Shown piece after piece: positions 1-51,099 of a DNA stretch of 51,099 bases. The number at the start of each line of letters is the position of its first letter. The stretch's first letter is position 1. Source of the DNA: Elusimicrobiota bacterium (GTDB lineage Bacteria; Elusimicrobiota; Elusimicrobia; UBA1565); NCBI GenBank assembly GCA_016196755.1, contig JACPXC010000003.1, forward strand, positions 1 to 51,099, given 5' to 3'. The notes under the pieces are model-generated. The model ran no database searches and was not told where the DNA came from. It saw only the letters and a list, made by a program, of their open reading frames with translations. A program made the position numbers and the translations under genes.

Positions 1-48
1 CAGCACGTTGTTGTTGGAATGCAGGTCGATGGCCGCGTATAATTTCAT
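1..48 (-). CDS. IS110-family transposase, N-terminal fragment cut by window edge
   Basis: Only 16 codons are inside the window, read leftwards from ATG at 46-48. The peptide begins MKLYAAIDLHSNNNVL, which matches the usual start of IS110-family DEDD transposases: the Asp in AIDLH is the first acidic residue of the RuvC-like site. A clear ribosome-binding site (AGGAGAG on the minus strand) lies just upstream. The rest of the gene is off the left edge. In this family the non-coding end carries a structured RNA that guides recombination; here the candidate non-coding end would be about positions 49-150. The group within the family (IS110 or IS1111) cannot be told from 16 residues. Confidence 0.75.
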   Translation of the reverse strand, partial: MKLYAAIDLHSNNNVL

Positions 49-59
49 GGGTCCTCTCC

Positions 60-90
60 TTTGTTTGGTCTGTGTGTGTCGGCAAACAAA
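60..90. repeat. Hairpin in the non-coding end next to the IS110 transposase
   Basis: TTTGTTTG at 60-67 and CAAACAAA at 83-90 are perfect 8-bp inverted arms around a 15-nt GT-rich loop. They lie between the transposase start and the stop of the neighbouring peptidase. This could be a transposon-end structure or part of a guide (bridge) RNA; the function is inference. Confidence 0.4.
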
Positions 91-152
91 CACTACCAAC
101 CCCGGGAGGGGACCTCTAACTTCTAGATGATTATCAGTCCCCAATCAGAAGT

Positions 153-2759
153 TTATCTGAGGAGCGCCCGGACCTTCACGCAACGCGCGTCTTCCTGCCT
201 GGCGTCGCGCAGGGCGCGCAGGACGACGGGATTAGCCGGCGGCGTCTTGGCGAGGAACCCCTCCAGAGCCGCCACGCTCTGCTTCGAGCAGGTCGTCGGG
301 ATCATCGCGCGCGTGTAGTCGTCGAGGAAATCGTCGCCCTTGGCGGCCAGCAGCGCGGGCAGGGTCTCGAGGAACGGGCCGAGGAACTCCCCGCGCAGGG
401 CCTTCTGGGCGGGCGGAAAGAAGCGCGCGATGATGGCCCGCTGCTCGCCCAGGGTGTCGGCGCTCTTGGGGTCGCTCAGGCGGTCGAACCAGGCGCGCTT
501 GCCGTCGGCGCGCGCGGCGCGCGCCGTGAGCGCGGACTTAGCACCCAGGTCCGAGGGGTCGCGCTGGAGTTCGGCCAGGACCAGGGCCTCGGCGTCGGCC
601 GCGCCAAGCTCGCCGAGGCGGGCCAACAGGGTCCAACGACGGTCCTGGTCGACCGTCATCCCGGCGAGCTCGGCCGTCCCGGTCAAGAGCGCGCGGAGCT
701 TCGCCGCCCCGTCCGCGCTGGCGGCGTTCTTGGCGTAGACGTCGAACCAGAGCTTCTGGAAGTCCCCGCCCGGCTCGCTGGCGGCCAGCCGCTCCCATAG
801 GAAGGCCTCGAGGCGGGGATAGTCCGGGTCGGGCAGATAGTTGAGGACGGAAGCCGTCGTACCGCGCCGGGCCTGGATGGTCTCGAGCACGTCCAAGACG
901 ACCTTGAAATCGGTCTCCTTGCCGAGGTCGGCCACGACGAGGTCTAGGTAGTCGCTCACCGGCAGCTTGGCGTCGCGGACCATCTCCCAGAGCGTATGCC
1001 AGAGCATGGCGCGGGCCAGCGCGTCCGGGACGCGCGTCAGGCCCTTCTTGACCGCCGCCAGGGAGAGCGCGTCGAGCTCGACCTTCGCGTAGTCCTCGTC
1101 GCCGTGGTTGGGATAGACCAGGGCCGGGCAGGGCCGCCCGACCAGGGCGGGCACCTCGGTGCGGGACCCTTCGTAGCCGACCGCGGCCTCGTCGCGGACC
1201 GCCAGGCCTCCGCCAGCCGCCTCGCCGTAGAGCGCGACGACCGTGCGGTGGCGGCGCAGGGTGGGGAACGCCGGCTCGGCGCTCTGGAGCAGGGCGAAGG
1301 ACGAGACCTTGCCGTCCGCGCAGGCGTACTCGGCGCGCAGGGTGTTGACCCCGGCGGTCTTGAGCCAGTCCCTGGTCCAGACGCCCAGCTCCGCCCCGGC
1401 GGCCTTTGACAGCGCGGCGAAGAAGTCGGACTCCTCGGCGTTGCCGTAGGCGTGGGTCTTGAGGTAGAGGCGCACGCCGTCGCGGAAGCGGTCGGGGCCG
1501 AGCAGGTAGGCCAGCTGCTTGAGCACCGAGGCGCCCTTGCCGTAGGTGATCCCGTCGAAGTTCGCGAAGGCCTGGCCGGTGTCGGGCACCGGGCCCTCGA
1601 TGGGGTGGGTGGTGTCGCGCTGGTCGACGGCGTAGCCCCACTGCTTGTCGTCGGAGAAGAAGGTCTGCCAGGAGCGCGTGAAGCGCGTGGCTTTACCCAC
1701 GGCCAGCGAGGCCATGTAGGTGGCGAAGCTCTCGTTGAGCCAGAGGCCGTTCCACCAGCGCATCGTGACCAGGTCGCCGAACCACATGTGCGCCATCTCG
1801 TGGAGCAGGGTGTTGGCCATCGCCTCGCGGTCCTCGAGCGTCGGCGTGGAGCGGAAGACGTAGCGCTCGCTGAAGGTCACCGCCCCGGCGTTCTCCATGG
1901 CCCCGGCGTTGAAATCCGGCACGACGAGCTGGTCATACTTCCCGAACGGGTAGGGGACGTCGAAATAGCCGTCGAAGAAATCCAGGCCCTGGCGGGTCAG
2001 CTCCAGCCATTCCTCGGCGGGGATATATTTGGCCAAGGACTGCCGCGCGAATAGACGGGCCGGCACCCGGCCGGAGGTCGAGGACCAGACGTGGAACGGG
2101 CCGGCGTGGACCGAGAAGACGTAGGTGCTCAACTTCGGGGTCTTGGCGAACGTCCAGGTCCGCCGCGCGCCGGAAAGAGCGGTCTTCGCCTCCTTCACGG
2201 TGGAGACCACCGTCCAGTCCGCGGGAGCCGTCACCCTCAGGACGTAGGCGGCCTTGAGGTCGGGCTGGTCGAAGCAGGGGAAGAGCTTGTTGGCGTCGTA
2301 GGGCTCGAAGTTCGTGTACATGTAGACCCGCCCGTCCTCGGGGTCCTTGAAGCGGTAGAGGCCCGCCCCGTCGGCGCTGTAGGGATGGGAGTAGTCCACG
2401 ACGACGGCGTTATGGCCGGCGCGCAGCAGGGCCTTGGGCAGGGTGATGAAGAGGCCGTTGTAGTCGGCCGGCGTCTTCTTGCCGTTGACGCTCAGGCGCG
2501 CGACCTTGCCGTCGGCGAAATCGATCGTCAGGCCGTCGGCCGGCGCCTCGAGCTCGAAGCGCAGCGCGACCCGGCCCTTGAAGTCGGGCTTCTCCCCGTC
2601 GAGCTCGAGCGCCAGGTCGTACTCGAGGCCTCTGATGGCCGCCGCGCGTTTGACCGCGTCGTCGCGGGTGAGGACTCGCTCGGCCGGGCGGGCCGAGGCG
2701 GCGGGCGCGGCCGCGAGCGCGGCCGCGAGGAGGGTCGAGAGGCGCATGGTCCTGGTCAT
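153..2759 (-). CDS. Exported M1-family zinc aminopeptidase (PepN-like)
   Basis: 868 residues. An N-terminal signal peptide with Ala-rich core ends near residue 23 (AASA), so the enzyme probably acts in the periplasm or outside. The M1 hallmarks are all present: substrate motif GAMEN at about 286-290, zinc motif HEMAH at 320-324, and the third zinc ligand Glu343 in NESFA, 19 residues after the second His. The remaining C-terminal half is the helical domain typical of about 860-residue PepN-type enzymes. It removes N-terminal residues from peptides. The gene diverges from an exported M2 peptidase with only 63 bp between the starts, so the two may be co-regulated peptide-scavenging enzymes. No ribosome-binding site precedes the ATG; an extended -10 lies 6 nt upstream instead. 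Confidence 0.93.
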   Translation of the reverse strand: MTRTMRLSTLLAAALAAAPAASARPAERVLTRDDAVKRAAAIRGLEYDLALELDGEKPDFKGRVALRFELEAPADGLTIDFADGKVARLSVNGKKTPADYNGLFITLPKALLRAGHNAVVVDYSHPYSADGAGLYRFKDPEDGRVYMYTNFEPYDANKLFPCFDQPDLKAAYVLRVTAPADWTVVSTVKEAKTALSGARRTWTFAKTPKLSTYVFSVHAGPFHVWSSTSGRVPARLFARQSLAKYIPAEEWLELTRQGLDFFDGYFDVPYPFGKYDQLVVPDFNAGAMENAGAVTFSERYVFRSTPTLEDREAMANTLLHEMAHMWFGDLVTMRWWNGLWLNESFATYMASLAVGKATRFTRSWQTFFSDDKQWGYAVDQRDTTHPIEGPVPDTGQAFANFDGITYGKGASVLKQLAYLLGPDRFRDGVRLYLKTHAYGNAEESDFFAALSKAAGAELGVWTRDWLKTAGVNTLRAEYACADGKVSSFALLQSAEPAFPTLRRHRTVVALYGEAAGGGLAVRDEAAVGYEGSRTEVPALVGRPCPALVYPNHGDEDYAKVELDALSLAAVKKGLTRVPDALARAMLWHTLWEMVRDAKLPVSDYLDLVVADLGKETDFKVVLDVLETIQARRGTTASVLNYLPDPDYPRLEAFLWERLAASEPGGDFQKLWFDVYAKNAASADGAAKLRALLTGTAELAGMTVDQDRRWTLLARLGELGAADAEALVLAELQRDPSDLGAKSALTARAARADGKRAWFDRLSDPKSADTLGEQRAIIARFFPPAQKALRGEFLGPFLETLPALLAAKGDDFLDDYTRAMIPTTCSKQSVAALEGFLAKTPPANPVVLRALRDARQEDARCVKVRALLR

Positions 2760-2765
2760 GGGCCT

Positions 2766-2774
2766 ATACTAACA
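2766..2774 (-). promoter_or_regulatory. Extended -10 element 6 nt before the M1 peptidase start
   Basis: On the minus strand TGTTAGTAT ends exactly 6 nt before the ATG, with no Shine-Dalgarno between. Transcription would start at or next to the start codon, implying a leaderless mRNA. The same geometry recurs at several genes in this window. Confidence 0.4.
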
Positions 2775-2810
2775 TCCTTGCCGCCCTAGACCGCCGCCCC
2801 GCCTTATCGC

Positions 2811-2816
2811 TATCCT
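2811..2816 (+). promoter_or_regulatory. -10-like hexamer 6 nt before the M2 peptidase start
   Basis: TATCCT lies 6 nt before ATG 2823, mirroring the divergent M1 gene. It matches TATAAT at four of six positions and no ribosome-binding site is seen. It is supported mainly by the repeated geometry. Confidence 0.3.
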
Positions 2817-2822
2817 AGGCGC

Positions 2823-4619
<1,797 letters not shown>

Positions 4620-4643
4620 TCGGTGTCAGTAGTAATCGGTAAT

Positions 4644-4672
4644 CGGTGCCAGTTGTTGACTTGTTGACTTTC
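4644..4672 (+). repeat. Solitary copy of the RAYT-associated 28-29-bp repeat
   Basis: This 29-bp stretch is identical to 5579-5607 and contains the tandem TTGTTGAC TTGTTGAC. It sits alone in the 153-bp gap between the M2 peptidase and the next gene. GTGTCAG at 4623-4629 and CTGACAC at 4699-4705 bracket it. It looks like a non-autonomous REP-type copy related to the transposase cassette about 1 kb downstream. Confidence 0.7.
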
Positions 4673-4772
4673 GGAGCTGGCGCTCCAACGGCCAACACCT
4701 GACACGGGCCCTTAGACCCCTCAGGGCCTAGGCCCCTCCTCCCTGTACCGGGGACGGGGGGCCAGGCACCCT

Positions 4773-5567
4773 ATGGGTATGCGGGGGTGGAGTCTTTCCC
4801 TTCTATTATTAATGGCCGGTGGCGCACACGCGGCCACGCCCCCGGTCGAGGCCCCGCGCCTCAACGTTCCTGTTGAGGAGAGGGAGAAGCGCTTCAATCT
4901 ATCTTTCCGCGGCGGCGAGCCTGCCGACTCGTTTGCGAAGGCGGTCAAACACCTCTACTACAACGTCGCCGGCGAAGGCGCGATCCGCTCCGGCATCGCC
5001 CATCAGGAGGAGGCGATCATCACCCAGCAGGCCGGCAAGCCCGACCCCGCCCAGGCCGCGCTCTACGCCGCCATCCTGCGCTGCGAGAGCACGCTGACCC
5101 GCCTCTACCGCGTCCTCCGCGAAGCCGCACTGGCCGTCGAGGAGGAGCCCACCGAGACCCGCCGCTTCGATTCGACCGCCAAGCTGGCCAAGGCCGAGAC
5201 GCTGGCCAACAAGCTCCCCCGCCTCGTGGAGGAGGCCGGCCGCCTCAACGCGGCCGCCTACCGCGCCGCCGGCGGCGTCTCCACCGGGGAGTTGACCGGA
5301 GAGGCCCTCTCCAACGGCAAAGGCGCCGCCGACGCCGCGCTGGCCGAGGCCAAGACCGCGGTGAGGGATTGGACCGAGGGCTCTCCCGCCGCCGCAGCGC
5401 GCGTCCAAGCGAAGGAAGCCGCCTCCCTCCCGCCGTTATCGGACCTCGTCCCAAAGATCGTCGTCACAGAAGCCTCAGTCGCCCCCGCCGCCGAGCGCAG
5501 CCGCGGCGGCATCTCCGCCGAGTCCCTCCGCAAGCGCCTCCGCGACGTCTCCTTCGACGGCCAATAA
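4773..5567 (+). CDS. Exported alpha-helical protein of unknown function
   Basis: 264 residues. The N-terminus has a typical signal peptide (hydrophobic LLLLMAGGA core, cleavage near AHA at about residue 21). The mature part is rich in Ala, Glu, Leu and Arg and looks largely helical; no catalytic motif or known domain was recognised. The last ~70 residues are Pro/Ser/Ala-rich and probably less ordered. No strong ribosome-binding site precedes ATG 4773, and an in-frame ATG lies two codons later at 4779, so the start is uncertain by two residues. The gene stands between a lone REP-like repeat and the RAYT cassette whose left repeat begins 12 bp after its stop. Confidence 0.6.
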   Translation: MGMRGWSLSLLLLMAGGAHAATPPVEAPRLNVPVEEREKRFNLSFRGGEPADSFAKAVKHLYYNVAGEGAIRSGIAHQEEAIITQQAGKPDPAQAALYAAILRCESTLTRLYRVLREAALAVEEEPTETRRFDSTAKLAKAETLANKLPRLVEEAGRLNAAAYRAAGGVSTGELTGEALSNGKGAADAALAEAKTAVRDWTEGSPAAAARVQAKEAASLPPLSDLVPKIVVTEASVAPAAERSRGGISAESLRKRLRDVSFDGQ

Positions 5568-5578
5568 TCGCCTCCCTG

Positions 5579-5607
5579 CGGTGCCAGTTGTTGACTTGTT
5601 GACTTTC
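5579..5607 (+). repeat. Left terminal repeat of the RAYT cassette
   Basis: Identical over 29 bp to 4644-4672 and inverted over 28 bp relative to 6516-6543. It precedes the transposase gene by 62 bp and contains the tandem TTGTTGAC motif. Confidence 0.8.
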
Positions 5608-5669
5608 CCCCGCCCGGCGCCCCCGACGACAAAGGGAACTTTTTTGGGGGGTCCGGCGTACTTGCTTCT

Positions 5670-6485
5670 ATGGGACGCCCGAAACGCGAGCATCAGCCCG
5701 GTGCCGTTCACCATGCATACTCCCGCGGCAATAACGGGGAACTGGTATTTCATGATGACGATGAAAGGACTCTTTTTCTGGCCATCCTCGCCGACGTTTG
5801 CACAAAGACGCGGACACGGGTGTTGGCATACTGCCTGATGAGCAATCATTTCCACCTGCTTCTTGAAATCGCCCTAGCATCCCTTGAGAGCGTGATGTGC
5901 CGGGTACTCGGCCGTTACGCCCGTGCTGTCAACCGTAAGAACAACAGGACCGGCCACGTCTTCCAAGCGCGCTATAAGGCCAAAATCTGCAGAGGTGATC
6001 GCTACTATCAGAAGCTTCTCCCGTATCTCCATCGTAATCCCGTCAAGGCCGGGATGGTCGACAAGGCGGCCGATTGGGTGTGGAGCAGCGCGCGCCAGTT
6101 CGAAGGCCCGATCCGCTCGTCCCTGGTCGACGTCGATCGCGCCCTTTCTTACATGTCTGCAGACCCAAACGAAGCGCGCCGCATCTATCTGGAAGGGATG
6201 GGAGAATCAAAGGAGGATTTCGAGCCCGAGTACGACGAACACTATTTCTTCTGTTGGCGTTCAAACCCGCAGCCCGAGCCTCCCCAACCGATGGAAGCTC
6301 TTGCCGAAACCATTGAAAGGGAATTCGACGTGGACCTTCGTGAGCACATCTCGCGTCCTCCACGCCTAAGCCAAGGGCGCCGCATCTTCGCTTTGCGCGC
6401 GTTGGCTGAGGGGCATCGGGCGACTGCGATCGCGACATTCTTGGGAATCAGCCGCAGTCGCGTGAGTCGGGCGTTGCGGGCCTAA
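5670..6485 (+). CDS. REP-associated tyrosine transposase (Y1/HUH family)
   Basis: 271 residues. The Y1 fold is shown by SNHFHLLLE, where His60-Phe61-His62 is the metal-binding HUH motif, and by PYLHRNPVKAG, where Tyr119 is the likely nucleophile. The segment from AYSRGNN to the HUH motif is typical of RAYT proteins. Beyond the catalytic domain, residues from about 230 to the end form a helix-turn-helix-like region (LGISRSRVSRALRA), as in longer members of the family. It should nick and join single-stranded DNA at REP-type repeats, and matching inverted repeats flank the gene. No frameshift or missing catalytic residue is visible, so it may be active. Confidence 0.9.
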   Translation: MGRPKREHQPGAVHHAYSRGNNGELVFHDDDERTLFLAILADVCTKTRTRVLAYCLMSNHFHLLLEIALASLESVMCRVLGRYARAVNRKNNRTGHVFQARYKAKICRGDRYYQKLLPYLHRNPVKAGMVDKAADWVWSSARQFEGPIRSSLVDVDRALSYMSADPNEARRIYLEGMGESKEDFEPEYDEHYFFCWRSNPQPEPPQPMEALAETIEREFDVDLREHISRPPRLSQGRRIFALRALAEGHRATAIATFLGISRSRVSRALRA

Positions 6486-6515
6486 ACCGCAGCCGGCGCG
6501 CGCCTCGTCGGCAAC

Positions 6516-6543
6516 GAAAGTCAACAAGTCAACAACTGGCACC
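6516..6543 (-). repeat. Right terminal repeat of the RAYT cassette
   Basis: 28 bp, the reverse complement of 5580-5607. It ends 29 bp before the clpB start codon and contains the best -35 match of the clpB promoter. Confidence 0.8.
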
Positions 6544-6564
6544 AGATGAGTTCCCGTTTATAAT
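6536..6564 (+). promoter_or_regulatory. clpB promoter; -35 lies in the RAYT repeat
   Basis: A perfect -10 TATAAT at 6559-6564 is preceded by CTGGCA at 6536-6541 with a 17-bp spacer. CTGGCA matches TTGACA at four of six positions and belongs to the transposon repeat. The -10 ends 8 nt before the ATG, giving a leaderless or near-leaderless mRNA. Confidence 0.55.
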
Positions 6565-6572
6565 ATGCGCGT

Positions 6573-9173
6573 ATGGCTGAAGCTCTTAAGTGGACGACCA
6601 AGGCGGCGCAAGCCGTCAACGCGGCGGAGAGCCTGGCGCGGTCGGGGCGCCATGGCGAGACGACCGAAGAGCATCTGCTGTTGGCCCTTCTCGAGGACGC
6701 GACGGAGCCCGTCGAGGCGCTGCTGCGCGCCGGCGGGGCCGACCCGCGCGTCGTCGCGGACGGCGTGCGCGCCGAGGTGGACCGCATGCCCCAGCTCGGC
6801 GGCGAGCCCCGCCAGGGCGCCAGCGCGGGATTTGCCCGGGCGATCTCGGCCGCCGACAAGCGCCGTCAGGCCCTGCGCGACGACTATCTCTCCGTCGAGC
6901 ACCTCCTGCTCGGCCTGCTCGACGCCAAGGGAGGCGCCGCCAAGCTCCTGGCCCGCGCCGGCGCCTCCGCCGAGGCCCTGGTCAAGGCCCTGCCCACCGT
7001 ACGCGGCGGCCAGCCGGTCACCGGCCCCGACCCCGAGGACACCTGGCAGGCCTTGAACAAATACGGCCGCGACCTGACCGAGCTGGCCAAGAAGGGCAAG
7101 CTCGACCCCGTCATCGGCCGCGACCTCGAGATCCGGCGCGTCATCCAGGTGCTCTCCCGGCGCACCAAGAACAACCCCGTCCTCATCGGCGAGCCCGGCG
7201 TCGGCAAGACCGCCATCGTGGAAGGCCTGGCCCAGCGCATCGTCGCGGGCGCCGTCCCCGAGGGGCTCAAGTCCAAGAAGGTGATCGCGCTCGACATCGG
7301 GGCGCTCGTCGCCGGCGCCAAGTTCCGCGGCGAGTTCGAGGACCGCCTCAAGGCCGTCCTGCGCGAGATCACGCAATCCGACGGACGGGTCATCCTCTTC
7401 ATCGACGAGATGCATACCCTGGTCGGGGCCGGCGCCGCCGAGGGCGCCGTCGACGCCGCGAACCTCTTAAAGCCCATGCTGGCGCGCGGCGAGCTTCGCT
7501 GCGTGGGGGCCACGACCCTCGACGAGTACCGCAAGCACATCGAGAAGGACGCCGCGCTCGAGCGGCGCTTCCAGCGCGTGATGGCCCCCGCGCCGCGCCC
7601 CGAGGACGCCCTGGCCATCTTGCGCGGCCTCAAGGAACGCTACGAGGTGCACCACGGCGTGCGCATCATCGACGCCGCCCTGGTGGCCGCGGTGCGGCTC
7701 TCCGACCGCTACATCTCCGACCGCTTCCTGCCCGACAAGGCCATCGACCTCATGGACGAGGCGGCCAGCCGCCTGCGCATCGAGATGGACTCCCTGCCCG
7801 CCGAGCTCGAGGACGTCGAGAACCGCATCCGCCAGCTCGAGATCGAGCGCCAGGCCGTGCGCAAGGACGAGTCGCCCGCCGCGCGGGTCCGCTTGAGCGA
7901 GCTCGACGGCGCCGTCGAGAAGCTCTCGTTCGAGGCCCAGGCCCTGCGCCGCCACTGGGCCAAGGAGAAGGAGATCATCGGGCGCAGCCGCAAGCGCAAG
8001 GAGGACCTCGAGCGGCTCAAGGCCGACGAGAAGGCCGCCGAGCGCGGCGGGGACCTGGCCAAGGCTTCGGAGATCCGCTACGGCCGCCTGCCCGAGGAGC
8101 TCAAGGCCCTCGAGGCCGACCAGGAGAGCCTCAAGACCCTCCAAGGGACGCGCCGTCTCCTTAAAGAGGAGGTCGACGAGGAGGACGTGGCCAAGGTCGT
8201 CGCGGTGTGGACCGGCATCCCGGTCGCGCGCATGCTCGAGGGCGAGACCCAGAAGCTGCTCCACATGGAGGACCGCCTGCGCCAGCGCGTCATCGGCCAG
8301 GACCAGGCCGTCGCCGCGGTCTCAGACGCCGTGCGCCGCTCGCGCTCGGGCCTCTCCGACCCCGACCGGCCGACGGGCTCGTTTCTCTTCCTCGGCCCCA
8401 CCGGCGTCGGCAAGACCGAGCTGGCCCGCGCCCTGGCCTCCTTCCTGTTCGACGACGAGCGCGCCCTGGTGCGCCTCGACATGTCCGAGTACATGGAGAA
8501 GCACGCCGTCAGCCGCCTCATCGGCGCGCCGCCCGGCTACGTGGGCTATGACGAGGGCGGCCAGCTCACCGAGGCCGTGCGCCGGCGCCCCTACGCCGTG
8601 GTCCTCTTAGACGAGATCGAAAAGGCGCATCCCGACTGCTTCAACGTCCTCTTGCAGATCCTCGAGGACGGCCGGCTGACCGACGGCCAGGGCCGCGTCG
8701 TCGACTTCAAGAACACGGTCGTCATCATGACCTCGAACCTGGGCTCCGAGGCCCTCATCTCGGAGCTGCCCGAGGACAAGAAGCAGGCCGCCGTCCTCGA
8801 GGCCGTGCGCCGCAGCTTTCGCCCCGAGCTCCTCAACCGCATCGACGAGACCGTCGTGTTCCACGCGCTGGGTACGGAGCACCTCTCAGGCATCGCCGAC
8901 ATCCAGCTCGCCCGGGTGCGCGCGCGGCTGACCGAGAAGGGACTCGAGCTGACCGTGAGCGAGCCGGCCAAGAAGCTGCTCTGCGAGCGCGGCTTCGAGC
9001 CGGCCTACGGCGCCCGGCCGATGAAGCGCGCGATCCAGTCCATGCTCGTCGACCCGCTGGCCAAGCGGGTCATCGCGGGGGATTTCAAGCCCGGGGACAA
9101 GGTGGACGTCGGGGCAGGCAAGGACGGCAGCCTCACGTTCTCGCGGCGGACCGCCGTCCCGGCTACGACGTAG
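6573..9173 (+). CDS. clpB: ClpB disaggregase (AAA+ Hsp100)
   Basis: 866 residues in the usual ClpB order: N-terminal Clp repeat domain (about 1-145), first AAA+ module with Walker A GEPGVGKT near 207 and Walker [11 protein letters not shown], a long coiled-coil middle domain (about 400-530, rich in Glu/Lys/Arg), and second AAA+ module with Walker A GPTGVGKT and the D2-small domain at the C-terminus. The long middle domain separates it from ClpA/ClpC. It resolves protein aggregates in the cytosol together with DnaK. No ribosome-binding site is present; a TATAAT lies 8 nt before the ATG. No CIRCE-like repeat was seen. The 3' end overlaps the convergent response-regulator gene by 11 bp. Confidence 0.95.
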
Positions 9174-9879
9174 GCGGGGTCTTCTCGGCGTCGGGCCCGA
9201 TGTAGACGTAGCCGAAGCCCTTCACCGACTTGATCCGGTTCTGGAGCATGACCGGCAAGGACTTCCTCAGCCGGTTCATCAGGATGTCGAGCGCGCGCGA
9301 GAGCTCGGGCCGCGGCCGCCCCTCGACGGCCGTGAACAGCAGGTCCTTGTTGAGCGGCTCGGGGCTGCGCTCGACTAAGGCGAAGAACAGCTCGAAGGTC
9401 TTGGGGGTCAGCGTGGCCACCTGGAGCTCGCGGAAGAACACCTTGCGGGTCTCCATCTGCAGGGTGACGTCGCCCTTGCGGTAGAGGTTGAGGTCGAGCT
9501 CGCGGCGGCGGAACACCGCGCGCAGGGTGGCCAGGAGCTCGGCGGGGTTCTCGGACTTCTGCACGAAGTAGTCGGCCCCGTACTCGAGACCCATGATCTT
9601 GTCCTTGCGGTGCGCGGTGATCATGACGATCGGCGTCTTGCCGAGGGCCGGGATCGAGCGGACGATCTTGCAGACCTCCATCCCGTCCATGTCCGGCAGG
9701 CCCAGGTCGAGCAGGATGCAGTCCGGCAGGGCCTTGCGGGCCAGCTCCACGGCTTCCCCCCCGGTCTTGGCCAGGTGGAGGTCCTGGTAGCCGGCGTGCT
9801 TGAGCCAGACCTTGAGCAATTCCTGCCAGGCGGGGAAGTCCTCCACGATGAGGATCTTCTGGTTGGCGCTGGCGTCCAC
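9163..9879 (-). CDS. Two-component response regulator, receiver plus winged-helix
   Basis: 238 residues. The receiver domain (about 7-125) has acidic residues in VEDFP, the phospho-acceptor Asp58 in [11 protein letters not shown], Thr88 and Lys107, all expected for an active CheY-like switch. The C-terminal ~100 residues form an OmpR/PhoB-type winged helix with the typical ending [10 protein letters not shown]. It is therefore a DNA-binding transcription regulator. No histidine kinase lies in the window, so the signal is unknown. The start is GTG at 9877-9879; a good promoter ends 6 nt before it and no ribosome-binding site is present. Its 3' end overlaps that of clpB. Confidence 0.9.
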
Positions 9880-9885
9880 CTGCTG

Positions 9886-9914
9886 AGTGTAACGGGAAAG
9901 TGCTATTTTTTCAA
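9886..9914 (-). promoter_or_regulatory. Promoter of the response regulator, leaderless geometry
   Basis: On the minus strand TTGAAA (9914-9909), a 17-bp spacer and TACACT (9891-9886) form a good sigma-70-type promoter. The -10 ends exactly 6 nt before the GTG start, so the transcript should begin at or next to the start codon. Confidence 0.6.
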
Positions 9915-9992
9915 TGAAACTGCCCCTACGAGGGAACCAAATCGGGGGGTAAAGCGTACTAGTGGGGAGGGCACCCTGCCCCAGGAGACGAT

Positions 9993-10523
9993 ATGAAGAC
10001 CATGATGACCCTGACCTTGCTGGCCATCACCTGCCTGCCGCTGGCGGCGCGAGCCGGCGAGGCCGCGCCCGAGGCCAAGAACGCGGAAGCGGCCCGACCC
10101 GGCAAGGCCGAACGCGAGGCCCTGAAGGAGAAGAACGCCCAGTTCCAGAAGGAGCAGAAGGAACGCCGGCAGGCGTTCCACGCCCAGGCGAAGGAGGAGC
10201 GCAAGAAGGCCGCCGAGTCCCTCAAGGCCATGAAGCCCGAGGAGCGCAAGGCGGCCAAGGAGAAGCTCAAGGCGGAGTTCGAGGGCAAACGCGACGCCTT
10301 CAAGAAGGAGCAGGAGGCGCGACGAGAGGCCTTCATGGGCGCCAACCCCGAGCTGGCCAAGCGCTGGGGGAAGCAAAAGGAGCGCCGCGAGAAGATGAAG
10401 GCGCGCTGTGAGAAGGACCCCAAGGAATGCCGCGGGCGCTCGGAGCGCCGGAAGGGCGGAGAGGGGCGAGGGAAGGGCGGAGAGGGCCGCGGGAAGGACG
10501 GAGAGGACCGCGGGCAGGACTAG
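9993..10523 (+). CDS. Exported charged coiled-coil protein
   Basis: 176 residues. A signal peptide (residues 1 to about 21, ending ARA) is followed by a highly charged helical segment of Lys, Glu, Ala, Arg and Gln (about 35-130) that should form a coiled coil. The C-terminal 30 residues are a low-complexity tail of GRGKGGE-like repeats. AGGAGA stands 6 nt before ATG 9993. The composition recalls periplasmic Spy/CpxP-like chaperones, but no LTxxQ motif was seen, so this is only a suggestion. It precedes the pal operon in the same direction but is separated from it by a strong hairpin and a new promoter. Confidence 0.65.
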   Translation: MKTMMTLTLLAITCLPLAARAGEAAPEAKNAEAARPGKAEREALKEKNAQFQKEQKERRQAFHAQAKEERKKAAESLKAMKPEERKAAKEKLKAEFEGKRDAFKKEQEARREAFMGANPELAKRWGKQKERREKMKARCEKDPKECRGRSERRKGGEGRGKGGEGRGKDGEDRGQD

Positions 10524-10528
10524 TTCCG

Positions 10529-10584
10529 AACGGCTGGCCCGGCCCGGCCGAAAGGCCGGGCCGGGCAGCACGCTTCGCGCACGG
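10529..10584 (+). repeat. Degenerate copy of the TAACGGCY/GCACGCTTC element
   Basis: AACGGCTG at 10529-10536 and GCACGCTTCGCGCACGG at 10568-10584 are both found in the same order in the full element at 18.9 kb (18922-18929 and 18981-18997). The intervening part is replaced by a perfect hairpin. It appears to be a shortened relic. Confidence 0.45.
10538..10565 (+). terminator. Perfect 12-bp GC hairpin with GAAA loop
   Basis: CCCGGCCCGGCC at 10538-10549 and its exact complement at 10554-10565 enclose the tetraloop GAAA. It lies 15 bp after the upstream stop codon. There is no U-tract, so it may be a 3'-end stabiliser or a Rho-assisted terminator rather than an intrinsic one. Confidence 0.5.
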
Positions 10585-10613
10585 ACCATTCCGCCGTTCG
10601 TAGAAACCCCTAA

Positions 10614-10643
10614 TTGACAGTGCTCGTCGACGAAAAGTATCAT
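10614..10643 (+). promoter_or_regulatory. Promoter of pal-cpoB-tolB
   Basis: TTGACA at 10614-10619, an 18-bp spacer and TATCAT at 10638-10643 (five of six to consensus). The expected transcript starts near 10650, giving a leader of about 35 nt with a ribosome-binding site. This rules out the in-frame ATG at 10642 as the pal start. Confidence 0.7.
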
Positions 10644-10674
10644 GCCTCCGTCGGAAACCGCTGCACTATTCGTT

Positions 10675-10680
10675 GGAGGG
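10675..10680 (+). promoter_or_regulatory. Ribosome-binding site that fixes the pal start
   Basis: GGAGGG ends 3 nt before ATG 10684. It supports this codon over the upstream in-frame ATG at 10642, which overlaps the -10 element. Confidence 0.7.
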
Positions 10681-10683
10681 ACT

Positions 10684-11274
10684 ATGACTAAGCGACACCC
10701 CGGGCCCGTTTTGCTGGCGGTCTTTGCCGCCTTCGTCCTGGCCTCCTGCGCTCCCAAGAGGATCGTCCGCAAGGCCCCGCCCGACGACGCCGCCCTGGCC
10801 GGCATGCAGGGCGCCGCCGGCGAGGACGACGCGGCCAAGCTCCCCAGCGCCGCCGAGGTCGAGGAAGCCCGCATCCGCGGCAAGGAGTTCGTCCCCACCG
10901 CCGACCTCCAGCTCATCCGCTTCGACTTCGACGCCTACTCGGTGGCCGACGCGGAGCGCATCGCCCTGCGCGCCAACGCCGAGTACCTCAAGCAGCACCC
11001 CGACCTCGAGGTCCTCATCGAGGGCCACGCCGACGAGCGCGGCACGACCGAGTACAACCTGGCCCTGGGGCAGAAGCGCGCCAAGGCCGTGCGCGACTAC
11101 TACATCCGCCTGGGCGTGCGCGGCGGGAAGCTGGCGACCCTCTCGTTCGGCGAGGAGCGGCCCTCCTGCAAGGACGCCACCGAGGCCTGCTGGTCGGACA
11201 ACCGGCGCGCCGAGACCAAGGTCCGCGCCCAGGTCTCCTCGGCGCCCGTGGTCTCCCCCTCGCAGGTACGCTGA
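10684..11274 (+). CDS. pal: Peptidoglycan-associated lipoprotein Pal
   Basis: 196 residues from ATG 10684. The N-terminus is a lipoprotein signal with lipobox L-A-S-C (Cys near residue 22). After a linker the OmpA-like peptidoglycan-binding domain occupies roughly 75-190: FDFDAYSV, EGHADERGTTEYNLALGQKRA and the RRAE motif are all present. Pal anchors the outer membrane to peptidoglycan and works with TolB and the TolQRA motor. It is the first gene of an operon with cpoB (4-nt gap) and tolB. The order pal-cpoB-tolB differs from the enterobacterial tolB-pal-cpoB, and tolQRA are not in this window. Confidence 0.95.
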   Translation: MTKRHPGPVLLAVFAAFVLASCAPKRIVRKAPPDDAALAGMQGAAGEDDAAKLPSAAEVEEARIRGKEFVPTADLQLIRFDFDAYSVADAERIALRANAEYLKQHPDLEVLIEGHADERGTTEYNLALGQKRAKAVRDYYIRLGVRGGKLATLSFGEERPSCKDATEACWSDNRRAETKVRAQVSSAPVVSPSQVR

Positions 11275-11278
11275 ACGG

Positions 11279-12148
11279 ATGCGCCGCCTCCTGCCCCTGG
11301 TCCTCCTGGCCCTGAGCGGCTGCGTGGCCACCCAGCGCGACATCCTCGACCTGTCCCAGCAAAACGACACCATCTCCCTGCAGGTCCAGGGCCTCAAGAA
11401 GGTCATGACCCAGCTGCAGGCCAACCAGGCCGACCTCAACGCCCGCCTCGAGGACATGCATAAGGACATGAGCGTCTTAAACGAGACCCTCAAGGACAAC
11501 CAGCAGTCCACCGCGCGCCTGTCGACCAAGATGGACGACCTGGGCGCCGCGCTGAGCGGCAAGGTCTCCCAGGTCCAGCGCGGCATCGACTTGACCCAGG
11601 AGGCGCTCAAGCGCGAGGAAGAGCGCCGCAAGCAGGAGGCCGCCGAGACCGAGCGCCGTGCCGGCGAGGACGCGGCGCGCCGCAAGGCCGACGCCGAGGC
11701 CAAGGCGCGGGTGGAAGCCGCCGAGGCCGCGGAAGCCGCCGCCAAGGCCGCGGCCGCCGCGGTCAAGCCGAGCGACATCTACCAGGACGCGCGCCGCCAG
11801 CTCGACAGGAAGGAGTACGACGCCGCCGCGCAGGGCTTCGCGCTCTACCTCGAGAGGTCCCCGAAGGGCGAGAGCGCCGACCTCGCCGCCTATAACCTCG
11901 GCCAAGCCCGCTTCTACCAGGAGCGCTGGGAGGACGCCGCGCGCTCCTTCGCGGTGGCGCTCGACCGCTACCCCAAGAGCGAGCTCACCGCGGCCAGCCG
12001 CCTGCGCTACGCCCAGAGCCTGCTCCGGATGAAGGGCCACGCCGACGAGGCCAAGCGCTATCTCGAGTCGATCCCCCAAGACTTCCCCAAGGCTCCCGAG
12101 GCCATCAAGGCCCGGGAGCTCCTCAAGTCCCTCAACGGCAAGAAATGA
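11279..12148 (+). CDS. cpoB: CpoB/YbgF-like Tol-associated TPR lipoprotein
   Basis: 289 residues from ATG 11279, immediately after pal. The signal carries a lipobox-like L-S-G-C (Cys15), so it is probably lipidated. Residues about 25-110 form a coiled coil that would trimerise as in YbgF. An Ala/Glu/Arg-rich helical linker (about 110-165) follows, then three TPR-type units (about 165-285; YNLGQARFYQERWEDAARSF is typical). In enterobacteria CpoB links Tol function to septal peptidoglycan synthesis. A much longer open frame runs upstream to 10724, but that part is the out-of-frame shadow of pal and is rejected. The stop overlaps the tolB start. Confidence 0.88.
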   Translation: MRRLLPLVLLALSGCVATQRDILDLSQQNDTISLQVQGLKKVMTQLQANQADLNARLEDMHKDMSVLNETLKDNQQSTARLSTKMDDLGAALSGKVSQVQRGIDLTQEALKREEERRKQEAAETERRAGEDAARRKADAEAKARVEAAEAAEAAAKAAAAAVKPSDIYQDARRQLDRKEYDAAAQGFALYLERSPKGESADLAAYNLGQARFYQERWEDAARSFAVALDRYPKSELTAASRLRYAQSLLRMKGHADEAKRYLESIPQDFPKAPEAIKARELLKSLNGKK

Positions 12149-13419
12149 CGCTCAAGCAGCTGGCGCTGCTGCTCCTCTTGGCCGCGCCGAGCCGGGCCGC
12201 CGAGGTCTACATCGGCATCGAGGGCACGGGCGGCAAACACGCCTTCGAGATGGGCCTCGAGCCCTTCTCGGCGGCCGACCCCAAGAGCCAGGTCGACGCC
12301 GAGGAGGGCCGCAAGCTGCGCGAGGTCCTGCGCGCCGACCTCCTGTTCTCGCGCTCCTTCGAGCTCGACGAGGACACCCCGCCCGCCGACGCCCCCGACG
12401 CCCTCAAGGCCTGGAAGGACCGCGGCGCCGCCTTCCTCGTGCGCGGCAAGGCCGGGCGCAGCGCCGACATGCTCTCGCTGCAGGTCACTTTGCTCGACCT
12501 GGGCACCAACCAGCCCCTGCTCTCGCGCTACTACCGCCAGCGCGCCGACGCCTGGCGGGTCCTGGCGCACACCGCGGCCGACGACATCGTCCGCCAGCTC
12601 ACCGGCCGCAAGGGCGTGGCGCGCTCGCGGATCGCCTTCTCCAACGACCAGTCCGGCTCCAAGGAGATCTACGTCGTCGACTACGACGGCAAGGAGCTGC
12701 GCCGGGTCACGTCGAACAAGTCGCTCAACCTCCTGCCGCGCTGGCGCCCCGACGGCCGCGCGCTGGCCTTCACGAGCTACAAGGACGGCAACCCCGACCT
12801 CTTCCTCCACGACTTCGAGCGCGGCAAGCTCTCGACGATCTCCGACCGCCAGGGCCTCAACGTGGCCGGCGGGTTCTCGCCCGACGGCACCCAGCTGGCC
12901 GCCACCATCTCGCGCGGCAAGGAGCCCAATGTCTTTCTCATCGAGCTCAAGACCGGCGCGGCCAAGGCCGTCACCTCCCACTTCGGGGTCGACTCTTCGC
13001 CGACCTTCTCGCCGGACGGCACTCAGCTGGCCTTCGTCTCGGACCGGGCCGGCAACCCGCAGGTCCACATCCTCGAGCTCGGCACCGGCCGGATCCGGCG
13101 CCTGACCCACCTCAACTGGTGCGACAGCCCGTCCTGGTCGCCTACCGGCGAGTGGATCGCCTTCGCGGGGCGCGCCCACCGCAAGGACAACCTCGACATC
13201 TTTCTCGTGGACGTGACCGGGACCCGCGTTCTCCAGCTCACCCACGGCGAGGGCCAGAACGAGGCCCCCTCCTGGGCCTCGGACGGGCGCTTCCTGAGCT
13301 TCTCGAGCACGCGCGGCTCCAAGAAGCCGCAGGTCTACGTGATGGACGCCGACGGCAGCGCGCCGCGCCGCCTGCTCGAGGTCCCCGGCGGCTCCTACAC
13401 TCCCAACTGGAGTCCTTGA
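12145..13419 (+). CDS. tolB: Tol-Pal system translocation protein TolB
   Basis: 424 residues. A short signal peptide (to about Ala-19) precedes an N-terminal alpha/beta domain (about 20-150) and a six-bladed beta-propeller with repeated blades of the type PDGxxLAFxSxxxGxxDLF (visible at SPDGTQLA, SPTGEWIA and SDGRFLSFSS). It is periplasmic and binds Pal. Its ATG overlaps the cpoB stop by 4 nt (ATGA), so translation is probably coupled. Length is normal. The gene ends 4 bp before the stop of the convergent nuclease gene. Confidence 0.94.
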   Translation: MTLKQLALLLLLAAPSRAAEVYIGIEGTGGKHAFEMGLEPFSAADPKSQVDAEEGRKLREVLRADLLFSRSFELDEDTPPADAPDALKAWKDRGAAFLVRGKAGRSADMLSLQVTLLDLGTNQPLLSRYYRQRADAWRVLAHTAADDIVRQLTGRKGVARSRIAFSNDQSGSKEIYVVDYDGKELRRVTSNKSLNLLPRWRPDGRALAFTSYKDGNPDLFLHDFERGKLSTISDRQGLNVAGGFSPDGTQLAATISRGKEPNVFLIELKTGAAKAVTSHFGVDSSPTFSPDGTQLAFVSDRAGNPQVHILELGTGRIRRLTHLNWCDSPSWSPTGEWIAFAGRAHRKDNLDIFLVDVTGTRVLQLTHGEGQNEAPSWASDGRFLSFSSTRGSKKPQVYVMDADGSAPRRLLEVPGGSYTPNWSP

Positions 13420-13422
13420 GGC

Positions 13423-14370
13423 CTAGGGCCTAAGGGCGGCCGGGCAGATCATACCGAGGGCGCGCTCGGCGGCCGCGTTGCGGACCGGGGCGGCCGAGGA
13501 GAGCCGCGCCTGGTCGTAGCGCAGGAAGATGCTCTCGAGAGCGAAGGCGAGCCGGAGCCCGGCCTGGGTCAGCCTCCGTCCGACGATCGGCTGCATCTGC
13601 TCTTGGTAGGCTTGGTCGAGCGCCTGACTCCTCGCGTAAGCGGGATAGACGATGTCCTTGGCGATGACGAAGCTCTCCGCCGCCGCCTGCTCGCCCACGT
13701 CGCGGTAGCTGCGCGGCGCCGCCGAGGAGGGGTCGAGAGGACGCTCCAAGGCCTCGACGAGCGGTTTGGCATCCCAGGTTGCCTGCTCCTTCCAGTCCTC
13801 GACCATGACCAGGTCGTCCCAAAGCATGTGGAGGTTCTTGGCGGCCCCCTTGAAGGTCAGCTTCTTCGCGTTGCCGCCCCAGTCGCCGTCGTCGATGGCG
13901 TGAAACGGCTGGTGGACGTCGCCCATCAGGTGGACGAGCAGCATCAACGCGCTCTGGCGCTGGAGCTTGGTCACGTGGGGGCTGGGGTCCTTTAGAACGG
14001 CGGTCTGCGCCTTGATCGCGGCCACCACGCAGTCCTTGCCGTTCTTGCAGAGCGCCTTCATGTCGGAGAGGTCGGTAGTCCCGATCGGGATGCCGATATA
14101 ATGCCAGGGCTTGGTCCCGGCGAAGGCGGCGGGATCGAGCGTGAAGCCGGCGCAGGGGAACGGGTCCCTCGCGAACATGACGTTGTCGGCGCAGTTGGAG
14201 ACGTCTGAGAGGCTGCCGCCCAGGAGCTCGCGCACCCGCTCGCGGGTGCTCTCGCTTAACCAGCTTTCCGCCACGTCGGCCACGGCCTTATGGCCGAGCG
14301 GCCCCCAGGCGCGGGACGGGACCGCGGAAAGCAGGCAGGCCGCCGAGGCGGCCAGAAGGCGTTTCTTCAT
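13423..14370 (-). CDS. Exported S1/P1-family nuclease (copy 1)
   Basis: 315 residues. The signal peptide ends at about Ala-21, so the mature protein would begin Trp-Gly-Pro-Leu-Gly-His. A free N-terminal Trp and the His at mature position 6 are zinc ligands in S1/P1 nucleases, so the cleavage site itself is diagnostic. Further zinc motifs are HLMGDVHQPFHAIDDGDWGGN and the later HMLWDDL. The enzyme should degrade single-stranded DNA and RNA outside the cytoplasm, probably for phosphate or nucleoside scavenging. It is a tandem paralogue of the next gene, 48 bp away on the same strand. An extended -10 lies 6 nt before the ATG, suggesting its own leaderless transcript. Confidence 0.92.
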   Translation of the reverse strand: MKKRLLAASAACLLSAVPSRAWGPLGHKAVADVAESWLSESTRERVRELLGGSLSDVSNCADNVMFARDPFPCAGFTLDPAAFAGTKPWHYIGIPIGTTDLSDMKALCKNGKDCVVAAIKAQTAVLKDPSPHVTKLQRQSALMLLVHLMGDVHQPFHAIDDGDWGGNAKKLTFKGAAKNLHMLWDDLVMVEDWKEQATWDAKPLVEALERPLDPSSAAPRSYRDVGEQAAAESFVIAKDIVYPAYARSQALDQAYQEQMQPIVGRRLTQAGLRLAFALESIFLRYDQARLSSAAPVRNAAAERALGMICPAALRP

Positions 14371-14376
14371 CCCTCA

Positions 14377-14385
14377 AGGGTACCA
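14377..14385 (-). promoter_or_regulatory. Extended -10 element 6 nt before nuclease copy 1
   Basis: TGGTACCCT on the minus strand ends 6 nt before ATG 14370. The hexamer is weak, but the TG extension and the spacing match the pattern seen at other genes here. Confidence 0.3.
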
Positions 14386-14418
14386 GCGCGGGGCGCGCCG
14401 TTACTTGAGGCCTAGGAC

Positions 14419-15381
14419 CTATCTGCTGATGACGGTCGCGGAGATCATCCCCAAGGCGCGGTCGGTGGCCGCGTTGCGGACGGAGGCGGCGGGAGGCGGG
14501 GTTCCTCTATAACCGGCGCCGAATATCTCATCGAGCAGCCAACCAAGACGCTTTCCGGCCAAGAACAAGCGCTGCTCGGCCAACGGCTGCATGTGGGCCT
14601 GATAGTGCTCGTCGAGGTGCTGGTCCGGCTTGTACACGGGATAGACGGATCCCTTGGCCAGCTCGAAGCTCTCCCGGGCCGCCTCGTCGCCGACCTCTCC
14701 CCCGCCGCTATAGGTCACCACCGCGGAGATGTCCAGGGGGTCGAGGCTGGCGACCAAGGGAGCGGGCGCCATCTTGGCCTGCTCCCTCCAGTCCTCCTTC
14801 ATGATCAGGTCGTCCCAGAGCATGTGCAGGTTCTTGAGCGCCCCCTGGAAGACCAGCTTCTTGGCGTTGCCGCCCCAGTCGGCGTCGTCGATGGCGTGGA
14901 AGGGCTGGTGCACGTCGCCCATGCAGTGCACGAGCAGCATCAGGGCGGCCTGCCGCTGCAGCATGGTGACGTGAGGGCTCGGGTCCTTGAGGATGAGGGT
15001 CTGGGCGCGGATCTGCGCGGTGACGCAGTCCTGCCCGTTCTTGCAGAGCGCGGTCATGTCCGAGAGGTCGGTGGTGGCGATGGGGATGTTGATGTAATGC
15101 CAGGGCTTGGTCTGCGTGAAGGCCGCCGGGTCCAGAGTGAAGCCGGCGCAGGAGACGGGGTCCTTGGTATAGAGGACGGTGTCGGCGCAGTTGGAGATGT
15201 CGGCCAGGCTGGAGCCGCCCCCCAGGAGCTCGGCCACATTCTCGCGCGCCTGATCGCTCATGAGGCTCTCGGCGACGCTGGCCACCGCCTTGTGGCCGAG
15301 CGGGCCCCAAGCCCGGGAGGACGCCGCGCACGAGAGCAGGCACAACCCCGCCAACGCGGCGGCCTTCGCTGGTTTTCCCAT
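14419..15381 (-). CDS. Exported S1/P1-family nuclease (copy 2)
   Basis: 320 residues, clearly homologous to copy 1 along its whole length. The signal peptide again ends so that the mature chain starts Trp-Gly-Pro-Leu-Gly-His, giving the N-terminal zinc ligands. The central motif is HCMGDVHQPFHAIDDADWGGN. Near the C-terminus it differs from copy 1 (GGGEVGDEAARESF), so substrate or pH preference may have diverged. The duplication must be old enough for many substitutions, since the two genes align but are not near-identical. It lies upstream of copy 1 in the same direction; both have separate start-proximal -10 elements. Confidence 0.92.
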   Translation of the reverse strand: MGKPAKAAALAGLCLLSCAASSRAWGPLGHKAVASVAESLMSDQARENVAELLGGGSSLADISNCADTVLYTKDPVSCAGFTLDPAAFTQTKPWHYINIPIATTDLSDMTALCKNGQDCVTAQIRAQTLILKDPSPHVTMLQRQAALMLLVHCMGDVHQPFHAIDDADWGGNAKKLVFQGALKNLHMLWDDLIMKEDWREQAKMAPAPLVASLDPLDISAVVTYSGGGEVGDEAARESFELAKGSVYPVYKPDQHLDEHYQAHMQPLAEQRLFLAGKRLGWLLDEIFGAGYRGTPPPAASVRNAATDRALGMISATVISR

Positions 15382-15387
15382 GCCGCT

Positions 15388-15396
15388 AGTCTATCA
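15388..15396 (-). promoter_or_regulatory. Extended -10 element 6 nt before nuclease copy 2
   Basis: TGATAGACT on the minus strand ends exactly 6 nt before ATG 15381, with no ribosome-binding site. This is the same leaderless geometry as in copy 1. Confidence 0.4.
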
Positions 15397-15473
15397 GCGG
15401 GCAGGCCGCCGGCCTTGGGTCCTAGGGAACCTGGGCGGCGAGATTTCCGGCCTACGCCGGCTTGCCCTAAAGT

Positions 15474-16049
15474 CTACTTGTGGTCTTTCTTGAAGCAGCG
15501 CCGGCAGCGCGCCTCGTAGGTGTCGGCGGCGCCGACGCTGATGCGCTTGCGGGTCGGGGAGAGGCGCTGGGAGCGGTTGGCGGGGTTGCCGCAGACCACG
15601 CAGATGGCGAGGTTCTTGGTGACGAACTCGGCCACCGACATGAGCCGCGCCGTGACCTCGAAGGGCTGGCCGCGGTAGTCCTGGTCGAGGCCCGCCGCGA
15701 TGACCCGCCGGCCGGAGTCGGCCAGCTTCTCGCAGACCTCGATGACGGAGGGGTCGAAGAAGTGCACCTCGTCGATGCCGACCACCTGGGTGTCGGCCGC
15801 GACGCGCTCGAGGATCTCGCGCGGGTGGCTGACCGCGATGCAGGGGATCTTGAGCTTGTCGTGGGAGATGATGTGGTTGCGGCCGTAGCGGACGTCGAGC
15901 TTGGAGTTGAAGGTGACGACCTTCTGGCGGGCGATGGTCGCCAGGCGCAGGCGGCGGATGAGCTCCTGGGTCTTGCCCGAGAACATGCTGCCGCAGACCA
16001 CCTCGATCCAGCCGGCCGGCTTGCCCAGCGGAGCGAAGCTCGACGACAT
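15474..16049 (-). CDS. tdk: Thymidine kinase (TK1/Tdk type)
   Basis: 191 residues from ATG 16049. The P-loop is GSMFSGKT, Walker B-like GIDEVHFF contains the catalytic Glu, and a structural zinc site is formed by CVVC and CRRC near the C-terminus. It phosphorylates thymidine with ATP in the cytosol (pyrimidine salvage). The start is uncertain: a GTG ten codons upstream overlaps the rmlB stop as GTGA, and the open frame runs further still. The ATG gives the usual family length. It is the third gene of an epimerase-rmlB-tdk run. Confidence 0.92.
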   Translation of the reverse strand: MSSSFAPLGKPAGWIEVVCGSMFSGKTQELIRRLRLATIARQKVVTFNSKLDVRYGRNHIISHDKLKIPCIAVSHPREILERVAADTQVVGIDEVHFFDPSVIEVCEKLADSGRRVIAAGLDQDYRGQPFEVTARLMSVAEFVTKNLAICVVCGNPANRSQRLSPTRKRISVGAADTYEARCRRCFKKDHK

Positions 16050-16072
16050 CGCGGCGGCGGCCAGAGCGGCGT

Positions 16073-17083
16073 TCACTTCTTCCCCCGCCCGGCGTACTGC
16101 TTCTTGTAGTAAGCCTTGACGTCGCCGCGGCCCTTGAGCGGCTGCCACCACCAGGCGTTCTCGCGGTACCAGTCGATGGTGGCGCGCAGGGCCGTCTCGA
16201 AGGTCGTGGAGTGCTTAAAGCCCAGGCGCCGGAGCTTGGCGCAGTCGACGGCGTAGCGCCGGTCGTGGCCCTGGCGGTCCTTGACCGGGACCACCAGGCT
16301 CTCGGGCACCTTCATGATGCGCCGCACCATCCCGACGAGCTCGCGGTTGGTCAAGGAGGCGGTGCCGCCGATGTTGTAGGTCTCGCCGACCACGCCCTTG
16401 CGAAGCACCATGTCGACGCCGCGGCAGTGGTCCGAGACGTGCACCCAGTCGCGGATGTTCAGGCCGTCGCCGTAGAGCGGGAAGGGCTTGCCCTCGATCC
16501 AATTGGTGATCATCAGCGGCAGGGCCTTCTCGGGGAACTGGTAGGGGCCGAAGTTGTTGCTGCAGCGCGTCGTCACCACCGGCAGGCCGTGGGTGATATA
16601 GGCCGAGCGGACCATGAGGTCGGAGGCGGCCTTCGAGGCGGCGTAGGGGCTGTTGGGCAGAAGCGGGTCGGTCTCCTTGGACTCGCCCTTGGCCACCGAG
16701 CCGTAGACCTCGTCGGTGGAGACGTGGACGAAGCGGCCCACGCCGTGGCGGCGCGCGGCGTCGAGCAGGACCTGGGTGCCGGTGACGTTGGTCTTCAGGA
16801 AGGACGAGGCGTCGAGGATCGAGCGGTCGACGTGGCTCTCGGCGGCGAAGTGGACCACGGCGTCGACCCCGCGCATGACGCGGTCGACGGCGGCCGGGTC
16901 GGCGACGTCGCCCTTCACCCAGCGGTGGCGGGCGGCGCCCTTCATGCCCTTGAGGTTGGCGGGGTTGCCGGCGTAGGTGCGCAGGTCGAGGTTCGTGATC
17001 TTAAGCGTCGGGTAGGCCGCCAGCGACCAGCGCACGAAGTTCGAGCCGATGAATCCCAGCCCGCCGGTTACGAGCAGGCGCAT
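16073..17083 (-). CDS. rmlB: dTDP-glucose 4,6-dehydratase
   Basis: 336 residues, full length. The Rossmann motif GGLGFIGSN binds NAD, the active-site segment is STDEVYGS, and the short-chain dehydrogenase Tyr-Lys pair lies in YAASKAASD. NNFGPYQFPEKALPLMI is characteristic of RmlB. It converts dTDP-glucose to the 4-keto-6-deoxy sugar used for rhamnose and other surface deoxysugars. Its ATG overlaps the stop of the upstream epimerase by one base, so the two are translationally coupled. No rmlA, rmlC or rmlD is in the window. Confidence 0.93.
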   Translation of the reverse strand: MRLLVTGGLGFIGSNFVRWSLAAYPTLKITNLDLRTYAGNPANLKGMKGAARHRWVKGDVADPAAVDRVMRGVDAVVHFAAESHVDRSILDASSFLKTNVTGTQVLLDAARRHGVGRFVHVSTDEVYGSVAKGESKETDPLLPNSPYAASKAASDLMVRSAYITHGLPVVTTRCSNNFGPYQFPEKALPLMITNWIEGKPFPLYGDGLNIRDWVHVSDHCRGVDMVLRKGVVGETYNIGGTASLTNRELVGMVRRIMKVPESLVVPVKDRQGHDRRYAVDCAKLRRLGFKHSTTFETALRATIDWYRENAWWWQPLKGRGDVKAYYKKQYAGRGKK

Positions 17084-18042
17084 CAGGAGTCGACGCCGCC
17101 GAAATGGGCGCGCTGGAAGTAGGCGAAGGTGTCGGCCACCCCGGCGTCAAAGCCCATGCCGGGCTTGTAGCCGAGCACGCGCTTGGCTTTGGAGATGTCG
17201 GCCCAGGTCTTGCGCACGTCGCCGCGGCGCGGCGGGGTGTGCCGGCGCTCGAGCTTGCGGCCCACGAGGCGCTCGATGACGGCGATCAAGTCCAAAAGCG
17301 AGTAGGTCTTGCCGACGGCGATGTTGAAGGTCTCGCCGACGCCCTTGCGCGCCAGGCCGGCGAGAATGTTCGCCTGGACGACGTTCGAGACGTGGGTGAA
17401 GTCGCGCTCCTGGCGGCCGTCCCAGTGCACCTCGAGCGGCTCGCCGCGGAAGGCCTGGTCCATGAACTTGGGGATGACGGCCGAGTAGAGCGACTCGGGG
17501 TCCTGGCGGGGACCGAAGACGTTGAAGTAGCGCAGGGCCATGGTCTCCAGCCCGAAGGTCTGGGCGAAGAGCAGGGCGTAGTGCTCGCCGCAGAGCTTGG
17601 AGGCCGCGTAGGGGCTGACCGGCATCGGGCGGTGGTCCTCGCGCATCGGGAACACCTTGGTATTGCCGTAGGCCGAGGAGGTGCCGGCGTAGACCACGCG
17701 CTTGACCTCGGCGTCGCGCGCCGCGATGAGGAGGTTCAAGGTTCCCGTGGCGTTGGCGTCATGCGAGGCGGTGGGGTTGTCGACCGACTTGGGCACCGAG
17801 CGGATGGCGGCCTGATGCAGGATGATCGAGACGCCCTTGACGGCCTTGGCGCAGTCCTTGGGCCGGCACAGGTCGCCGCGCACGAAGTCCACCTGCTTTC
17901 TAAACGAGGCCATCTTGGCCTCGGAGCCGGTGGAGAGGTTGTCGAAGACCCGGACCTTCTCGCCGCGCTTGACGAGCGCTTCGGCGATGTTCGAACCGAT
18001 AAATCCCGCGCCGCCGGTGACCAGCCAGATTCGTTTGGACAT
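17083..18042 (-). CDS. NAD-dependent nucleotide-sugar epimerase (WbpP/GalE-like)
   Basis: 319 residues from ATG 18042. GGAGFIGSN is the NAD-binding loop, YAGTSSAYG and YAASK carry the catalytic Ser/Tyr/Lys, and YFNVFGPRQDPESLYSAVIPKF is typical of the UDP-N-acetylglucosamine 4-epimerase branch (WbpP, TviC). It probably makes an activated sugar for surface polysaccharide. Substrate assignment between UDP-Glc and UDP-GlcNAc is inference. No Shine-Dalgarno is present; an extended -10 (TTGGTAGAAT) ends 11 nt before the ATG. It diverges from the J-domain gene with 50 bp between. Confidence 0.88.
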   Translation of the reverse strand: MSKRIWLVTGGAGFIGSNIAEALVKRGEKVRVFDNLSTGSEAKMASFRKQVDFVRGDLCRPKDCAKAVKGVSIILHQAAIRSVPKSVDNPTASHDANATGTLNLLIAARDAEVKRVVYAGTSSAYGNTKVFPMREDHRPMPVSPYAASKLCGEHYALLFAQTFGLETMALRYFNVFGPRQDPESLYSAVIPKFMDQAFRGEPLEVHWDGRQERDFTHVSNVVQANILAGLARKGVGETFNIAVGKTYSLLDLIAVIERLVGRKLERRHTPPRRGDVRKTWADISKAKRVLGYKPGMGFDAGVADTFAYFQRAHFGGVDS

Positions 18043-18077
18043 GAGGGGAGGCGATTCTACCAAAACCCCGCCCGGCC

Positions 18078-18086
18078 TGTTATGCT
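18078..18086 (+). promoter_or_regulatory. Extended -10 element 6 nt before the J-domain gene
   Basis: TGTTATGCT ends 6 nt before GTG 18093, again with no clear ribosome-binding site. It lies within 20 bp of the opposing epimerase promoter. Confidence 0.4.
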
Positions 18087-18092
18087 TAGGCG

Positions 18093-18821
18093 GTGGACCC
18101 CGAAGAGTGCTGGCAGCTCCTCGAGCTGGAGCCCGGCCCCGGCCTGGGGCGCCTCAAGCGCGCCTACAGAGAGCAAGCCAAGATCTGGCATCCCGACCGC
18201 TTCCCCTACGACGAGACCTTGCGCAGCCAATGCACCGAGCGCATGCGCCAGGTCAACGGCGCCTACGCGCTGCTGCGGGCCCAGCTCGAGGCCGAGGAGG
18301 CGGTCTCGACGATCACCGAGGCCGCCCCCGAGCCAAGGGCGCGGGAAAGGGAGCCGGAACCGGAACCCGAGCCGGAGCCTGAGCCGGAACCCGAGAGGGA
18401 GTGGGTCAAGGACACGGCCTGGAAGGACCGGCTGGGCAAGGGCTGGAGCCCGGACCGCAGCCCCGAAGCCTTCGTGCCCGAGCCCGACGACACGCCCGCC
18501 TTCGCGTCGATGGGCAAGATCGCGGTAGCCTTTGCCGCGGCGGGGATGGCGCTGGTGTCGCTGTTCTTCGTCCCCAACCCATCCTCGGTGCTGACCGGTC
18601 AGGTGATGCGTCTCATCGCCAGCCCGGCGCTGGCCTACGGGGCGGTGGCCTGCGCGGCACGGGGGGTGTGGGAGGCGGGGTTGGGCATAGGGCTCTTGGC
18701 GCTGGCGCTCAACCCGGTCTTGCCGATGCCGATGTCGCTGGAAGACTGGCGGCTATTCAATCTGGTCACGCCGATCATGCTGATCGGGATATTCCTACAC
18801 GTCGCCAAGCGCTCGACCTAA
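18093..18821 (+). CDS. J-domain protein with C-terminal membrane helices
   Basis: 242 residues, GTG start. Residues about 3-65 form a DnaJ-type J domain with the essential His-Pro-Asp in WHPDRF, so it should stimulate an Hsp70 ATPase. A Glu-Pro repeat (about 90-105) forms an extended linker. From about 145 to the end there are three or four hydrophobic segments (AFAAAGMALVSLFF, ALAYGAVACAARG, GIGLLALALNPVLP, LVTPIMLIGIFLHVA), so the protein is inner-membrane anchored with the J domain probably cytosolic. No zinc-finger or substrate domain of DnaJ is present. The partner Hsp70 is not in the window. Confidence 0.8.
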   Translation: MDPEECWQLLELEPGPGLGRLKRAYREQAKIWHPDRFPYDETLRSQCTERMRQVNGAYALLRAQLEAEEAVSTITEAAPEPRAREREPEPEPEPEPEPEPEREWVKDTAWKDRLGKGWSPDRSPEAFVPEPDDTPAFASMGKIAVAFAAAGMALVSLFFVPNPSSVLTGQVMRLIASPALAYGAVACAARGVWEAGLGIGLLALALNPVLPMPMSLEDWRLFNLVTPIMLIGIFLHVAKRST

Positions 18822-18857
18822 GAGTTCTGATTGGGGACACTCCCTGGAGTTCTGATT
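18822..18857 (+). repeat. Direct repeat GAGTTCTGATT, two copies
   Basis: The 11-mer occurs at 18822-18832 and 18847-18857, separated by 14 bp of GGGGACACTCCC-type sequence. It begins directly after the J-domain stop and precedes the structured element at 18888. It may be part of the same intergenic repeat. Confidence 0.5.
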
Positions 18858-18887
18858 CGCCCTCCCCGATTCCCAATAATTGTCGCC

Positions 18888-18997
18888 GAGCGCTGCGCGC
18901 TCGTCGAGCCTTGCGATTTCTAACGGCTGAAATCGCAAGGCGGGGGTACGGCAACGGCGAAAAGGTTGGGCGAGCGGCGTGCACGCTTCGCGCACGG
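18888..18997 (+). repeat. Structured intergenic element, full copy A
   Basis: Three hairpins in a row. First GAGCGC-TGC-GCGCTC at 18888-18902. Then a perfect 12-bp stem, CCTTGCGATTTC at 18909-18920 with its complement at 18929-18940, around the loop TAACGGCT. Then GTGC...GCAC around ACGCTTCGC at 18979-18995. The right-edge copy keeps the order, the loop and the GTGCACGCTTC motif while the stems differ in sequence, so structure appears conserved. No coding potential was recognised. It could be a structured RNA or a palindromic repeat element. Confidence 0.6.
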
Positions 18998-19013
18998 TCC
19001 CTTTAATCGGTCA

Positions 19014-19032
19014 CTACTTTGCCGGACAAAGT
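19014..19032 (-). terminator. Hairpin after the AbiE-1 toxin gene
   Basis: TACTTTG (19014-19020) and CAAAGTA (19026-19032) are perfect 7-bp arms with a 5-nt loop, just beyond the AbiEii stop at 19039. No U-tract follows, so the terminator role is tentative. Confidence 0.35.
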
Positions 19033-19038
19033 ACGGAC

Positions 19039-19893
19039 CTATCCGTCGGTCTGTATCCCTTCGAAAAAATCAACCAGCACCGAGAAGGACTTCCCAATTT
19101 CCTCGGAGAGACCGCTCTGCCGAGCCAACTTGGCGAACGGTTCCTCCCAGGCGGGCGGCGGCGCCTCGAGCGCGGAGGGCACCGGTGTCTTGCGGCGCTC
19201 AAATGTGATTTTGATGGCTTCCGCCACGCGCGGCTTATCGAGCGCTCCTGTCTTGATGAGCAGATCCATGTCGACGAGGTCGCGGACGCGCGTATTAGGT
19301 GTCTTCCGCGGCACCGTATAGGCGTGCAGCTTCTCGGCGAAGTGCTGCTCCCGTGAGATCGTCGGAACCCTCGGCGCTGCGATTCCCGCGAACTTCAGCC
19401 AGTCGTGCCCCTCGATGACATCCAAAGGAGCCATGAGCACGTCGCCCGCCCCGATGTCGATGTGAAACTCCATGAACGTCCGATCGGCCATGCGCGCCTC
19501 GATGGGGAAGCGCGCGCCGCCAGCCTCCAAGTCCATCATGACCGGACCGACCACGAAGACGAAGAAGTCGCCCAAATCCACGGCCGCGGCTGCCTTGAGC
19601 GCGGCGTAGAGGGCTTCATGGAGCGTCTCCCCTTTTCCGAGAGTTTCGCGCAGGACCAAGTCGATATCCTTGGTCACGCGCGCCTCTTTCATCCGTAGCT
19701 CCAGCGCGTAGCCCCCCTTGAGTACCCAGGGGGCCTTATCGCTGGCAAAGAGTCTGGCCAGGAGCCTATCGAAGGACACCTCGCGGCGAAGGCGTTCGAT
19801 GGTGAAATTATCTCTTTCGGCGATCGACCCCAGCCGGGTCTCCAAAGCGCGGCGGAAATCCATCGCTGTCGCGTACTTCTTCGGTTCGGCCAT
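19039..19893 (-). CDS. AbiE-1 toxin: AbiEii nucleotidyltransferase
   Basis: 284 residues. The nucleotidyltransferase core is VLKGGYALELRM followed by TKDIDLVLRE, the GG/DxD pattern that binds metal and NTP in AbiEii toxins. The C-terminal part is helical. In type IV (AbiE) systems this enzyme blocks growth or phage spread, and its action is relieved by AbiEi. The ATG overlaps the AbiEi stop by one base (TGATG), giving coupled translation. The downstream 217 bp hold only a hairpin and the structured repeat element. No truncation is visible. Confidence 0.88.
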   Translation of the reverse strand: MAEPKKYATAMDFRRALETRLGSIAERDNFTIERLRREVSFDRLLARLFASDKAPWVLKGGYALELRMKEARVTKDIDLVLRETLGKGETLHEALYAALKAAAAVDLGDFFVFVVGPVMMDLEAGGARFPIEARMADRTFMEFHIDIGAGDVLMAPLDVIEGHDWLKFAGIAAPRVPTISREQHFAEKLHAYTVPRKTPNTRVRDLVDMDLLIKTGALDKPRVAEAIKITFERRKTPVPSALEAPPPAWEEPFAKLARQSGLSEEIGKSFSVLVDFFEGIQTDG

Positions 19894-20513
19894 CAGATTT
19901 CGCCCATGAACTCGATGATCTTCTTCTTTACGTCATCGGGTATCCTGGTGGCCGCCGCGACTTCCGAGCGTATGATGAGGCCTCGCTGGCGCGCCTCTCG
20001 CGCTGCTTGCCGCAGGAAGGTCTCCTCGATATCGTTCGCCGCGATCAGGTCGGCGATTGCCTTCAGCGGCCGCGTCAGCCGGAATCCCGGCCTCCGCTCG
20101 ATATCGTCCTCATGGAGCGTTCCACGATGAAGTACGAGCACGCCGGGGGTGGGCGCGTTCCTGCGGAAATCGGGAGGCACGGTCATGTGCAGTTTGGGAG
20201 GATTGAGGTCCGATAGGTCGTGGACGCTCAGGGCCGTCTCATGGGAATAGATACCCTGGGGCTTGTCCGTCCGGTCCCGGGACCAGAGCGACCAGGTGAT
20301 CATGTCCGGATATCGCACGATAGGGAATGTCGCCAGGCGATAGACGCCGCGGCACTCTCGAATCCAACTGCCGGAGCGCACGTGGTAGTGGTGGTTCTTC
20401 TTATCGAAGCCGGCGCTTTCCGCCTGCTTGGCCGTGAAGTACCCATCTTGCCCCTCAGCGAAATCGAAAAAGAGGCGCTGGGAAGACTCTCTGTGGAGAT
20501 GGTGGGTTGCCAT
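19893..20513 (-). CDS. AbiE-1 antitoxin: AbiEi family
   Basis: 206 residues from ATG 20513. The N-terminal ~80 residues form a winged helix (FTAKQAESAGFDKKNHHYHVRSG then ECRGVYRLA), followed by the AbiEi C-terminal domain with YSHETALSVHDLSDLNPPKLHMTVP. Known AbiEi proteins neutralise AbiEii and repress their own promoter by binding two inverted repeats. Two such repeats are present directly upstream. A TTG two codons earlier is possible, but the ATG is preferred. The pair lies between lptD and the J-domain gene. Confidence 0.88.
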   Translation of the reverse strand: MATHHLHRESSQRLFFDFAEGQDGYFTAKQAESAGFDKKNHHYHVRSGSWIRECRGVYRLATFPIVRYPDMITWSLWSRDRTDKPQGIYSHETALSVHDLSDLNPPKLHMTVPPDFRRNAPTPGVLVLHRGTLHEDDIERRPGFRLTRPLKAIADLIAANDIEETFLRQAAREARQRGLIIRSEVAAATRIPDDVKKKIIEFMGEI

Positions 20514-20515
20514 AC

Positions 20516-20544
20516 ACAAATACCGTAGTTTCTACGGCTATTAT
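20516..20544. promoter_or_regulatory. AbiE-1 operator 1
   Basis: ACAAATACCGTA, a 5-nt spacer, then TACGGCTATTAT: an imperfect version of operator 2, starting 3 nt from the abiEi start codon. Its position would block transcription or translation start. Confidence 0.7.
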
Positions 20545-20586
20545 GCATCACAAACGCGATTAAATCAAGGGCCCAGCTCCACAAGA

Positions 20587-20615
20587 ACAAATACCGTACT
20601 TATTACGGTATTTGT
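20587..20615. promoter_or_regulatory. AbiE-1 operator 2
   Basis: A perfect 12-bp inverted repeat, ACAAATACCGTA and TACGGTATTTGT, with spacer CTTAT. It lies 71 bp from operator 1 and 5 bp beyond the lptD stop, so it could also act as a hairpin at the lptD 3' end. Confidence 0.75.
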
Positions 20616-20619
20616 GTTA

Positions 20620-22722
20620 CTACTCCTGATCGTCCGACTGGTTCTTCCCCCGCCAGGGGAACCACTCCTTCTCCCAGTCCTTGCGTTCCACCCGCCGCTC
20701 CGGCAGCCGCCCGGTCTTGAGGTCTATCCGGAACAGGAACTCCTTGACCCCGCCCGGCCGGAAGCGGATCAGCGTCCGGGTATGGAAGTCGTGGAAGTCC
20801 CGCGTGATGGCCAGCTCCTTCTCGAAGAGCTGATACCCGCGCAGGTCGAACCCGCCCGGCGTGCGCACCTGCTGGCGCAGAGCCCCGGACGCCCCCCACT
20901 TCGACCCCTTGGGGACCCAGCCCCCCTCGGTGCCGATGAAGTACATGTCCGCCCGGTCCAGGGTATGCGAGAACCCGGCCGCCGCGAACGTGCCGTCCCG
21001 CTCCCCCCAGTCGCCCTGGAACAGGATGGCGCGGTTGCCGCGCGCCAACTGATAGTCGTTGCGCAAGGAGAGCTGGACGCCGCGCGGCGCGAAATAGGTG
21101 AGGTCGGTCGTAAACGGCTGGACGCGGTCGCGGAAGCCCAGGGCGTTGACCCGCGAGGGGCGGTAGTCATAGCCCGAGCCGATGCGGACCAGCCAGCGGC
21201 GGTCGGGGCGGATGGCGTCGGTGACGCTCAGGAGGCTGCGCTCGACGCCGTAGTCGGGCGCGCCGACGTCGTGGCGCATCGTGTCGGACTTGAGGCGGCC
21301 GGTGTAGCCGTAGTTCAAGTCCCAGGCGCCGACCTTGCTGTCGAGGCGCAGGTTGGTGCCCAGGTCGTAGAAGCCGGTGTAGACGTCCTGGAGGACGTTG
21401 GAGGAGGCGTGGGTGGTCAGGGCCTCGCGGCGGTCCTCGTAGACCTCGCGGAAGCCCGCGCTCGGGGTGAAGCTCATCCCGCGGCGCAGGAGCAGGGACT
21501 TGGTGGCGTTGACGCCGGCGCCCGCCGAGTGCTGCTGGAAGCCGCGATTGCGGTCGTAGTTGTTGTCGACGAAGGAACTCAACGTGAAGAGGACGGGCAC
21601 CTTCTTGATGCTCAGCGGCGAGGTCTGCCAGTCGAGCCGCGGCGAGCTCTCGGTGAAGCGCGCGAAGCGCCCGCCGGGGGCGGCGGCGTCGTTTCGCGAA
21701 TAAGAGATGCGCGTGGTGCTAAACGAGGTGTTGCGCACGACGGCCGCCGAGTTGACGAGCTCGGGGGTGACCCGGAAGGCGTTGGAGCGCAGGTAGTTGT
21801 TGTTGACCTCGGGGTCGGACTGGGCCTGGAGGCGGCCCTGGAAGGCGTAGCTCGAGCTAAAGGCGTGGTACTGCGACCCGAGCACGGTCCAGCGGTCCCG
21901 GCCGGTCTCGTCCTCGCCGACGTGGTAGCCGTAGAGCGCGCCGCGCGACTCGGAGGAGGGGTGGTACTCGAGCTCGGAGCCCAGGCCCAGGCCCTGCTCG
22001 GTGTAGCCGTCGACGAAGATCTTTCCGTAGAGGGCGGGATTGACGTTGAAGAGGGTGTTCGAGCGCAAAGAGCCGCCGTTTCGCTTGTCGTAGCCGGGGA
22101 TGACGCGGGTCCTCAAGAGGCGCTTCTTCTTGAGCGACTTCCACAGGAAGGGGGTGTAGAAGACGGGGACGGAGCCCACGTAGAAGCGCACGTTGTAGGC
22201 GGTGAGGTGCTTGCGCGGGGTGACGTGGAGGCTGGTGGACTTGAAGTGATAGTGGGGCGGGAAGCCGTCGCAGCTGGTGAACAACGCCGAGCGGAAATGG
22301 CCCTTGCCGTCGTTGTCGAGCGAGCCCTTGCGGCCCCAGACCTTCCACGGCGGGTACTCGGCGTGGACGTCGCCGACCCAGCCCGAGCGGTCGGCCAGGT
22401 CGAACTCGCCGTGGTCGCCGCGCAGCACGGTGAGCCCGTCGTCGACCTCGAAGCCTCTCTTGGCCTTGGCCTTGCGGGTCTCCATGTCGACCCGGACCTC
22501 CTCGCCGCGCAGGGTCCAGGTGGAGCCTTTGAGGATGACCCCGCCCTTGAGCAGCATCTGGGCGTCGGCGCCGGTGGTGCTGCCCTCGTACTCGAAGTAG
22601 TCGGCCTCGTAGAGGACGGGGTCGGCGACCGGGGGCTCGGGCAGGGCGAAGTCTTTGACCGAGGCGGTCGACTTCGCCTGTGCCGACGCGCTCAGGAGTA
22701 CGACGAGGAGCCAGCTACGCAT
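20620..22722 (-). CDS. lptD: LPS-assembly outer-membrane protein LptD
   Basis: 700 residues from ATG 22722 (a TTG one codon earlier is less likely). A signal peptide ends near Ala-Lys at 16. Residues about 45-200 are the LptA-like beta-jellyroll (MLLKGGVILKG, LRGEEVRVD, GDHGEFDLAD). The rest is a large beta-barrel with many alternating strands; VGSVPVFYTPFLW is a typical LptD signature. It inserts lipopolysaccharide into the outer leaflet with LptE. This strongly implies an LPS-containing outer membrane. The start overlaps the ROK-kinase stop by 8 nt, so it is co-translated with it. Confidence 0.9.
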   Translation of the reverse strand: MRSWLLVVLLSASAQAKSTASVKDFALPEPPVADPVLYEADYFEYEGSTTGADAQMLLKGGVILKGSTWTLRGEEVRVDMETRKAKAKRGFEVDDGLTVLRGDHGEFDLADRSGWVGDVHAEYPPWKVWGRKGSLDNDGKGHFRSALFTSCDGFPPHYHFKSTSLHVTPRKHLTAYNVRFYVGSVPVFYTPFLWKSLKKKRLLRTRVIPGYDKRNGGSLRSNTLFNVNPALYGKIFVDGYTEQGLGLGSELEYHPSSESRGALYGYHVGEDETGRDRWTVLGSQYHAFSSSYAFQGRLQAQSDPEVNNNYLRSNAFRVTPELVNSAAVVRNTSFSTTRISYSRNDAAAPGGRFARFTESSPRLDWQTSPLSIKKVPVLFTLSSFVDNNYDRNRGFQQHSAGAGVNATKSLLLRRGMSFTPSAGFREVYEDRREALTTHASSNVLQDVYTGFYDLGTNLRLDSKVGAWDLNYGYTGRLKSDTMRHDVGAPDYGVERSLLSVTDAIRPDRRWLVRIGSGYDYRPSRVNALGFRDRVQPFTTDLTYFAPRGVQLSLRNDYQLARGNRAILFQGDWGERDGTFAAAGFSHTLDRADMYFIGTEGGWVPKGSKWGASGALRQQVRTPGGFDLRGYQLFEKELAITRDFHDFHTRTLIRFRPGGVKEFLFRIDLKTGRLPERRVERKDWEKEWFPWRGKNQSDDQE

Positions 22723-23650
22723 CAAGGGCGTAGACGGCGGCGCCGACCGAGCCTAGGTCGGGGCGTTTGGCGATGAGGAGCTTCAGATGCCCGAACGGGC
22801 CGCGGAAGCTCTCGGCGTCGGCGGTCGCCTTCACGGTGTCCATGTAGAGGGCCCCGGCGCGCGAAAGGCCGCCGGCGAAGACGATGGCGTCGGGGTTGAA
22901 GGTGTAGACGAGGTTGACGACGCCGAGGCCGAGGGCCCGGCCGACCCGCCGCCAGGCCTCCTTGGCCAGGTTATCTCCGGCGTTGGCGGCGTCGGCGACG
23001 TCCTTGGGGGTGAAGTCCTTGTTCCTAAGTCGACTCGTCGACTTCTTCTCGGCCAGGAGCTCGCCGACGGTCCGCCGCAGGCCGTAGGTGCCGGCATGGG
23101 CCTCGAGACAGCCATGGGCGCCGCAGTTGCAGGGATAGCCGTTGGGATAGATCCGCATGTGCCCGAATTCGGCCGCGGTGCCGGTGGCGCCGGTCAGGAG
23201 CTTGCCGTCTAGGACGGCCCCGCCGCCGACGCCGGTGCCCATGGTCAAGACGAGGACCTTGGGGAGCTTCCGTTTGAGTTCGACGGCGTAGGCGCCCCAG
23301 GCGGCCATGTTGGCGTCGTTATGGAGCGAGACGGGCCGCTTCAATCCGTTCTGGAGGGCCTTTCGCAACGGGAAGCCCTCGTAGCTCTCGAGATTGGGCG
23401 AGCGGCGCAGGACTCCTCGTTGTACGTCGACGTCCCCGGCTACGGCCACGCACAAGCCGGGCGAACGGCCGCCGAGCCGCTTTTCTATGCGCTCGACGAG
23501 CTCCGCGGTGGACGCTACGAAGGCCTTGGGGCCGAGGTCGGGGCGGGTGGGCGTGGAGAGCGAGCACAACACCTTCCCTTCCGGCGTGGCCGCGGTGGCC
23601 TTGAGGAAGGTCCCCCCGGCGTCGACGCCGATGCCGTACCGGTTCTTCAT
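22715..23650 (-). CDS. ROK-family sugar kinase
   Basis: 311 residues from ATG 23650. The phosphate-binding loop is GVDAGGTFLKA, the catalytic Asp lies in HNDANMAAWG, and the ROK zinc site CNCGAHGCLE is intact. It should phosphorylate a hexose, probably glucose or an N-acetylhexosamine, with ATP. The open frame extends upstream inside hipA, but the ATG that overlaps the hipA stop (ATGA) gives the family length. It is wedged between hipA and lptD with both junctions overlapping, so all may share one transcript. Confidence 0.88.
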   Translation of the reverse strand: MKNRYGIGVDAGGTFLKATAATPEGKVLCSLSTPTRPDLGPKAFVASTAELVERIEKRLGGRSPGLCVAVAGDVDVQRGVLRRSPNLESYEGFPLRKALQNGLKRPVSLHNDANMAAWGAYAVELKRKLPKVLVLTMGTGVGGGAVLDGKLLTGATGTAAEFGHMRIYPNGYPCNCGAHGCLEAHAGTYGLRRTVGELLAEKKSTSRLRNKDFTPKDVADAANAGDNLAKEAWRRVGRALGLGVVNLVYTFNPDAIVFAGGLSRAGALYMDTVKATADAESFRGPFGHLKLLIAKRPDLGSVGAAVYALDA

Positions 23651-24894
23651 GACTTGAGGACCTCGAGCAGCTTCTTGGACATGACGGAGACGCTCCTGGC
23701 GATCTTGCTTATGGTCTCTTCCGCGCCGTGCGCCTTGACGAACCCGGCCGCGGCATTCTCGGCCGCCGCCGGAGCGGATTCGCCCAACTCCCGGCAGGCG
23801 TCGATGACGGCCTTCGCGCCGACGCCGGCCTCCTCGGCGAGCTTTTCCCAATGCTCCTTATGGACCCACTCCGACCGGTATTGCCCGCCGACCCGCATGG
23901 CGAACTTCGGGGAAAGCCGTCCGTAGACGCGCGTCGAGAGCAGGTCGTAGAGCGGCGTCAGGCGATAGTTCCCGCGCTCGATGAGCATGGAAAGGTTCTT
24001 GGCGTGCGCGTCGCAGTTGCCGATGAGGTTGTTGAAGATGACCCAGCGCAGCATGACCATCTTGTCGAGGGCGGGCTGCGTGCTGTGATCGCCGACCAAG
24101 CCGAAGCAGGCTCTCAGTCCGGGCCCGCCGTCGGCTTCGTACTTCTTCCCGTAGGGATAGCCCAGAGCCTGGAGGAAGTCCTCTTGATGGAGCCGCTCGA
24201 GACCGCCGTCTTCGCCCCGGCGGCGGTCATAGCGCTCGATCAGATAGAACGGATGCTTGCCGCCGATGACGGTGGAGGCCGGCGCGGGCAAGCCCAGGCC
24301 GCGCGCCAGCTCCATGCAGAACGCCTCGTTCTCGACGACGTCCGCCAGGTCCGGGATCGCCGGCTTGACGATGTGCGAGCTGAGCTTGGCGCCGCGCGGC
24401 AGGTAGAACTTCCCGTCCTCGTAATAGACGGGGATCTTCTGCTGGGCGCCCGCCAAGGACAGCCGCAGGTCTTCGCTGGCCAGCAGCAGGGGGTTGCGGG
24501 GCATCTCCGAGATCATCCGGTCGAGCTCTTCGCGCGCCAGCGGCGCGTAGTCGCCGGACTCCTCCGCCGTCCGGCCCTCCGGCAGGATGGACAAAGCGCC
24601 CGCGCATTCGCCGCCTAGCGCCTCGAGCAGCTTGAAGTCGTTGGACTCGGAGATCCCCAGCTTGCCGGTGATCAGCCGTCTGGTCGGTCCTTCCGGAAGG
24701 AGGTTCCCGAAGAACACGCGGCAGACCGCCTCGTCGAAGGGCTCCGGCCTCAGAGGCATGCGGATGGAGATCGCCATGGCCTCCGGGTCGCCGAGCCAGC
24801 CGGGGTCATAGCGGAACTCGAAGCGCCCTCCGTCGTCCTCGCGCAGGCGCCCGGCCAGCCGCGCGCCCCAGTAGACGTCGAGGACGCCGCTCAT
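23647..24894 (-). CDS. hipA: HipA-type serine/threonine kinase toxin (HipBA module)
   Basis: 415 residues, full length with N-terminal subdomain (about 1-105), core and C-terminal helices. Ser146 in LSLAGAQQK corresponds to the autophosphorylated Ser of the P-loop. The catalytic loop is IGNCDAHAKN with Asp295, and the metal-binding Asp follows in TPLYDLLS. Known HipA phosphorylates glutamyl-tRNA synthetase and causes growth arrest. The ATG overlaps the hipB stop by 4 nt. Its own stop overlaps the start of a ROK kinase by 4 nt, which is unusual for a mobile toxin module. Confidence 0.92.
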   Translation of the reverse strand: MSGVLDVYWGARLAGRLREDDGGRFEFRYDPGWLGDPEAMAISIRMPLRPEPFDEAVCRVFFGNLLPEGPTRRLITGKLGISESNDFKLLEALGGECAGALSILPEGRTAEESGDYAPLAREELDRMISEMPRNPLLLASEDLRLSLAGAQQKIPVYYEDGKFYLPRGAKLSSHIVKPAIPDLADVVENEAFCMELARGLGLPAPASTVIGGKHPFYLIERYDRRRGEDGGLERLHQEDFLQALGYPYGKKYEADGGPGLRACFGLVGDHSTQPALDKMVMLRWVIFNNLIGNCDAHAKNLSMLIERGNYRLTPLYDLLSTRVYGRLSPKFAMRVGGQYRSEWVHKEHWEKLAEEAGVGAKAVIDACRELGESAPAAAENAAAGFVKAHGAEETISKIARSVSVMSKKLLEVLKS

Positions 24895-25112
24895 TCGCCG
24901 AACTCCTTGCGCTTGATGAGGACGCTCAAGCCGAAGCCGTGCAGGACTTTCATGACCTTGCCGAGGTGGAGCGTGGGCTTGCCGTTCTCGAGCTCGGAGA
25001 GAAAGCGCGTTCCGACCCCGCAGAGGGCCGCGGCCTGCGCCTGCTTGAGGCCGGCATCCTTGCGCGCCTGTCGGACGATGCGGCCGATGTCCTCGGAGCT
25101 CTTTGCCGGCAT
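24891..25112 (-). CDS. hipB: HipB antitoxin, HTH repressor (HipBA module)
   Basis: 73 residues from ATG 25112. A Cro/C1-type helix-turn-helix fills about 10-62 (LKQAQAAALCGVGTRFLSELENGKPTLHL). It should bind HipA and repress the operon. The longer open frame upstream (to 25268) overlaps the operators and lacks conserved residues, so it is rejected. Three operators of the type TTCCCGNNCGGGAA lie upstream at 50-bp intervals. Confidence 0.88.
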   Translation of the reverse strand: MPAKSSEDIGRIVRQARKDAGLKQAQAAALCGVGTRFLSELENGKPTLHLGKVMKVLHGFGLSVLIKRKEFGE

Positions 25113-25132
25113 GTTCGAGGTGGTCAGATTAA

Positions 25133-25150
25133 TATTCCCGTTCGGGATTA
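25133..25150. promoter_or_regulatory. HipBA operator 1
   Basis: TATTCCCG-TT-CGGGATTA, with one mismatch between arms. It lies 20 bp upstream of the hipB start codon. Confidence 0.75.
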
Positions 25151-25182
25151 TTCCACGACATTGTTGACTGATTGGCACATAT

Positions 25183-25209
25183 TGTTCCCGAACGGGAATA
25201 TTATACCCG
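25183..25209. promoter_or_regulatory. HipBA operator 2 abutting a HipBST-type half-site
   Basis: TGTTCCCG-AA-CGGGAATA at 25183-25200, exactly 50 bp from operator 1. It is followed at once by TATACCCG at 25202-25209, the half-site used in front of hipBST. The stop codon of hipT lies inside this composite site. Confidence 0.7.
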
Positions 25210-26157
25210 GGCGAGACCGTTCTCGCAATGGATATTCCCGACCGGGAAAAGCCTCCTGAAGCGCTCACCCAACACGTCCTCGAACTCCTGGCGCATGGAC
25301 GGATCGAGCTCGGAGTAGATGGCGAGCTCCCGGAGCTTCTCTTGGGCGCCCTTCATCTTTGCGAAGCTGTTGGCCGCGGCCCTTGGGTCGAGCTTGAGGT
25401 TTTTAGCCAGGCCTTCAAAGTCGGCGCGCTGGAGCTTGTCGCCCTTGCCGTTGATGGTCAGCGCCGTGTCGCTCTCCCGCTTGATGTAGACCTTCGACGA
25501 GACGAAGTCGTACACCGGCGCCAACGCGGCCTTCTTGCCGCGGATCAGGAAGGCCCAGTTCTTCAGATGCATATCGCCGTTGCCGATGAGAAAGCACAGC
25601 AAGACGCGCTCGAAGAAGTCGATCGTGTCCAAGCCGACGTTCTCCGCGTGGGCGCGGATGGCCTTGCCGACGGACTCGAGCGAGCCCTTGTACTTATCCT
25701 CGGCTCCGAGGACCTGGAACATGGTCTCGCTCTGGATCTTGCCGCCGTCATCGGCGCGGTCGAAACGCTTGACGATGTAGCAGAGCCTGCCGTCCGCCAT
25801 GGGGAAGAGCCCGTGCGGCGGGACGTTCATGGCTAGGGCGTCGGCCATGCCCATGCAGGCGTTCTCCATCGCCGGGAGGCCGGGATATTCGTTGGGCTCG
25901 GGCTTGAGGATGTGCGTGCTGCCGGCCGGGGAGAACTCGACCTCGCCTGAATCCTCGTTGAGCCGGACCAGCGCCTTCGCTTGGACGCCGGAGATCGACA
26001 TGTGCTCGGCCGACGTGGTGACCTTGTCCGGGAGGTCCTTGGCGGCAAACGGGATCCTGGGTGCGGCGGCCTTCCCCCAGAGCGCCTTCAGGCACCTGGC
26101 GTGGTAGCGCCCGTCCTCCGACACCGGCTGCTGGCAGCAGAGGCATCTAGCCGCCAT
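25201..26157 (-). CDS. hipT: HipT kinase toxin (HipBST tripartite module)
   Basis: 318 residues. It lacks the HipA N-terminal subdomain, which is supplied by the separate upstream gene, as in HipBST systems. The N-terminus has a Cys cluster (CLCC and a later HARC) like other stand-alone HipA cores. The Ser-Ile-Ser motif at about 54-56 (MSISGVQAK) is the known autophosphorylation site of HipT. The catalytic loop is IGNGDMHLKN with Asp195, and PVYDFVS carries the metal Asp217. E. coli HipT phosphorylates tryptophanyl-tRNA synthetase; the target here is unproven. Its start overlaps hipS by 11 nt, and its 3' end carries two HipBA-type operators. Confidence 0.88.
   Translation of the reverse strand: MAARCLCCQQPVSEDGRYHARCLKALWGKAAAPRIPFAAKDLPDKVTTSAEHMSISGVQAKALVRLNEDSGEVEFSPAGSTHILKPEPNEYPGLPAMENACMGMADALAMNVPPHGLFPMADGRLCYIVKRFDRADDGGKIQSETMFQVLGAEDKYKGSLESVGKAIRAHAENVGLDTIDFFERVLLCFLIGNGDMHLKNWAFLIRGKKAALAPVYDFVSSKVYIKRESDTALTINGKGDKLQRADFEGLAKNLKLDPRAAANSFAKMKGAQEKLRELAIYSELDPSMRQEFEDVLGERFRRLFPVGNIHCENGLARV
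25233..25250. promoter_or_regulatory. HipBA operator 3, inside the hipT 3' end
   Basis: TATTCCCG-AC-CGGGAAAA, exactly 50 bp from operator 2. It is within the coding sequence of hipT, about 120 bp before the hipB start. Confidence 0.65.
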
Positions 26158-26479
26158 GGGTCTCCCGCGGGCGGACGCTGACGGCGCCGATCGGCTCCTT
26201 GCCGGTGTGCAGCAGCAGGCGGAACTTGTCGGCCTTATCGATCTTCGCGGAGGCGCAGGTCAGCTCGAGGAGCCACCCTTCCGGCAGCAGCCCGTCGAAG
26301 AACGGGAACAGGGTCGGGGAGCGATAGGGGGTCTCCGTCAGAGGCATGGCGAGGCTGATCGGCAGGGCCTGCGGGTCGCGCAGATACTCGGGCTTGTAGG
26401 CGAACTCGAAGCCCCCCGGCTTCTTGATGAGCTCGCCGGCCTCCCTGTCTCCGTAAAGGACGATGGCGCGCTCTTCCAT
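26147..26479 (-). CDS. hipS: HipS antitoxin (HipA N-terminal-domain protein)
   Basis: 110 residues from ATG 26479. The sequence corresponds to the N-terminal subdomain of HipA: VLYGDREAGEL, SLAMPLTE and FFDGLLPEGW. In the known HipBST module HipS, not HipB, neutralises the kinase. The start overlaps the hipB stop by one base (TGATG) and the end overlaps hipT by 11 nt, so all three are co-translated. The longer open frame to 26518 lies inside hipB and is rejected. Confidence 0.88.
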   Translation of the reverse strand: MEERAIVLYGDREAGELIKKPGGFEFAYKPEYLRDPQALPISLAMPLTETPYRSPTLFPFFDGLLPEGWLLELTCASAKIDKADKFRLLLHTGKEPIGAVSVRPRETHGG

Positions 26480-26691
26480 CAGGCGTCCTCGCGCGGCAGG
26501 TCGATCGGCCCGAGGCATTTCCCGAACAGGAAGAGGACCTTGTTGACGGTATCGGTGCGCAGAGAGGCCTTGCCTTGCTCGAGGTCGCGGATGAAGCGCA
26601 GGCCGACCCCGGCCTTTTCGGCGAGGCGAGGTTGGGTGAGGCCGGCGCTCTTGCGTCTGTTTTTGACGAAGGCGGCAAGGGGTTTGTTCAT
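26479..26691 (-). CDS. hipB: HipB, HTH regulator of the HipBST module
   Basis: 70 residues with a helix-turn-helix at about 15-60 (LTQPRLAEKAGVGLRFIRDLEQGKASL). It is the first gene of hipBST. In such systems HipB represses the operon and augments neutralisation. A strong promoter overlapped by ATACCCGAT-type sites lies upstream. It is a distant homologue of the other HipB 1.6 kb downstream, and the deduced half-sites differ at only one base. Confidence 0.88.
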   Translation of the reverse strand: MNKPLAAFVKNRRKSAGLTQPRLAEKAGVGLRFIRDLEQGKASLRTDTVNKVLFLFGKCLGPIDLPREDA

Positions 26692-26698
26692 GGCTACC

Positions 26699-26776
26699 CT
26701 ATCGGGTATAAGTATTAGAAATTATACCCGATGAGGCACTATATTTCAATTGGGATAGAAAAATCATACCCGATAG
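26699..26776 (-). promoter_or_regulatory. hipBST promoter and operators
   Basis: On the minus strand TTGAAA (26749-26744), a 17-bp spacer and TATAAT (26726-26721) make a near-consensus promoter. Operator arms ATCGGGTATAA (26701-26711) and TTATACCCGAT (26722-26732) are a perfect 11-bp inverted repeat covering the -10. A third half-site, ATACCCGATAG at 26766-26776, lies upstream of the -35. Confidence 0.8.
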
Positions 26777-26785
26777 AGCCTGTTT

Positions 26786-27370
26786 TCATAGACTTAGGGG
26801 GGCAAGCGCCTCGTGAAGAATTTTTTTGGCTCCGGGGTTGCCGTACAGCTCCAAGTTCTCCTCTAGCTTAGAGCGGTCGAACTTGCTCAGGCTCGAGCGG
26901 AGGTTGCGCAAGACGGCGGACGTATCGTCGGGAAGCTTGCGCAGATTCTTGAGCAGATCGACCAGGAGGAACTCCTTGCTGAGTTCGGTCGGGTAAGCTG
27001 GGACGACGCGGAATGTAAAGCGCCTTCCCCCCAGCCTGAAGTCCCCGGTTCGTTTGTGGTTATAGACGAGGTGGTGGTTGTAGACCTGGGTGAGGCCCAG
27101 GCCGAGCCGGTTGAAGTAGGTGTAAGAGGTCAGCAGGAAATCGTCCGACTTGAGGAAGGCGCGGACGAGGTCCCGGTCCTCCGGCGGCGCGAAGCCGAAG
27201 ACGTTCTTCTCAGGGCGATAGTAGAGGCCGCCGGACAGCTTTCGGACCACGCCGCTCTCGACGAGCCGCTTGAGGTCTCGATCGACGGCGGTGGAAAGCC
27301 CCTCTAGGTCTTGGCGACGATAGACCTTTCCGAGCTGCATTCCGCTCTTGAGCTTCTCGGCGTTCTTCAT
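26786..27370 (-). CDS. Lone AbiEi-like (DUF6088-type) antitoxin
   Basis: 194 residues from ATG 27370. The N-terminus is a winged helix (YRRQDLEGLSTAVDRDLKRLVESGVVRKLSGGLYYRP), followed by the domain typical of AbiEi/DUF6088 antitoxins (LLTSYTYFNRLGLGLTQVYNHHLVYNHKR, FRVVPAYP). No nucleotidyltransferase is directly coupled to it: the next gene downstream is hipB of HipBST and the upstream AbiEii has its own overlapping antitoxin. It may be an orphan that controls another system or a survivor of toxin loss. The upstream open frame to 27502 is rejected because a -10 lies within it. Confidence 0.75.
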   Translation of the reverse strand: MKNAEKLKSGMQLGKVYRRQDLEGLSTAVDRDLKRLVESGVVRKLSGGLYYRPEKNVFGFAPPEDRDLVRAFLKSDDFLLTSYTYFNRLGLGLTQVYNHHLVYNHKRTGDFRLGGRRFTFRVVPAYPTELSKEFLLVDLLKNLRKLPDDTSAVLRNLRSSLSKFDRSKLEENLELYGNPGAKKILHEALAPLSL

Positions 27371-27379
27371 CCTGAAGAC

Positions 27380-27385
27380 AGTATA
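27380..27385 (-). promoter_or_regulatory. -10 of the lone antitoxin gene
   Basis: TATACT on the minus strand ends 9 nt before ATG 27370, giving a leader of only a few nt. No convincing -35 is seen. The rest of the 144-bp gap contains a direct repeat GGGTACTTG near 27458 and 27472. Confidence 0.45.
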
Positions 27386-27514
27386 GCCGAGTGGCGCACC
27401 ATGTGTAAGTATTTTTTGTAAAGATTCATGCACAATCAAGAGGCGGGAATGGCGCTTGTCGGGTACTTGAGGGGTACTTGTCGGCTTCTTATCGGCCAGC
27501 ACTCCGGGGAGGGG

Positions 27515-28426
27515 TCACAAACCAAGTTTCCTGCGCAGATTTTCCAGTTGCTCCTTTCTCTTCGCGGGGGCCATCTTGCGGATGTTCTGGAGCTTCCACT
27601 GGATGGCCGGCAGCTTATCCGCTCCGGGAACGCCCAAGAGGCCCCAGTCCGGTGAGCCCTCCTTGAGCGAGAGGAGAAAAGCCTTCTCGTCCTTGGTCAG
27701 CCCGGCATTCAACAGCGCGATCATCCGCTCTCGCGCGGCCGTAAGCTCAGCCAAAGTCACTGCTTCATCGGTCATGCCGCGGAAGCCGCCCTCGAAGAGG
27801 ACGGAGATATCCTGGGCCGCCGGCGCGATGACTTCGTGCATGGGGCGAGGATGGCTGGCCAGATAGACGACGAAAGCCTTCCGGATCTCGGGGGTGATCC
27901 CCTCGTTCTCCAGCAGGACCTTCACGTCGAACAGGTCGCGCGGGTGCTGGCGGTCGAGCGCGGCGCAGAGCTTGCCGCCATAGAGGTCCGCGCTATCGGC
28001 GGTAGCGATCACGGCGGAAAGGTCGAAGGCCGCGGCGGCCTTCTTCGATAGCTCGCGCGGCACCGCCGTGCCGACGGTCCCCCGGAGGATGAGATTGGGC
28101 TCGACCTTGACCATCCCGCCAGGGCCCGTCACGAGCAGCTTGGCGACCCTCTTCTCGACCAAGGCTTCCCGGACCGCGTGCCCGGCGCCCAGAGCGCGAG
28201 AAAGCCGCTCCTTGATCCGCTTGAGCGCGGCGTCGATCTCGGCCAGCGACTGCTCGCGCGGTCCCACGGGAAGATAGATGAGATCGATGTCCACCGAGAG
28301 CCGCGGCATGTCGCGCACGAAGAAGTTGATGGCCGTGCCGCCCTTGAGCGCGAAGCACTTCTCCACCGCCACATGGGGCAGCACGCGCAGCATGAGCCGG
28401 GTCTGCTCGAAGTAGGCGGCGTTCAT
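27515..28426 (-). CDS. AbiE-2 toxin: AbiEii nucleotidyltransferase
   Basis: 303 residues. The active-site pattern is FALKGGTAINFF then SVDIDLIYLP, with later YGGKLCAALDRQHPRDLFDVK, all typical of the AbiEii/DUF1814 group. It differs enough from AbiE-1 and AbiE-3 that the three are separate acquisitions rather than local duplications. The ATG overlaps the antitoxin stop by 4 nt (ATGA). It appears intact. Confidence 0.9.
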   Translation of the reverse strand: MNAAYFEQTRLMLRVLPHVAVEKCFALKGGTAINFFVRDMPRLSVDIDLIYLPVGPREQSLAEIDAALKRIKERLSRALGAGHAVREALVEKRVAKLLVTGPGGMVKVEPNLILRGTVGTAVPRELSKKAAAAFDLSAVIATADSADLYGGKLCAALDRQHPRDLFDVKVLLENEGITPEIRKAFVVYLASHPRPMHEVIAPAAQDISVLFEGGFRGMTDEAVTLAELTAARERMIALLNAGLTKDEKAFLLSLKEGSPDWGLLGVPGADKLPAIQWKLQNIRKMAPAKRKEQLENLRRKLGL

Positions 28427-29220
28427 GCTGGGATATGCTCTTTATCGTGGCGCTGATACGGCGTGCTTATCTGGAACTTCCGGTCGAAGTGCCCTCCCTT
28501 GACCAGCAGGCGCTTGCCCTTTCCGAGCTCGACGACGTCCAGCTTCAGCGCCGAGAGCCACTGATGCCCGCATATCTCGGCGAGCAGCAGGAAAAGCCGT
28601 TTGGCCTTTATCGAACGACAATTCTCCAAGAGCTGCTGCACGAGCTCCGGCCTCAAGGTGGCGAGGCTCTCCATCAATTGCTGGGCTTCCTCAAATCCCT
28701 GGCTTTCCGGCAGTTGGTCGAGGAGCTCGAGGATCGCCCGCTCCGGAGCGGAGAGGCGTATCTCGTAGTCCTCTATCTTCTTCTTGGTCAGGGCCAGGCC
28801 GGGGCTGGATTGAAAGAGGTTCGTCGCCATGCAGCGCGGCCGATCGCCCCAGTCGCGCTTGAGGAACCAACGCGGGGGCTTGGCCTTCGGGGGACCGAAG
28901 AGCCACTTCACGCCGCCGGCGCGCATGGGGAGGTAATGGGCGTAGCCTTGAAGCTCGAGCGCCGTCTTCCCGCCGGCGTGGAGTGGAAGGCCGAGCTGCT
29001 GCTGGAGCGCGTAAAGCCCGCCCGTCCATTCCACGGTTTCGTGGAGGCGGGCGTAGGCGCCGCGTCCTATCCGGCGCAGCCAGCCGAAGCGGCAATAGCG
29101 GTCTGCGAGCTGGCGAGGTATCTCCCGCTCGTCGAACCAACTCTGAACGGCGACGGCGCCTTTCGGCCACTCCGCGAGCAGCTGTGAGAGTTTGCCTTGG
29201 CTGGGGGCCTGGTCTGGCAT
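28423..29220 (-). CDS. AbiE-2 antitoxin: AbiEi-3-type
   Basis: 265 residues. An N-terminal winged-helix domain (SQLLAEWPKGAVAVQSWFDEREIPRQLADRYCRFGWLRRIGRGAYARL) precedes a longer AbiEi-3-type domain (GGKTALELQGYAHYLPM, LSAPERAILELLDQLP, LEVVELGKGKRLLV-like end). This is a different antitoxin class from AbiE-1. It should neutralise and co-regulate the overlapping AbiEii gene. The start codon follows an AT-rich leader with no ribosome-binding site. A promoter and palindrome lie about 75-100 bp upstream. Confidence 0.88.
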   Translation of the reverse strand: MPDQAPSQGKLSQLLAEWPKGAVAVQSWFDEREIPRQLADRYCRFGWLRRIGRGAYARLHETVEWTGGLYALQQQLGLPLHAGGKTALELQGYAHYLPMRAGGVKWLFGPPKAKPPRWFLKRDWGDRPRCMATNLFQSSPGLALTKKKIEDYEIRLSAPERAILELLDQLPESQGFEEAQQLMESLATLRPELVQQLLENCRSIKAKRLFLLLAEICGHQWLSALKLDVVELGKGKRLLVKGGHFDRKFQISTPYQRHDKEHIPA

Positions 29221-29295
29221 TAGTTTATTTATTTCACAATACGACTACCCAGGGTATCCAAAATAGGATTTTTATAAACCTACTGTCTTACATAT

Positions 29296-29324
29296 AGTCT
29301 AACTCGACAATCGTAGATTGTCAA
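29296..29324 (-). promoter_or_regulatory. AbiE-2 promoter with palindromic operator
   Basis: Minus-strand TTGACA (29324-29319), a 17-bp spacer and TAGACT (29301-29296). The palindrome GACAATC-GTA-GATTGTC at 29306-29322 covers the -35 and spacer. The 29221-29341 gap is strikingly AT-rich against its surroundings. Confidence 0.65.
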
Positions 29325-29341
29325 GTAGAGCAATAATTAAA

Positions 29342-30598
29342 CTATACGCGGACGGTTTCCTGGCCCACCAACCCGGCCAGGTAGAACGACCCAATGACCG
29401 CCCCCGCTATCGAGGGGTCCTGCCTCAGGTGCTCGATGGCAGCCCCAGCCTCGCAGATGACGCCTACCTCTTTGGCGCCGGCTGCTCTTAGGGCTTGGGC
29501 CAGCTTATCGGCCGGCAGCGCCCGCGGGGAACCGGGCTGGGTGGCGATGAACCGGTCCGATAGAGAGGCAGCCTGAACGGCCAGTCTCTCCCACTCCTTG
29601 TCGGCCAAGACGCCCATGACGATAAGGGGATCCTGACTGAAGTAGGGCGACCGCTTCCAGGTCTTGGCGAACGCCTCCATGGCGGCGGGGTTATGGGCGC
29701 CGTCTAGGACGATGCGCTTGGTGCGCTCCTTCCTCACTTCGAACCGGGCGGGCCAGCGGGTCTTCGCTAGGCCTGCGAGAGCGCCCCGTTGGTGGATGGG
29801 CAGCTTGAGCAGCTCGAGAGCCGTGAGGACCATGGCGGCGTTCTTTAGGGCGGCGTCCCCAAGGAGAGGGACGACGACCTCGGTCCCTCCTTGGGTCTTG
29901 GCGCGCTGGGTGCCGTTCTCCCAGTCTTCGCTGATCCTCTCCAAAGCAGGCGGGGCGCTGCGATATTTCGCCCCTACCTGCTTGGCCTTGGATGTCAGTA
30001 CGGCCTTGGACAGGGGCTCGACCTCTCCGCAAAGAAAGGGCGCCCCCCCCTTTATGATGCCGGCCTTCTCTTCGGCGATCTTCTCGAGGGTATCCCCTAG
30101 GTGCTGCATGTGGTCGTAGTCGATGGAGGTGACGACGGTCATCAGGGGGTCTTTTAAGGCGTTGGTGGCGTCCAGACGCCCGCCCAGGCCGGTCTCGATG
30201 ACGGCGGCTTCGACGCCCTCCTGCTTGAAGTGCATGAACGCCGCGGCGGTGACGAGCTCGAAGTAGGTGGACTCCTCGGGCTCCGCTGCTTTGAGTTTGA
30301 GAATGTGGCGGGCGAAGTCCGCCTCGGAGATGTTCCGGCCGTCGATGGAGATCCTCTCCAGCGGGGTGACGAGATGCGGGGAGGTGTAGAGGCCGGTCTT
30401 GAGTCCCCCGCCGGTCAGGGCCGATGCCAGCATCGCACAGAACGAGCCCTTCCCGTTGGTGCCGGCGACGTGGATGGCCGGGAGGCCATCGTGGGGGTTG
30501 GCTACCGCGGCGAGCAATCCCGCTATCCGGGAAAGCCCGAGCTTCCAGCGCGTCTCCTGCCTGCCGTCCAGGAAGGAGAGCGCTTCGGCGCAGCTCAT
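29342..30598 (-). CDS. folC: Folylpolyglutamate/dihydrofolate synthase
   Basis: 418 residues. The Mur-ligase-type P-loop is AGTNGKGSFCAML; LGGRLDATN and the central GAHNPAAMEAF are FolC signatures. It adds glutamate to dihydropteroate and folates in the cytosol. Its ATG overlaps the murA stop by 4 nt, so it is coupled to murA. Length is normal. Downstream lies the AT-rich promoter region of AbiE-2, so the operon ends here. Confidence 0.92.
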   Translation of the reverse strand: MSCAEALSFLDGRQETRWKLGLSRIAGLLAAVANPHDGLPAIHVAGTNGKGSFCAMLASALTGGGLKTGLYTSPHLVTPLERISIDGRNISEADFARHILKLKAAEPEESTYFELVTAAAFMHFKQEGVEAAVIETGLGGRLDATNALKDPLMTVVTSIDYDHMQHLGDTLEKIAEEKAGIIKGGAPFLCGEVEPLSKAVLTSKAKQVGAKYRSAPPALERISEDWENGTQRAKTQGGTEVVVPLLGDAALKNAAMVLTALELLKLPIHQRGALAGLAKTRWPARFEVRKERTKRIVLDGAHNPAAMEAFAKTWKRSPYFSQDPLIVMGVLADKEWERLAVQAASLSDRFIATQPGSPRALPADKLAQALRAAGAKEVGVICEAGAAIEHLRQDPSIAGAVIGSFYLAGLVGQETVRV

Positions 30599-31842
30599 CT
30601 CAAACGCCGGATGTTGGCGCCTAGTTTTCGGAGGACCTTTTCGATCTGCTCGTAGCCGCGATCTATGTGATAGACGCGTCCTATGACGGTACGGCCCTTG
30701 GCGGCCAGGGCGGCGACGATGAGGCCGGCGCCGGCTCTTATATCGGAGGCCATGACGGCGGCGCCGGAGAGGTTTTCTACGCCGGTGATGAAGGCGGCGT
30801 CGCCGGAGACGGCCACCCGGGCGCCCATGCGGGCCAGTTCCGCGGCGTGGAGGAAGCGGCGCTCGAAGATGGCCTCCCTTATCCTTGCTTCCCCTTTGGC
30901 GATGGACATATAGGCCATGTAGGGGGCTTGGACGTCGGTGGGAAATCCCGGATGGGGCTCGGTGGTGACGGAGACGGCCTTGGGGCGGCCGGAGGCTTGG
31001 ACTCTTAGCCCGTTTTTCGTGGGGGTGATCTTGGCGCCGGCTTTTTTTAGGGCCTTTATTAGGGCCGTTAGATGTTCGGTTCTTGCATCCTTCAGTATGA
31101 CGTCGCCGCCGGCGGCCGCCACGGCTAGTAGAAGAGTTCCGGTTTCGATGCGGTCGGCGATGACCTTGTGCTTGGCGCCGTGGAGCTTTTGTTTTCCTTC
31201 GACGGTGATCTTTGACGATCCGGCCCCCGTCACCCTGGCGCCTAGGCTGTTTAGAAAGTCGGCAAGGTCTTCGATCTCGGGCTCGCGGGCGGCGTTTGTT
31301 ATTACGGTTTTCCCTTCGATGGCGGCGGCGGCCATCATGATGTTCTCGGTGGCGCCTACGGACGGAAAACGGAATTTTACCTTGCTGGGTTTTAGTTGGC
31401 CGTTTAGGACGATGTCGCCTTCGGTGGTGGTGGACTTGGCGCCCATGGCTTCTAGGCCGACGACGTGGATGTCGACGGGGCGGAGGCCGATGGCGCAGCC
31501 GCCGGGGAGGGAGACGCGGACCTTGTTGAAGCGGGCCAGGAGCGGGCCGGCGACCAAGATAGACGCACGCATCTGTTTGACGATGTCGTAGGGGGCGTGG
31601 GTGGAGAGTTGTTTGGCGTGGGTGATGGTTACTTTCTTTTTGGACCAGACGACTTTTTTGCCTAGGGTTTCTAGGAGGCGGACGGTGGTGCGGATGTCGC
31701 GCAGGCGCGGGACGTTGTCGATGATGCAGGGGTCGTCGGTTAGGAGGGTGGCTATGAGGATGGGGAGGCCGGCGTTTTTTGAGCCGTTGATGCGGGTGGT
31801 GCCGCGCAGGCGACGGCCGCCGTCGATGACGAATTCATCCAT
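30595..31842 (-). CDS. murA: UDP-N-acetylglucosamine 1-carboxyvinyltransferase
   Basis: 415 residues, full length. The N-terminal motif GSKNAGLPIL and the catalytic loop SLPGGCAIGLRP with the Cys that fosfomycin alkylates are present, as is GFPTDVQAPYMA near the C-terminus. It transfers enolpyruvate from PEP to UDP-GlcNAc, the first committed step of peptidoglycan synthesis. Start ATG 31842 has a -10 (TAGAAT) 9 nt upstream and no ribosome-binding site. In many bacteria murA lies near rho-rpmE-prfA-prmC; here about 9.6 kb of accessory DNA separates it from prmC. Confidence 0.95.
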   Translation of the reverse strand: MDEFVIDGGRRLRGTTRINGSKNAGLPILIATLLTDDPCIIDNVPRLRDIRTTVRLLETLGKKVVWSKKKVTITHAKQLSTHAPYDIVKQMRASILVAGPLLARFNKVRVSLPGGCAIGLRPVDIHVVGLEAMGAKSTTTEGDIVLNGQLKPSKVKFRFPSVGATENIMMAAAAIEGKTVITNAAREPEIEDLADFLNSLGARVTGAGSSKITVEGKQKLHGAKHKVIADRIETGTLLLAVAAAGGDVILKDARTEHLTALIKALKKAGAKITPTKNGLRVQASGRPKAVSVTTEPHPGFPTDVQAPYMAYMSIAKGEARIREAIFERRFLHAAELARMGARVAVSGDAAFITGVENLSGAAVMASDIRAGAGLIVAALAAKGRTVIGRVYHIDRGYEQIEKVLRKLGANIRRLR

Positions 31843-31851
31843 TGTGCGGGG

Positions 31852-31857
31852 ATTCTA
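31852..31857 (-). promoter_or_regulatory. -10 of murA
   Basis: TAGAAT on the minus strand, preceded directly by TG, ends 9 nt before the murA ATG. The leader would be only two or three nt. Confidence 0.4.
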
Positions 31858-31895
31858 CAAAGGAATGCCAGGGACGTGGCGGACAGGAAGATCTG

Positions 31896-31942
31896 CAACT
31901 CTCATAAGCTTAAGGCAGCTACTTCGAATCCAGCCCCCGCGA
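31896..31942 (+). tRNA. tRNA-Met-like 3' remnant (not functional)
   Basis: CTCATAA at 31901-31907 is a perfect Met-type anticodon loop (CAT). After a normal spacing it is followed by TTCGAAT (31923-31929), the T-loop, then CCAGC and an acceptor-like CCCCGCG plus A. The T-stem has two mismatches, the anticodon stem is poorly paired, and no proper D-arm or 5' acceptor is found. It is best read as a decayed tRNA 3' half, such as an attachment-site relic at the edge of the insert between murA and the barrel gene. Confidence 0.3.
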
Positions 31943-31990
31943 CGGTCCTGACTGATGAATATCGTCGAATGCTTTGCTAGCTTCGCAGGT

Positions 31991-32428
31991 TCAGCGCTCG
32001 AATACCCAGTTTCTGTAGGGGCCGGGTTGAAATTTGTCGATGCAACGAAAGCCGAGCTTCACGTACATCTGCTTCATTTCAGGCCCAACATCGTTGCAGG
32101 CGCCGACTTGCGTATGCCGGGCTACAACAGCGCGAATGAGTTCGGAGGCGACTCCTCGGCGCCCATGGTCCCGCGCCGTTATGACCAGCGTGATGAACGC
32201 CACCTCGCCTTCCATCACGTAGACGGCGAATCCGACGACTTGACCTTCCAGTTCGGCGAGTAGAAGCCGTTTGTTTCCCTTGTCGACGGCCGTGCGAATG
32301 AGCGCACGCTGCTCATTGTCCTGGTAATAGAGCTTGGACTTTCCTCCGATCCAGGTGTCCGCGATTGCGAACACGGCCGGGAGGTCGGCGGCCGTCCCTT
32401 CCCGCACACCGACTGGATCGGTACTCAT
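31991..32428 (-). CDS. GNAT-family N-acetyltransferase
   Basis: 145 residues. The acetyl-CoA-binding motif is seen in ITARDHGRRGVASELIRAVV (R/Q-x-x-G-x-G/A type), preceded by strand VAFITLVI, and the C-terminal MYVKLGFRCI completes the GNAT fold. Substrate is unknown. No ribbon-helix-helix partner gene is next to it, so it is not obviously a GNAT toxin. It lies 16 bp downstream of the coiled-coil gene on the same strand and probably shares its transcript. Both belong to the insert between murA and the barrel gene. Confidence 0.8.
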   Translation of the reverse strand: MSTDPVGVREGTAADLPAVFAIADTWIGGKSKLYYQDNEQRALIRTAVDKGNKRLLLAELEGQVVGFAVYVMEGEVAFITLVITARDHGRRGVASELIRAVVARHTQVGACNDVGPEMKQMYVKLGFRCIDKFQPGPYRNWVFER

Positions 32429-32444
32429 GGGGAGGCGCCCTCCG

Positions 32445-33788
32445 CTAGACGGGGGTAGAGCCCTTGAGCTTGGCCATCACGGCTTCTACCGTGCTCGGGA
32501 TGAGCTTCTGAACCGCCTCGATGGCCGGGGTAAGCGGCGTGACGTCCTGCTGCTTTCCCTCGTAGATGCTTCCAGGACGGCGGGCGAAGACTTCCAGGAC
32601 GCGATTGCACAGGGCCTGGAGGGCCTCGGGGTTAGACGCCAATTCGCGCTTGTAGCCTTCGAAAGATGTGGAGACCGCTTCCTTGTTGGCATACTCCTCT
32701 TCCATCTGGACGGCCATCATGTACTGACGCCCGGCGACGATGGCAAGCCAGATCGGCGGGACGATCCAAGGCAAGCGTTGCACGAAGTGACGTCTGATCG
32801 CGTCCCACTCCTGCAACTCCTTCAGGCCTCCGTCAAAGTAGGCGATGATCAGAAGAGAGCCGATACATCCAAAGAGAACCTTCATCCACCACTTGCGAGC
32901 ATCTTCGTGGCGCTTCCTCAACGTGGAGAACGAGGCGGCCAAGCCGGCACTCGTGGCAAGCGGCAAGAGCCCCTCAATCTTGTCCTTCATCGCCGCGAAA
33001 TCGGTCTGCAGCGAGGCCAAGGTGGTCTCGTAATCCGCAACCTGTTTCTCGAGCGTGAGGCACTTTCCCGCGAGCTTGCTGACCTGCTCAACTTTTGCCT
33101 TGGCATCTTTCTCAAGCGATTCGATGGTGGCAAGCGCAGTCTTTGAGCGCTCCTGGAGTTCGTTGGACGTCGTCGTCGCCTTCTGCATGGAGGCGATGTG
33201 CGTCGCGGAGGCTTCTTTTGCCGCGGAAACCTGCGCCAGATCAGCCACGATCGCCTTGGTTCCTTCGCGGACGGACTGGGCGAGGTCCTCGATGCCCTTC
33301 TTGGTCTCGGAGATGTTCGCCTGGACGGCAGCAGCTTTGCCCGACGTCTCGGTAACGGACTTGGCGGCCTCGTCGGCGGTCTTTCGAGAGCTTGTTATCG
33401 CCGTAGCGTCGGCTTCGCTGGTCGAGCGGAGGTTGGCGAAGCTCTGAGCGACGGCTTCAATCTCAACGCGCTTCTTTGCGATGACCGCCGTGTCGCTCTC
33501 CATTGAGCCCTTGAGCTTGGCAGCCGCGCCCGAGTGTTCCTCGACGAGCCCTTTGGCATGGCTCGCTCGCAGCGCCTCATTGTCAGCCTTCATCTGCGCT
33601 TCACCCGCCTTGGCAAGGAGCTGAATCAGTTTTTCGTCGGCTTCTGCGGCCTTCCTGTTCGCGCCCTCGATCACCTTGAGGTATTCCTCGGCGCGCTTGC
33701 CCACTTGCTCGAGATGCTCAAGGGAGGACTTGTGGTCGACTTCAGTCTGCGGAGCGGACGAGGCGGGGGCTGAATTGGTGTCGGCCAT
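32445..33788 (-). CDS. Large coiled-coil membrane protein, unknown function
   Basis: 447 residues from ATG 33788, chosen because AAGGAGG lies 9 nt upstream; the open frame to 33839 is rejected. Residues about 20-270 are an almost continuous coiled coil of Ala, Glu, Lys, Ser and Thr. Two hydrophobic segments follow (LFGCIGSLLIIAYF and LPWIVPPIWLAIVAG), then a ~100-residue C-terminal cytosolic-type tail. The shape, a long helical sensor rod with a membrane hairpin, is seen in some phage-defence and chemoreceptor-like proteins, but no family was recognised. It is co-oriented with a GNAT gene and opposite to a HEPN protein. Confidence 0.7.
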   Translation of the reverse strand: MADTNSAPASSAPQTEVDHKSSLEHLEQVGKRAEEYLKVIEGANRKAAEADEKLIQLLAKAGEAQMKADNEALRASHAKGLVEEHSGAAAKLKGSMESDTAVIAKKRVEIEAVAQSFANLRSTSEADATAITSSRKTADEAAKSVTETSGKAAAVQANISETKKGIEDLAQSVREGTKAIVADLAQVSAAKEASATHIASMQKATTTSNELQERSKTALATIESLEKDAKAKVEQVSKLAGKCLTLEKQVADYETTLASLQTDFAAMKDKIEGLLPLATSAGLAASFSTLRKRHEDARKWWMKVLFGCIGSLLIIAYFDGGLKELQEWDAIRRHFVQRLPWIVPPIWLAIVAGRQYMMAVQMEEEYANKEAVSTSFEGYKRELASNPEALQALCNRVLEVFARRPGSIYEGKQQDVTPLTPAIEAVQKLIPSTVEAVMAKLKGSTPV

Positions 33789-34009
33789 GAAAGTAAAACC
33801 TCCTTGATGCATACCGTCGAATTGAATTTCGTGCGCCACCTCGACGAGGGAACAGTGGCGGTGCGGGGAGCTTCAGGAAGGAGCTGCGGCTCCCGGCAAC
33901 GTCGTCCGTCGACGAGAGGACGTATTGTAGCACGCGCCCGGCAGTCACGTCGATGGCAGAATCCCGATATAAAAGCGGCGAATCGTGTAACTGATATGAT
34001 CGGCTCGAG

Positions 34010-34132
34010 ATGTCCCAGACTCCCGACGGCGACCTCGATCAGACTTGCGGAAACTGCGGTCCACGAATCGCACGGGGCTATTCGGGACGATCGATTCATC
34101 CTAGACGACCAAATGAAAGACAAAGCTAAGGC
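34010..34132 (+). CDS. Possible 40-residue leader ORF
   Basis: ATG 34010 opens a 40-codon frame beginning MSQTPDGDLD and containing a CGNC pair. An extended -10, TGATATGAT, ends 9 nt before it. The frame overlaps the start of the HEPN gene (ATG 34113) by 20 nt in another frame, so it could couple translation. There is no homology evidence. Confidence 0.2.
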
Positions 34133-36230
34133 TAGCCCGAAGCCCGAGCCCATAGGGTATGAGCTCTTCGAGAATGGGCTCGATTTCATCCTCTCCGGGC
34201 TTGAGCACCTGGGTAGCAATCCTCTCGCGAAACGAGACTATAAGTTCGGGATATTGCATCTCGCAGCTGGCATCGAGCTCATCCTCAAGGAACGATTGCG
34301 GCGCGAACACTGGAGCCTGCTCTTCGAGAACGTAGACAAAGCCAATACCGCGGCGATGACGAGCGGCGACTTCAAGAGCGTCACATTCGAGTCGCTTGTC
34401 GATCGCTTGGCTGGCGTGGCCCAGGTCACAATCGCCAAGCATGAGTTCCAGGTGATCGACGACCTCAGGAAGCGTCGCAATAAGGTTCAGCACCTACATT
34501 TCACCGAGACTCCCGAGGTCATTGAGAGCCTTGCCGCGAAAGCCGTCGGCTTCGCGATAGACTTCATCAAAGACGAGCTCTCGCCCAAGGACATGACCTC
34601 CGCGGAAGGTTCGGCCTTCAACACGATCAAAGACAAGCTGAAAGACTTCGAGGCCTTTGTCACGAAGCGGCTCGATCATCTCAAGCCAATCTTGGCGAAA
34701 GCTAAGAAGGACGGCGCCACCATCGTTGAGTGCATTCGCTGTTTCCAAGAGGCGCTTGTGGTTGATGGCGAAGAACTCAAGTGCCGGTTTTGTAGCTCCA
34801 CATTTGAGCCGCTCGAACTCGCCGATGATTGGGCAAGCCAGCGCCTAGGGCTGGTCCTGCTGTTGGCGGCACCCGTCGGCGCCCAGGACCGGCCCGATGA
34901 AGGCTCGATGTTCGGAGCTGCCCCGGAGGTGAAGGAGCCCCCCCAGCCCGACGCCTTCACGCGCGGCGACGCCGTCGACAACCCGCTGTCGATCGGCGGG
35001 CGCTACTGGCAGCGTTGGCAGATGTCCAAGCCCGAGGGTCAGGCCACTTCCCGCTCCCCCGTTTCGGCCCCCCTCCAGTTCGACGCCTTCATGGACGCCC
35101 GCCCCAGCGACCGGGTCCGGGGATTTGTCCAAGGCCGGCTATTCTACGACCCCACCCGGGACCGCTCGGGCGGCGGAGCCGTCGGGTCCACCTCGGGCGC
35201 CCCGTTGTCCTTGTCGAGCTCCGTCTCCCCGTCCCAGAGCAACCCCAACGTAGCGCTCGACCAAGCCTGGCTCAAGTTCGACATCGAGAGGAAGGTCTTC
35301 GTCACCGCCGGCAAGCAGCACGTCAAATGGGGCGTATCGCGCTTCTGGAACCCCACCGATTTCTTAAATCCCGCCCGGCGAGACCCCTTGGTCGGCAGCG
35401 ACCAGCGGCTAGGCAACACCATGGTCAAGTTCAGCGTGCCGCTGGAAGACAAGGAGGCGAACCTCACGGCCCTCATCCTGCTCGACAACCCGCGGCCCGC
35501 CGGCACCTTGGGCCAGACCGGGGCCGCCTTCCGGGCCGAGAAGGTCTTTCATGGCGCCGAGCTGGGCGCTGAGGCCGTAGCGCGCGGGAACCTCACGCCC
35601 TCCTACGGGGCCGACGTCTCCATGCCCTTGGGCCCCTTCGACGTCTACGCCGAGGCCGCCGTTCAGACCCAAGCGCCCGGGCCGCGATTTAGGCGTACCG
35701 GCACGCCCACCACGGGCGCCAACATCGCCACGCTGTTTGCGGTCGACAACCCCAAGGGCCCGTTCTATCAAGCCAGCGGCGGCGGCACCTACACCTTCGC
35801 TTGGCAGGCCAACCGCACCGCCACGGCGGGCGTCGAGTACTTCTACAACGAGCTGGGCTACGACGGCGCCGACATCTATCCCCTGCTCATCTTCCTCGGC
35901 AGCTACCAGCCCTTCTACACCGGCCGGCACTACGGGGCGTTCTACGTGACCGCCGAGGGCCCCGACGCAGGCAAGCACACCACCTACACCTTCTCGACCT
36001 TGAGCAACCTCTCGGACGGGTCGTTCATCTCGCGCATCGACTTCGCCTGGCGCTTCCTCACCTATTTGACTTTCGAGGCCTTCGCCGACCAGCACTTCGG
36101 CACGCGCGGCGGAGAGTTCCGCTTCGCGCTGAACACCCCGGCCCTGACCTATAATGGGGCGGCGGTGGCTCCCATCAACCTCCCCGCCACGGTCTACGAC
36201 CTCGGGGTGGGGCTGAGGCTAAGCTTCTAG
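34113..36230 (+). CDS. In-frame chimera: HEPN/zinc-ribbon protein fused to outer-membrane barrel
   Basis: 705 residues from ATG 34113. Residues 1 to about 237 resemble a cytosolic HEPN-type family: an Rx4H motif (Arg122...His127), helical packing, then a zinc ribbon with CIRC (207, 210) and CRFC (224, 227). At about residue 240 the sequence changes abruptly to LGLVLLLAAPVGAQ, the hydrophobic core and cleavage site of a signal peptide. It continues as a ~455-residue beta-barrel (KQHVKWGVSRFWNPTDFLNPARRDPL) ending in Phe, as expected for a BAM substrate. The first part seems 3'-truncated and the second 5'-truncated. An insertion boundary at about 34835-34850 is the simplest explanation. The gene is followed by P1 with a 15-nt gap. 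Confidence 0.7.
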   Translation: MKDKAKASPKPEPIGYELFENGLDFILSGLEHLGSNPLAKRDYKFGILHLAAGIELILKERLRREHWSLLFENVDKANTAAMTSGDFKSVTFESLVDRLAGVAQVTIAKHEFQVIDDLRKRRNKVQHLHFTETPEVIESLAAKAVGFAIDFIKDELSPKDMTSAEGSAFNTIKDKLKDFEAFVTKRLDHLKPILAKAKKDGATIVECIRCFQEALVVDGEELKCRFCSSTFEPLELADDWASQRLGLVLLLAAPVGAQDRPDEGSMFGAAPEVKEPPQPDAFTRGDAVDNPLSIGGRYWQRWQMSKPEGQATSRSPVSAPLQFDAFMDARPSDRVRGFVQGRLFYDPTRDRSGGGAVGSTSGAPLSLSSSVSPSQSNPNVALDQAWLKFDIERKVFVTAGKQHVKWGVSRFWNPTDFLNPARRDPLVGSDQRLGNTMVKFSVPLEDKEANLTALILLDNPRPAGTLGQTGAAFRAEKVFHGAELGAEAVARGNLTPSYGADVSMPLGPFDVYAEAAVQTQAPGPRFRRTGTPTTGANIATLFAVDNPKGPFYQASGGGTYTFAWQANRTATAGVEYFYNELGYDGADIYPLLIFLGSYQPFYTGRHYGAFYVTAEGPDAGKHTTYTFSTLSNLSDGSFISRIDFAWRFLTYLTFEAFADQHFGTRGGEFRFALNTPALTYNGAAVAPINLPATVYDLGVGLRLSF

Positions 36231-36245
36231 GGCTCAAGGAGAGAC

Positions 36246-36773
36246 ATGAGAACGACCATGCTGGCCGTATTCGCTTTGCTGGCCGCGGCGGCAGCCCCCC
36301 GCGCCGAGACGCTCGGCGCCGGAGAGCTCGTCGTCGAGGGGAAGGTGACGATGCTCAACCCCGACAGCCGCCACGTCAAGATAAGGGACGCCGCCGGCTT
36401 CGGGACCCTGGTCCGCATCCCCCTCGACCTCGACTTCACCCGCCTCCGCCTGGGCGAGCGCGTCACGCTGCGCTGCGTGAAGCCCCTGGCCCTGGCGATC
36501 GGCCCGGCCCCCAAGCCCCGGGCCGCCGCGCGCATGGCTCCCAGCGACAAGCCCGCCCCGCGGCAGGGCCTGGAGGTCATGGCTAAGATCGTGGGGATCG
36601 ACCGGTACCAGCGCACGCTCAAGGTCAGGGCCCCCGACGGCGCCGTCATGGACCTTATCGTCTCGCCGGCCGCCCCAGGCTTCGACGTCGCCAAGGTCGG
36701 CGACGCCGCCCTCCTCCGCTACGTCGAGACCGAGGCGCTGGGCTTAGACGAAGGCTGGCGCCTCAAGCTCTAG
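36246..36773 (+). CDS. Exported two-module beta protein P1
   Basis: 175 residues with signal peptide (cleavage near PRAE at about 20) and ribosome-binding site AAGGAGA. The mature protein holds two related modules of about 57 residues: one from GKVTMLNPDSRHVKIRDAAG to LRCVKPLALAI, and one from AKIVGIDRYQRTLKVRAPDG to LRYVETEALGL. Each has the pattern R-x-L/V-K-V/I-x-D/A-x-x-G, then an LxxGD/E and an R-Y/C-V-E/K, suggesting small beta-barrels (OB-like). It follows the barrel gene in the same operon. Three paralogues lie at 39.4-40.9 kb. Function unknown; periplasmic binding or barrel-associated roles are possible. Confidence 0.7.
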   Translation: MRTTMLAVFALLAAAAAPRAETLGAGELVVEGKVTMLNPDSRHVKIRDAAGFGTLVRIPLDLDFTRLRLGERVTLRCVKPLALAIGPAPKPRAAARMAPSDKPAPRQGLEVMAKIVGIDRYQRTLKVRAPDGAVMDLIVSPAAPGFDVAKVGDAALLRYVETEALGLDEGWRLKL

Positions 36774-36848
36774 TCAGGGGCCTCGACGCCGCAAGAATAA
36801 TAACTTCAATAAATAATATAAAACGACTGTAATTAGAATGAATATATA

Positions 36849-36886
36849 TTGTTTTTTGTCACATAAACAGCTATATTAGTGTGACA
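36849..36886 (+). promoter_or_regulatory. AbiE-3 promoter and operator
   Basis: TTGTTT at 36849-36854, a 17-bp spacer and TATATT at 36872-36877. Inverted arms TGTCACA (36857-36863) and TGTGACA (36880-36886) bracket the -10. The -10 ends 10 nt before ATG 36888. The 36790-36887 stretch is AT-rich, unlike flanking DNA. Confidence 0.65.
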
Positions 36887-36887
36887 G

Positions 36888-37502
36888 ATGAAGCCCACCA
36901 TCCCTCGTAGCCTGGAGGACGCCATCCTTGCCAGCCTCAACCGGCGCGGCCGCGGCTGCGTCGTCTTCGGAGAGAACTTCTTTTCCCTCGCCAGCCCGGA
37001 GGCCGTACGTCAGGCGCTGTCCCGGCTAGCCCACAAAGGAACGCTCCGGAGGATCGCTACCGGCCTCTACCACTTCCCCGAGATCAACGAGAGATTGGGC
37101 GGGGAACTGCCGCCCTCGATGGAGACGGCGGCGCGCGCCATAGCCCGGCGCACAGGGAGCCGGATCGTGGCCACAGGAGCACAGGCGGCCAATCTGCTGG
37201 GGCTATCCACCCAGGTCCCGGCCAAGCCCATCTACTTGACTGACGGGACCTCGCGCCGGGTCGCCGTCGGCGACTATGCGGTCACCTTCCGCCATGCCGG
37301 CCCTCGGCGCATGGCGATCCGGCACGATATCAGCGTCCTGCTCTTCGAGGCGCTGCGCTATATAGGCCGGGCGAACGTGGACGATCAGGTCGTGGCGCGG
37401 CTGCGCGACTCGCTTCCCCCGGAGGCCAAGGCCGAGCTGCGCCGAGACTTGTCGCGCGCCTCGATCTGGATGCGGCCCATCGTACGGCGCGTCACGGAAT
37501 AG
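36888..37502 (+). CDS. AbiE-3 antitoxin (DUF6088/AbiEi-like)
   Basis: 204 residues. An N-terminal winged helix (about 5-60, VRQALSRLAHKGTLRRIATGLYHFP) is followed by the typical MFETAARAIARRTGSRIVATGAQAANLLGLSTQVPAKPIYL-like region (here METAARAIARR and ATGAQAANLLGL) that marks this antitoxin group. It should repress its own promoter and neutralise the downstream nucleotidyltransferase. The antitoxin is intact although the toxin carries a stop codon. The module interrupts the P1-P4 paralogue array. Confidence 0.85.
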   Translation: MKPTIPRSLEDAILASLNRRGRGCVVFGENFFSLASPEAVRQALSRLAHKGTLRRIATGLYHFPEINERLGGELPPSMETAARAIARRTGSRIVATGAQAANLLGLSTQVPAKPIYLTDGTSRRVAVGDYAVTFRHAGPRRMAIRHDISVLLFEALRYIGRANVDDQVVARLRDSLPPEAKAELRRDLSRASIWMRPIVRRVTE

Positions 37503-37506
37503 ATCC

Positions 37507-38535
37507 ATGGATTCGGTGGCGAAAAGCTCGCGGCGCGACCGCACCCAACTCTTCGAGGCCGCGGAGGGCAAGCACGCGCCGAGACTGCCCGCGTCAGTCT
37601 TCGAGAAGGACTTCTGGGTCTGCTAGACGCTCCACAGGCTCTTTACAGTGCTCAAGTTCCGGCCGCAGCTGATCTTCAAGGGCGGCACGTCCCTCGCGAA
37701 GGTCTTCAGAGTCGTCGACCGATTCTCAGAAGACGTCGACCTATCTCTCAGCCGGAGCGACTTGGGGTTCGGAGACGAACACGATCCCGAGCAAGCCGGC
37801 ATCGGGAAAAACGAGGCGCGGCGGCGGCTCGAAGCGCTCGTGGAGCGGTGCCGGCGGACCATCGAAGAGAAGTTCCTCCCGGGGCTGCGCCAAGACTTCG
37901 CGAGCGTACTGGGCGGCTCCGGCTGGTCGCTCGACTTGGACAAGGACGACCCGCAGACCCTCGTCTTCGCCTATCCGGAGAGCGATGCCACCTCGAAGCT
38001 GAGATATATCCGCCCGGCGATCCGCCTTGAGATGGGCGCTCGATCGGACGACTGGCCCGCCGTCGAGGCCGAGCTCACGCCCTACGCCGCCGAGGACTTC
38101 CCGGGCGTATTCGCCCAGCCGAAGTGCCTCGTGCGGACCCTGAGCGCCGAGCGCACGTTCTGGGAGAAGGCGACGCTGCTTCATGCCGAATGCCATCGGC
38201 CCGCGACGAAGGCCACAGCGGAGCGCCACTCGCGGCACTACTACGATCTTTACTGTCTCTCGCGCCATGCGATTGGGACAGAAGCCCTCAAGCGCGGGGA
38301 CCTGCTGGAGCGCGTCGTGCAGCACAAGAGTTTCTTCTTCGCTAGCGCTTGGGCCGACTATGCGACGGCCAAACCCGGCACGTTTCGCCTAGTGCCCGGC
38401 GAACGCGCTTTGGTCGTGCTAAGCAAGGATTACGCTGAGATGCAGGCGATGATGTTCGGAGGCTCTCCCAGGTGGGACGACATCATCGCGGAGCTCGGAC
38501 GCCTCGAAGCTCAGATCAACGGCACCCGCTCCTAA
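37507..38535 (+). pseudogene. AbiE-3 toxin (AbiEii) with in-frame TAG at codon 40
   Basis: The frame opens at ATG 37507, 4 nt after the antitoxin stop, and reads 39 codons ending EKDFWVC before TAG at 37624-37626. It then continues in the same frame with TLHRLF...IFKGGTSLAKVF...EDVDLSLSR to 38535. The nucleotidyltransferase GG/DxD site is intact after the stop. Homologous AbiEii proteins usually have a Trp-containing segment here, so a single TGG-to-TAG change is the likely cause. RF1 is encoded in this window, so TAG should terminate. A GTG at 37648 could restart translation just before the active site. Otherwise the gene is not decayed, which suggests a recent mutation. Confidence 0.8.
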
Positions 38536-38606
38536 CCGTCGCTGGCCAGATAAAGGACGGCTACCGGGACGCCTAAGGCGACCAGATAAAGGAAGGCGTG
38601 CAGCAT
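38532..38606 (-). CDS. Possible 24-residue single-span membrane peptide
   Basis: ATG 38606 opens MLHAFLYLVALGVPVAVLYL, almost wholly hydrophobic, then ASDG and stop. GAGGGG lies just upstream. It starts 4 nt after the preceding small ORF and follows the exported gene at 38765-39208 on the same strand. Its end overlaps the AbiEii stop tail to tail. Supported only by context and composition. Confidence 0.25.
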   Translation of the reverse strand: MLHAFLYLVALGVPVAVLYLASDG

Positions 38607-38610
38607 CCCC

Positions 38611-38754
38611 TCATCCCCGCAGGAGCTGGATCCGCCGGCTCCCTTCCGGCAGCTCCTCATCATGCGGCGCCTTCGGCGAGAAGCCCTTCGCGCGCCGCGC
38701 GTGGGACGCCTCGGCGTACAGATTGGCCTGCAACGACGGTCTCACGTGAGTCAC
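38611..38754 (-). CDS. Possible 47-residue basic small protein
   Basis: GTG 38754 opens a 47-codon frame (VTHVRPSLQANLYAEASHAR...) ending at TGA 38611. It lies 10 nt after the stop of the exported gene S1 and directly before the hydrophobic mini-ORF. No ribosome-binding site is clear. The 38536-38764 gap holds nothing else recognised. Confidence 0.25.
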   Translation of the reverse strand: MTHVRPSLQANLYAEASHARRAKGFSPKAPHDEELPEGSRRIQLLRG

Positions 38755-38764
38755 GGTTGACACC

Positions 38765-39208
38765 TCAGTAGCGCAGCTTGTAGCCGAACCAGAACGAATC
38801 GTTCAGAAGACTGTTCTCCCTCATCCCCAGCGACGCGTCGGCGGACCAGCCCTCGTCGGTCCTTCCGAGACCGACGCTCAGCAGGCGGGCCGTGCCGTAG
38901 GCCAGGCCGGGCTGGGCCAGGCGCACCTTCCAGCCCGCCACGTTGACCGAGCCGCGCCAGCCGAAGACCACGCCGGCCAGCCCCGCACCGGCGGCGAAAC
39001 CCGGCGTCCAGCTGTCCTTGTCCCGGTAGTGGTCCTGGACCTCCTTGACCTGCCCCAGGTCCGCGGCCCATCTGCGGACCGCGCCGAAGACCAGGCTGGG
39101 GACCTCGCCCTGGCTCAGGGCCCTGTAGGGCATAGGGCTGGGCTCGGCGGCGCGCGCGGCGCCCGTCGCAAGGAGCAGAGTGACCAGCAGAAGCCGGACC
39201 GTCTCCAT
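38765..39208 (-). CDS. Exported protein S1, paralogue of S2 at 40844-41329
   Basis: 147 residues from ATG 39208. The signal peptide (LLLVTLLLATGAARA) ends near 21. The mature part has the segments EVPSLVFGAVRRWAADL, WTPGFAAGAGLAGVVFGW and LSVGLGRTDEGWSADASLG, and ends FWFGYKLRY. The same layout occurs in S2, so they are paralogues. The Gly-rich alternating strands and aromatic end suggest a small outer-membrane or periplasmic beta protein. It faces the P1-P4 array on the opposite strand. The start is chosen over an upstream ATG at 39238 because it gives a normal signal peptide. Function unknown. Confidence 0.6.
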   Translation of the reverse strand: METVRLLLVTLLLATGAARAAEPSPMPYRALSQGEVPSLVFGAVRRWAADLGQVKEVQDHYRDKDSWTPGFAAGAGLAGVVFGWRGSVNVAGWKVRLAQPGLAYGTARLLSVGLGRTDEGWSADASLGMRENSLLNDSFWFGYKLRY

Positions 39209-39351
39209 GGCGATAGTGTGGAGTACGGCGGTCGTCACGACATCAATACATGGTCAAAGAAGCATCAAGTCCTCCGGCACATAAGCCTTACGGCAGGGCA
39301 ACGCCGCCGTCCGGCCGGGCGCGGTACCATCCTTTAAGCAGGGAGGCCGCC

Positions 39352-39828
39352 ATGAAATGGTTCCTCGCCGGCGCGTTGGCGTTCTTTACCGTGGAGGGGC
39401 AGGTGATCATGCTCAACCCGACGAGCAACCGCCTGAAGGTCGAGGACGTGGCGGGGCAGAAGACGCTCATCCGCATGCCGCCGGAGTTCGACCTGACCCG
39501 GCTCAGGCTGGGCGACCAGGTGATCGCGCGCTGCCTCAGAGGGAAGGCCTTGGAGATCGGGAAGGCCCTGCCCGCCGACGGCGCGCGTCTGGCCCCGGCC
39601 GACGAGGGCGGGGCGGGGCCGGACCAGCGCCTCACGCTGCGGGTCCATGCCCTCCGCCGCGAGGAGCGCGAGGTGCTGCTCCTGGCCGAGGACGGCACCC
39701 TGCTCCACCTGCTCGTGGAGCCCGCCGCCCGGGGCTTCGACGAGACCGAGCCCGGCGACGTCGTCAGCGTCCGCTACGTCGAGCCGGAGGTCATCGCCCT
39801 GGCCGTCGACGAGTCGCTCAGGCTGTAG
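39352..39828 (+). CDS. Exported two-module beta protein P2
   Basis: 158 residues from ATG 39352, with GGAGG 7 nt upstream. It aligns with P1, P3 and P4: module one runs from GQVIMLNPTSNRLKVEDVAG to RCLRGKALEI, module two from HALRREEREVLLLAEDG to RYVEPEVIAL. The hydrophobic leader (MKWFLAGALAFF) leads straight into module one without the usual cleavage region, unlike its paralogues. It may therefore remain membrane-anchored or have suffered a small deletion. It is separated from P3 by 13 nt. Confidence 0.65.
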   Translation: MKWFLAGALAFFTVEGQVIMLNPTSNRLKVEDVAGQKTLIRMPPEFDLTRLRLGDQVIARCLRGKALEIGKALPADGARLAPADEGGAGPDQRLTLRVHALRREEREVLLLAEDGTLLHLLVEPAARGFDETEPGDVVSVRYVEPEVIALAVDESLRL

Positions 39829-39841
39829 GAAAGGGGGAAAA

Positions 39842-40387
39842 ATGATGAAGAAGACCTTGGTCGCCGCGCTGGCCCTGCTGTCCGCCGTGGCCGTCCCGCA
39901 TGGGGCGCTCCTGCCCGAGACGGAAGCGCTGCTGGCGGGCCGGGTCACGATGCTCAACCCCGCCACGCGCCGCCTGGCCCTCATCGACGGCTCGGGGAAC
40001 CGGGTCCTCCTGCGCATCCCCCTGGGCTACGACCTGACCCGGATCCGGCTCGGCGACCGGCTCATCGCGCGCACCGCGCGGGCCGTGGCTCTGGCGCTCT
40101 CGGAGACCGGCGCCTCCCCCACCCTCGAGGCCGAGCGCCTGGCCCCCAAGGACGAGCCGGCCTACGCGCCCCGCTCGACGCTCTCGGAGCTCCGCGGCCG
40201 GGTCGCGCGCATCGACCGGGAGCGCGGCGAGCTGCGGATCCTCGCCTGGGACGGCACCGTCCTCGACCTCGAGGTGCCGTCCGCCGCGCGCGGCTTCGAG
40301 AAGGCCGAGGCCGGCGACGAGGTGCTCATCCGCTATCTCGACACCGCGGTGCTGGGCTTGGCCGTGGACAGAGGCGCGAAGATCTAG
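39842..40387 (+). CDS. Exported two-module beta protein P3
   Basis: 181 residues; ATG 39842 or the next codon 39845, after a GGGGGA ribosome-binding site. The signal peptide is followed by module one (GRVTMLNPATRRLALIDGSG to ARAVALAL), a 45-residue linker rich in Pro/Glu, and module two (GRVARIDRERGELRILAWDG to RYLDTAVLGL). The strong match of both modules to P1, and of module one to module two, shows internal duplication before gene duplication. It is in line with P2 and P4, with gaps of 13 and 8 nt. Confidence 0.68.
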   Translation: MMKKTLVAALALLSAVAVPHGALLPETEALLAGRVTMLNPATRRLALIDGSGNRVLLRIPLGYDLTRIRLGDRLIARTARAVALALSETGASPTLEAERLAPKDEPAYAPRSTLSELRGRVARIDRERGELRILAWDGTVLDLEVPSAARGFEKAEAGDEVLIRYLDTAVLGLAVDRGAKI

Positions 40388-40395
40388 GAGGCGGT

Positions 40396-40863
40396 ATGAA
40401 GAACATCCTGCTGGCCGTGCTGGTTTTCTGCGCCGCCCAGGCGGCGTCCGCGACCGAGGCGATCCTCTCCGGGGACGTGACCAGGATCGACGCCGCGGCC
40501 CGACAGCTCAAGGTCGAGGACGTCGCCGGGAACACGACCGTCATCCGCGTCCCCCCGACGCTCGAGGTCTTCGACCGGCTCAAGACCGGCGACCGGCTCT
40601 ATATGATCTACACCAAGCCGGTGGCCCTGGCGATCGGCCGGATCCCGGCCGAGACGACGCCCGCGGCCCTGGACGTCACGGCGCGCATCGAGGACGTCGA
40701 CCGCGGCGCGCGCGAGCTGCGGCTGCGCGCCCCGGACGACTCGACCTTGCGGCTGGAGGTGCCGGCCGGGACGCCGGGCTTCGAGACGGCCAGGGTCGGC
40801 GAGACCGTGCCGGTCCGCTACGTCGAAGCGGTGGCGGTGGCCATCAGGGAGCCCATGCGCTAA
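40396..40863 (+). CDS. Exported two-module beta protein P4
   Basis: 155 residues, ATG 40396 with TAGGAGG upstream. A clear signal peptide ends near ASA-T at 19. Module one is GDVTRIDAAARQLKVEDVAG to YTKPVALAI, and module two is ARIEDVDRGARELRLRAPDD to RYVEAVAVAI. It is the most compact member of the array. Its last 20 nt overlap the 3' end of S2 on the other strand. Confidence 0.65.
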   Translation: MKNILLAVLVFCAAQAASATEAILSGDVTRIDAAARQLKVEDVAGNTTVIRVPPTLEVFDRLKTGDRLYMIYTKPVALAIGRIPAETTPAALDVTARIEDVDRGARELRLRAPDDSTLRLEVPAGTPGFETARVGETVPVRYVEAVAVAIREPMR

Positions 40864-41329
40864 AGCGGAGCTTGTAGGCCACGGCCACCGATTGGCCGAG
40901 GACCCGCCCGTCGCGCAGGCCGATCGCCGCCTCGGCGGTCCAACCCTTGTCGGGCCGTCCCAGGCCGATGCTGCACAGCTTGCCGTTGCCCGAGCGGAGG
41001 CTATGGTGGAGCTGGCGGCCCGAGGTGTCCAGCATGAGCTCCCACGCCCCCAGCTCCACCGACCCTTCCCCGCCCTCGAGGTAGCCGAAGGCCGCCCCGG
41101 CCACCCCGGCCCCGACCTTGAAGCGCGGGCTCCAGGCATGGCGGTCGCGGATGTACTCCTCGAAGAGCTTCATCTCGGAGAGCCCGGCCGCCCAGTCCTT
41201 GACCGCCCCGAACAGCAGGTTGGGGACCTCGCCCGGCCCGGCGGGCCGGTAGGTGCCGGGCTGGGCCGCCCCTGAGAGCGCGGGAAGGAGGAGGGCCAGG
41301 GCCAAGCCGCGGAAGGCTGTCCGTACCAT
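40844..41329 (-). CDS. Exported protein S2, paralogue of S1
   Basis: 161 residues with signal peptide to about residue 22 and ribosome-binding site TGGAGG. Shared blocks with S1 are GEVPNLLFGAVKDWAAGL, WSPRFKVGAGVAGAAFGY, CSIGLGRPDKGWTAEAAIG and VAYKLRF near the C-terminus. It lies on the strand opposite to P1-P4 and overlaps P4 tail to tail. It is preceded by an unusual nested palindrome that could be its operator. Function unknown; its fixed association with the P family suggests a joint role at the cell surface. Confidence 0.62.
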   Translation of the reverse strand: MVRTAFRGLALALLLPALSGAAQPGTYRPAGPGEVPNLLFGAVKDWAAGLSEMKLFEEYIRDRHAWSPRFKVGAGVAGAAFGYLEGGEGSVELGAWELMLDTSGRQLHHSLRSGNGKLCSIGLGRPDKGWTAEAAIGLRDGRVLGQSVAVAYKLRFSAWAP

Positions 41330-41343
41330 GCCTCCAGTATGGC

Positions 41344-41388
41344 TGACACTCTTTTGTCGCGACAGTCACAGACTGTCAGAAAGTGTCA
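41344..41388. promoter_or_regulatory. Nested palindromes upstream of S2
   Basis: Outer arms TGACACT (41344-41350) and AGTGTCA (41382-41388) enclose the inner palindrome GACAGTC-ACA-GACTGTC (41361-41377). A further TGTCAG follows at 41395. AT-rich DNA continues to prmC. The TGTCA core resembles the AbiE-3 operator 4.5 kb away. It may be an operator for S2 or a relic of another module. Confidence 0.5.
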
Positions 41389-41430
41389 AAATAATGTCAG
41401 GTTAATAAATTTTACTTTATTTTATATTGA

Positions 41431-42287
41431 TTAAACTACAGCGGCGGCCAGGCGTTCCTGGCCCTGGAAGTCCTTATAGATGCGCACGGAGGCCAGCCCG
41501 GCCTCCAAGAGCAAGCGCTGGACCGACTCCGCCTGACCGGCCCCGAATTCCAGCACCAGGCGTCCGCCGGGCTTCACCAAGCGCTTGGCGTCCCCGGCGA
41601 TGGCCCGCAAGTGCTCCAAGCCGTCCGGGCCGCCGTCCAGGGCCAGCCGCGGCTCTTTAAGGACCTCGGGCTCGAGCTTGTCCACCTCGGCCGTGGGGAT
41701 GTAGGGCGGGTTCGAGACCGCGAGATCCGCCCAGGGCGCTCCGGCGCGGGGCTTGAACAGGTCCTCGCGCAGCACCCGGACCCTCTGAGAGACGTGGTTG
41801 GCCACGGCGTTGTCCTGGGCGAGCTTCAAGGCGGCGGGACTGACGTCGGTGGCGTAGAGCTGGGCCCCGGGCAGGCGCTTGGCCAGGGCGATGGCCACGC
41901 AGCCCGAGCCCGTGCCCACGTCGACGACGTGCAGGCGGGGCAGCTTCATGGCCTCGGCCTCGCGCGCGGCAAGCTCCACGAGCTCCTCGGTCTCGGGGCG
42001 GGGAACGAGGACGGCCTCGTTGACCTCGATGCGGCAGCCCGCGAAGGGCTGCCAGCCCAGGACGTAGGCCAGCGGGACGCGCTTGCCGCGCTTACGCACG
42101 AAGGTCCAGAAATGCAGGCCGTTGCGCTCGGAGACCACCTGGGCGCCCTCGGCGCGGAGCCGGCCGCGGCCGGTGCCCAGCACCTCGGCCAGCAGGAACT
42201 CGGCGTTGGCCGACGCCTCGGGGACGCCGCGCCCTATCAGGTAGGCCTCGGCCTTGGCCAGCCAGCCGGCCACGGTCTTGGGGTCGC

Positions 42288-42291
<4 letters not shown>
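41431..42291 (-). CDS. prmC: Release-factor glutamine methyltransferase
   Basis: 286 residues. An N-terminal helical domain precedes the SAM-binding fold (VVDVGTGSGCVAIALA) and the catalytic NPPY in VSNPPYIPTAEV. VLVPRPETEELVE is the family signature. It methylates the Gln of the GGQ motif in release factors. Its start overlaps the prfA stop by 4 nt, the classical prfA-prmC coupling. Confidence 0.95.
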
Positions 42292-43352
<1,061 letters not shown>

Positions 43353-43356
43353 AAAT

Positions 43357-43385
43357 GAAAAGCCCCGGCCCTAGGGGCCGGGGCT
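43357..43385 (-). terminator. Intrinsic terminator after rpmE
   Basis: On the minus strand AGCCCCGGCCC pairs with its complement (11 bp, 3-nt loop) and is followed by TTTT. It lies 14 bp after the rpmE stop and directly before the prfA start, so prfA must be expressed by readthrough or its own promoter. Confidence 0.85.
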
Positions 43386-43398
43386 CTCAGGCGCGGCG

Positions 43399-43761
43399 CT
43401 AGTCCTTCTTGGCGCCCGCGGCCTTCTTCTTGCCCTTCTTGTCGGCTTCGTCGCCGACCTTGGGGGCCGAGGAAAGCACCTTCGATTTCTTGTTCATGCC
43501 CTGGTCGATGCCGGCCAGCTTCTTGACCTCGGTCTTGGCCTCGCGGGCCACGGTCTTGCCTTCGGTCTTGGCGAAGCGGCGCTGGAAGCGCTCGACGCGG
43601 CCGGCGGTGTCGACGAGGCGCTGCTTGCCGGTGTAGAACGGGTGGCAGCCGGAGCAGATCTCCAGCTTGATGTCCTTCTTCGTCGAGCGGGTCTGAAAGA
43701 CCGTGCCGCAGGCGCAGAGGACGTTGGAGAGGTAATAGTTGGGGTGGACGTCGACTTTCAT
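43399..43761 (-). CDS. rpmE: Ribosomal protein L31 with C-terminal extension
   Basis: 120 residues. The first ~70 are L31 with zinc ligands CAC and CSGC (KVDVHPNYY start, [24 protein letters not shown]). The last ~50 residues are a Lys/Ala/Glu-rich extension ending in [11 protein letters not shown], unusual in length for L31 and probably disordered and RNA-binding. AGGAAG precedes the ATG. A TATAAT lies at 43801-43796. Confidence 0.92.
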
Positions 43762-43795
43762 GGGGGTATTCTTCCTTGTACGAGTCTAGGGGGTA

Positions 43796-43801
43796 ATTAT
43801 A
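43796..43801 (-). promoter_or_regulatory. -10 of rpmE
   Basis: A perfect TATAAT on the minus strand between the mazF stop and rpmE, leaving a leader of about 27 nt with a ribosome-binding site. No good -35 is seen. Confidence 0.5.
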
Positions 43802-43814
43802 GCAGATTGCCGAC

Positions 43815-44156
43815 TTAGGATGACGGCATACCCAGAAGGGCTCCAAGCTTCCCGAGGACCCCGGAAACCACCTCTTCGGAGGCCCTTCCCGCCTTGCGCG
43901 CCCGGCGAGCCTTCCAGTCGATATTCCTGATGTGATCGGCCAGGACCGCCCCTACCATACGGTCGCCGGGAGGGAGCAGGAACTCGAAGGCGTAACCCTT
44001 CGGGCGGCTCGTGATGGGACAGCATAATGCCATGCCGGTCTTGGCGTTGTAAGACTTCGGGGAGAGCACGATAGCCGGCCGGTGGCCGCCCTGCTCGTGC
44101 CCGGCCCGTGGGTCGAAGTCCAGCCAGACGAAATCGCCCCTATCCGGGACGCTCAC
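43815..44156 (-). CDS. mazF: MazF/PemK-family endoribonuclease toxin
   Basis: 113 residues. The PemK fold is shown by RGDFVWLDFDPRAGHEQGGHRPAIVLSP, with the conserved Arg and the GHEQ/RPAIVLSP strand, and by the later CCPITSR with the catalytic Thr-Ser region. It should cleave mRNA at short motifs and arrest growth when unbound. The ATG overlaps the antitoxin stop by 4 nt. The module is inserted between rho and rpmE, which are neighbours in many bacteria. Confidence 0.92.
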   Translation of the reverse strand: MSVPDRGDFVWLDFDPRAGHEQGGHRPAIVLSPKSYNAKTGMALCCPITSRPKGYAFEFLLPPGDRMVGAVLADHIRNIDWKARRARKAGRASEEVVSGVLGKLGALLGMPSS

Positions 44157-44401
44157 AGGACTTCTTTCCCGACAGGGGGGCCGAAATCGTATTCGCTCGG
44201 ATCAGGGAGGTTCGCGTGGGTGATCTTGGCCAGCAGCTCGTCGAGACGGTATCTTGGCTTGCGGAGCGGTCGGATCACGATCTCGCCCCTACGGGCTACG
44301 ACCTCTACCACGCTCCCTTCGCATACCAAGGAAGCGTCCGCTGCTGCTTTCGGGATACGGACACCGAGGCTGTTTCCCCATTTTCGGATTTTCGTAGACA
44401 T
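44153..44401 (-). CDS. mazE: MazE antitoxin (AbrB-type)
   Basis: 82 residues. The swapped-hairpin AbrB DNA-binding part is IRKWGNSLGVRIPKAAADAS followed by GSVVEVVARRGEIVIRPL. The acidic C-terminal tail (DELLAKITHANLPDPSEYDFG) is the likely MazF-binding segment. It should repress its own operon; a perfect palindrome sits directly upstream of the start. Confidence 0.92.
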   Translation of the reverse strand: MSTKIRKWGNSLGVRIPKAAADASLVCEGSVVEVVARRGEIVIRPLRKPRYRLDELLAKITHANLPDPSEYDFGPPVGKEVL

Positions 44402-44405
44402 TAGA

Positions 44406-44422
44406 GTATACTCAAAGTATAC
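44406..44422. promoter_or_regulatory. mazEF operator over the -10
   Basis: GTATACT-CAA-AGTATAC is a perfect 7-bp inverted repeat 5 nt upstream of the mazE ATG. Each arm contains TATACT on one strand, so the operator covers the likely -10. Confidence 0.75.
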
Positions 44423-44467
44423 ACATGGAATGGGCCGACAACAAGGGGAAAAGGACGTTTGACGGCG

Positions 44468-44487
44468 AACTATCCGCGCGGATAGTT
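44468..44487 (-). terminator. 20-bp perfect palindrome after rho
   Basis: AACTATCCGCGCGGATAGTT is fully self-complementary and lies 6 bp beyond the rho stop. It would form a hairpin in RNA at the end of the operon. No U-tract follows, so termination may depend on Rho itself. Confidence 0.5.
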
Positions 44488-44492
44488 GGACG

Positions 44493-45947
44493 TCACTCCA
44501 TCGACGACAATTCCATCGACTTGAGGAAGTCCTTGTTGGACTTGGTGGCCATCAGCTTGTCGTAGAGCAGCTGCATGGCGTCGACCGAGCCCAAGGACGC
44601 CAGGACCTTGCGCAGGATCCAGACCTTGTTGAGCTCGTCCTCGGAGAGCAGGAGCTCTTCCTTGCGGGTGCCCGAGCGGTTGATGTCGACGGCGGGAAAC
44701 AGGCGCCGGTCGGCCAGCTTGCGGTCGAGGACGACTTCCGAGTTGCCCGTGCCCTTGAACTCCTCGAAGATGACCTCGTCCATCCGGCTGCCGGTCTCGA
44801 CCAGGGCGGTGGCGACGATGGTCAGCGAGCCGCCCTCCTCGATCTTGCGCGCCGCGCCGAGGAAGCGCTTGGGACGCTGCAGGGACGTCGCCTCGAGGCC
44901 GCCCGAGAGGACGCGGCCCGTCGACGGGGCGATGGTGTTGTAGGCGCGCGCCAGGCGGGTGATCGAGTCGAGCAGGATGACGACGTCCTTGCCCATCTCG
45001 ACCATGCGCTTGGCCTTCTCGATGACCATCTCGGCCACCTGGACGTGGCGGTCGGCGGGCTCGTCGAAGGTCGACGCCACGACCTCGCCGCGCACGGAGC
45101 GCTGCATGTCGGTGACCTCTTCCGGGCGCTCGTCGATGAGGAGCACGATGAGCACGATGTTCGGATGGTTCTCGGTCAGGGCGTTGGCGATCTTCTGGAG
45201 CATGACCGTCTTGCCGGTCTTAGGCGCCGCGACGATCAGGGCGCGCTGGCCCATGCCGATCGGCGCCACCAGGTCGATGACCCGGGTGACGATCTCGGTG
45301 CGCGCGGCCTCCAGCTTGAAGCGCGAGTTGGGATGCAGGGGGGTCAGGTTGTCGAAGGCCGTGCGGTTGACCAGGGTCCCCGAGGGCACGCCGTTGATGC
45401 TCAGGACCTGGAGCAGGGCGAAGAAGCGTTCGCCGTCCTTGGGGCCGCGCACGTTGCCGGCCACGGTGTCGCCCTTGCGCAGGCCGAACTTCTTGATCTG
45501 CGACGGGGAGACGTAGATGTCGTCGGGACCCGGCAGGTAGTTGTAGTCGGGCGAGCGCAGGAAGCCGAAGCCGTCGGGCAGGACCTCGAGGACGCCCTCG
45601 TCGTAGATGACGCCGTTGGCGCGGGCCTGGCCCTCCAGGATCTTGGCGATGAGCTCCTGCTTGCGCAGGCCGTTGATGGCCTCCAGGCGCATCTCCTCGG
45701 CGAGCTTGAGCAGCTCGGGGATCTTCTTCTTGCCGAGCACGTTGACGTCCAGCGGCTGGCGGGCGGGCACGGGGGCGGGAGCGGGGGCCGGGGCGGGAGC
45801 CGGAACGGCGGCGGCGGGCGCCGGGGCGGGGGCGGCGGGAGAGGCCGGAACCTCGGCGGCAGGCTCGCGACGGCCGGAGCGGGCGTGCCCGTTCTCGGTC
45901 TTGGTCTCCGGCGGCGTCGAGTCGGCCGGCTTGGTGGTGTGGCTCAT
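44493..45947 (-). CDS. rho: Transcription termination factor Rho
   Basis: 484 residues from ATG 45947, set by GGAGGAAG upstream. An N-terminal Pro/Ala-rich low-complexity insert (about 35-65) precedes the Rho-N domain, the RNA-binding cold-shock-like domain ([30 protein letters not shown]) and the ATPase core with Walker [10 protein letters not shown] and Walker [17 protein letters not shown]. It is a hexameric helicase that ends transcription. The start overlaps the coaE stop by 4 nt. The Ala-Pro insert is probably disordered. Confidence 0.95.
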
Positions 45948-46561
45948 CTGCTTCCTCCAAGGCCCGCGGCGATAAGCGCGAAGGCCCTCTGGTATTGGCC
46001 GGCGGCGCGGCGCAGGGCCGCGCGCGAGCCGGCGTTGAAGAGGATGACGTCGGCCCGGCGCGCCTTGCGCGCCTCGGGCCACTGCGCCCGGGCCCGGCGG
46101 CGGGCCTCGGCCCGGCTCAGGCCGTCGCGCCGGACCACGCGCGAGAGGCGGCGGGGCTCCGGGGCGGTGACGCAGACCGTGAGGTCGAAGCGGCGCTCGA
46201 GGCCCTTCTCGAAGAGCAGGGGCACGTCGACGACGACGACCGGGCGCCTGCCGCGCGCCGCGCGCCGCTTGAGCTCGCGCTCGATGTGCGGGTGGCTGGC
46301 GCGCTCGAGGCGCCGGCGGGCCGCCGCGTCCTTAAATACCAGCTCGCCCAGACGCCGCCGGTCGAGAGAGCCGTCGGCGGCCAACACCCCGCGCCCGAAG
46401 GCGCGCACGACGGAGCGGTGCACCGGGCCGCCCGGCGCGGCCAAATCGTGCGCCACGGCGTCGGCGGAGTGGGTCTCGGCCCCGGCCGCCGCGAAGGCCT
46501 TGAGCGCCTCGGTCTTGCCCGCCCCGATCGAGCCGGTAAGGGCCACGCGCAGACGCCTCAC
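45944..46561 (-). CDS. coaE: Dephospho-CoA kinase
   Basis: 205 residues, GTG start. The P-loop is [13 protein letters not shown], the lid and substrate region includes [12 protein letters not shown], and [15 protein letters not shown] is the CoaE signature. It phosphorylates dephospho-CoA in the last step of CoA synthesis. Both ends overlap neighbours by 4 nt (GTGA with the rhomboid, ATGA with rho), so it is deeply embedded in the operon. Confidence 0.93.
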
Positions 46562-47415
46562 GCCGAGCCCTCCCCGCCCTTCTTGCGGGACTGGCGGCGC
46601 AGGACCTCGCGCTCCTTGTCGGTCAAGGAGGACTCGCCCTGGGCGATGATCTTGTCGAGGATGCGGTCCACCTCGGTCATGTCGTCGGAGGGCGCCGCCG
46701 CCGGGGCGTCCGGCCGCGGCGCGCCCACCGGCAGAGGCCGGCGGCGCGTCTTGGGCGCGGCACCCCGCTCGGCGGTCCCGCCCGGGCTCGAGAACATCGT
46801 CTTAAGGCGCAGGGTCAGGACCCACCACCAGCGGATGTAGAAGTAGCCGATGGCCATGCCGCTTAAGTGCGCGACCCGGGCGCTGGCGGGGTTGGCCGCC
46901 GAGGCCCCGGCGAAGAACTCGATGGCCCCGAAGAGCATGGCCATGTGCTTGGCCTTGATGGGGAAGAAGAAATACAGGTAGACGACGGCGTCCGGATAGA
47001 GCATCGCGAAGGCCACGAGCAGGCCGAACACGGCCCCCGAGGCGCCGATGATGACGTTGTGGGAGTCCGGGGCCACGGCCACGCTGACCAAGCCCGCCCC
47101 CACGCCGGTGATGAGGAAGTACTTGAGGAACTCGCGCGGCCCCCATTGGGCCTCGACCGGCATCCCGAACATCCACAGGGCGAAGAGGTTGAAGAGCACG
47201 TGGAAGAAGGTGCCGTGCAGGAAAAGGTAGGTGAAGGGCTGCCAGATCCAGCGCTCGTGGACGACCTGATAAGGCACCAGGCCGAAGAGGGACTTGAACT
47301 GACCGCCGACCAACAGCGAGATGATGAAGACGGCGGCGTTGATGACGACCAGCGCCTTGATGACCGGCGACATGGACTTGAAGTCCAGCGGCCCGTGCTC
47401 GAAGCGGCGGCTCAT
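46558..47415 (-). CDS. Rhomboid-family intramembrane serine protease
   Basis: 285 residues from ATG 47415. Six hydrophobic segments form the rhomboid core. The catalytic Ser lies in IIGASGAVFGLL and the catalytic His in VAHLSGMAIGY; HVLFNLFALWMFG carries the conserved HxxxN. The C-terminal ~90 residues form a soluble charged tail (SSLTDKEREVLRRQSRKKG) seen in many bacterial rhomboids of this subtype. It cleaves membrane-protein segments in the inner membrane. The open frame further upstream lies inside polA and is rejected. Confidence 0.9.
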   Translation of the reverse strand: MSRRFEHGPLDFKSMSPVIKALVVINAAVFIISLLVGGQFKSLFGLVPYQVVHERWIWQPFTYLFLHGTFFHVLFNLFALWMFGMPVEAQWGPREFLKYFLITGVGAGLVSVAVAPDSHNVIIGASGAVFGLLVAFAMLYPDAVVYLYFFFPIKAKHMAMLFGAIEFFAGASAANPASARVAHLSGMAIGYFYIRWWWVLTLRLKTMFSSPGGTAERGAAPKTRRRPLPVGAPRPDAPAAAPSDDMTEVDRILDKIIAQGESSLTDKEREVLRRQSRKKGGEGSA

Positions 47416-50060
47416 GCGAGCGGCTCCATCTCGTCCCAGTTGGGGCCGGCCTTGAGGTCGACGACGACGGGGACCTTGAGCGGCACCGCGGCCTCCATGA
47501 CGCCCTTGGCCCAGGCCCCGAAGGCGGCGGCGTCCTTCTTGGCGACCTCGAAGACCAGCTCGTCGTGGACCTGCAGGAGCATCACACCCTTGCGCTTGGC
47601 CGTAGAGAGCTCCGCGTGCAGAGCCAGCATGGCCTTCTTGATGATGTCGGCCGAGCCGCCCTGGATCGGCGTGTTGACCGCCATGCGCTCGGCGGCCATG
47701 CGCAGGCGGACGTTCTTGGTGGCCAGCTCCGGGAAGCGCCGCACCCGCCCCAGCAAAGTGGTGACCGCGCAATCGGCCTTGGCCTTGGCGCTGGTCTGGT
47801 CGATCCAAGTCTTAACGCCCGAGTAGCGGGCGAAGTAGCCGTTGATGAACTCCTGGGCCTCGGCGCGGCTGATCCCCAGGCCGCGCGAGAGGCCGTGGCC
47901 GGTCTGGCCGTAGACCACGCCGAAGTTGACCGCCTTGGCGCGGCGGCGCATCTCCTTGTCGACCTTATCGAGCGGCACGCCGAACACCTCGGAGGCCGTG
48001 CGGGTATGGACGTCCCCGCCCGCCGCGAAGGCGTCGCAGAGGGCGCGGTCGCCGGAGAGGTGGGCCAGGACCCGGAGGTCGATCTGGGAGTAGTCGGCCG
48101 AGAGCAGGACGCTGCCCGGGCCGGCCACGAAGGCGCGGCGGATGCGCCGCCCCAGCGGGGTGCGCACCGGGATGTTCTGCAGGTTGGGGTCGGAGCTCGA
48201 CAGCCGCCCGGTGGCCGCGCCGGCCTGGTCGTAGTGGGTGCGCACGCGGGCGTCGGTCGGGTCGCGCTTGGCCAGCAGGGCGTCGACGTAGGTCGACTGG
48301 AGCTTGGTGATCTCGCGCCAGTCGAGCACCAGGCGCGGGACCTGGTGGTGGGGGGCCAAGGCGGTCAGGGCCTCCTCGTCGGTGGAGCGCCCGCCCTTGT
48401 CGGTCTCATGGGGGACCGGGAGCTTGAGCTCGTCGTAGAGGTACTCGGAGAGCTGTTTGGTGGAGGCGATGTTGAGCGCCCGGCCGGCGGCCTTCTCGAC
48501 CTCGCGCAGAACCTGGGTGATGCGCGCCGCGAACTCCGCGTGCAGGTGCTCGAGGTAGGCCGGGTCGACCAAGACCCCGGCCGTCTCCATGGCGGCCAGC
48601 ACGGCCCGGGCCGGCAACTCGAGGCCGCGATAGAGCGGGGTGAGGCCCGCGGCCTCGAGCTCGGCCTCGAGGGCGGTGAGCAGAGGCGGCAGGACGGCGG
48701 CGCGATGGGCCAGGCCGCCCTCCTCGCCGCGCGGGGCGCCGTGGGAGGTGAGCAGGCGCTCGAGGTCGGGACGCGCGCCCGGGTCGAGGCAGTAGGCGGC
48801 CAGATAGGTGTCGCCCCCCATCCCGCCCAGCTCGAGGCCGGCGCCGCGCAGGAGGCGGGCCGTCTGTTTCAGGTCGTGACCGAGCTTGGCGGGCAGGTCG
48901 GCGGCCAGAAGCGCCGCCAGCGCCTTGCGGTTCTTCGTGAAGGCGGGACCCGAGAACTCGGCGGCGCGGCCGTCGGGCAGGGCCAGGGCCAGCACCGGGG
49001 TGCCCTCGGAGAGCAAATCGGGCTGGGTGGAAGCCTCGGCGACGATCGAGACCAGCGGGGCCTTCGCGGCGGCTTTGAGGAAGGCGGCGGGATCGACGGA
49101 CTTGAAGGCGAACTCGGGTGCGCCTGCCGCCGGAGCGGAGACCGGGGCCGAGATCACGGCGCCGACCGGTGCCGGCGGGGCGGCGGGCGCACCCAGCTCC
49201 TTGAGGAGGCTCCAGAACTCGAGGCGGGTGAACAAAGGCGCCAGCTCGGGGGTGGGCCCCGTCGCCGCCACGCAGTCGGCGGGGGTCAGCGGGATGGGCG
49301 CGGCCGACTCGAGGCGGATGAGGCCCCTCCCCTCGAGCACGGCCTTCTCGCCCTCGAGCAGGGCCTTGGCCACGCGCTCGGGGATATCGGCGTGGCCTTT
49401 ATGAGCGGCCTTGATGACGTTCTCGAGGGTCTCGAACTTGGAGAGGAGCTTGACCGCGCCGACCGGGCCGACGCCGGCCACGCCCTTGACGTTGTCGGAG
49501 GCGTCGCCGACGATGGCCAGGTAGTCGACGAGCTGGTCGGGGCGGACCTTGAACTTCTCCGTGACCTTGGAGGCGTCGAAGAGCACGCCCTTGGCCTCGT
49601 TCCAGACCTTGACCTTGTCGTCGACGAGCTGGAGCGCGTCCTTGTCGCCGCTGACGAGGACGACGCGCAGGCCCTCGCCCACGCCGCGCGCGGCCAGGGT
49701 GGCCATGAGGTCGTCGGCCTCGAATCCCGGCAGGGCGGCGGTGGGCAGGCCCATGGCCTTGACCATCTCCTCGGCGAGGTTGAGCTGTCTCTTGAGGGCC
49801 TCGTCGGTCTCGGCGCGCTGGGCCTTGTAGGCGGCGTAGGCTTTGTGACGGAAGGTGGGCTCCGGGGTGTCGAAGCAGACGGCGAGGAAATCGGGCTTGT
49901 CGCGCTTGAGCAGGCCCAGCAGCATCCGCGCAAATCCGTAGAGCGCGCCGACCGGCTCGCCGGACTTGGTGGTCAGCGGGGGCAGGGCGTGGAACGCCCG
50001 ATGGAGGTACGCGTGGGCGTCCACCAGGTAGAGCGACTTCTCGGCGGTCTTGGTCATCAT
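47412..50060 (-). CDS. polA: DNA polymerase I
   Basis: 882 residues. The 5'-3' exonuclease domain (about 1-300) is intact: YLVDAHAYLHRAFHAL, FDTPEPTFRHKAYAAYKAQR, FEADDLMATLA and GDASDN. The polymerase domain has motif A ADYSQIDLRVLAH, motif B RRRAKAVNFGVVYGQ and motif C QVHDELVFEV. The middle 3'-5' exonuclease domain is degenerate: the DxE of motif I is replaced (SIVAEAST), as in Taq-type enzymes, so proofreading is probably absent. It functions in repair and Okazaki-fragment maturation. It overlaps tlpA and the rhomboid gene by 4 nt each. Confidence 0.95.
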   Translation of the reverse strand: MMTKTAEKSLYLVDAHAYLHRAFHALPPLTTKSGEPVGALYGFARMLLGLLKRDKPDFLAVCFDTPEPTFRHKAYAAYKAQRAETDEALKRQLNLAEEMVKAMGLPTAALPGFEADDLMATLAARGVGEGLRVVLVSGDKDALQLVDDKVKVWNEAKGVLFDASKVTEKFKVRPDQLVDYLAIVGDASDNVKGVAGVGPVGAVKLLSKFETLENVIKAAHKGHADIPERVAKALLEGEKAVLEGRGLIRLESAAPIPLTPADCVAATGPTPELAPLFTRLEFWSLLKELGAPAAPPAPVGAVISAPVSAPAAGAPEFAFKSVDPAAFLKAAAKAPLVSIVAEASTQPDLLSEGTPVLALALPDGRAAEFSGPAFTKNRKALAALLAADLPAKLGHDLKQTARLLRGAGLELGGMGGDTYLAAYCLDPGARPDLERLLTSHGAPRGEEGGLAHRAAVLPPLLTALEAELEAAGLTPLYRGLELPARAVLAAMETAGVLVDPAYLEHLHAEFAARITQVLREVEKAAGRALNIASTKQLSEYLYDELKLPVPHETDKGGRSTDEEALTALAPHHQVPRLVLDWREITKLQSTYVDALLAKRDPTDARVRTHYDQAGAATGRLSSSDPNLQNIPVRTPLGRRIRRAFVAGPGSVLLSADYSQIDLRVLAHLSGDRALCDAFAAGGDVHTRTASEVFGVPLDKVDKEMRRRAKAVNFGVVYGQTGHGLSRGLGISRAEAQEFINGYFARYSGVKTWIDQTSAKAKADCAVTTLLGRVRRFPELATKNVRLRMAAERMAVNTPIQGGSADIIKKAMLALHAELSTAKRKGVMLLQVHDELVFEVAKKDAAAFGAWAKGVMEAAVPLKVPVVVDLKAGPNWDEMEPLA

Positions 50061-50536
50061 CGAACGGCGACGGCTTTCTTCACCTTATCCACCATGTCGG
50101 CGTGGACCTGCTCGTCATACCCGAACCACTGCGCGACGATCTTCCCCTCCCGGTCGATCAGGAAGGCCTGGGGCAGGCCGCGCAGCTTGAAAAGCTCCCG
50201 TCCCTTCTCCTCGGCGTCGAAGAGCACGGTGTACGACATCCCATGCTCCTTGGCGTAGGGACCTACGACCTCGGCCAGCGCGTCCACGCTGACCCCGACC
50301 ACTTCGAGGCCGGCCGCCTTGTGCTCCCGGTAGAGCCGGTCGAGCGCGGGCACCGACTCCTCGCACGGCCCGCAGTAGGTGGCCCAAAAATCAAGGAGCA
50401 CGACCTTCCCGCGCAGGCCGCTCAGGCTGACGGGCTTGCCGGAGAGGTCGTTGAGGGTGAGATCCGGCGCCAGCGCCCCTCCCGCTGCGGGCGAGGGGGC
50501 CGGACGGCAGGCCGCCAGAACGAGCGCGGCGGCCAA
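50057..50536 (-). CDS. TlpA-like thioredoxin-fold lipoprotein
   Basis: 159 residues if it starts at TTG 50536, the only start codon in frame between the overlap with trxA and the signal region. The short leader contains lipobox L-A-A-C. The thioredoxin fold of the AhpC/TSA-TlpA group follows, with the redox pair in FWATYCGPCEESVP and GVSVDALAEVV. It probably reduces disulfides on the outer side of the inner membrane. The signal lacks the usual positive n-region, so the exact start is doubtful. It lies 7 nt after the trxA stop and overlaps polA by 4 nt. Confidence 0.8.
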   Translation of the reverse strand: MAAALVLAACRPAPSPAAGGALAPDLTLNDLSGKPVSLSGLRGKVVLLDFWATYCGPCEESVPALDRLYREHKAAGLEVVGVSVDALAEVVGPYAKEHGMSYTVLFDAEEKGRELFKLRGLPQAFLIDREGKIVAQWFGYDEQVHADMVDKVKKAVAVR

Positions 50537-50543
50537 CGAAAGT

Positions 50544-50867
50544 CTAGCTGACCAGTTCGTCGAGGGTCTTCTTGATGTCGGCCTTGGAGTGGACGCCGAC
50601 GAGCTGGTGCTCGACCTTGCCGTTCTTAAAGAACAGGATCGTGGGGATCGCGGAAATGTTGAAGCGCGTGGCGGCATTGGGGTTGTCGTCGGTGTTGAGC
50701 TTGCCGACCTTGACCTTCCCGGTGTACTCCTTGGCCAGTTCCTCGACGATCGGGCCCAGCATGCGGCACGGGCCGCACCAGGGCGCCCAAAAGTCGACTA
50801 AGACGGGCTGGGCGCTGCTCAGGACTTCCTTGTCGAAGCTGTCGTCGGTGAGCTGGATCTCGGACAT
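50544..50867 (-). CDS. trxA: Thioredoxin
   Basis: 107 residues with the canonical WAPWCGPCRML active site, cis-Pro in ISAIPTILFF, and conserved Asp and Lys residues. It is the general cytosolic disulfide reductant. AGGAGAA precedes the ATG. It is the first gene of the trxA-tlpA-polA-rhomboid-coaE-rho run and has a fully consensus promoter upstream. Confidence 0.96.
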   Translation of the reverse strand: MSEIQLTDDSFDKEVLSSAQPVLVDFWAPWCGPCRMLGPIVEELAKEYTGKVKVGKLNTDDNPNAATRFNISAIPTILFFKNGKVEHQLVGVHSKADIKKTLDELVS

Positions 50868-50919
50868 CGGGGGGTTCTCCTAAGGTGGGAAGGCGACGGG
50901 GCACGACGACGACTCGATG

Positions 50920-50948
50920 ATTATAGTAGGGAGGTTAGGGGTTGTCAA
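50920..50948 (-). promoter_or_regulatory. Consensus promoter of the trxA-rho operon
   Basis: On the minus strand TTGACA (50948-50943), exactly 17 bp, then TATAAT (50925-50920), a perfect match to the sigma-70-type consensus. The leader would be about 45 nt and contains the trxA ribosome-binding site. Confidence 0.85.
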
Positions 50949-50951
50949 TCC

Positions 50952-50963
50952 TGGAGATCTCCA
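50952..50963. promoter_or_regulatory. 12-bp perfect palindrome upstream of the trxA -35
   Basis: TGGAGATCTCCA lies 3 bp beyond the -35 of the trxA promoter. It could be an activator or repressor site; nothing else supports this. Confidence 0.35.
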
Positions 50964-50993
50964 AGTTCCCGGGGTTTGGCTACGGCAGAATTT

Positions 50994-51099
50994 ACGCGCT
51001 TCGGGCGCGTGGCTTGAAGATTGCTAACGGCCGCAATCCTTCAAGCTCGAACAGATCAACGGCGACGGAACGGTATTGGGCCAGCTACGTGCACGCTTC
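50994..51099 (+). repeat. Structured intergenic element, copy B (runs off the edge)
   Basis: ACGCGC-TTCGG-GCGCGT at 50994-51010 is a perfect 6-bp hairpin. CTTGAAG-ATTGC at 51013-51024 pairs with GCAAT-C-CTTCAAG (51033-51045, one bulge) around loop TAACGGCC. CAACGGCGA (51058-51066) and GTGCACGCTTC (51089-51099) follow. Copy A at 18.9 kb has the same hairpin order, loop and terminal motif with different stem sequences. The element is cut by the window end. Confidence 0.6.

Follow-up and report, generated by a model that had tools for sequence, protein, structure and literature searches.

Background

Proteins of the HEPN superfamily carry an RNase active-site motif, Rx4-6H, in which a polar residue typically follows the arginine, and DUF3644 is listed among the HEPN families (PMC3710099). 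The HEC-08, PDC-S64 and DUF3644 proteins held in PADLOC-DB as candidate defence proteins are one of the two groups to which the locus described here comes close. The other consists of porin-like outer-membrane barrels encoded beside LolA-like and ABC-permease genes, with the porins of known structure as their counterparts at the level of fold.

In the window analysed (51,099 nt of an Elusimicrobiota contig, JACPXC010000003.1), representatives of both groups occupy a single reading frame. An initial annotation had read this frame as an in-frame fusion of a HEPN/zinc-ribbon protein to an outer-membrane barrel, created by an insertion. We favour, at a probability of about 0.8, an explanation in which the frame is a scar of illegitimate recombination inside a laterally acquired island, that is, a real and genome-specific junction of two foreign segments.

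The fused reading frame

The frame and its parts are as follows.

34113–36230, plus strand: HEPN-barrel frame of 705 aa with no internal stops; stop codon at 36228–36230
34113–34849, plus strand: HEPN/zinc-ribbon N-terminal part of the HEC-08/PDC-S64/DUF3644 kind, 3' end missing (partial PADLOC profile coverage, 11-sequence alignment)
34476–34493, plus strand: HEPN RxxxxH motif RNKVQH, residues 122–127 (R, N and H invariant in the alignment)
34731–34793, plus strand: first zinc ribbon, C207, C210, C224 and C227 (homologues have more CxxC pairs, which are missing here)
34758–34760, plus strand: putative internal GTG start (AGAGG 5 nt upstream; would place some 30 residues of acidic n-region ahead of the signal-peptide core)
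34836–34860, plus strand: recombination joint, best estimate about 34845–34850 (end of HEPN similarity, start of signal-peptide similarity, GC3 change-point)
34845–34883, plus strand: barrel signal-peptide h-region and cleavage site, between LGLVLLLAAPVGA and QD, now internal (counterpart of the N-terminal signal peptides of homologues L026 and L028)
34884–36230, plus strand: mature porin-like outer-membrane barrel, intact as far as its C-terminal Phe (full-length identity of 55% to L026, AlphaFold2 strands, porin matches)

The HEPN/zinc-ribbon part does run without a stop into the barrel, as had been claimed, and both halves are matched by homologues. The frame opens upstream at 33804; ATG 34113 is the start favoured by homology, the N-termini of homologues falling near it in the 11-sequence alignment. 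As both alternative frames have stops across the joint, a missed or hidden frameshift can be dismissed, and a frameshift in place of recombination is further rejected because the passage from HEPN to barrel similarity leaves no room for a HEPN tail. About one third of random joints would be expected to be in frame, so that the open frame alone is no evidence of selection.

Residues 6–234 of the fusion match the PADLOC profiles HEC-08 (2.6e-29), PDC-S64 (1e-27) and DUF3644 (2e-23), at profile positions 7–218 of 358 for HEC-08 and 4–230 of 339 for PDC-S64. In the alignment, R122, N123, H127 and the four cysteines are all invariant. The HEPN domain of the HEC-08/PDC-S64 family is thus present with its RxxxxH motif, and of the C-terminal zinc-ribbon array only the first ribbon is found. 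Homologues carry one to three extra CxxC pairs beyond that ribbon, past the point, at ...FEPLELADDWASQRLG, where the HEPN part of the window ends, which bears out the proposal that the left part lacks its C-terminal end. This half has no Pfam or NCBIfam family match; a single-protein HEPN query found no related HEPN in viral contigs, and a sequence search of solved structures gave no convincing relatives. Relatives were found by tblastn in 210 plasmid records, at up to 36% identity, and some of these adjoin integrases, toxin-antitoxin genes or the Qat antiphage system. Its AlphaFold2 model, for which the alignment held no homologous rows, was of low confidence and was left out. Judged by sequence, the left half is a candidate for an RNase of the antiphage type.

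The relatives of the barrel are encoded by separate ORFs and are 34–55% identical to it. The nearest lie on contigs of metagenome-assembled genomes labelled Bdellovibrio (55%), Muproteobacteria (49%) and Spirochaetia (48%), followed by “Klebsiella” (36%, a doubtful label), Myxococcales (36%) and Deltaproteobacteria (34%). All of the nearest relatives are unfused, and wherever the 5' end is intact an ordinary signal peptide stands at the N-terminus; L028, for instance, has MAGIEKPISTALLLCLALSATAQDRPNEDALFG where the window has QRLGLVLLLAAPVGAQDRPDEGSMFG. These homologues possess the start codon and n-region that the right part had been said to lack. The presence of a signal-peptide core and cleavage site inside the frame was likewise confirmed, since LGLVLLLAAPVGA (residues 245–257) is the hydrophobic maximum of the entire chain and forms the core of the barrel's signal peptide. 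The barrel thus agrees with its relatives in sequence and fold; the cleavable N-terminal signal peptide with its own start is replaced by an internal core and cleavage site. AlphaFold2 modelled this half with fair confidence (pLDDT about 80 for residues 290–705, loops excepted), and Foldseek matched the predicted barrel to porins with E-values of 3e-13 and above, a probability of 1.00 and 8–13% identity. As with the left half, there was no match to a Pfam or NCBIfam family.

A LolA_like gene (PF17131) lies directly upstream of the barrel in all five homologous loci that hold upstream DNA; it is preceded by FtsX-type permeases and, in three of the five, an ABC ATPase is also present. The window contains none of these LolA_like, permease and ABC genes. 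The genome's sole LolA_like match, on contig C12, lies near an ABC ATPase and a low-similarity barrel that matches over 38–47 residues only, and the idea that the partner genes had moved elsewhere in the genome was rejected on this ground. The set of FtsX-type permeases (joined by an ABC ATPase if the contig extends far enough), LolA_like protein and Pfam-less barrel recurs in metagenome-assembled genomes assigned to different phyla (L026, L028, L029, L030 and L031) and looks like an uncharacterised envelope export system. One of these contigs, L030, is labelled Klebsiella pneumoniae, probably wrongly, its nearest relatives being delta-proteobacterial or myxobacterial.

Similarity to HEPN proteins gives way to similarity to the barrels within about 15 nt of 34845–34850. 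Along the frame, GC3 has one strong change-point at 34920, with a 2-unit support of 34836–34947 and a log-likelihood gain of 20.1, compared with at most 7.8 in 300 shuffles. To the left of the joint GC is 55% and GC3 0.72, while to the right these are 68–71% and about 0.90–0.91. Homology boundaries and base composition therefore agree with the position first put forward for the junction, about 34835–34850. No long direct or inverted repeat was found at about 34.85 kb, and the DNA of the joint is single-copy in the genome, for which reasons a repeat-mediated joint was rejected; unique DNA free of long repeats fits illegitimate joining.

Searches of 341 genomes of the phylum, of the public genome contigs scanned, of plasmid and phage records with the HEPN half and of plasmids with the barrel half brought up no fused homologue. 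A genuine fused HEPN-barrel gene family, the same architecture recurring across taxa, is rejected at the scope of the genome, the phylum and the public collections. The fusion looks like a genome-specific scar and not like a new protein family.

The island between prmC and murA

Relatives from within the genus, the family and the order have prfA, prmC and murA side by side. In all five relatives read (L080, L081, L082, L083 and L085), prfA, prmC, murA and the Mur ligase gene are contiguous, and the ROK gene and/or the gene at 20623 comes next after the Mur ligase. The spacer between prmC and murA is 16–20 nt in two congeneric genomes but 9,569 bp in the window, where it contains the following.

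31862–41430: composite island between the housekeeping genes prmC and murA, 9,569 bp, absent from the five relatives
32445–33839, minus strand: coiled-coil protein (GC3 0.76, in the low-GC3 segment of the HEPN part; no match at the relatives' locus)
36246–36773, plus strand: small protein whose N-terminus resembles a signal peptide, its frame starting 16 nt past the barrel stop; a member of a four-copy family in the insert
36888–38535, plus strand: AbiEi (DUF6088)/AbiEii toxin-antitoxin pair (profile matches, including PADLOC)
39250–39828, 39845–40387 and 40396–40863, plus strand: three more paralogues of the gene at 36246

The insert begins right after the conserved murA leader (...GATTCTACAAA) and its other end is the prmC stop codon; no convincing target-site duplication or inverted repeats were found at these ends. 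Read from the left, it encodes a GNAT protein, the coiled-coil protein, the HEPN-barrel fusion, a first small secreted-type protein and the AbiE pair; beyond these lie the other three members of the small-protein family and, on the opposite strand, a third family present twice. GC3 of the insert genes is 0.70–0.76 to the left of the joint and 0.82–0.97 to the right, so that the insert looks composite, with the fusion at an internal seam. AbiEii (37648–38535) starts at position 48 of 309 of the best PADLOC model, so that it may lack its N-terminus or have been given the wrong start.

The four small secreted-type paralogues, the later copies being about 40–44% identical to the first, have no Pfam or NCBIfam match and are absent from 15 related genomes, occurring only in this insert. 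Interleaved with them are the members of the two-copy family (38765–39238 and 40844–41329, minus strand), which are 38% identical. A second genome-specific insert, at about 23850–29345 between the Mur ligase and ROK genes, contains HipA genes and a DUF6088-like gene as well as an AbiEi/AbiEii pair; in one HipA gene the N- and C-terminal parts lie in separate frames. With toxin-antitoxin genes in both inserts, the locus behaves as an insertion hotspot for such genes.

Origin and fate of the fusion

Truncation of both halves, the joint and the island are observed features of this DNA. In the recombination that we favour, a gene for a HEPN-type candidate RNase would have been cut after its first zinc ribbon and joined to a barrel gene that had been severed where its signal peptide begins. 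The HEPN protein would thereby have lost a tail of roughly 40–130 residues, to judge from its homologues, and the barrel its start codon, n-region and ribosome-binding site, and it would also have been parted from its usual upstream neighbours, the LolA-like and ABC-permease genes. As base composition differs between the two sides, the sources were probably different. Neither half has a known close parent, so that the precise position of the break and the sequence of events are inferred. Of the proposal that an insertion made the joint, it holds that the segment lies inside a 9.57-kb insert; the joint itself may just as well have arisen by deletion or by the end-joining of two pieces acquired separately. 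The results support the initial annotation on every point that could be checked, the exception being its mechanism of insertion, which is unproven.

The main product would be a cytosolic HEPN-ribbon protein whose barrel tail misfolds or is degraded. In the most likely case, translation of the HEPN half begins at its own start with the barrel as a passenger, and this half may still fold and cut RNA despite the truncation. With its signal sequence now internal, delivery of the barrel would be lost or minor, and its export is probably lost or inefficient; any minor delivery might proceed by weak initiation at GTG 34758, or with the internal signal first serving as a type II anchor and later being cleaved. 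On this reading the barrel would be a remnant young enough to have acquired no stop. As a counterpoint, the intact 1.38-kb barrel frame could mean continued selection.

That the joint is an artefact, two unrelated contigs having been merged at about 34.85 kb in a way absent from the cell, is suggested by the 67 contigs of the assembly, by the coincidence of the joint with a sharp change in base composition and by the presence of the fusion in one genome only, and a misassembly inside the island is conceivable. We consider this quite unlikely. Redoxin-polA-rhomboid-rho-prfA-prmC at the right end of the contig and murA-Mur ligase-ROK at the left end are parts of a single conserved locus in its native order, so that a single false join at 34.85 kb is insufficient: it would not restore the native order opposite, and at least two would be needed. 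Nor does the DNA of the joint have a second genome copy or a long repeat that could mislead an assembler. The possibility of a chimera at the junction had been raised at the outset, and the native flanks on both sides argue against it; a simple chimera is unlikely, the argument from the flanks being strong but not final since it is drawn from the assembled sequence.

If the recombination joint is accepted as real, the barrel might still be made and exported without the HEPN part, from GTG 34758 (or CTG 34851), with an unusually long or a minimal signal peptide. The search for internal starts yielded this GTG as a candidate only, with AGAGG 5 nt upstream, and the signal peptide retains its h-region, the V-G-A cleavage motif and an Arg immediately ahead of the h-region. 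We nevertheless regard such export as unlikely, as the n-region from GTG 34758 would be acidic, some 30 residues long and burdened with half a zinc ribbon, a short Shine-Dalgarno-like match easily arises by chance, and the remaining start-like codons (CTG/TTG, 34851–34863) leave almost no n-region. A functional two-part protein, in which the internal signal holds the HEPN RNase at the inner membrane while the barrel is exported, cleaved or not, would make use of the fact that both active parts are intact, RxxxxH with the first zinc ribbon on one side and a full, stop-free barrel with its cleavage site on the other. In RodZ the first transmembrane segment lies far from the N-terminus and targeting is co-translational through SecA (review PMC9360617); such inner-membrane proteins set a precedent for internal targeting, and the internal signal might likewise insert as an anchor. 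This reading is very unlikely, as the two-part architecture occurs in no second genome, each part lacks conserved pieces of its own family, and chance alone gives an in-frame joint in about one third of cases. A folded cytosolic domain of 244 residues ahead of the signal peptide of an outer-membrane protein is, moreover, expected to impair export. It is extremely unlikely that the fusion is both expressed and useful, with a cleavable internal signal, the barrel in the outer membrane and the HEPN RNase at the inner membrane; were it so, it would be an abortive-infection effector tied to the state of the envelope.

The scar is best read as ordinary genome plasticity. It offers a clean, datable-looking case of the damage and joining of genes by defence-type inserts where separately acquired segments meet, and it calls for caution in annotation, as pipelines would call an “outer-membrane protein with HEPN domain” of 700–800 residues that is a member of no family. 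Should the product be made and sorted against expectation, it would be a natural test of the delivery of outer-membrane proteins by a signal peptide behind a large cytosolic domain.

Comparison with known systems

The left half resembles the HEC-08/PDC-S64/DUF3644 candidate defence proteins in its HEPN domain with R-N-x-x-x-H and in the first zinc ribbon, and Streptomyces plasmid proteins of this kind are 32–36% identical to it across nearly its whole length. It differs from them in that the C-terminal zinc-ribbon pairs are missing (the HEC-08 profile is unmatched beyond position 218 of 358) and the protein ends in a barrel. The right half shares with the LolA/ABC-linked barrels 34–55% identity across the mature barrel, the motifs DQAWLKFD and WG.(S/T)R.WNP.D included, but unlike them it is without its own start, n-region and LolA/ABC neighbours and is fused behind a HEPN domain. 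The outer-membrane protein family DUF1302 (PF06980) is matched weakly, at E 0.026 and below the curated cut-off, by one barrel homologue only (L031), whereas the barrel of the window has no Pfam match. With the porins of known structure (C. jejuni MOMP, OccAB1, OprB and others) it shares a predicted barrel fold at only 8–13% sequence identity and with no relative in the PDB at the level of sequence.
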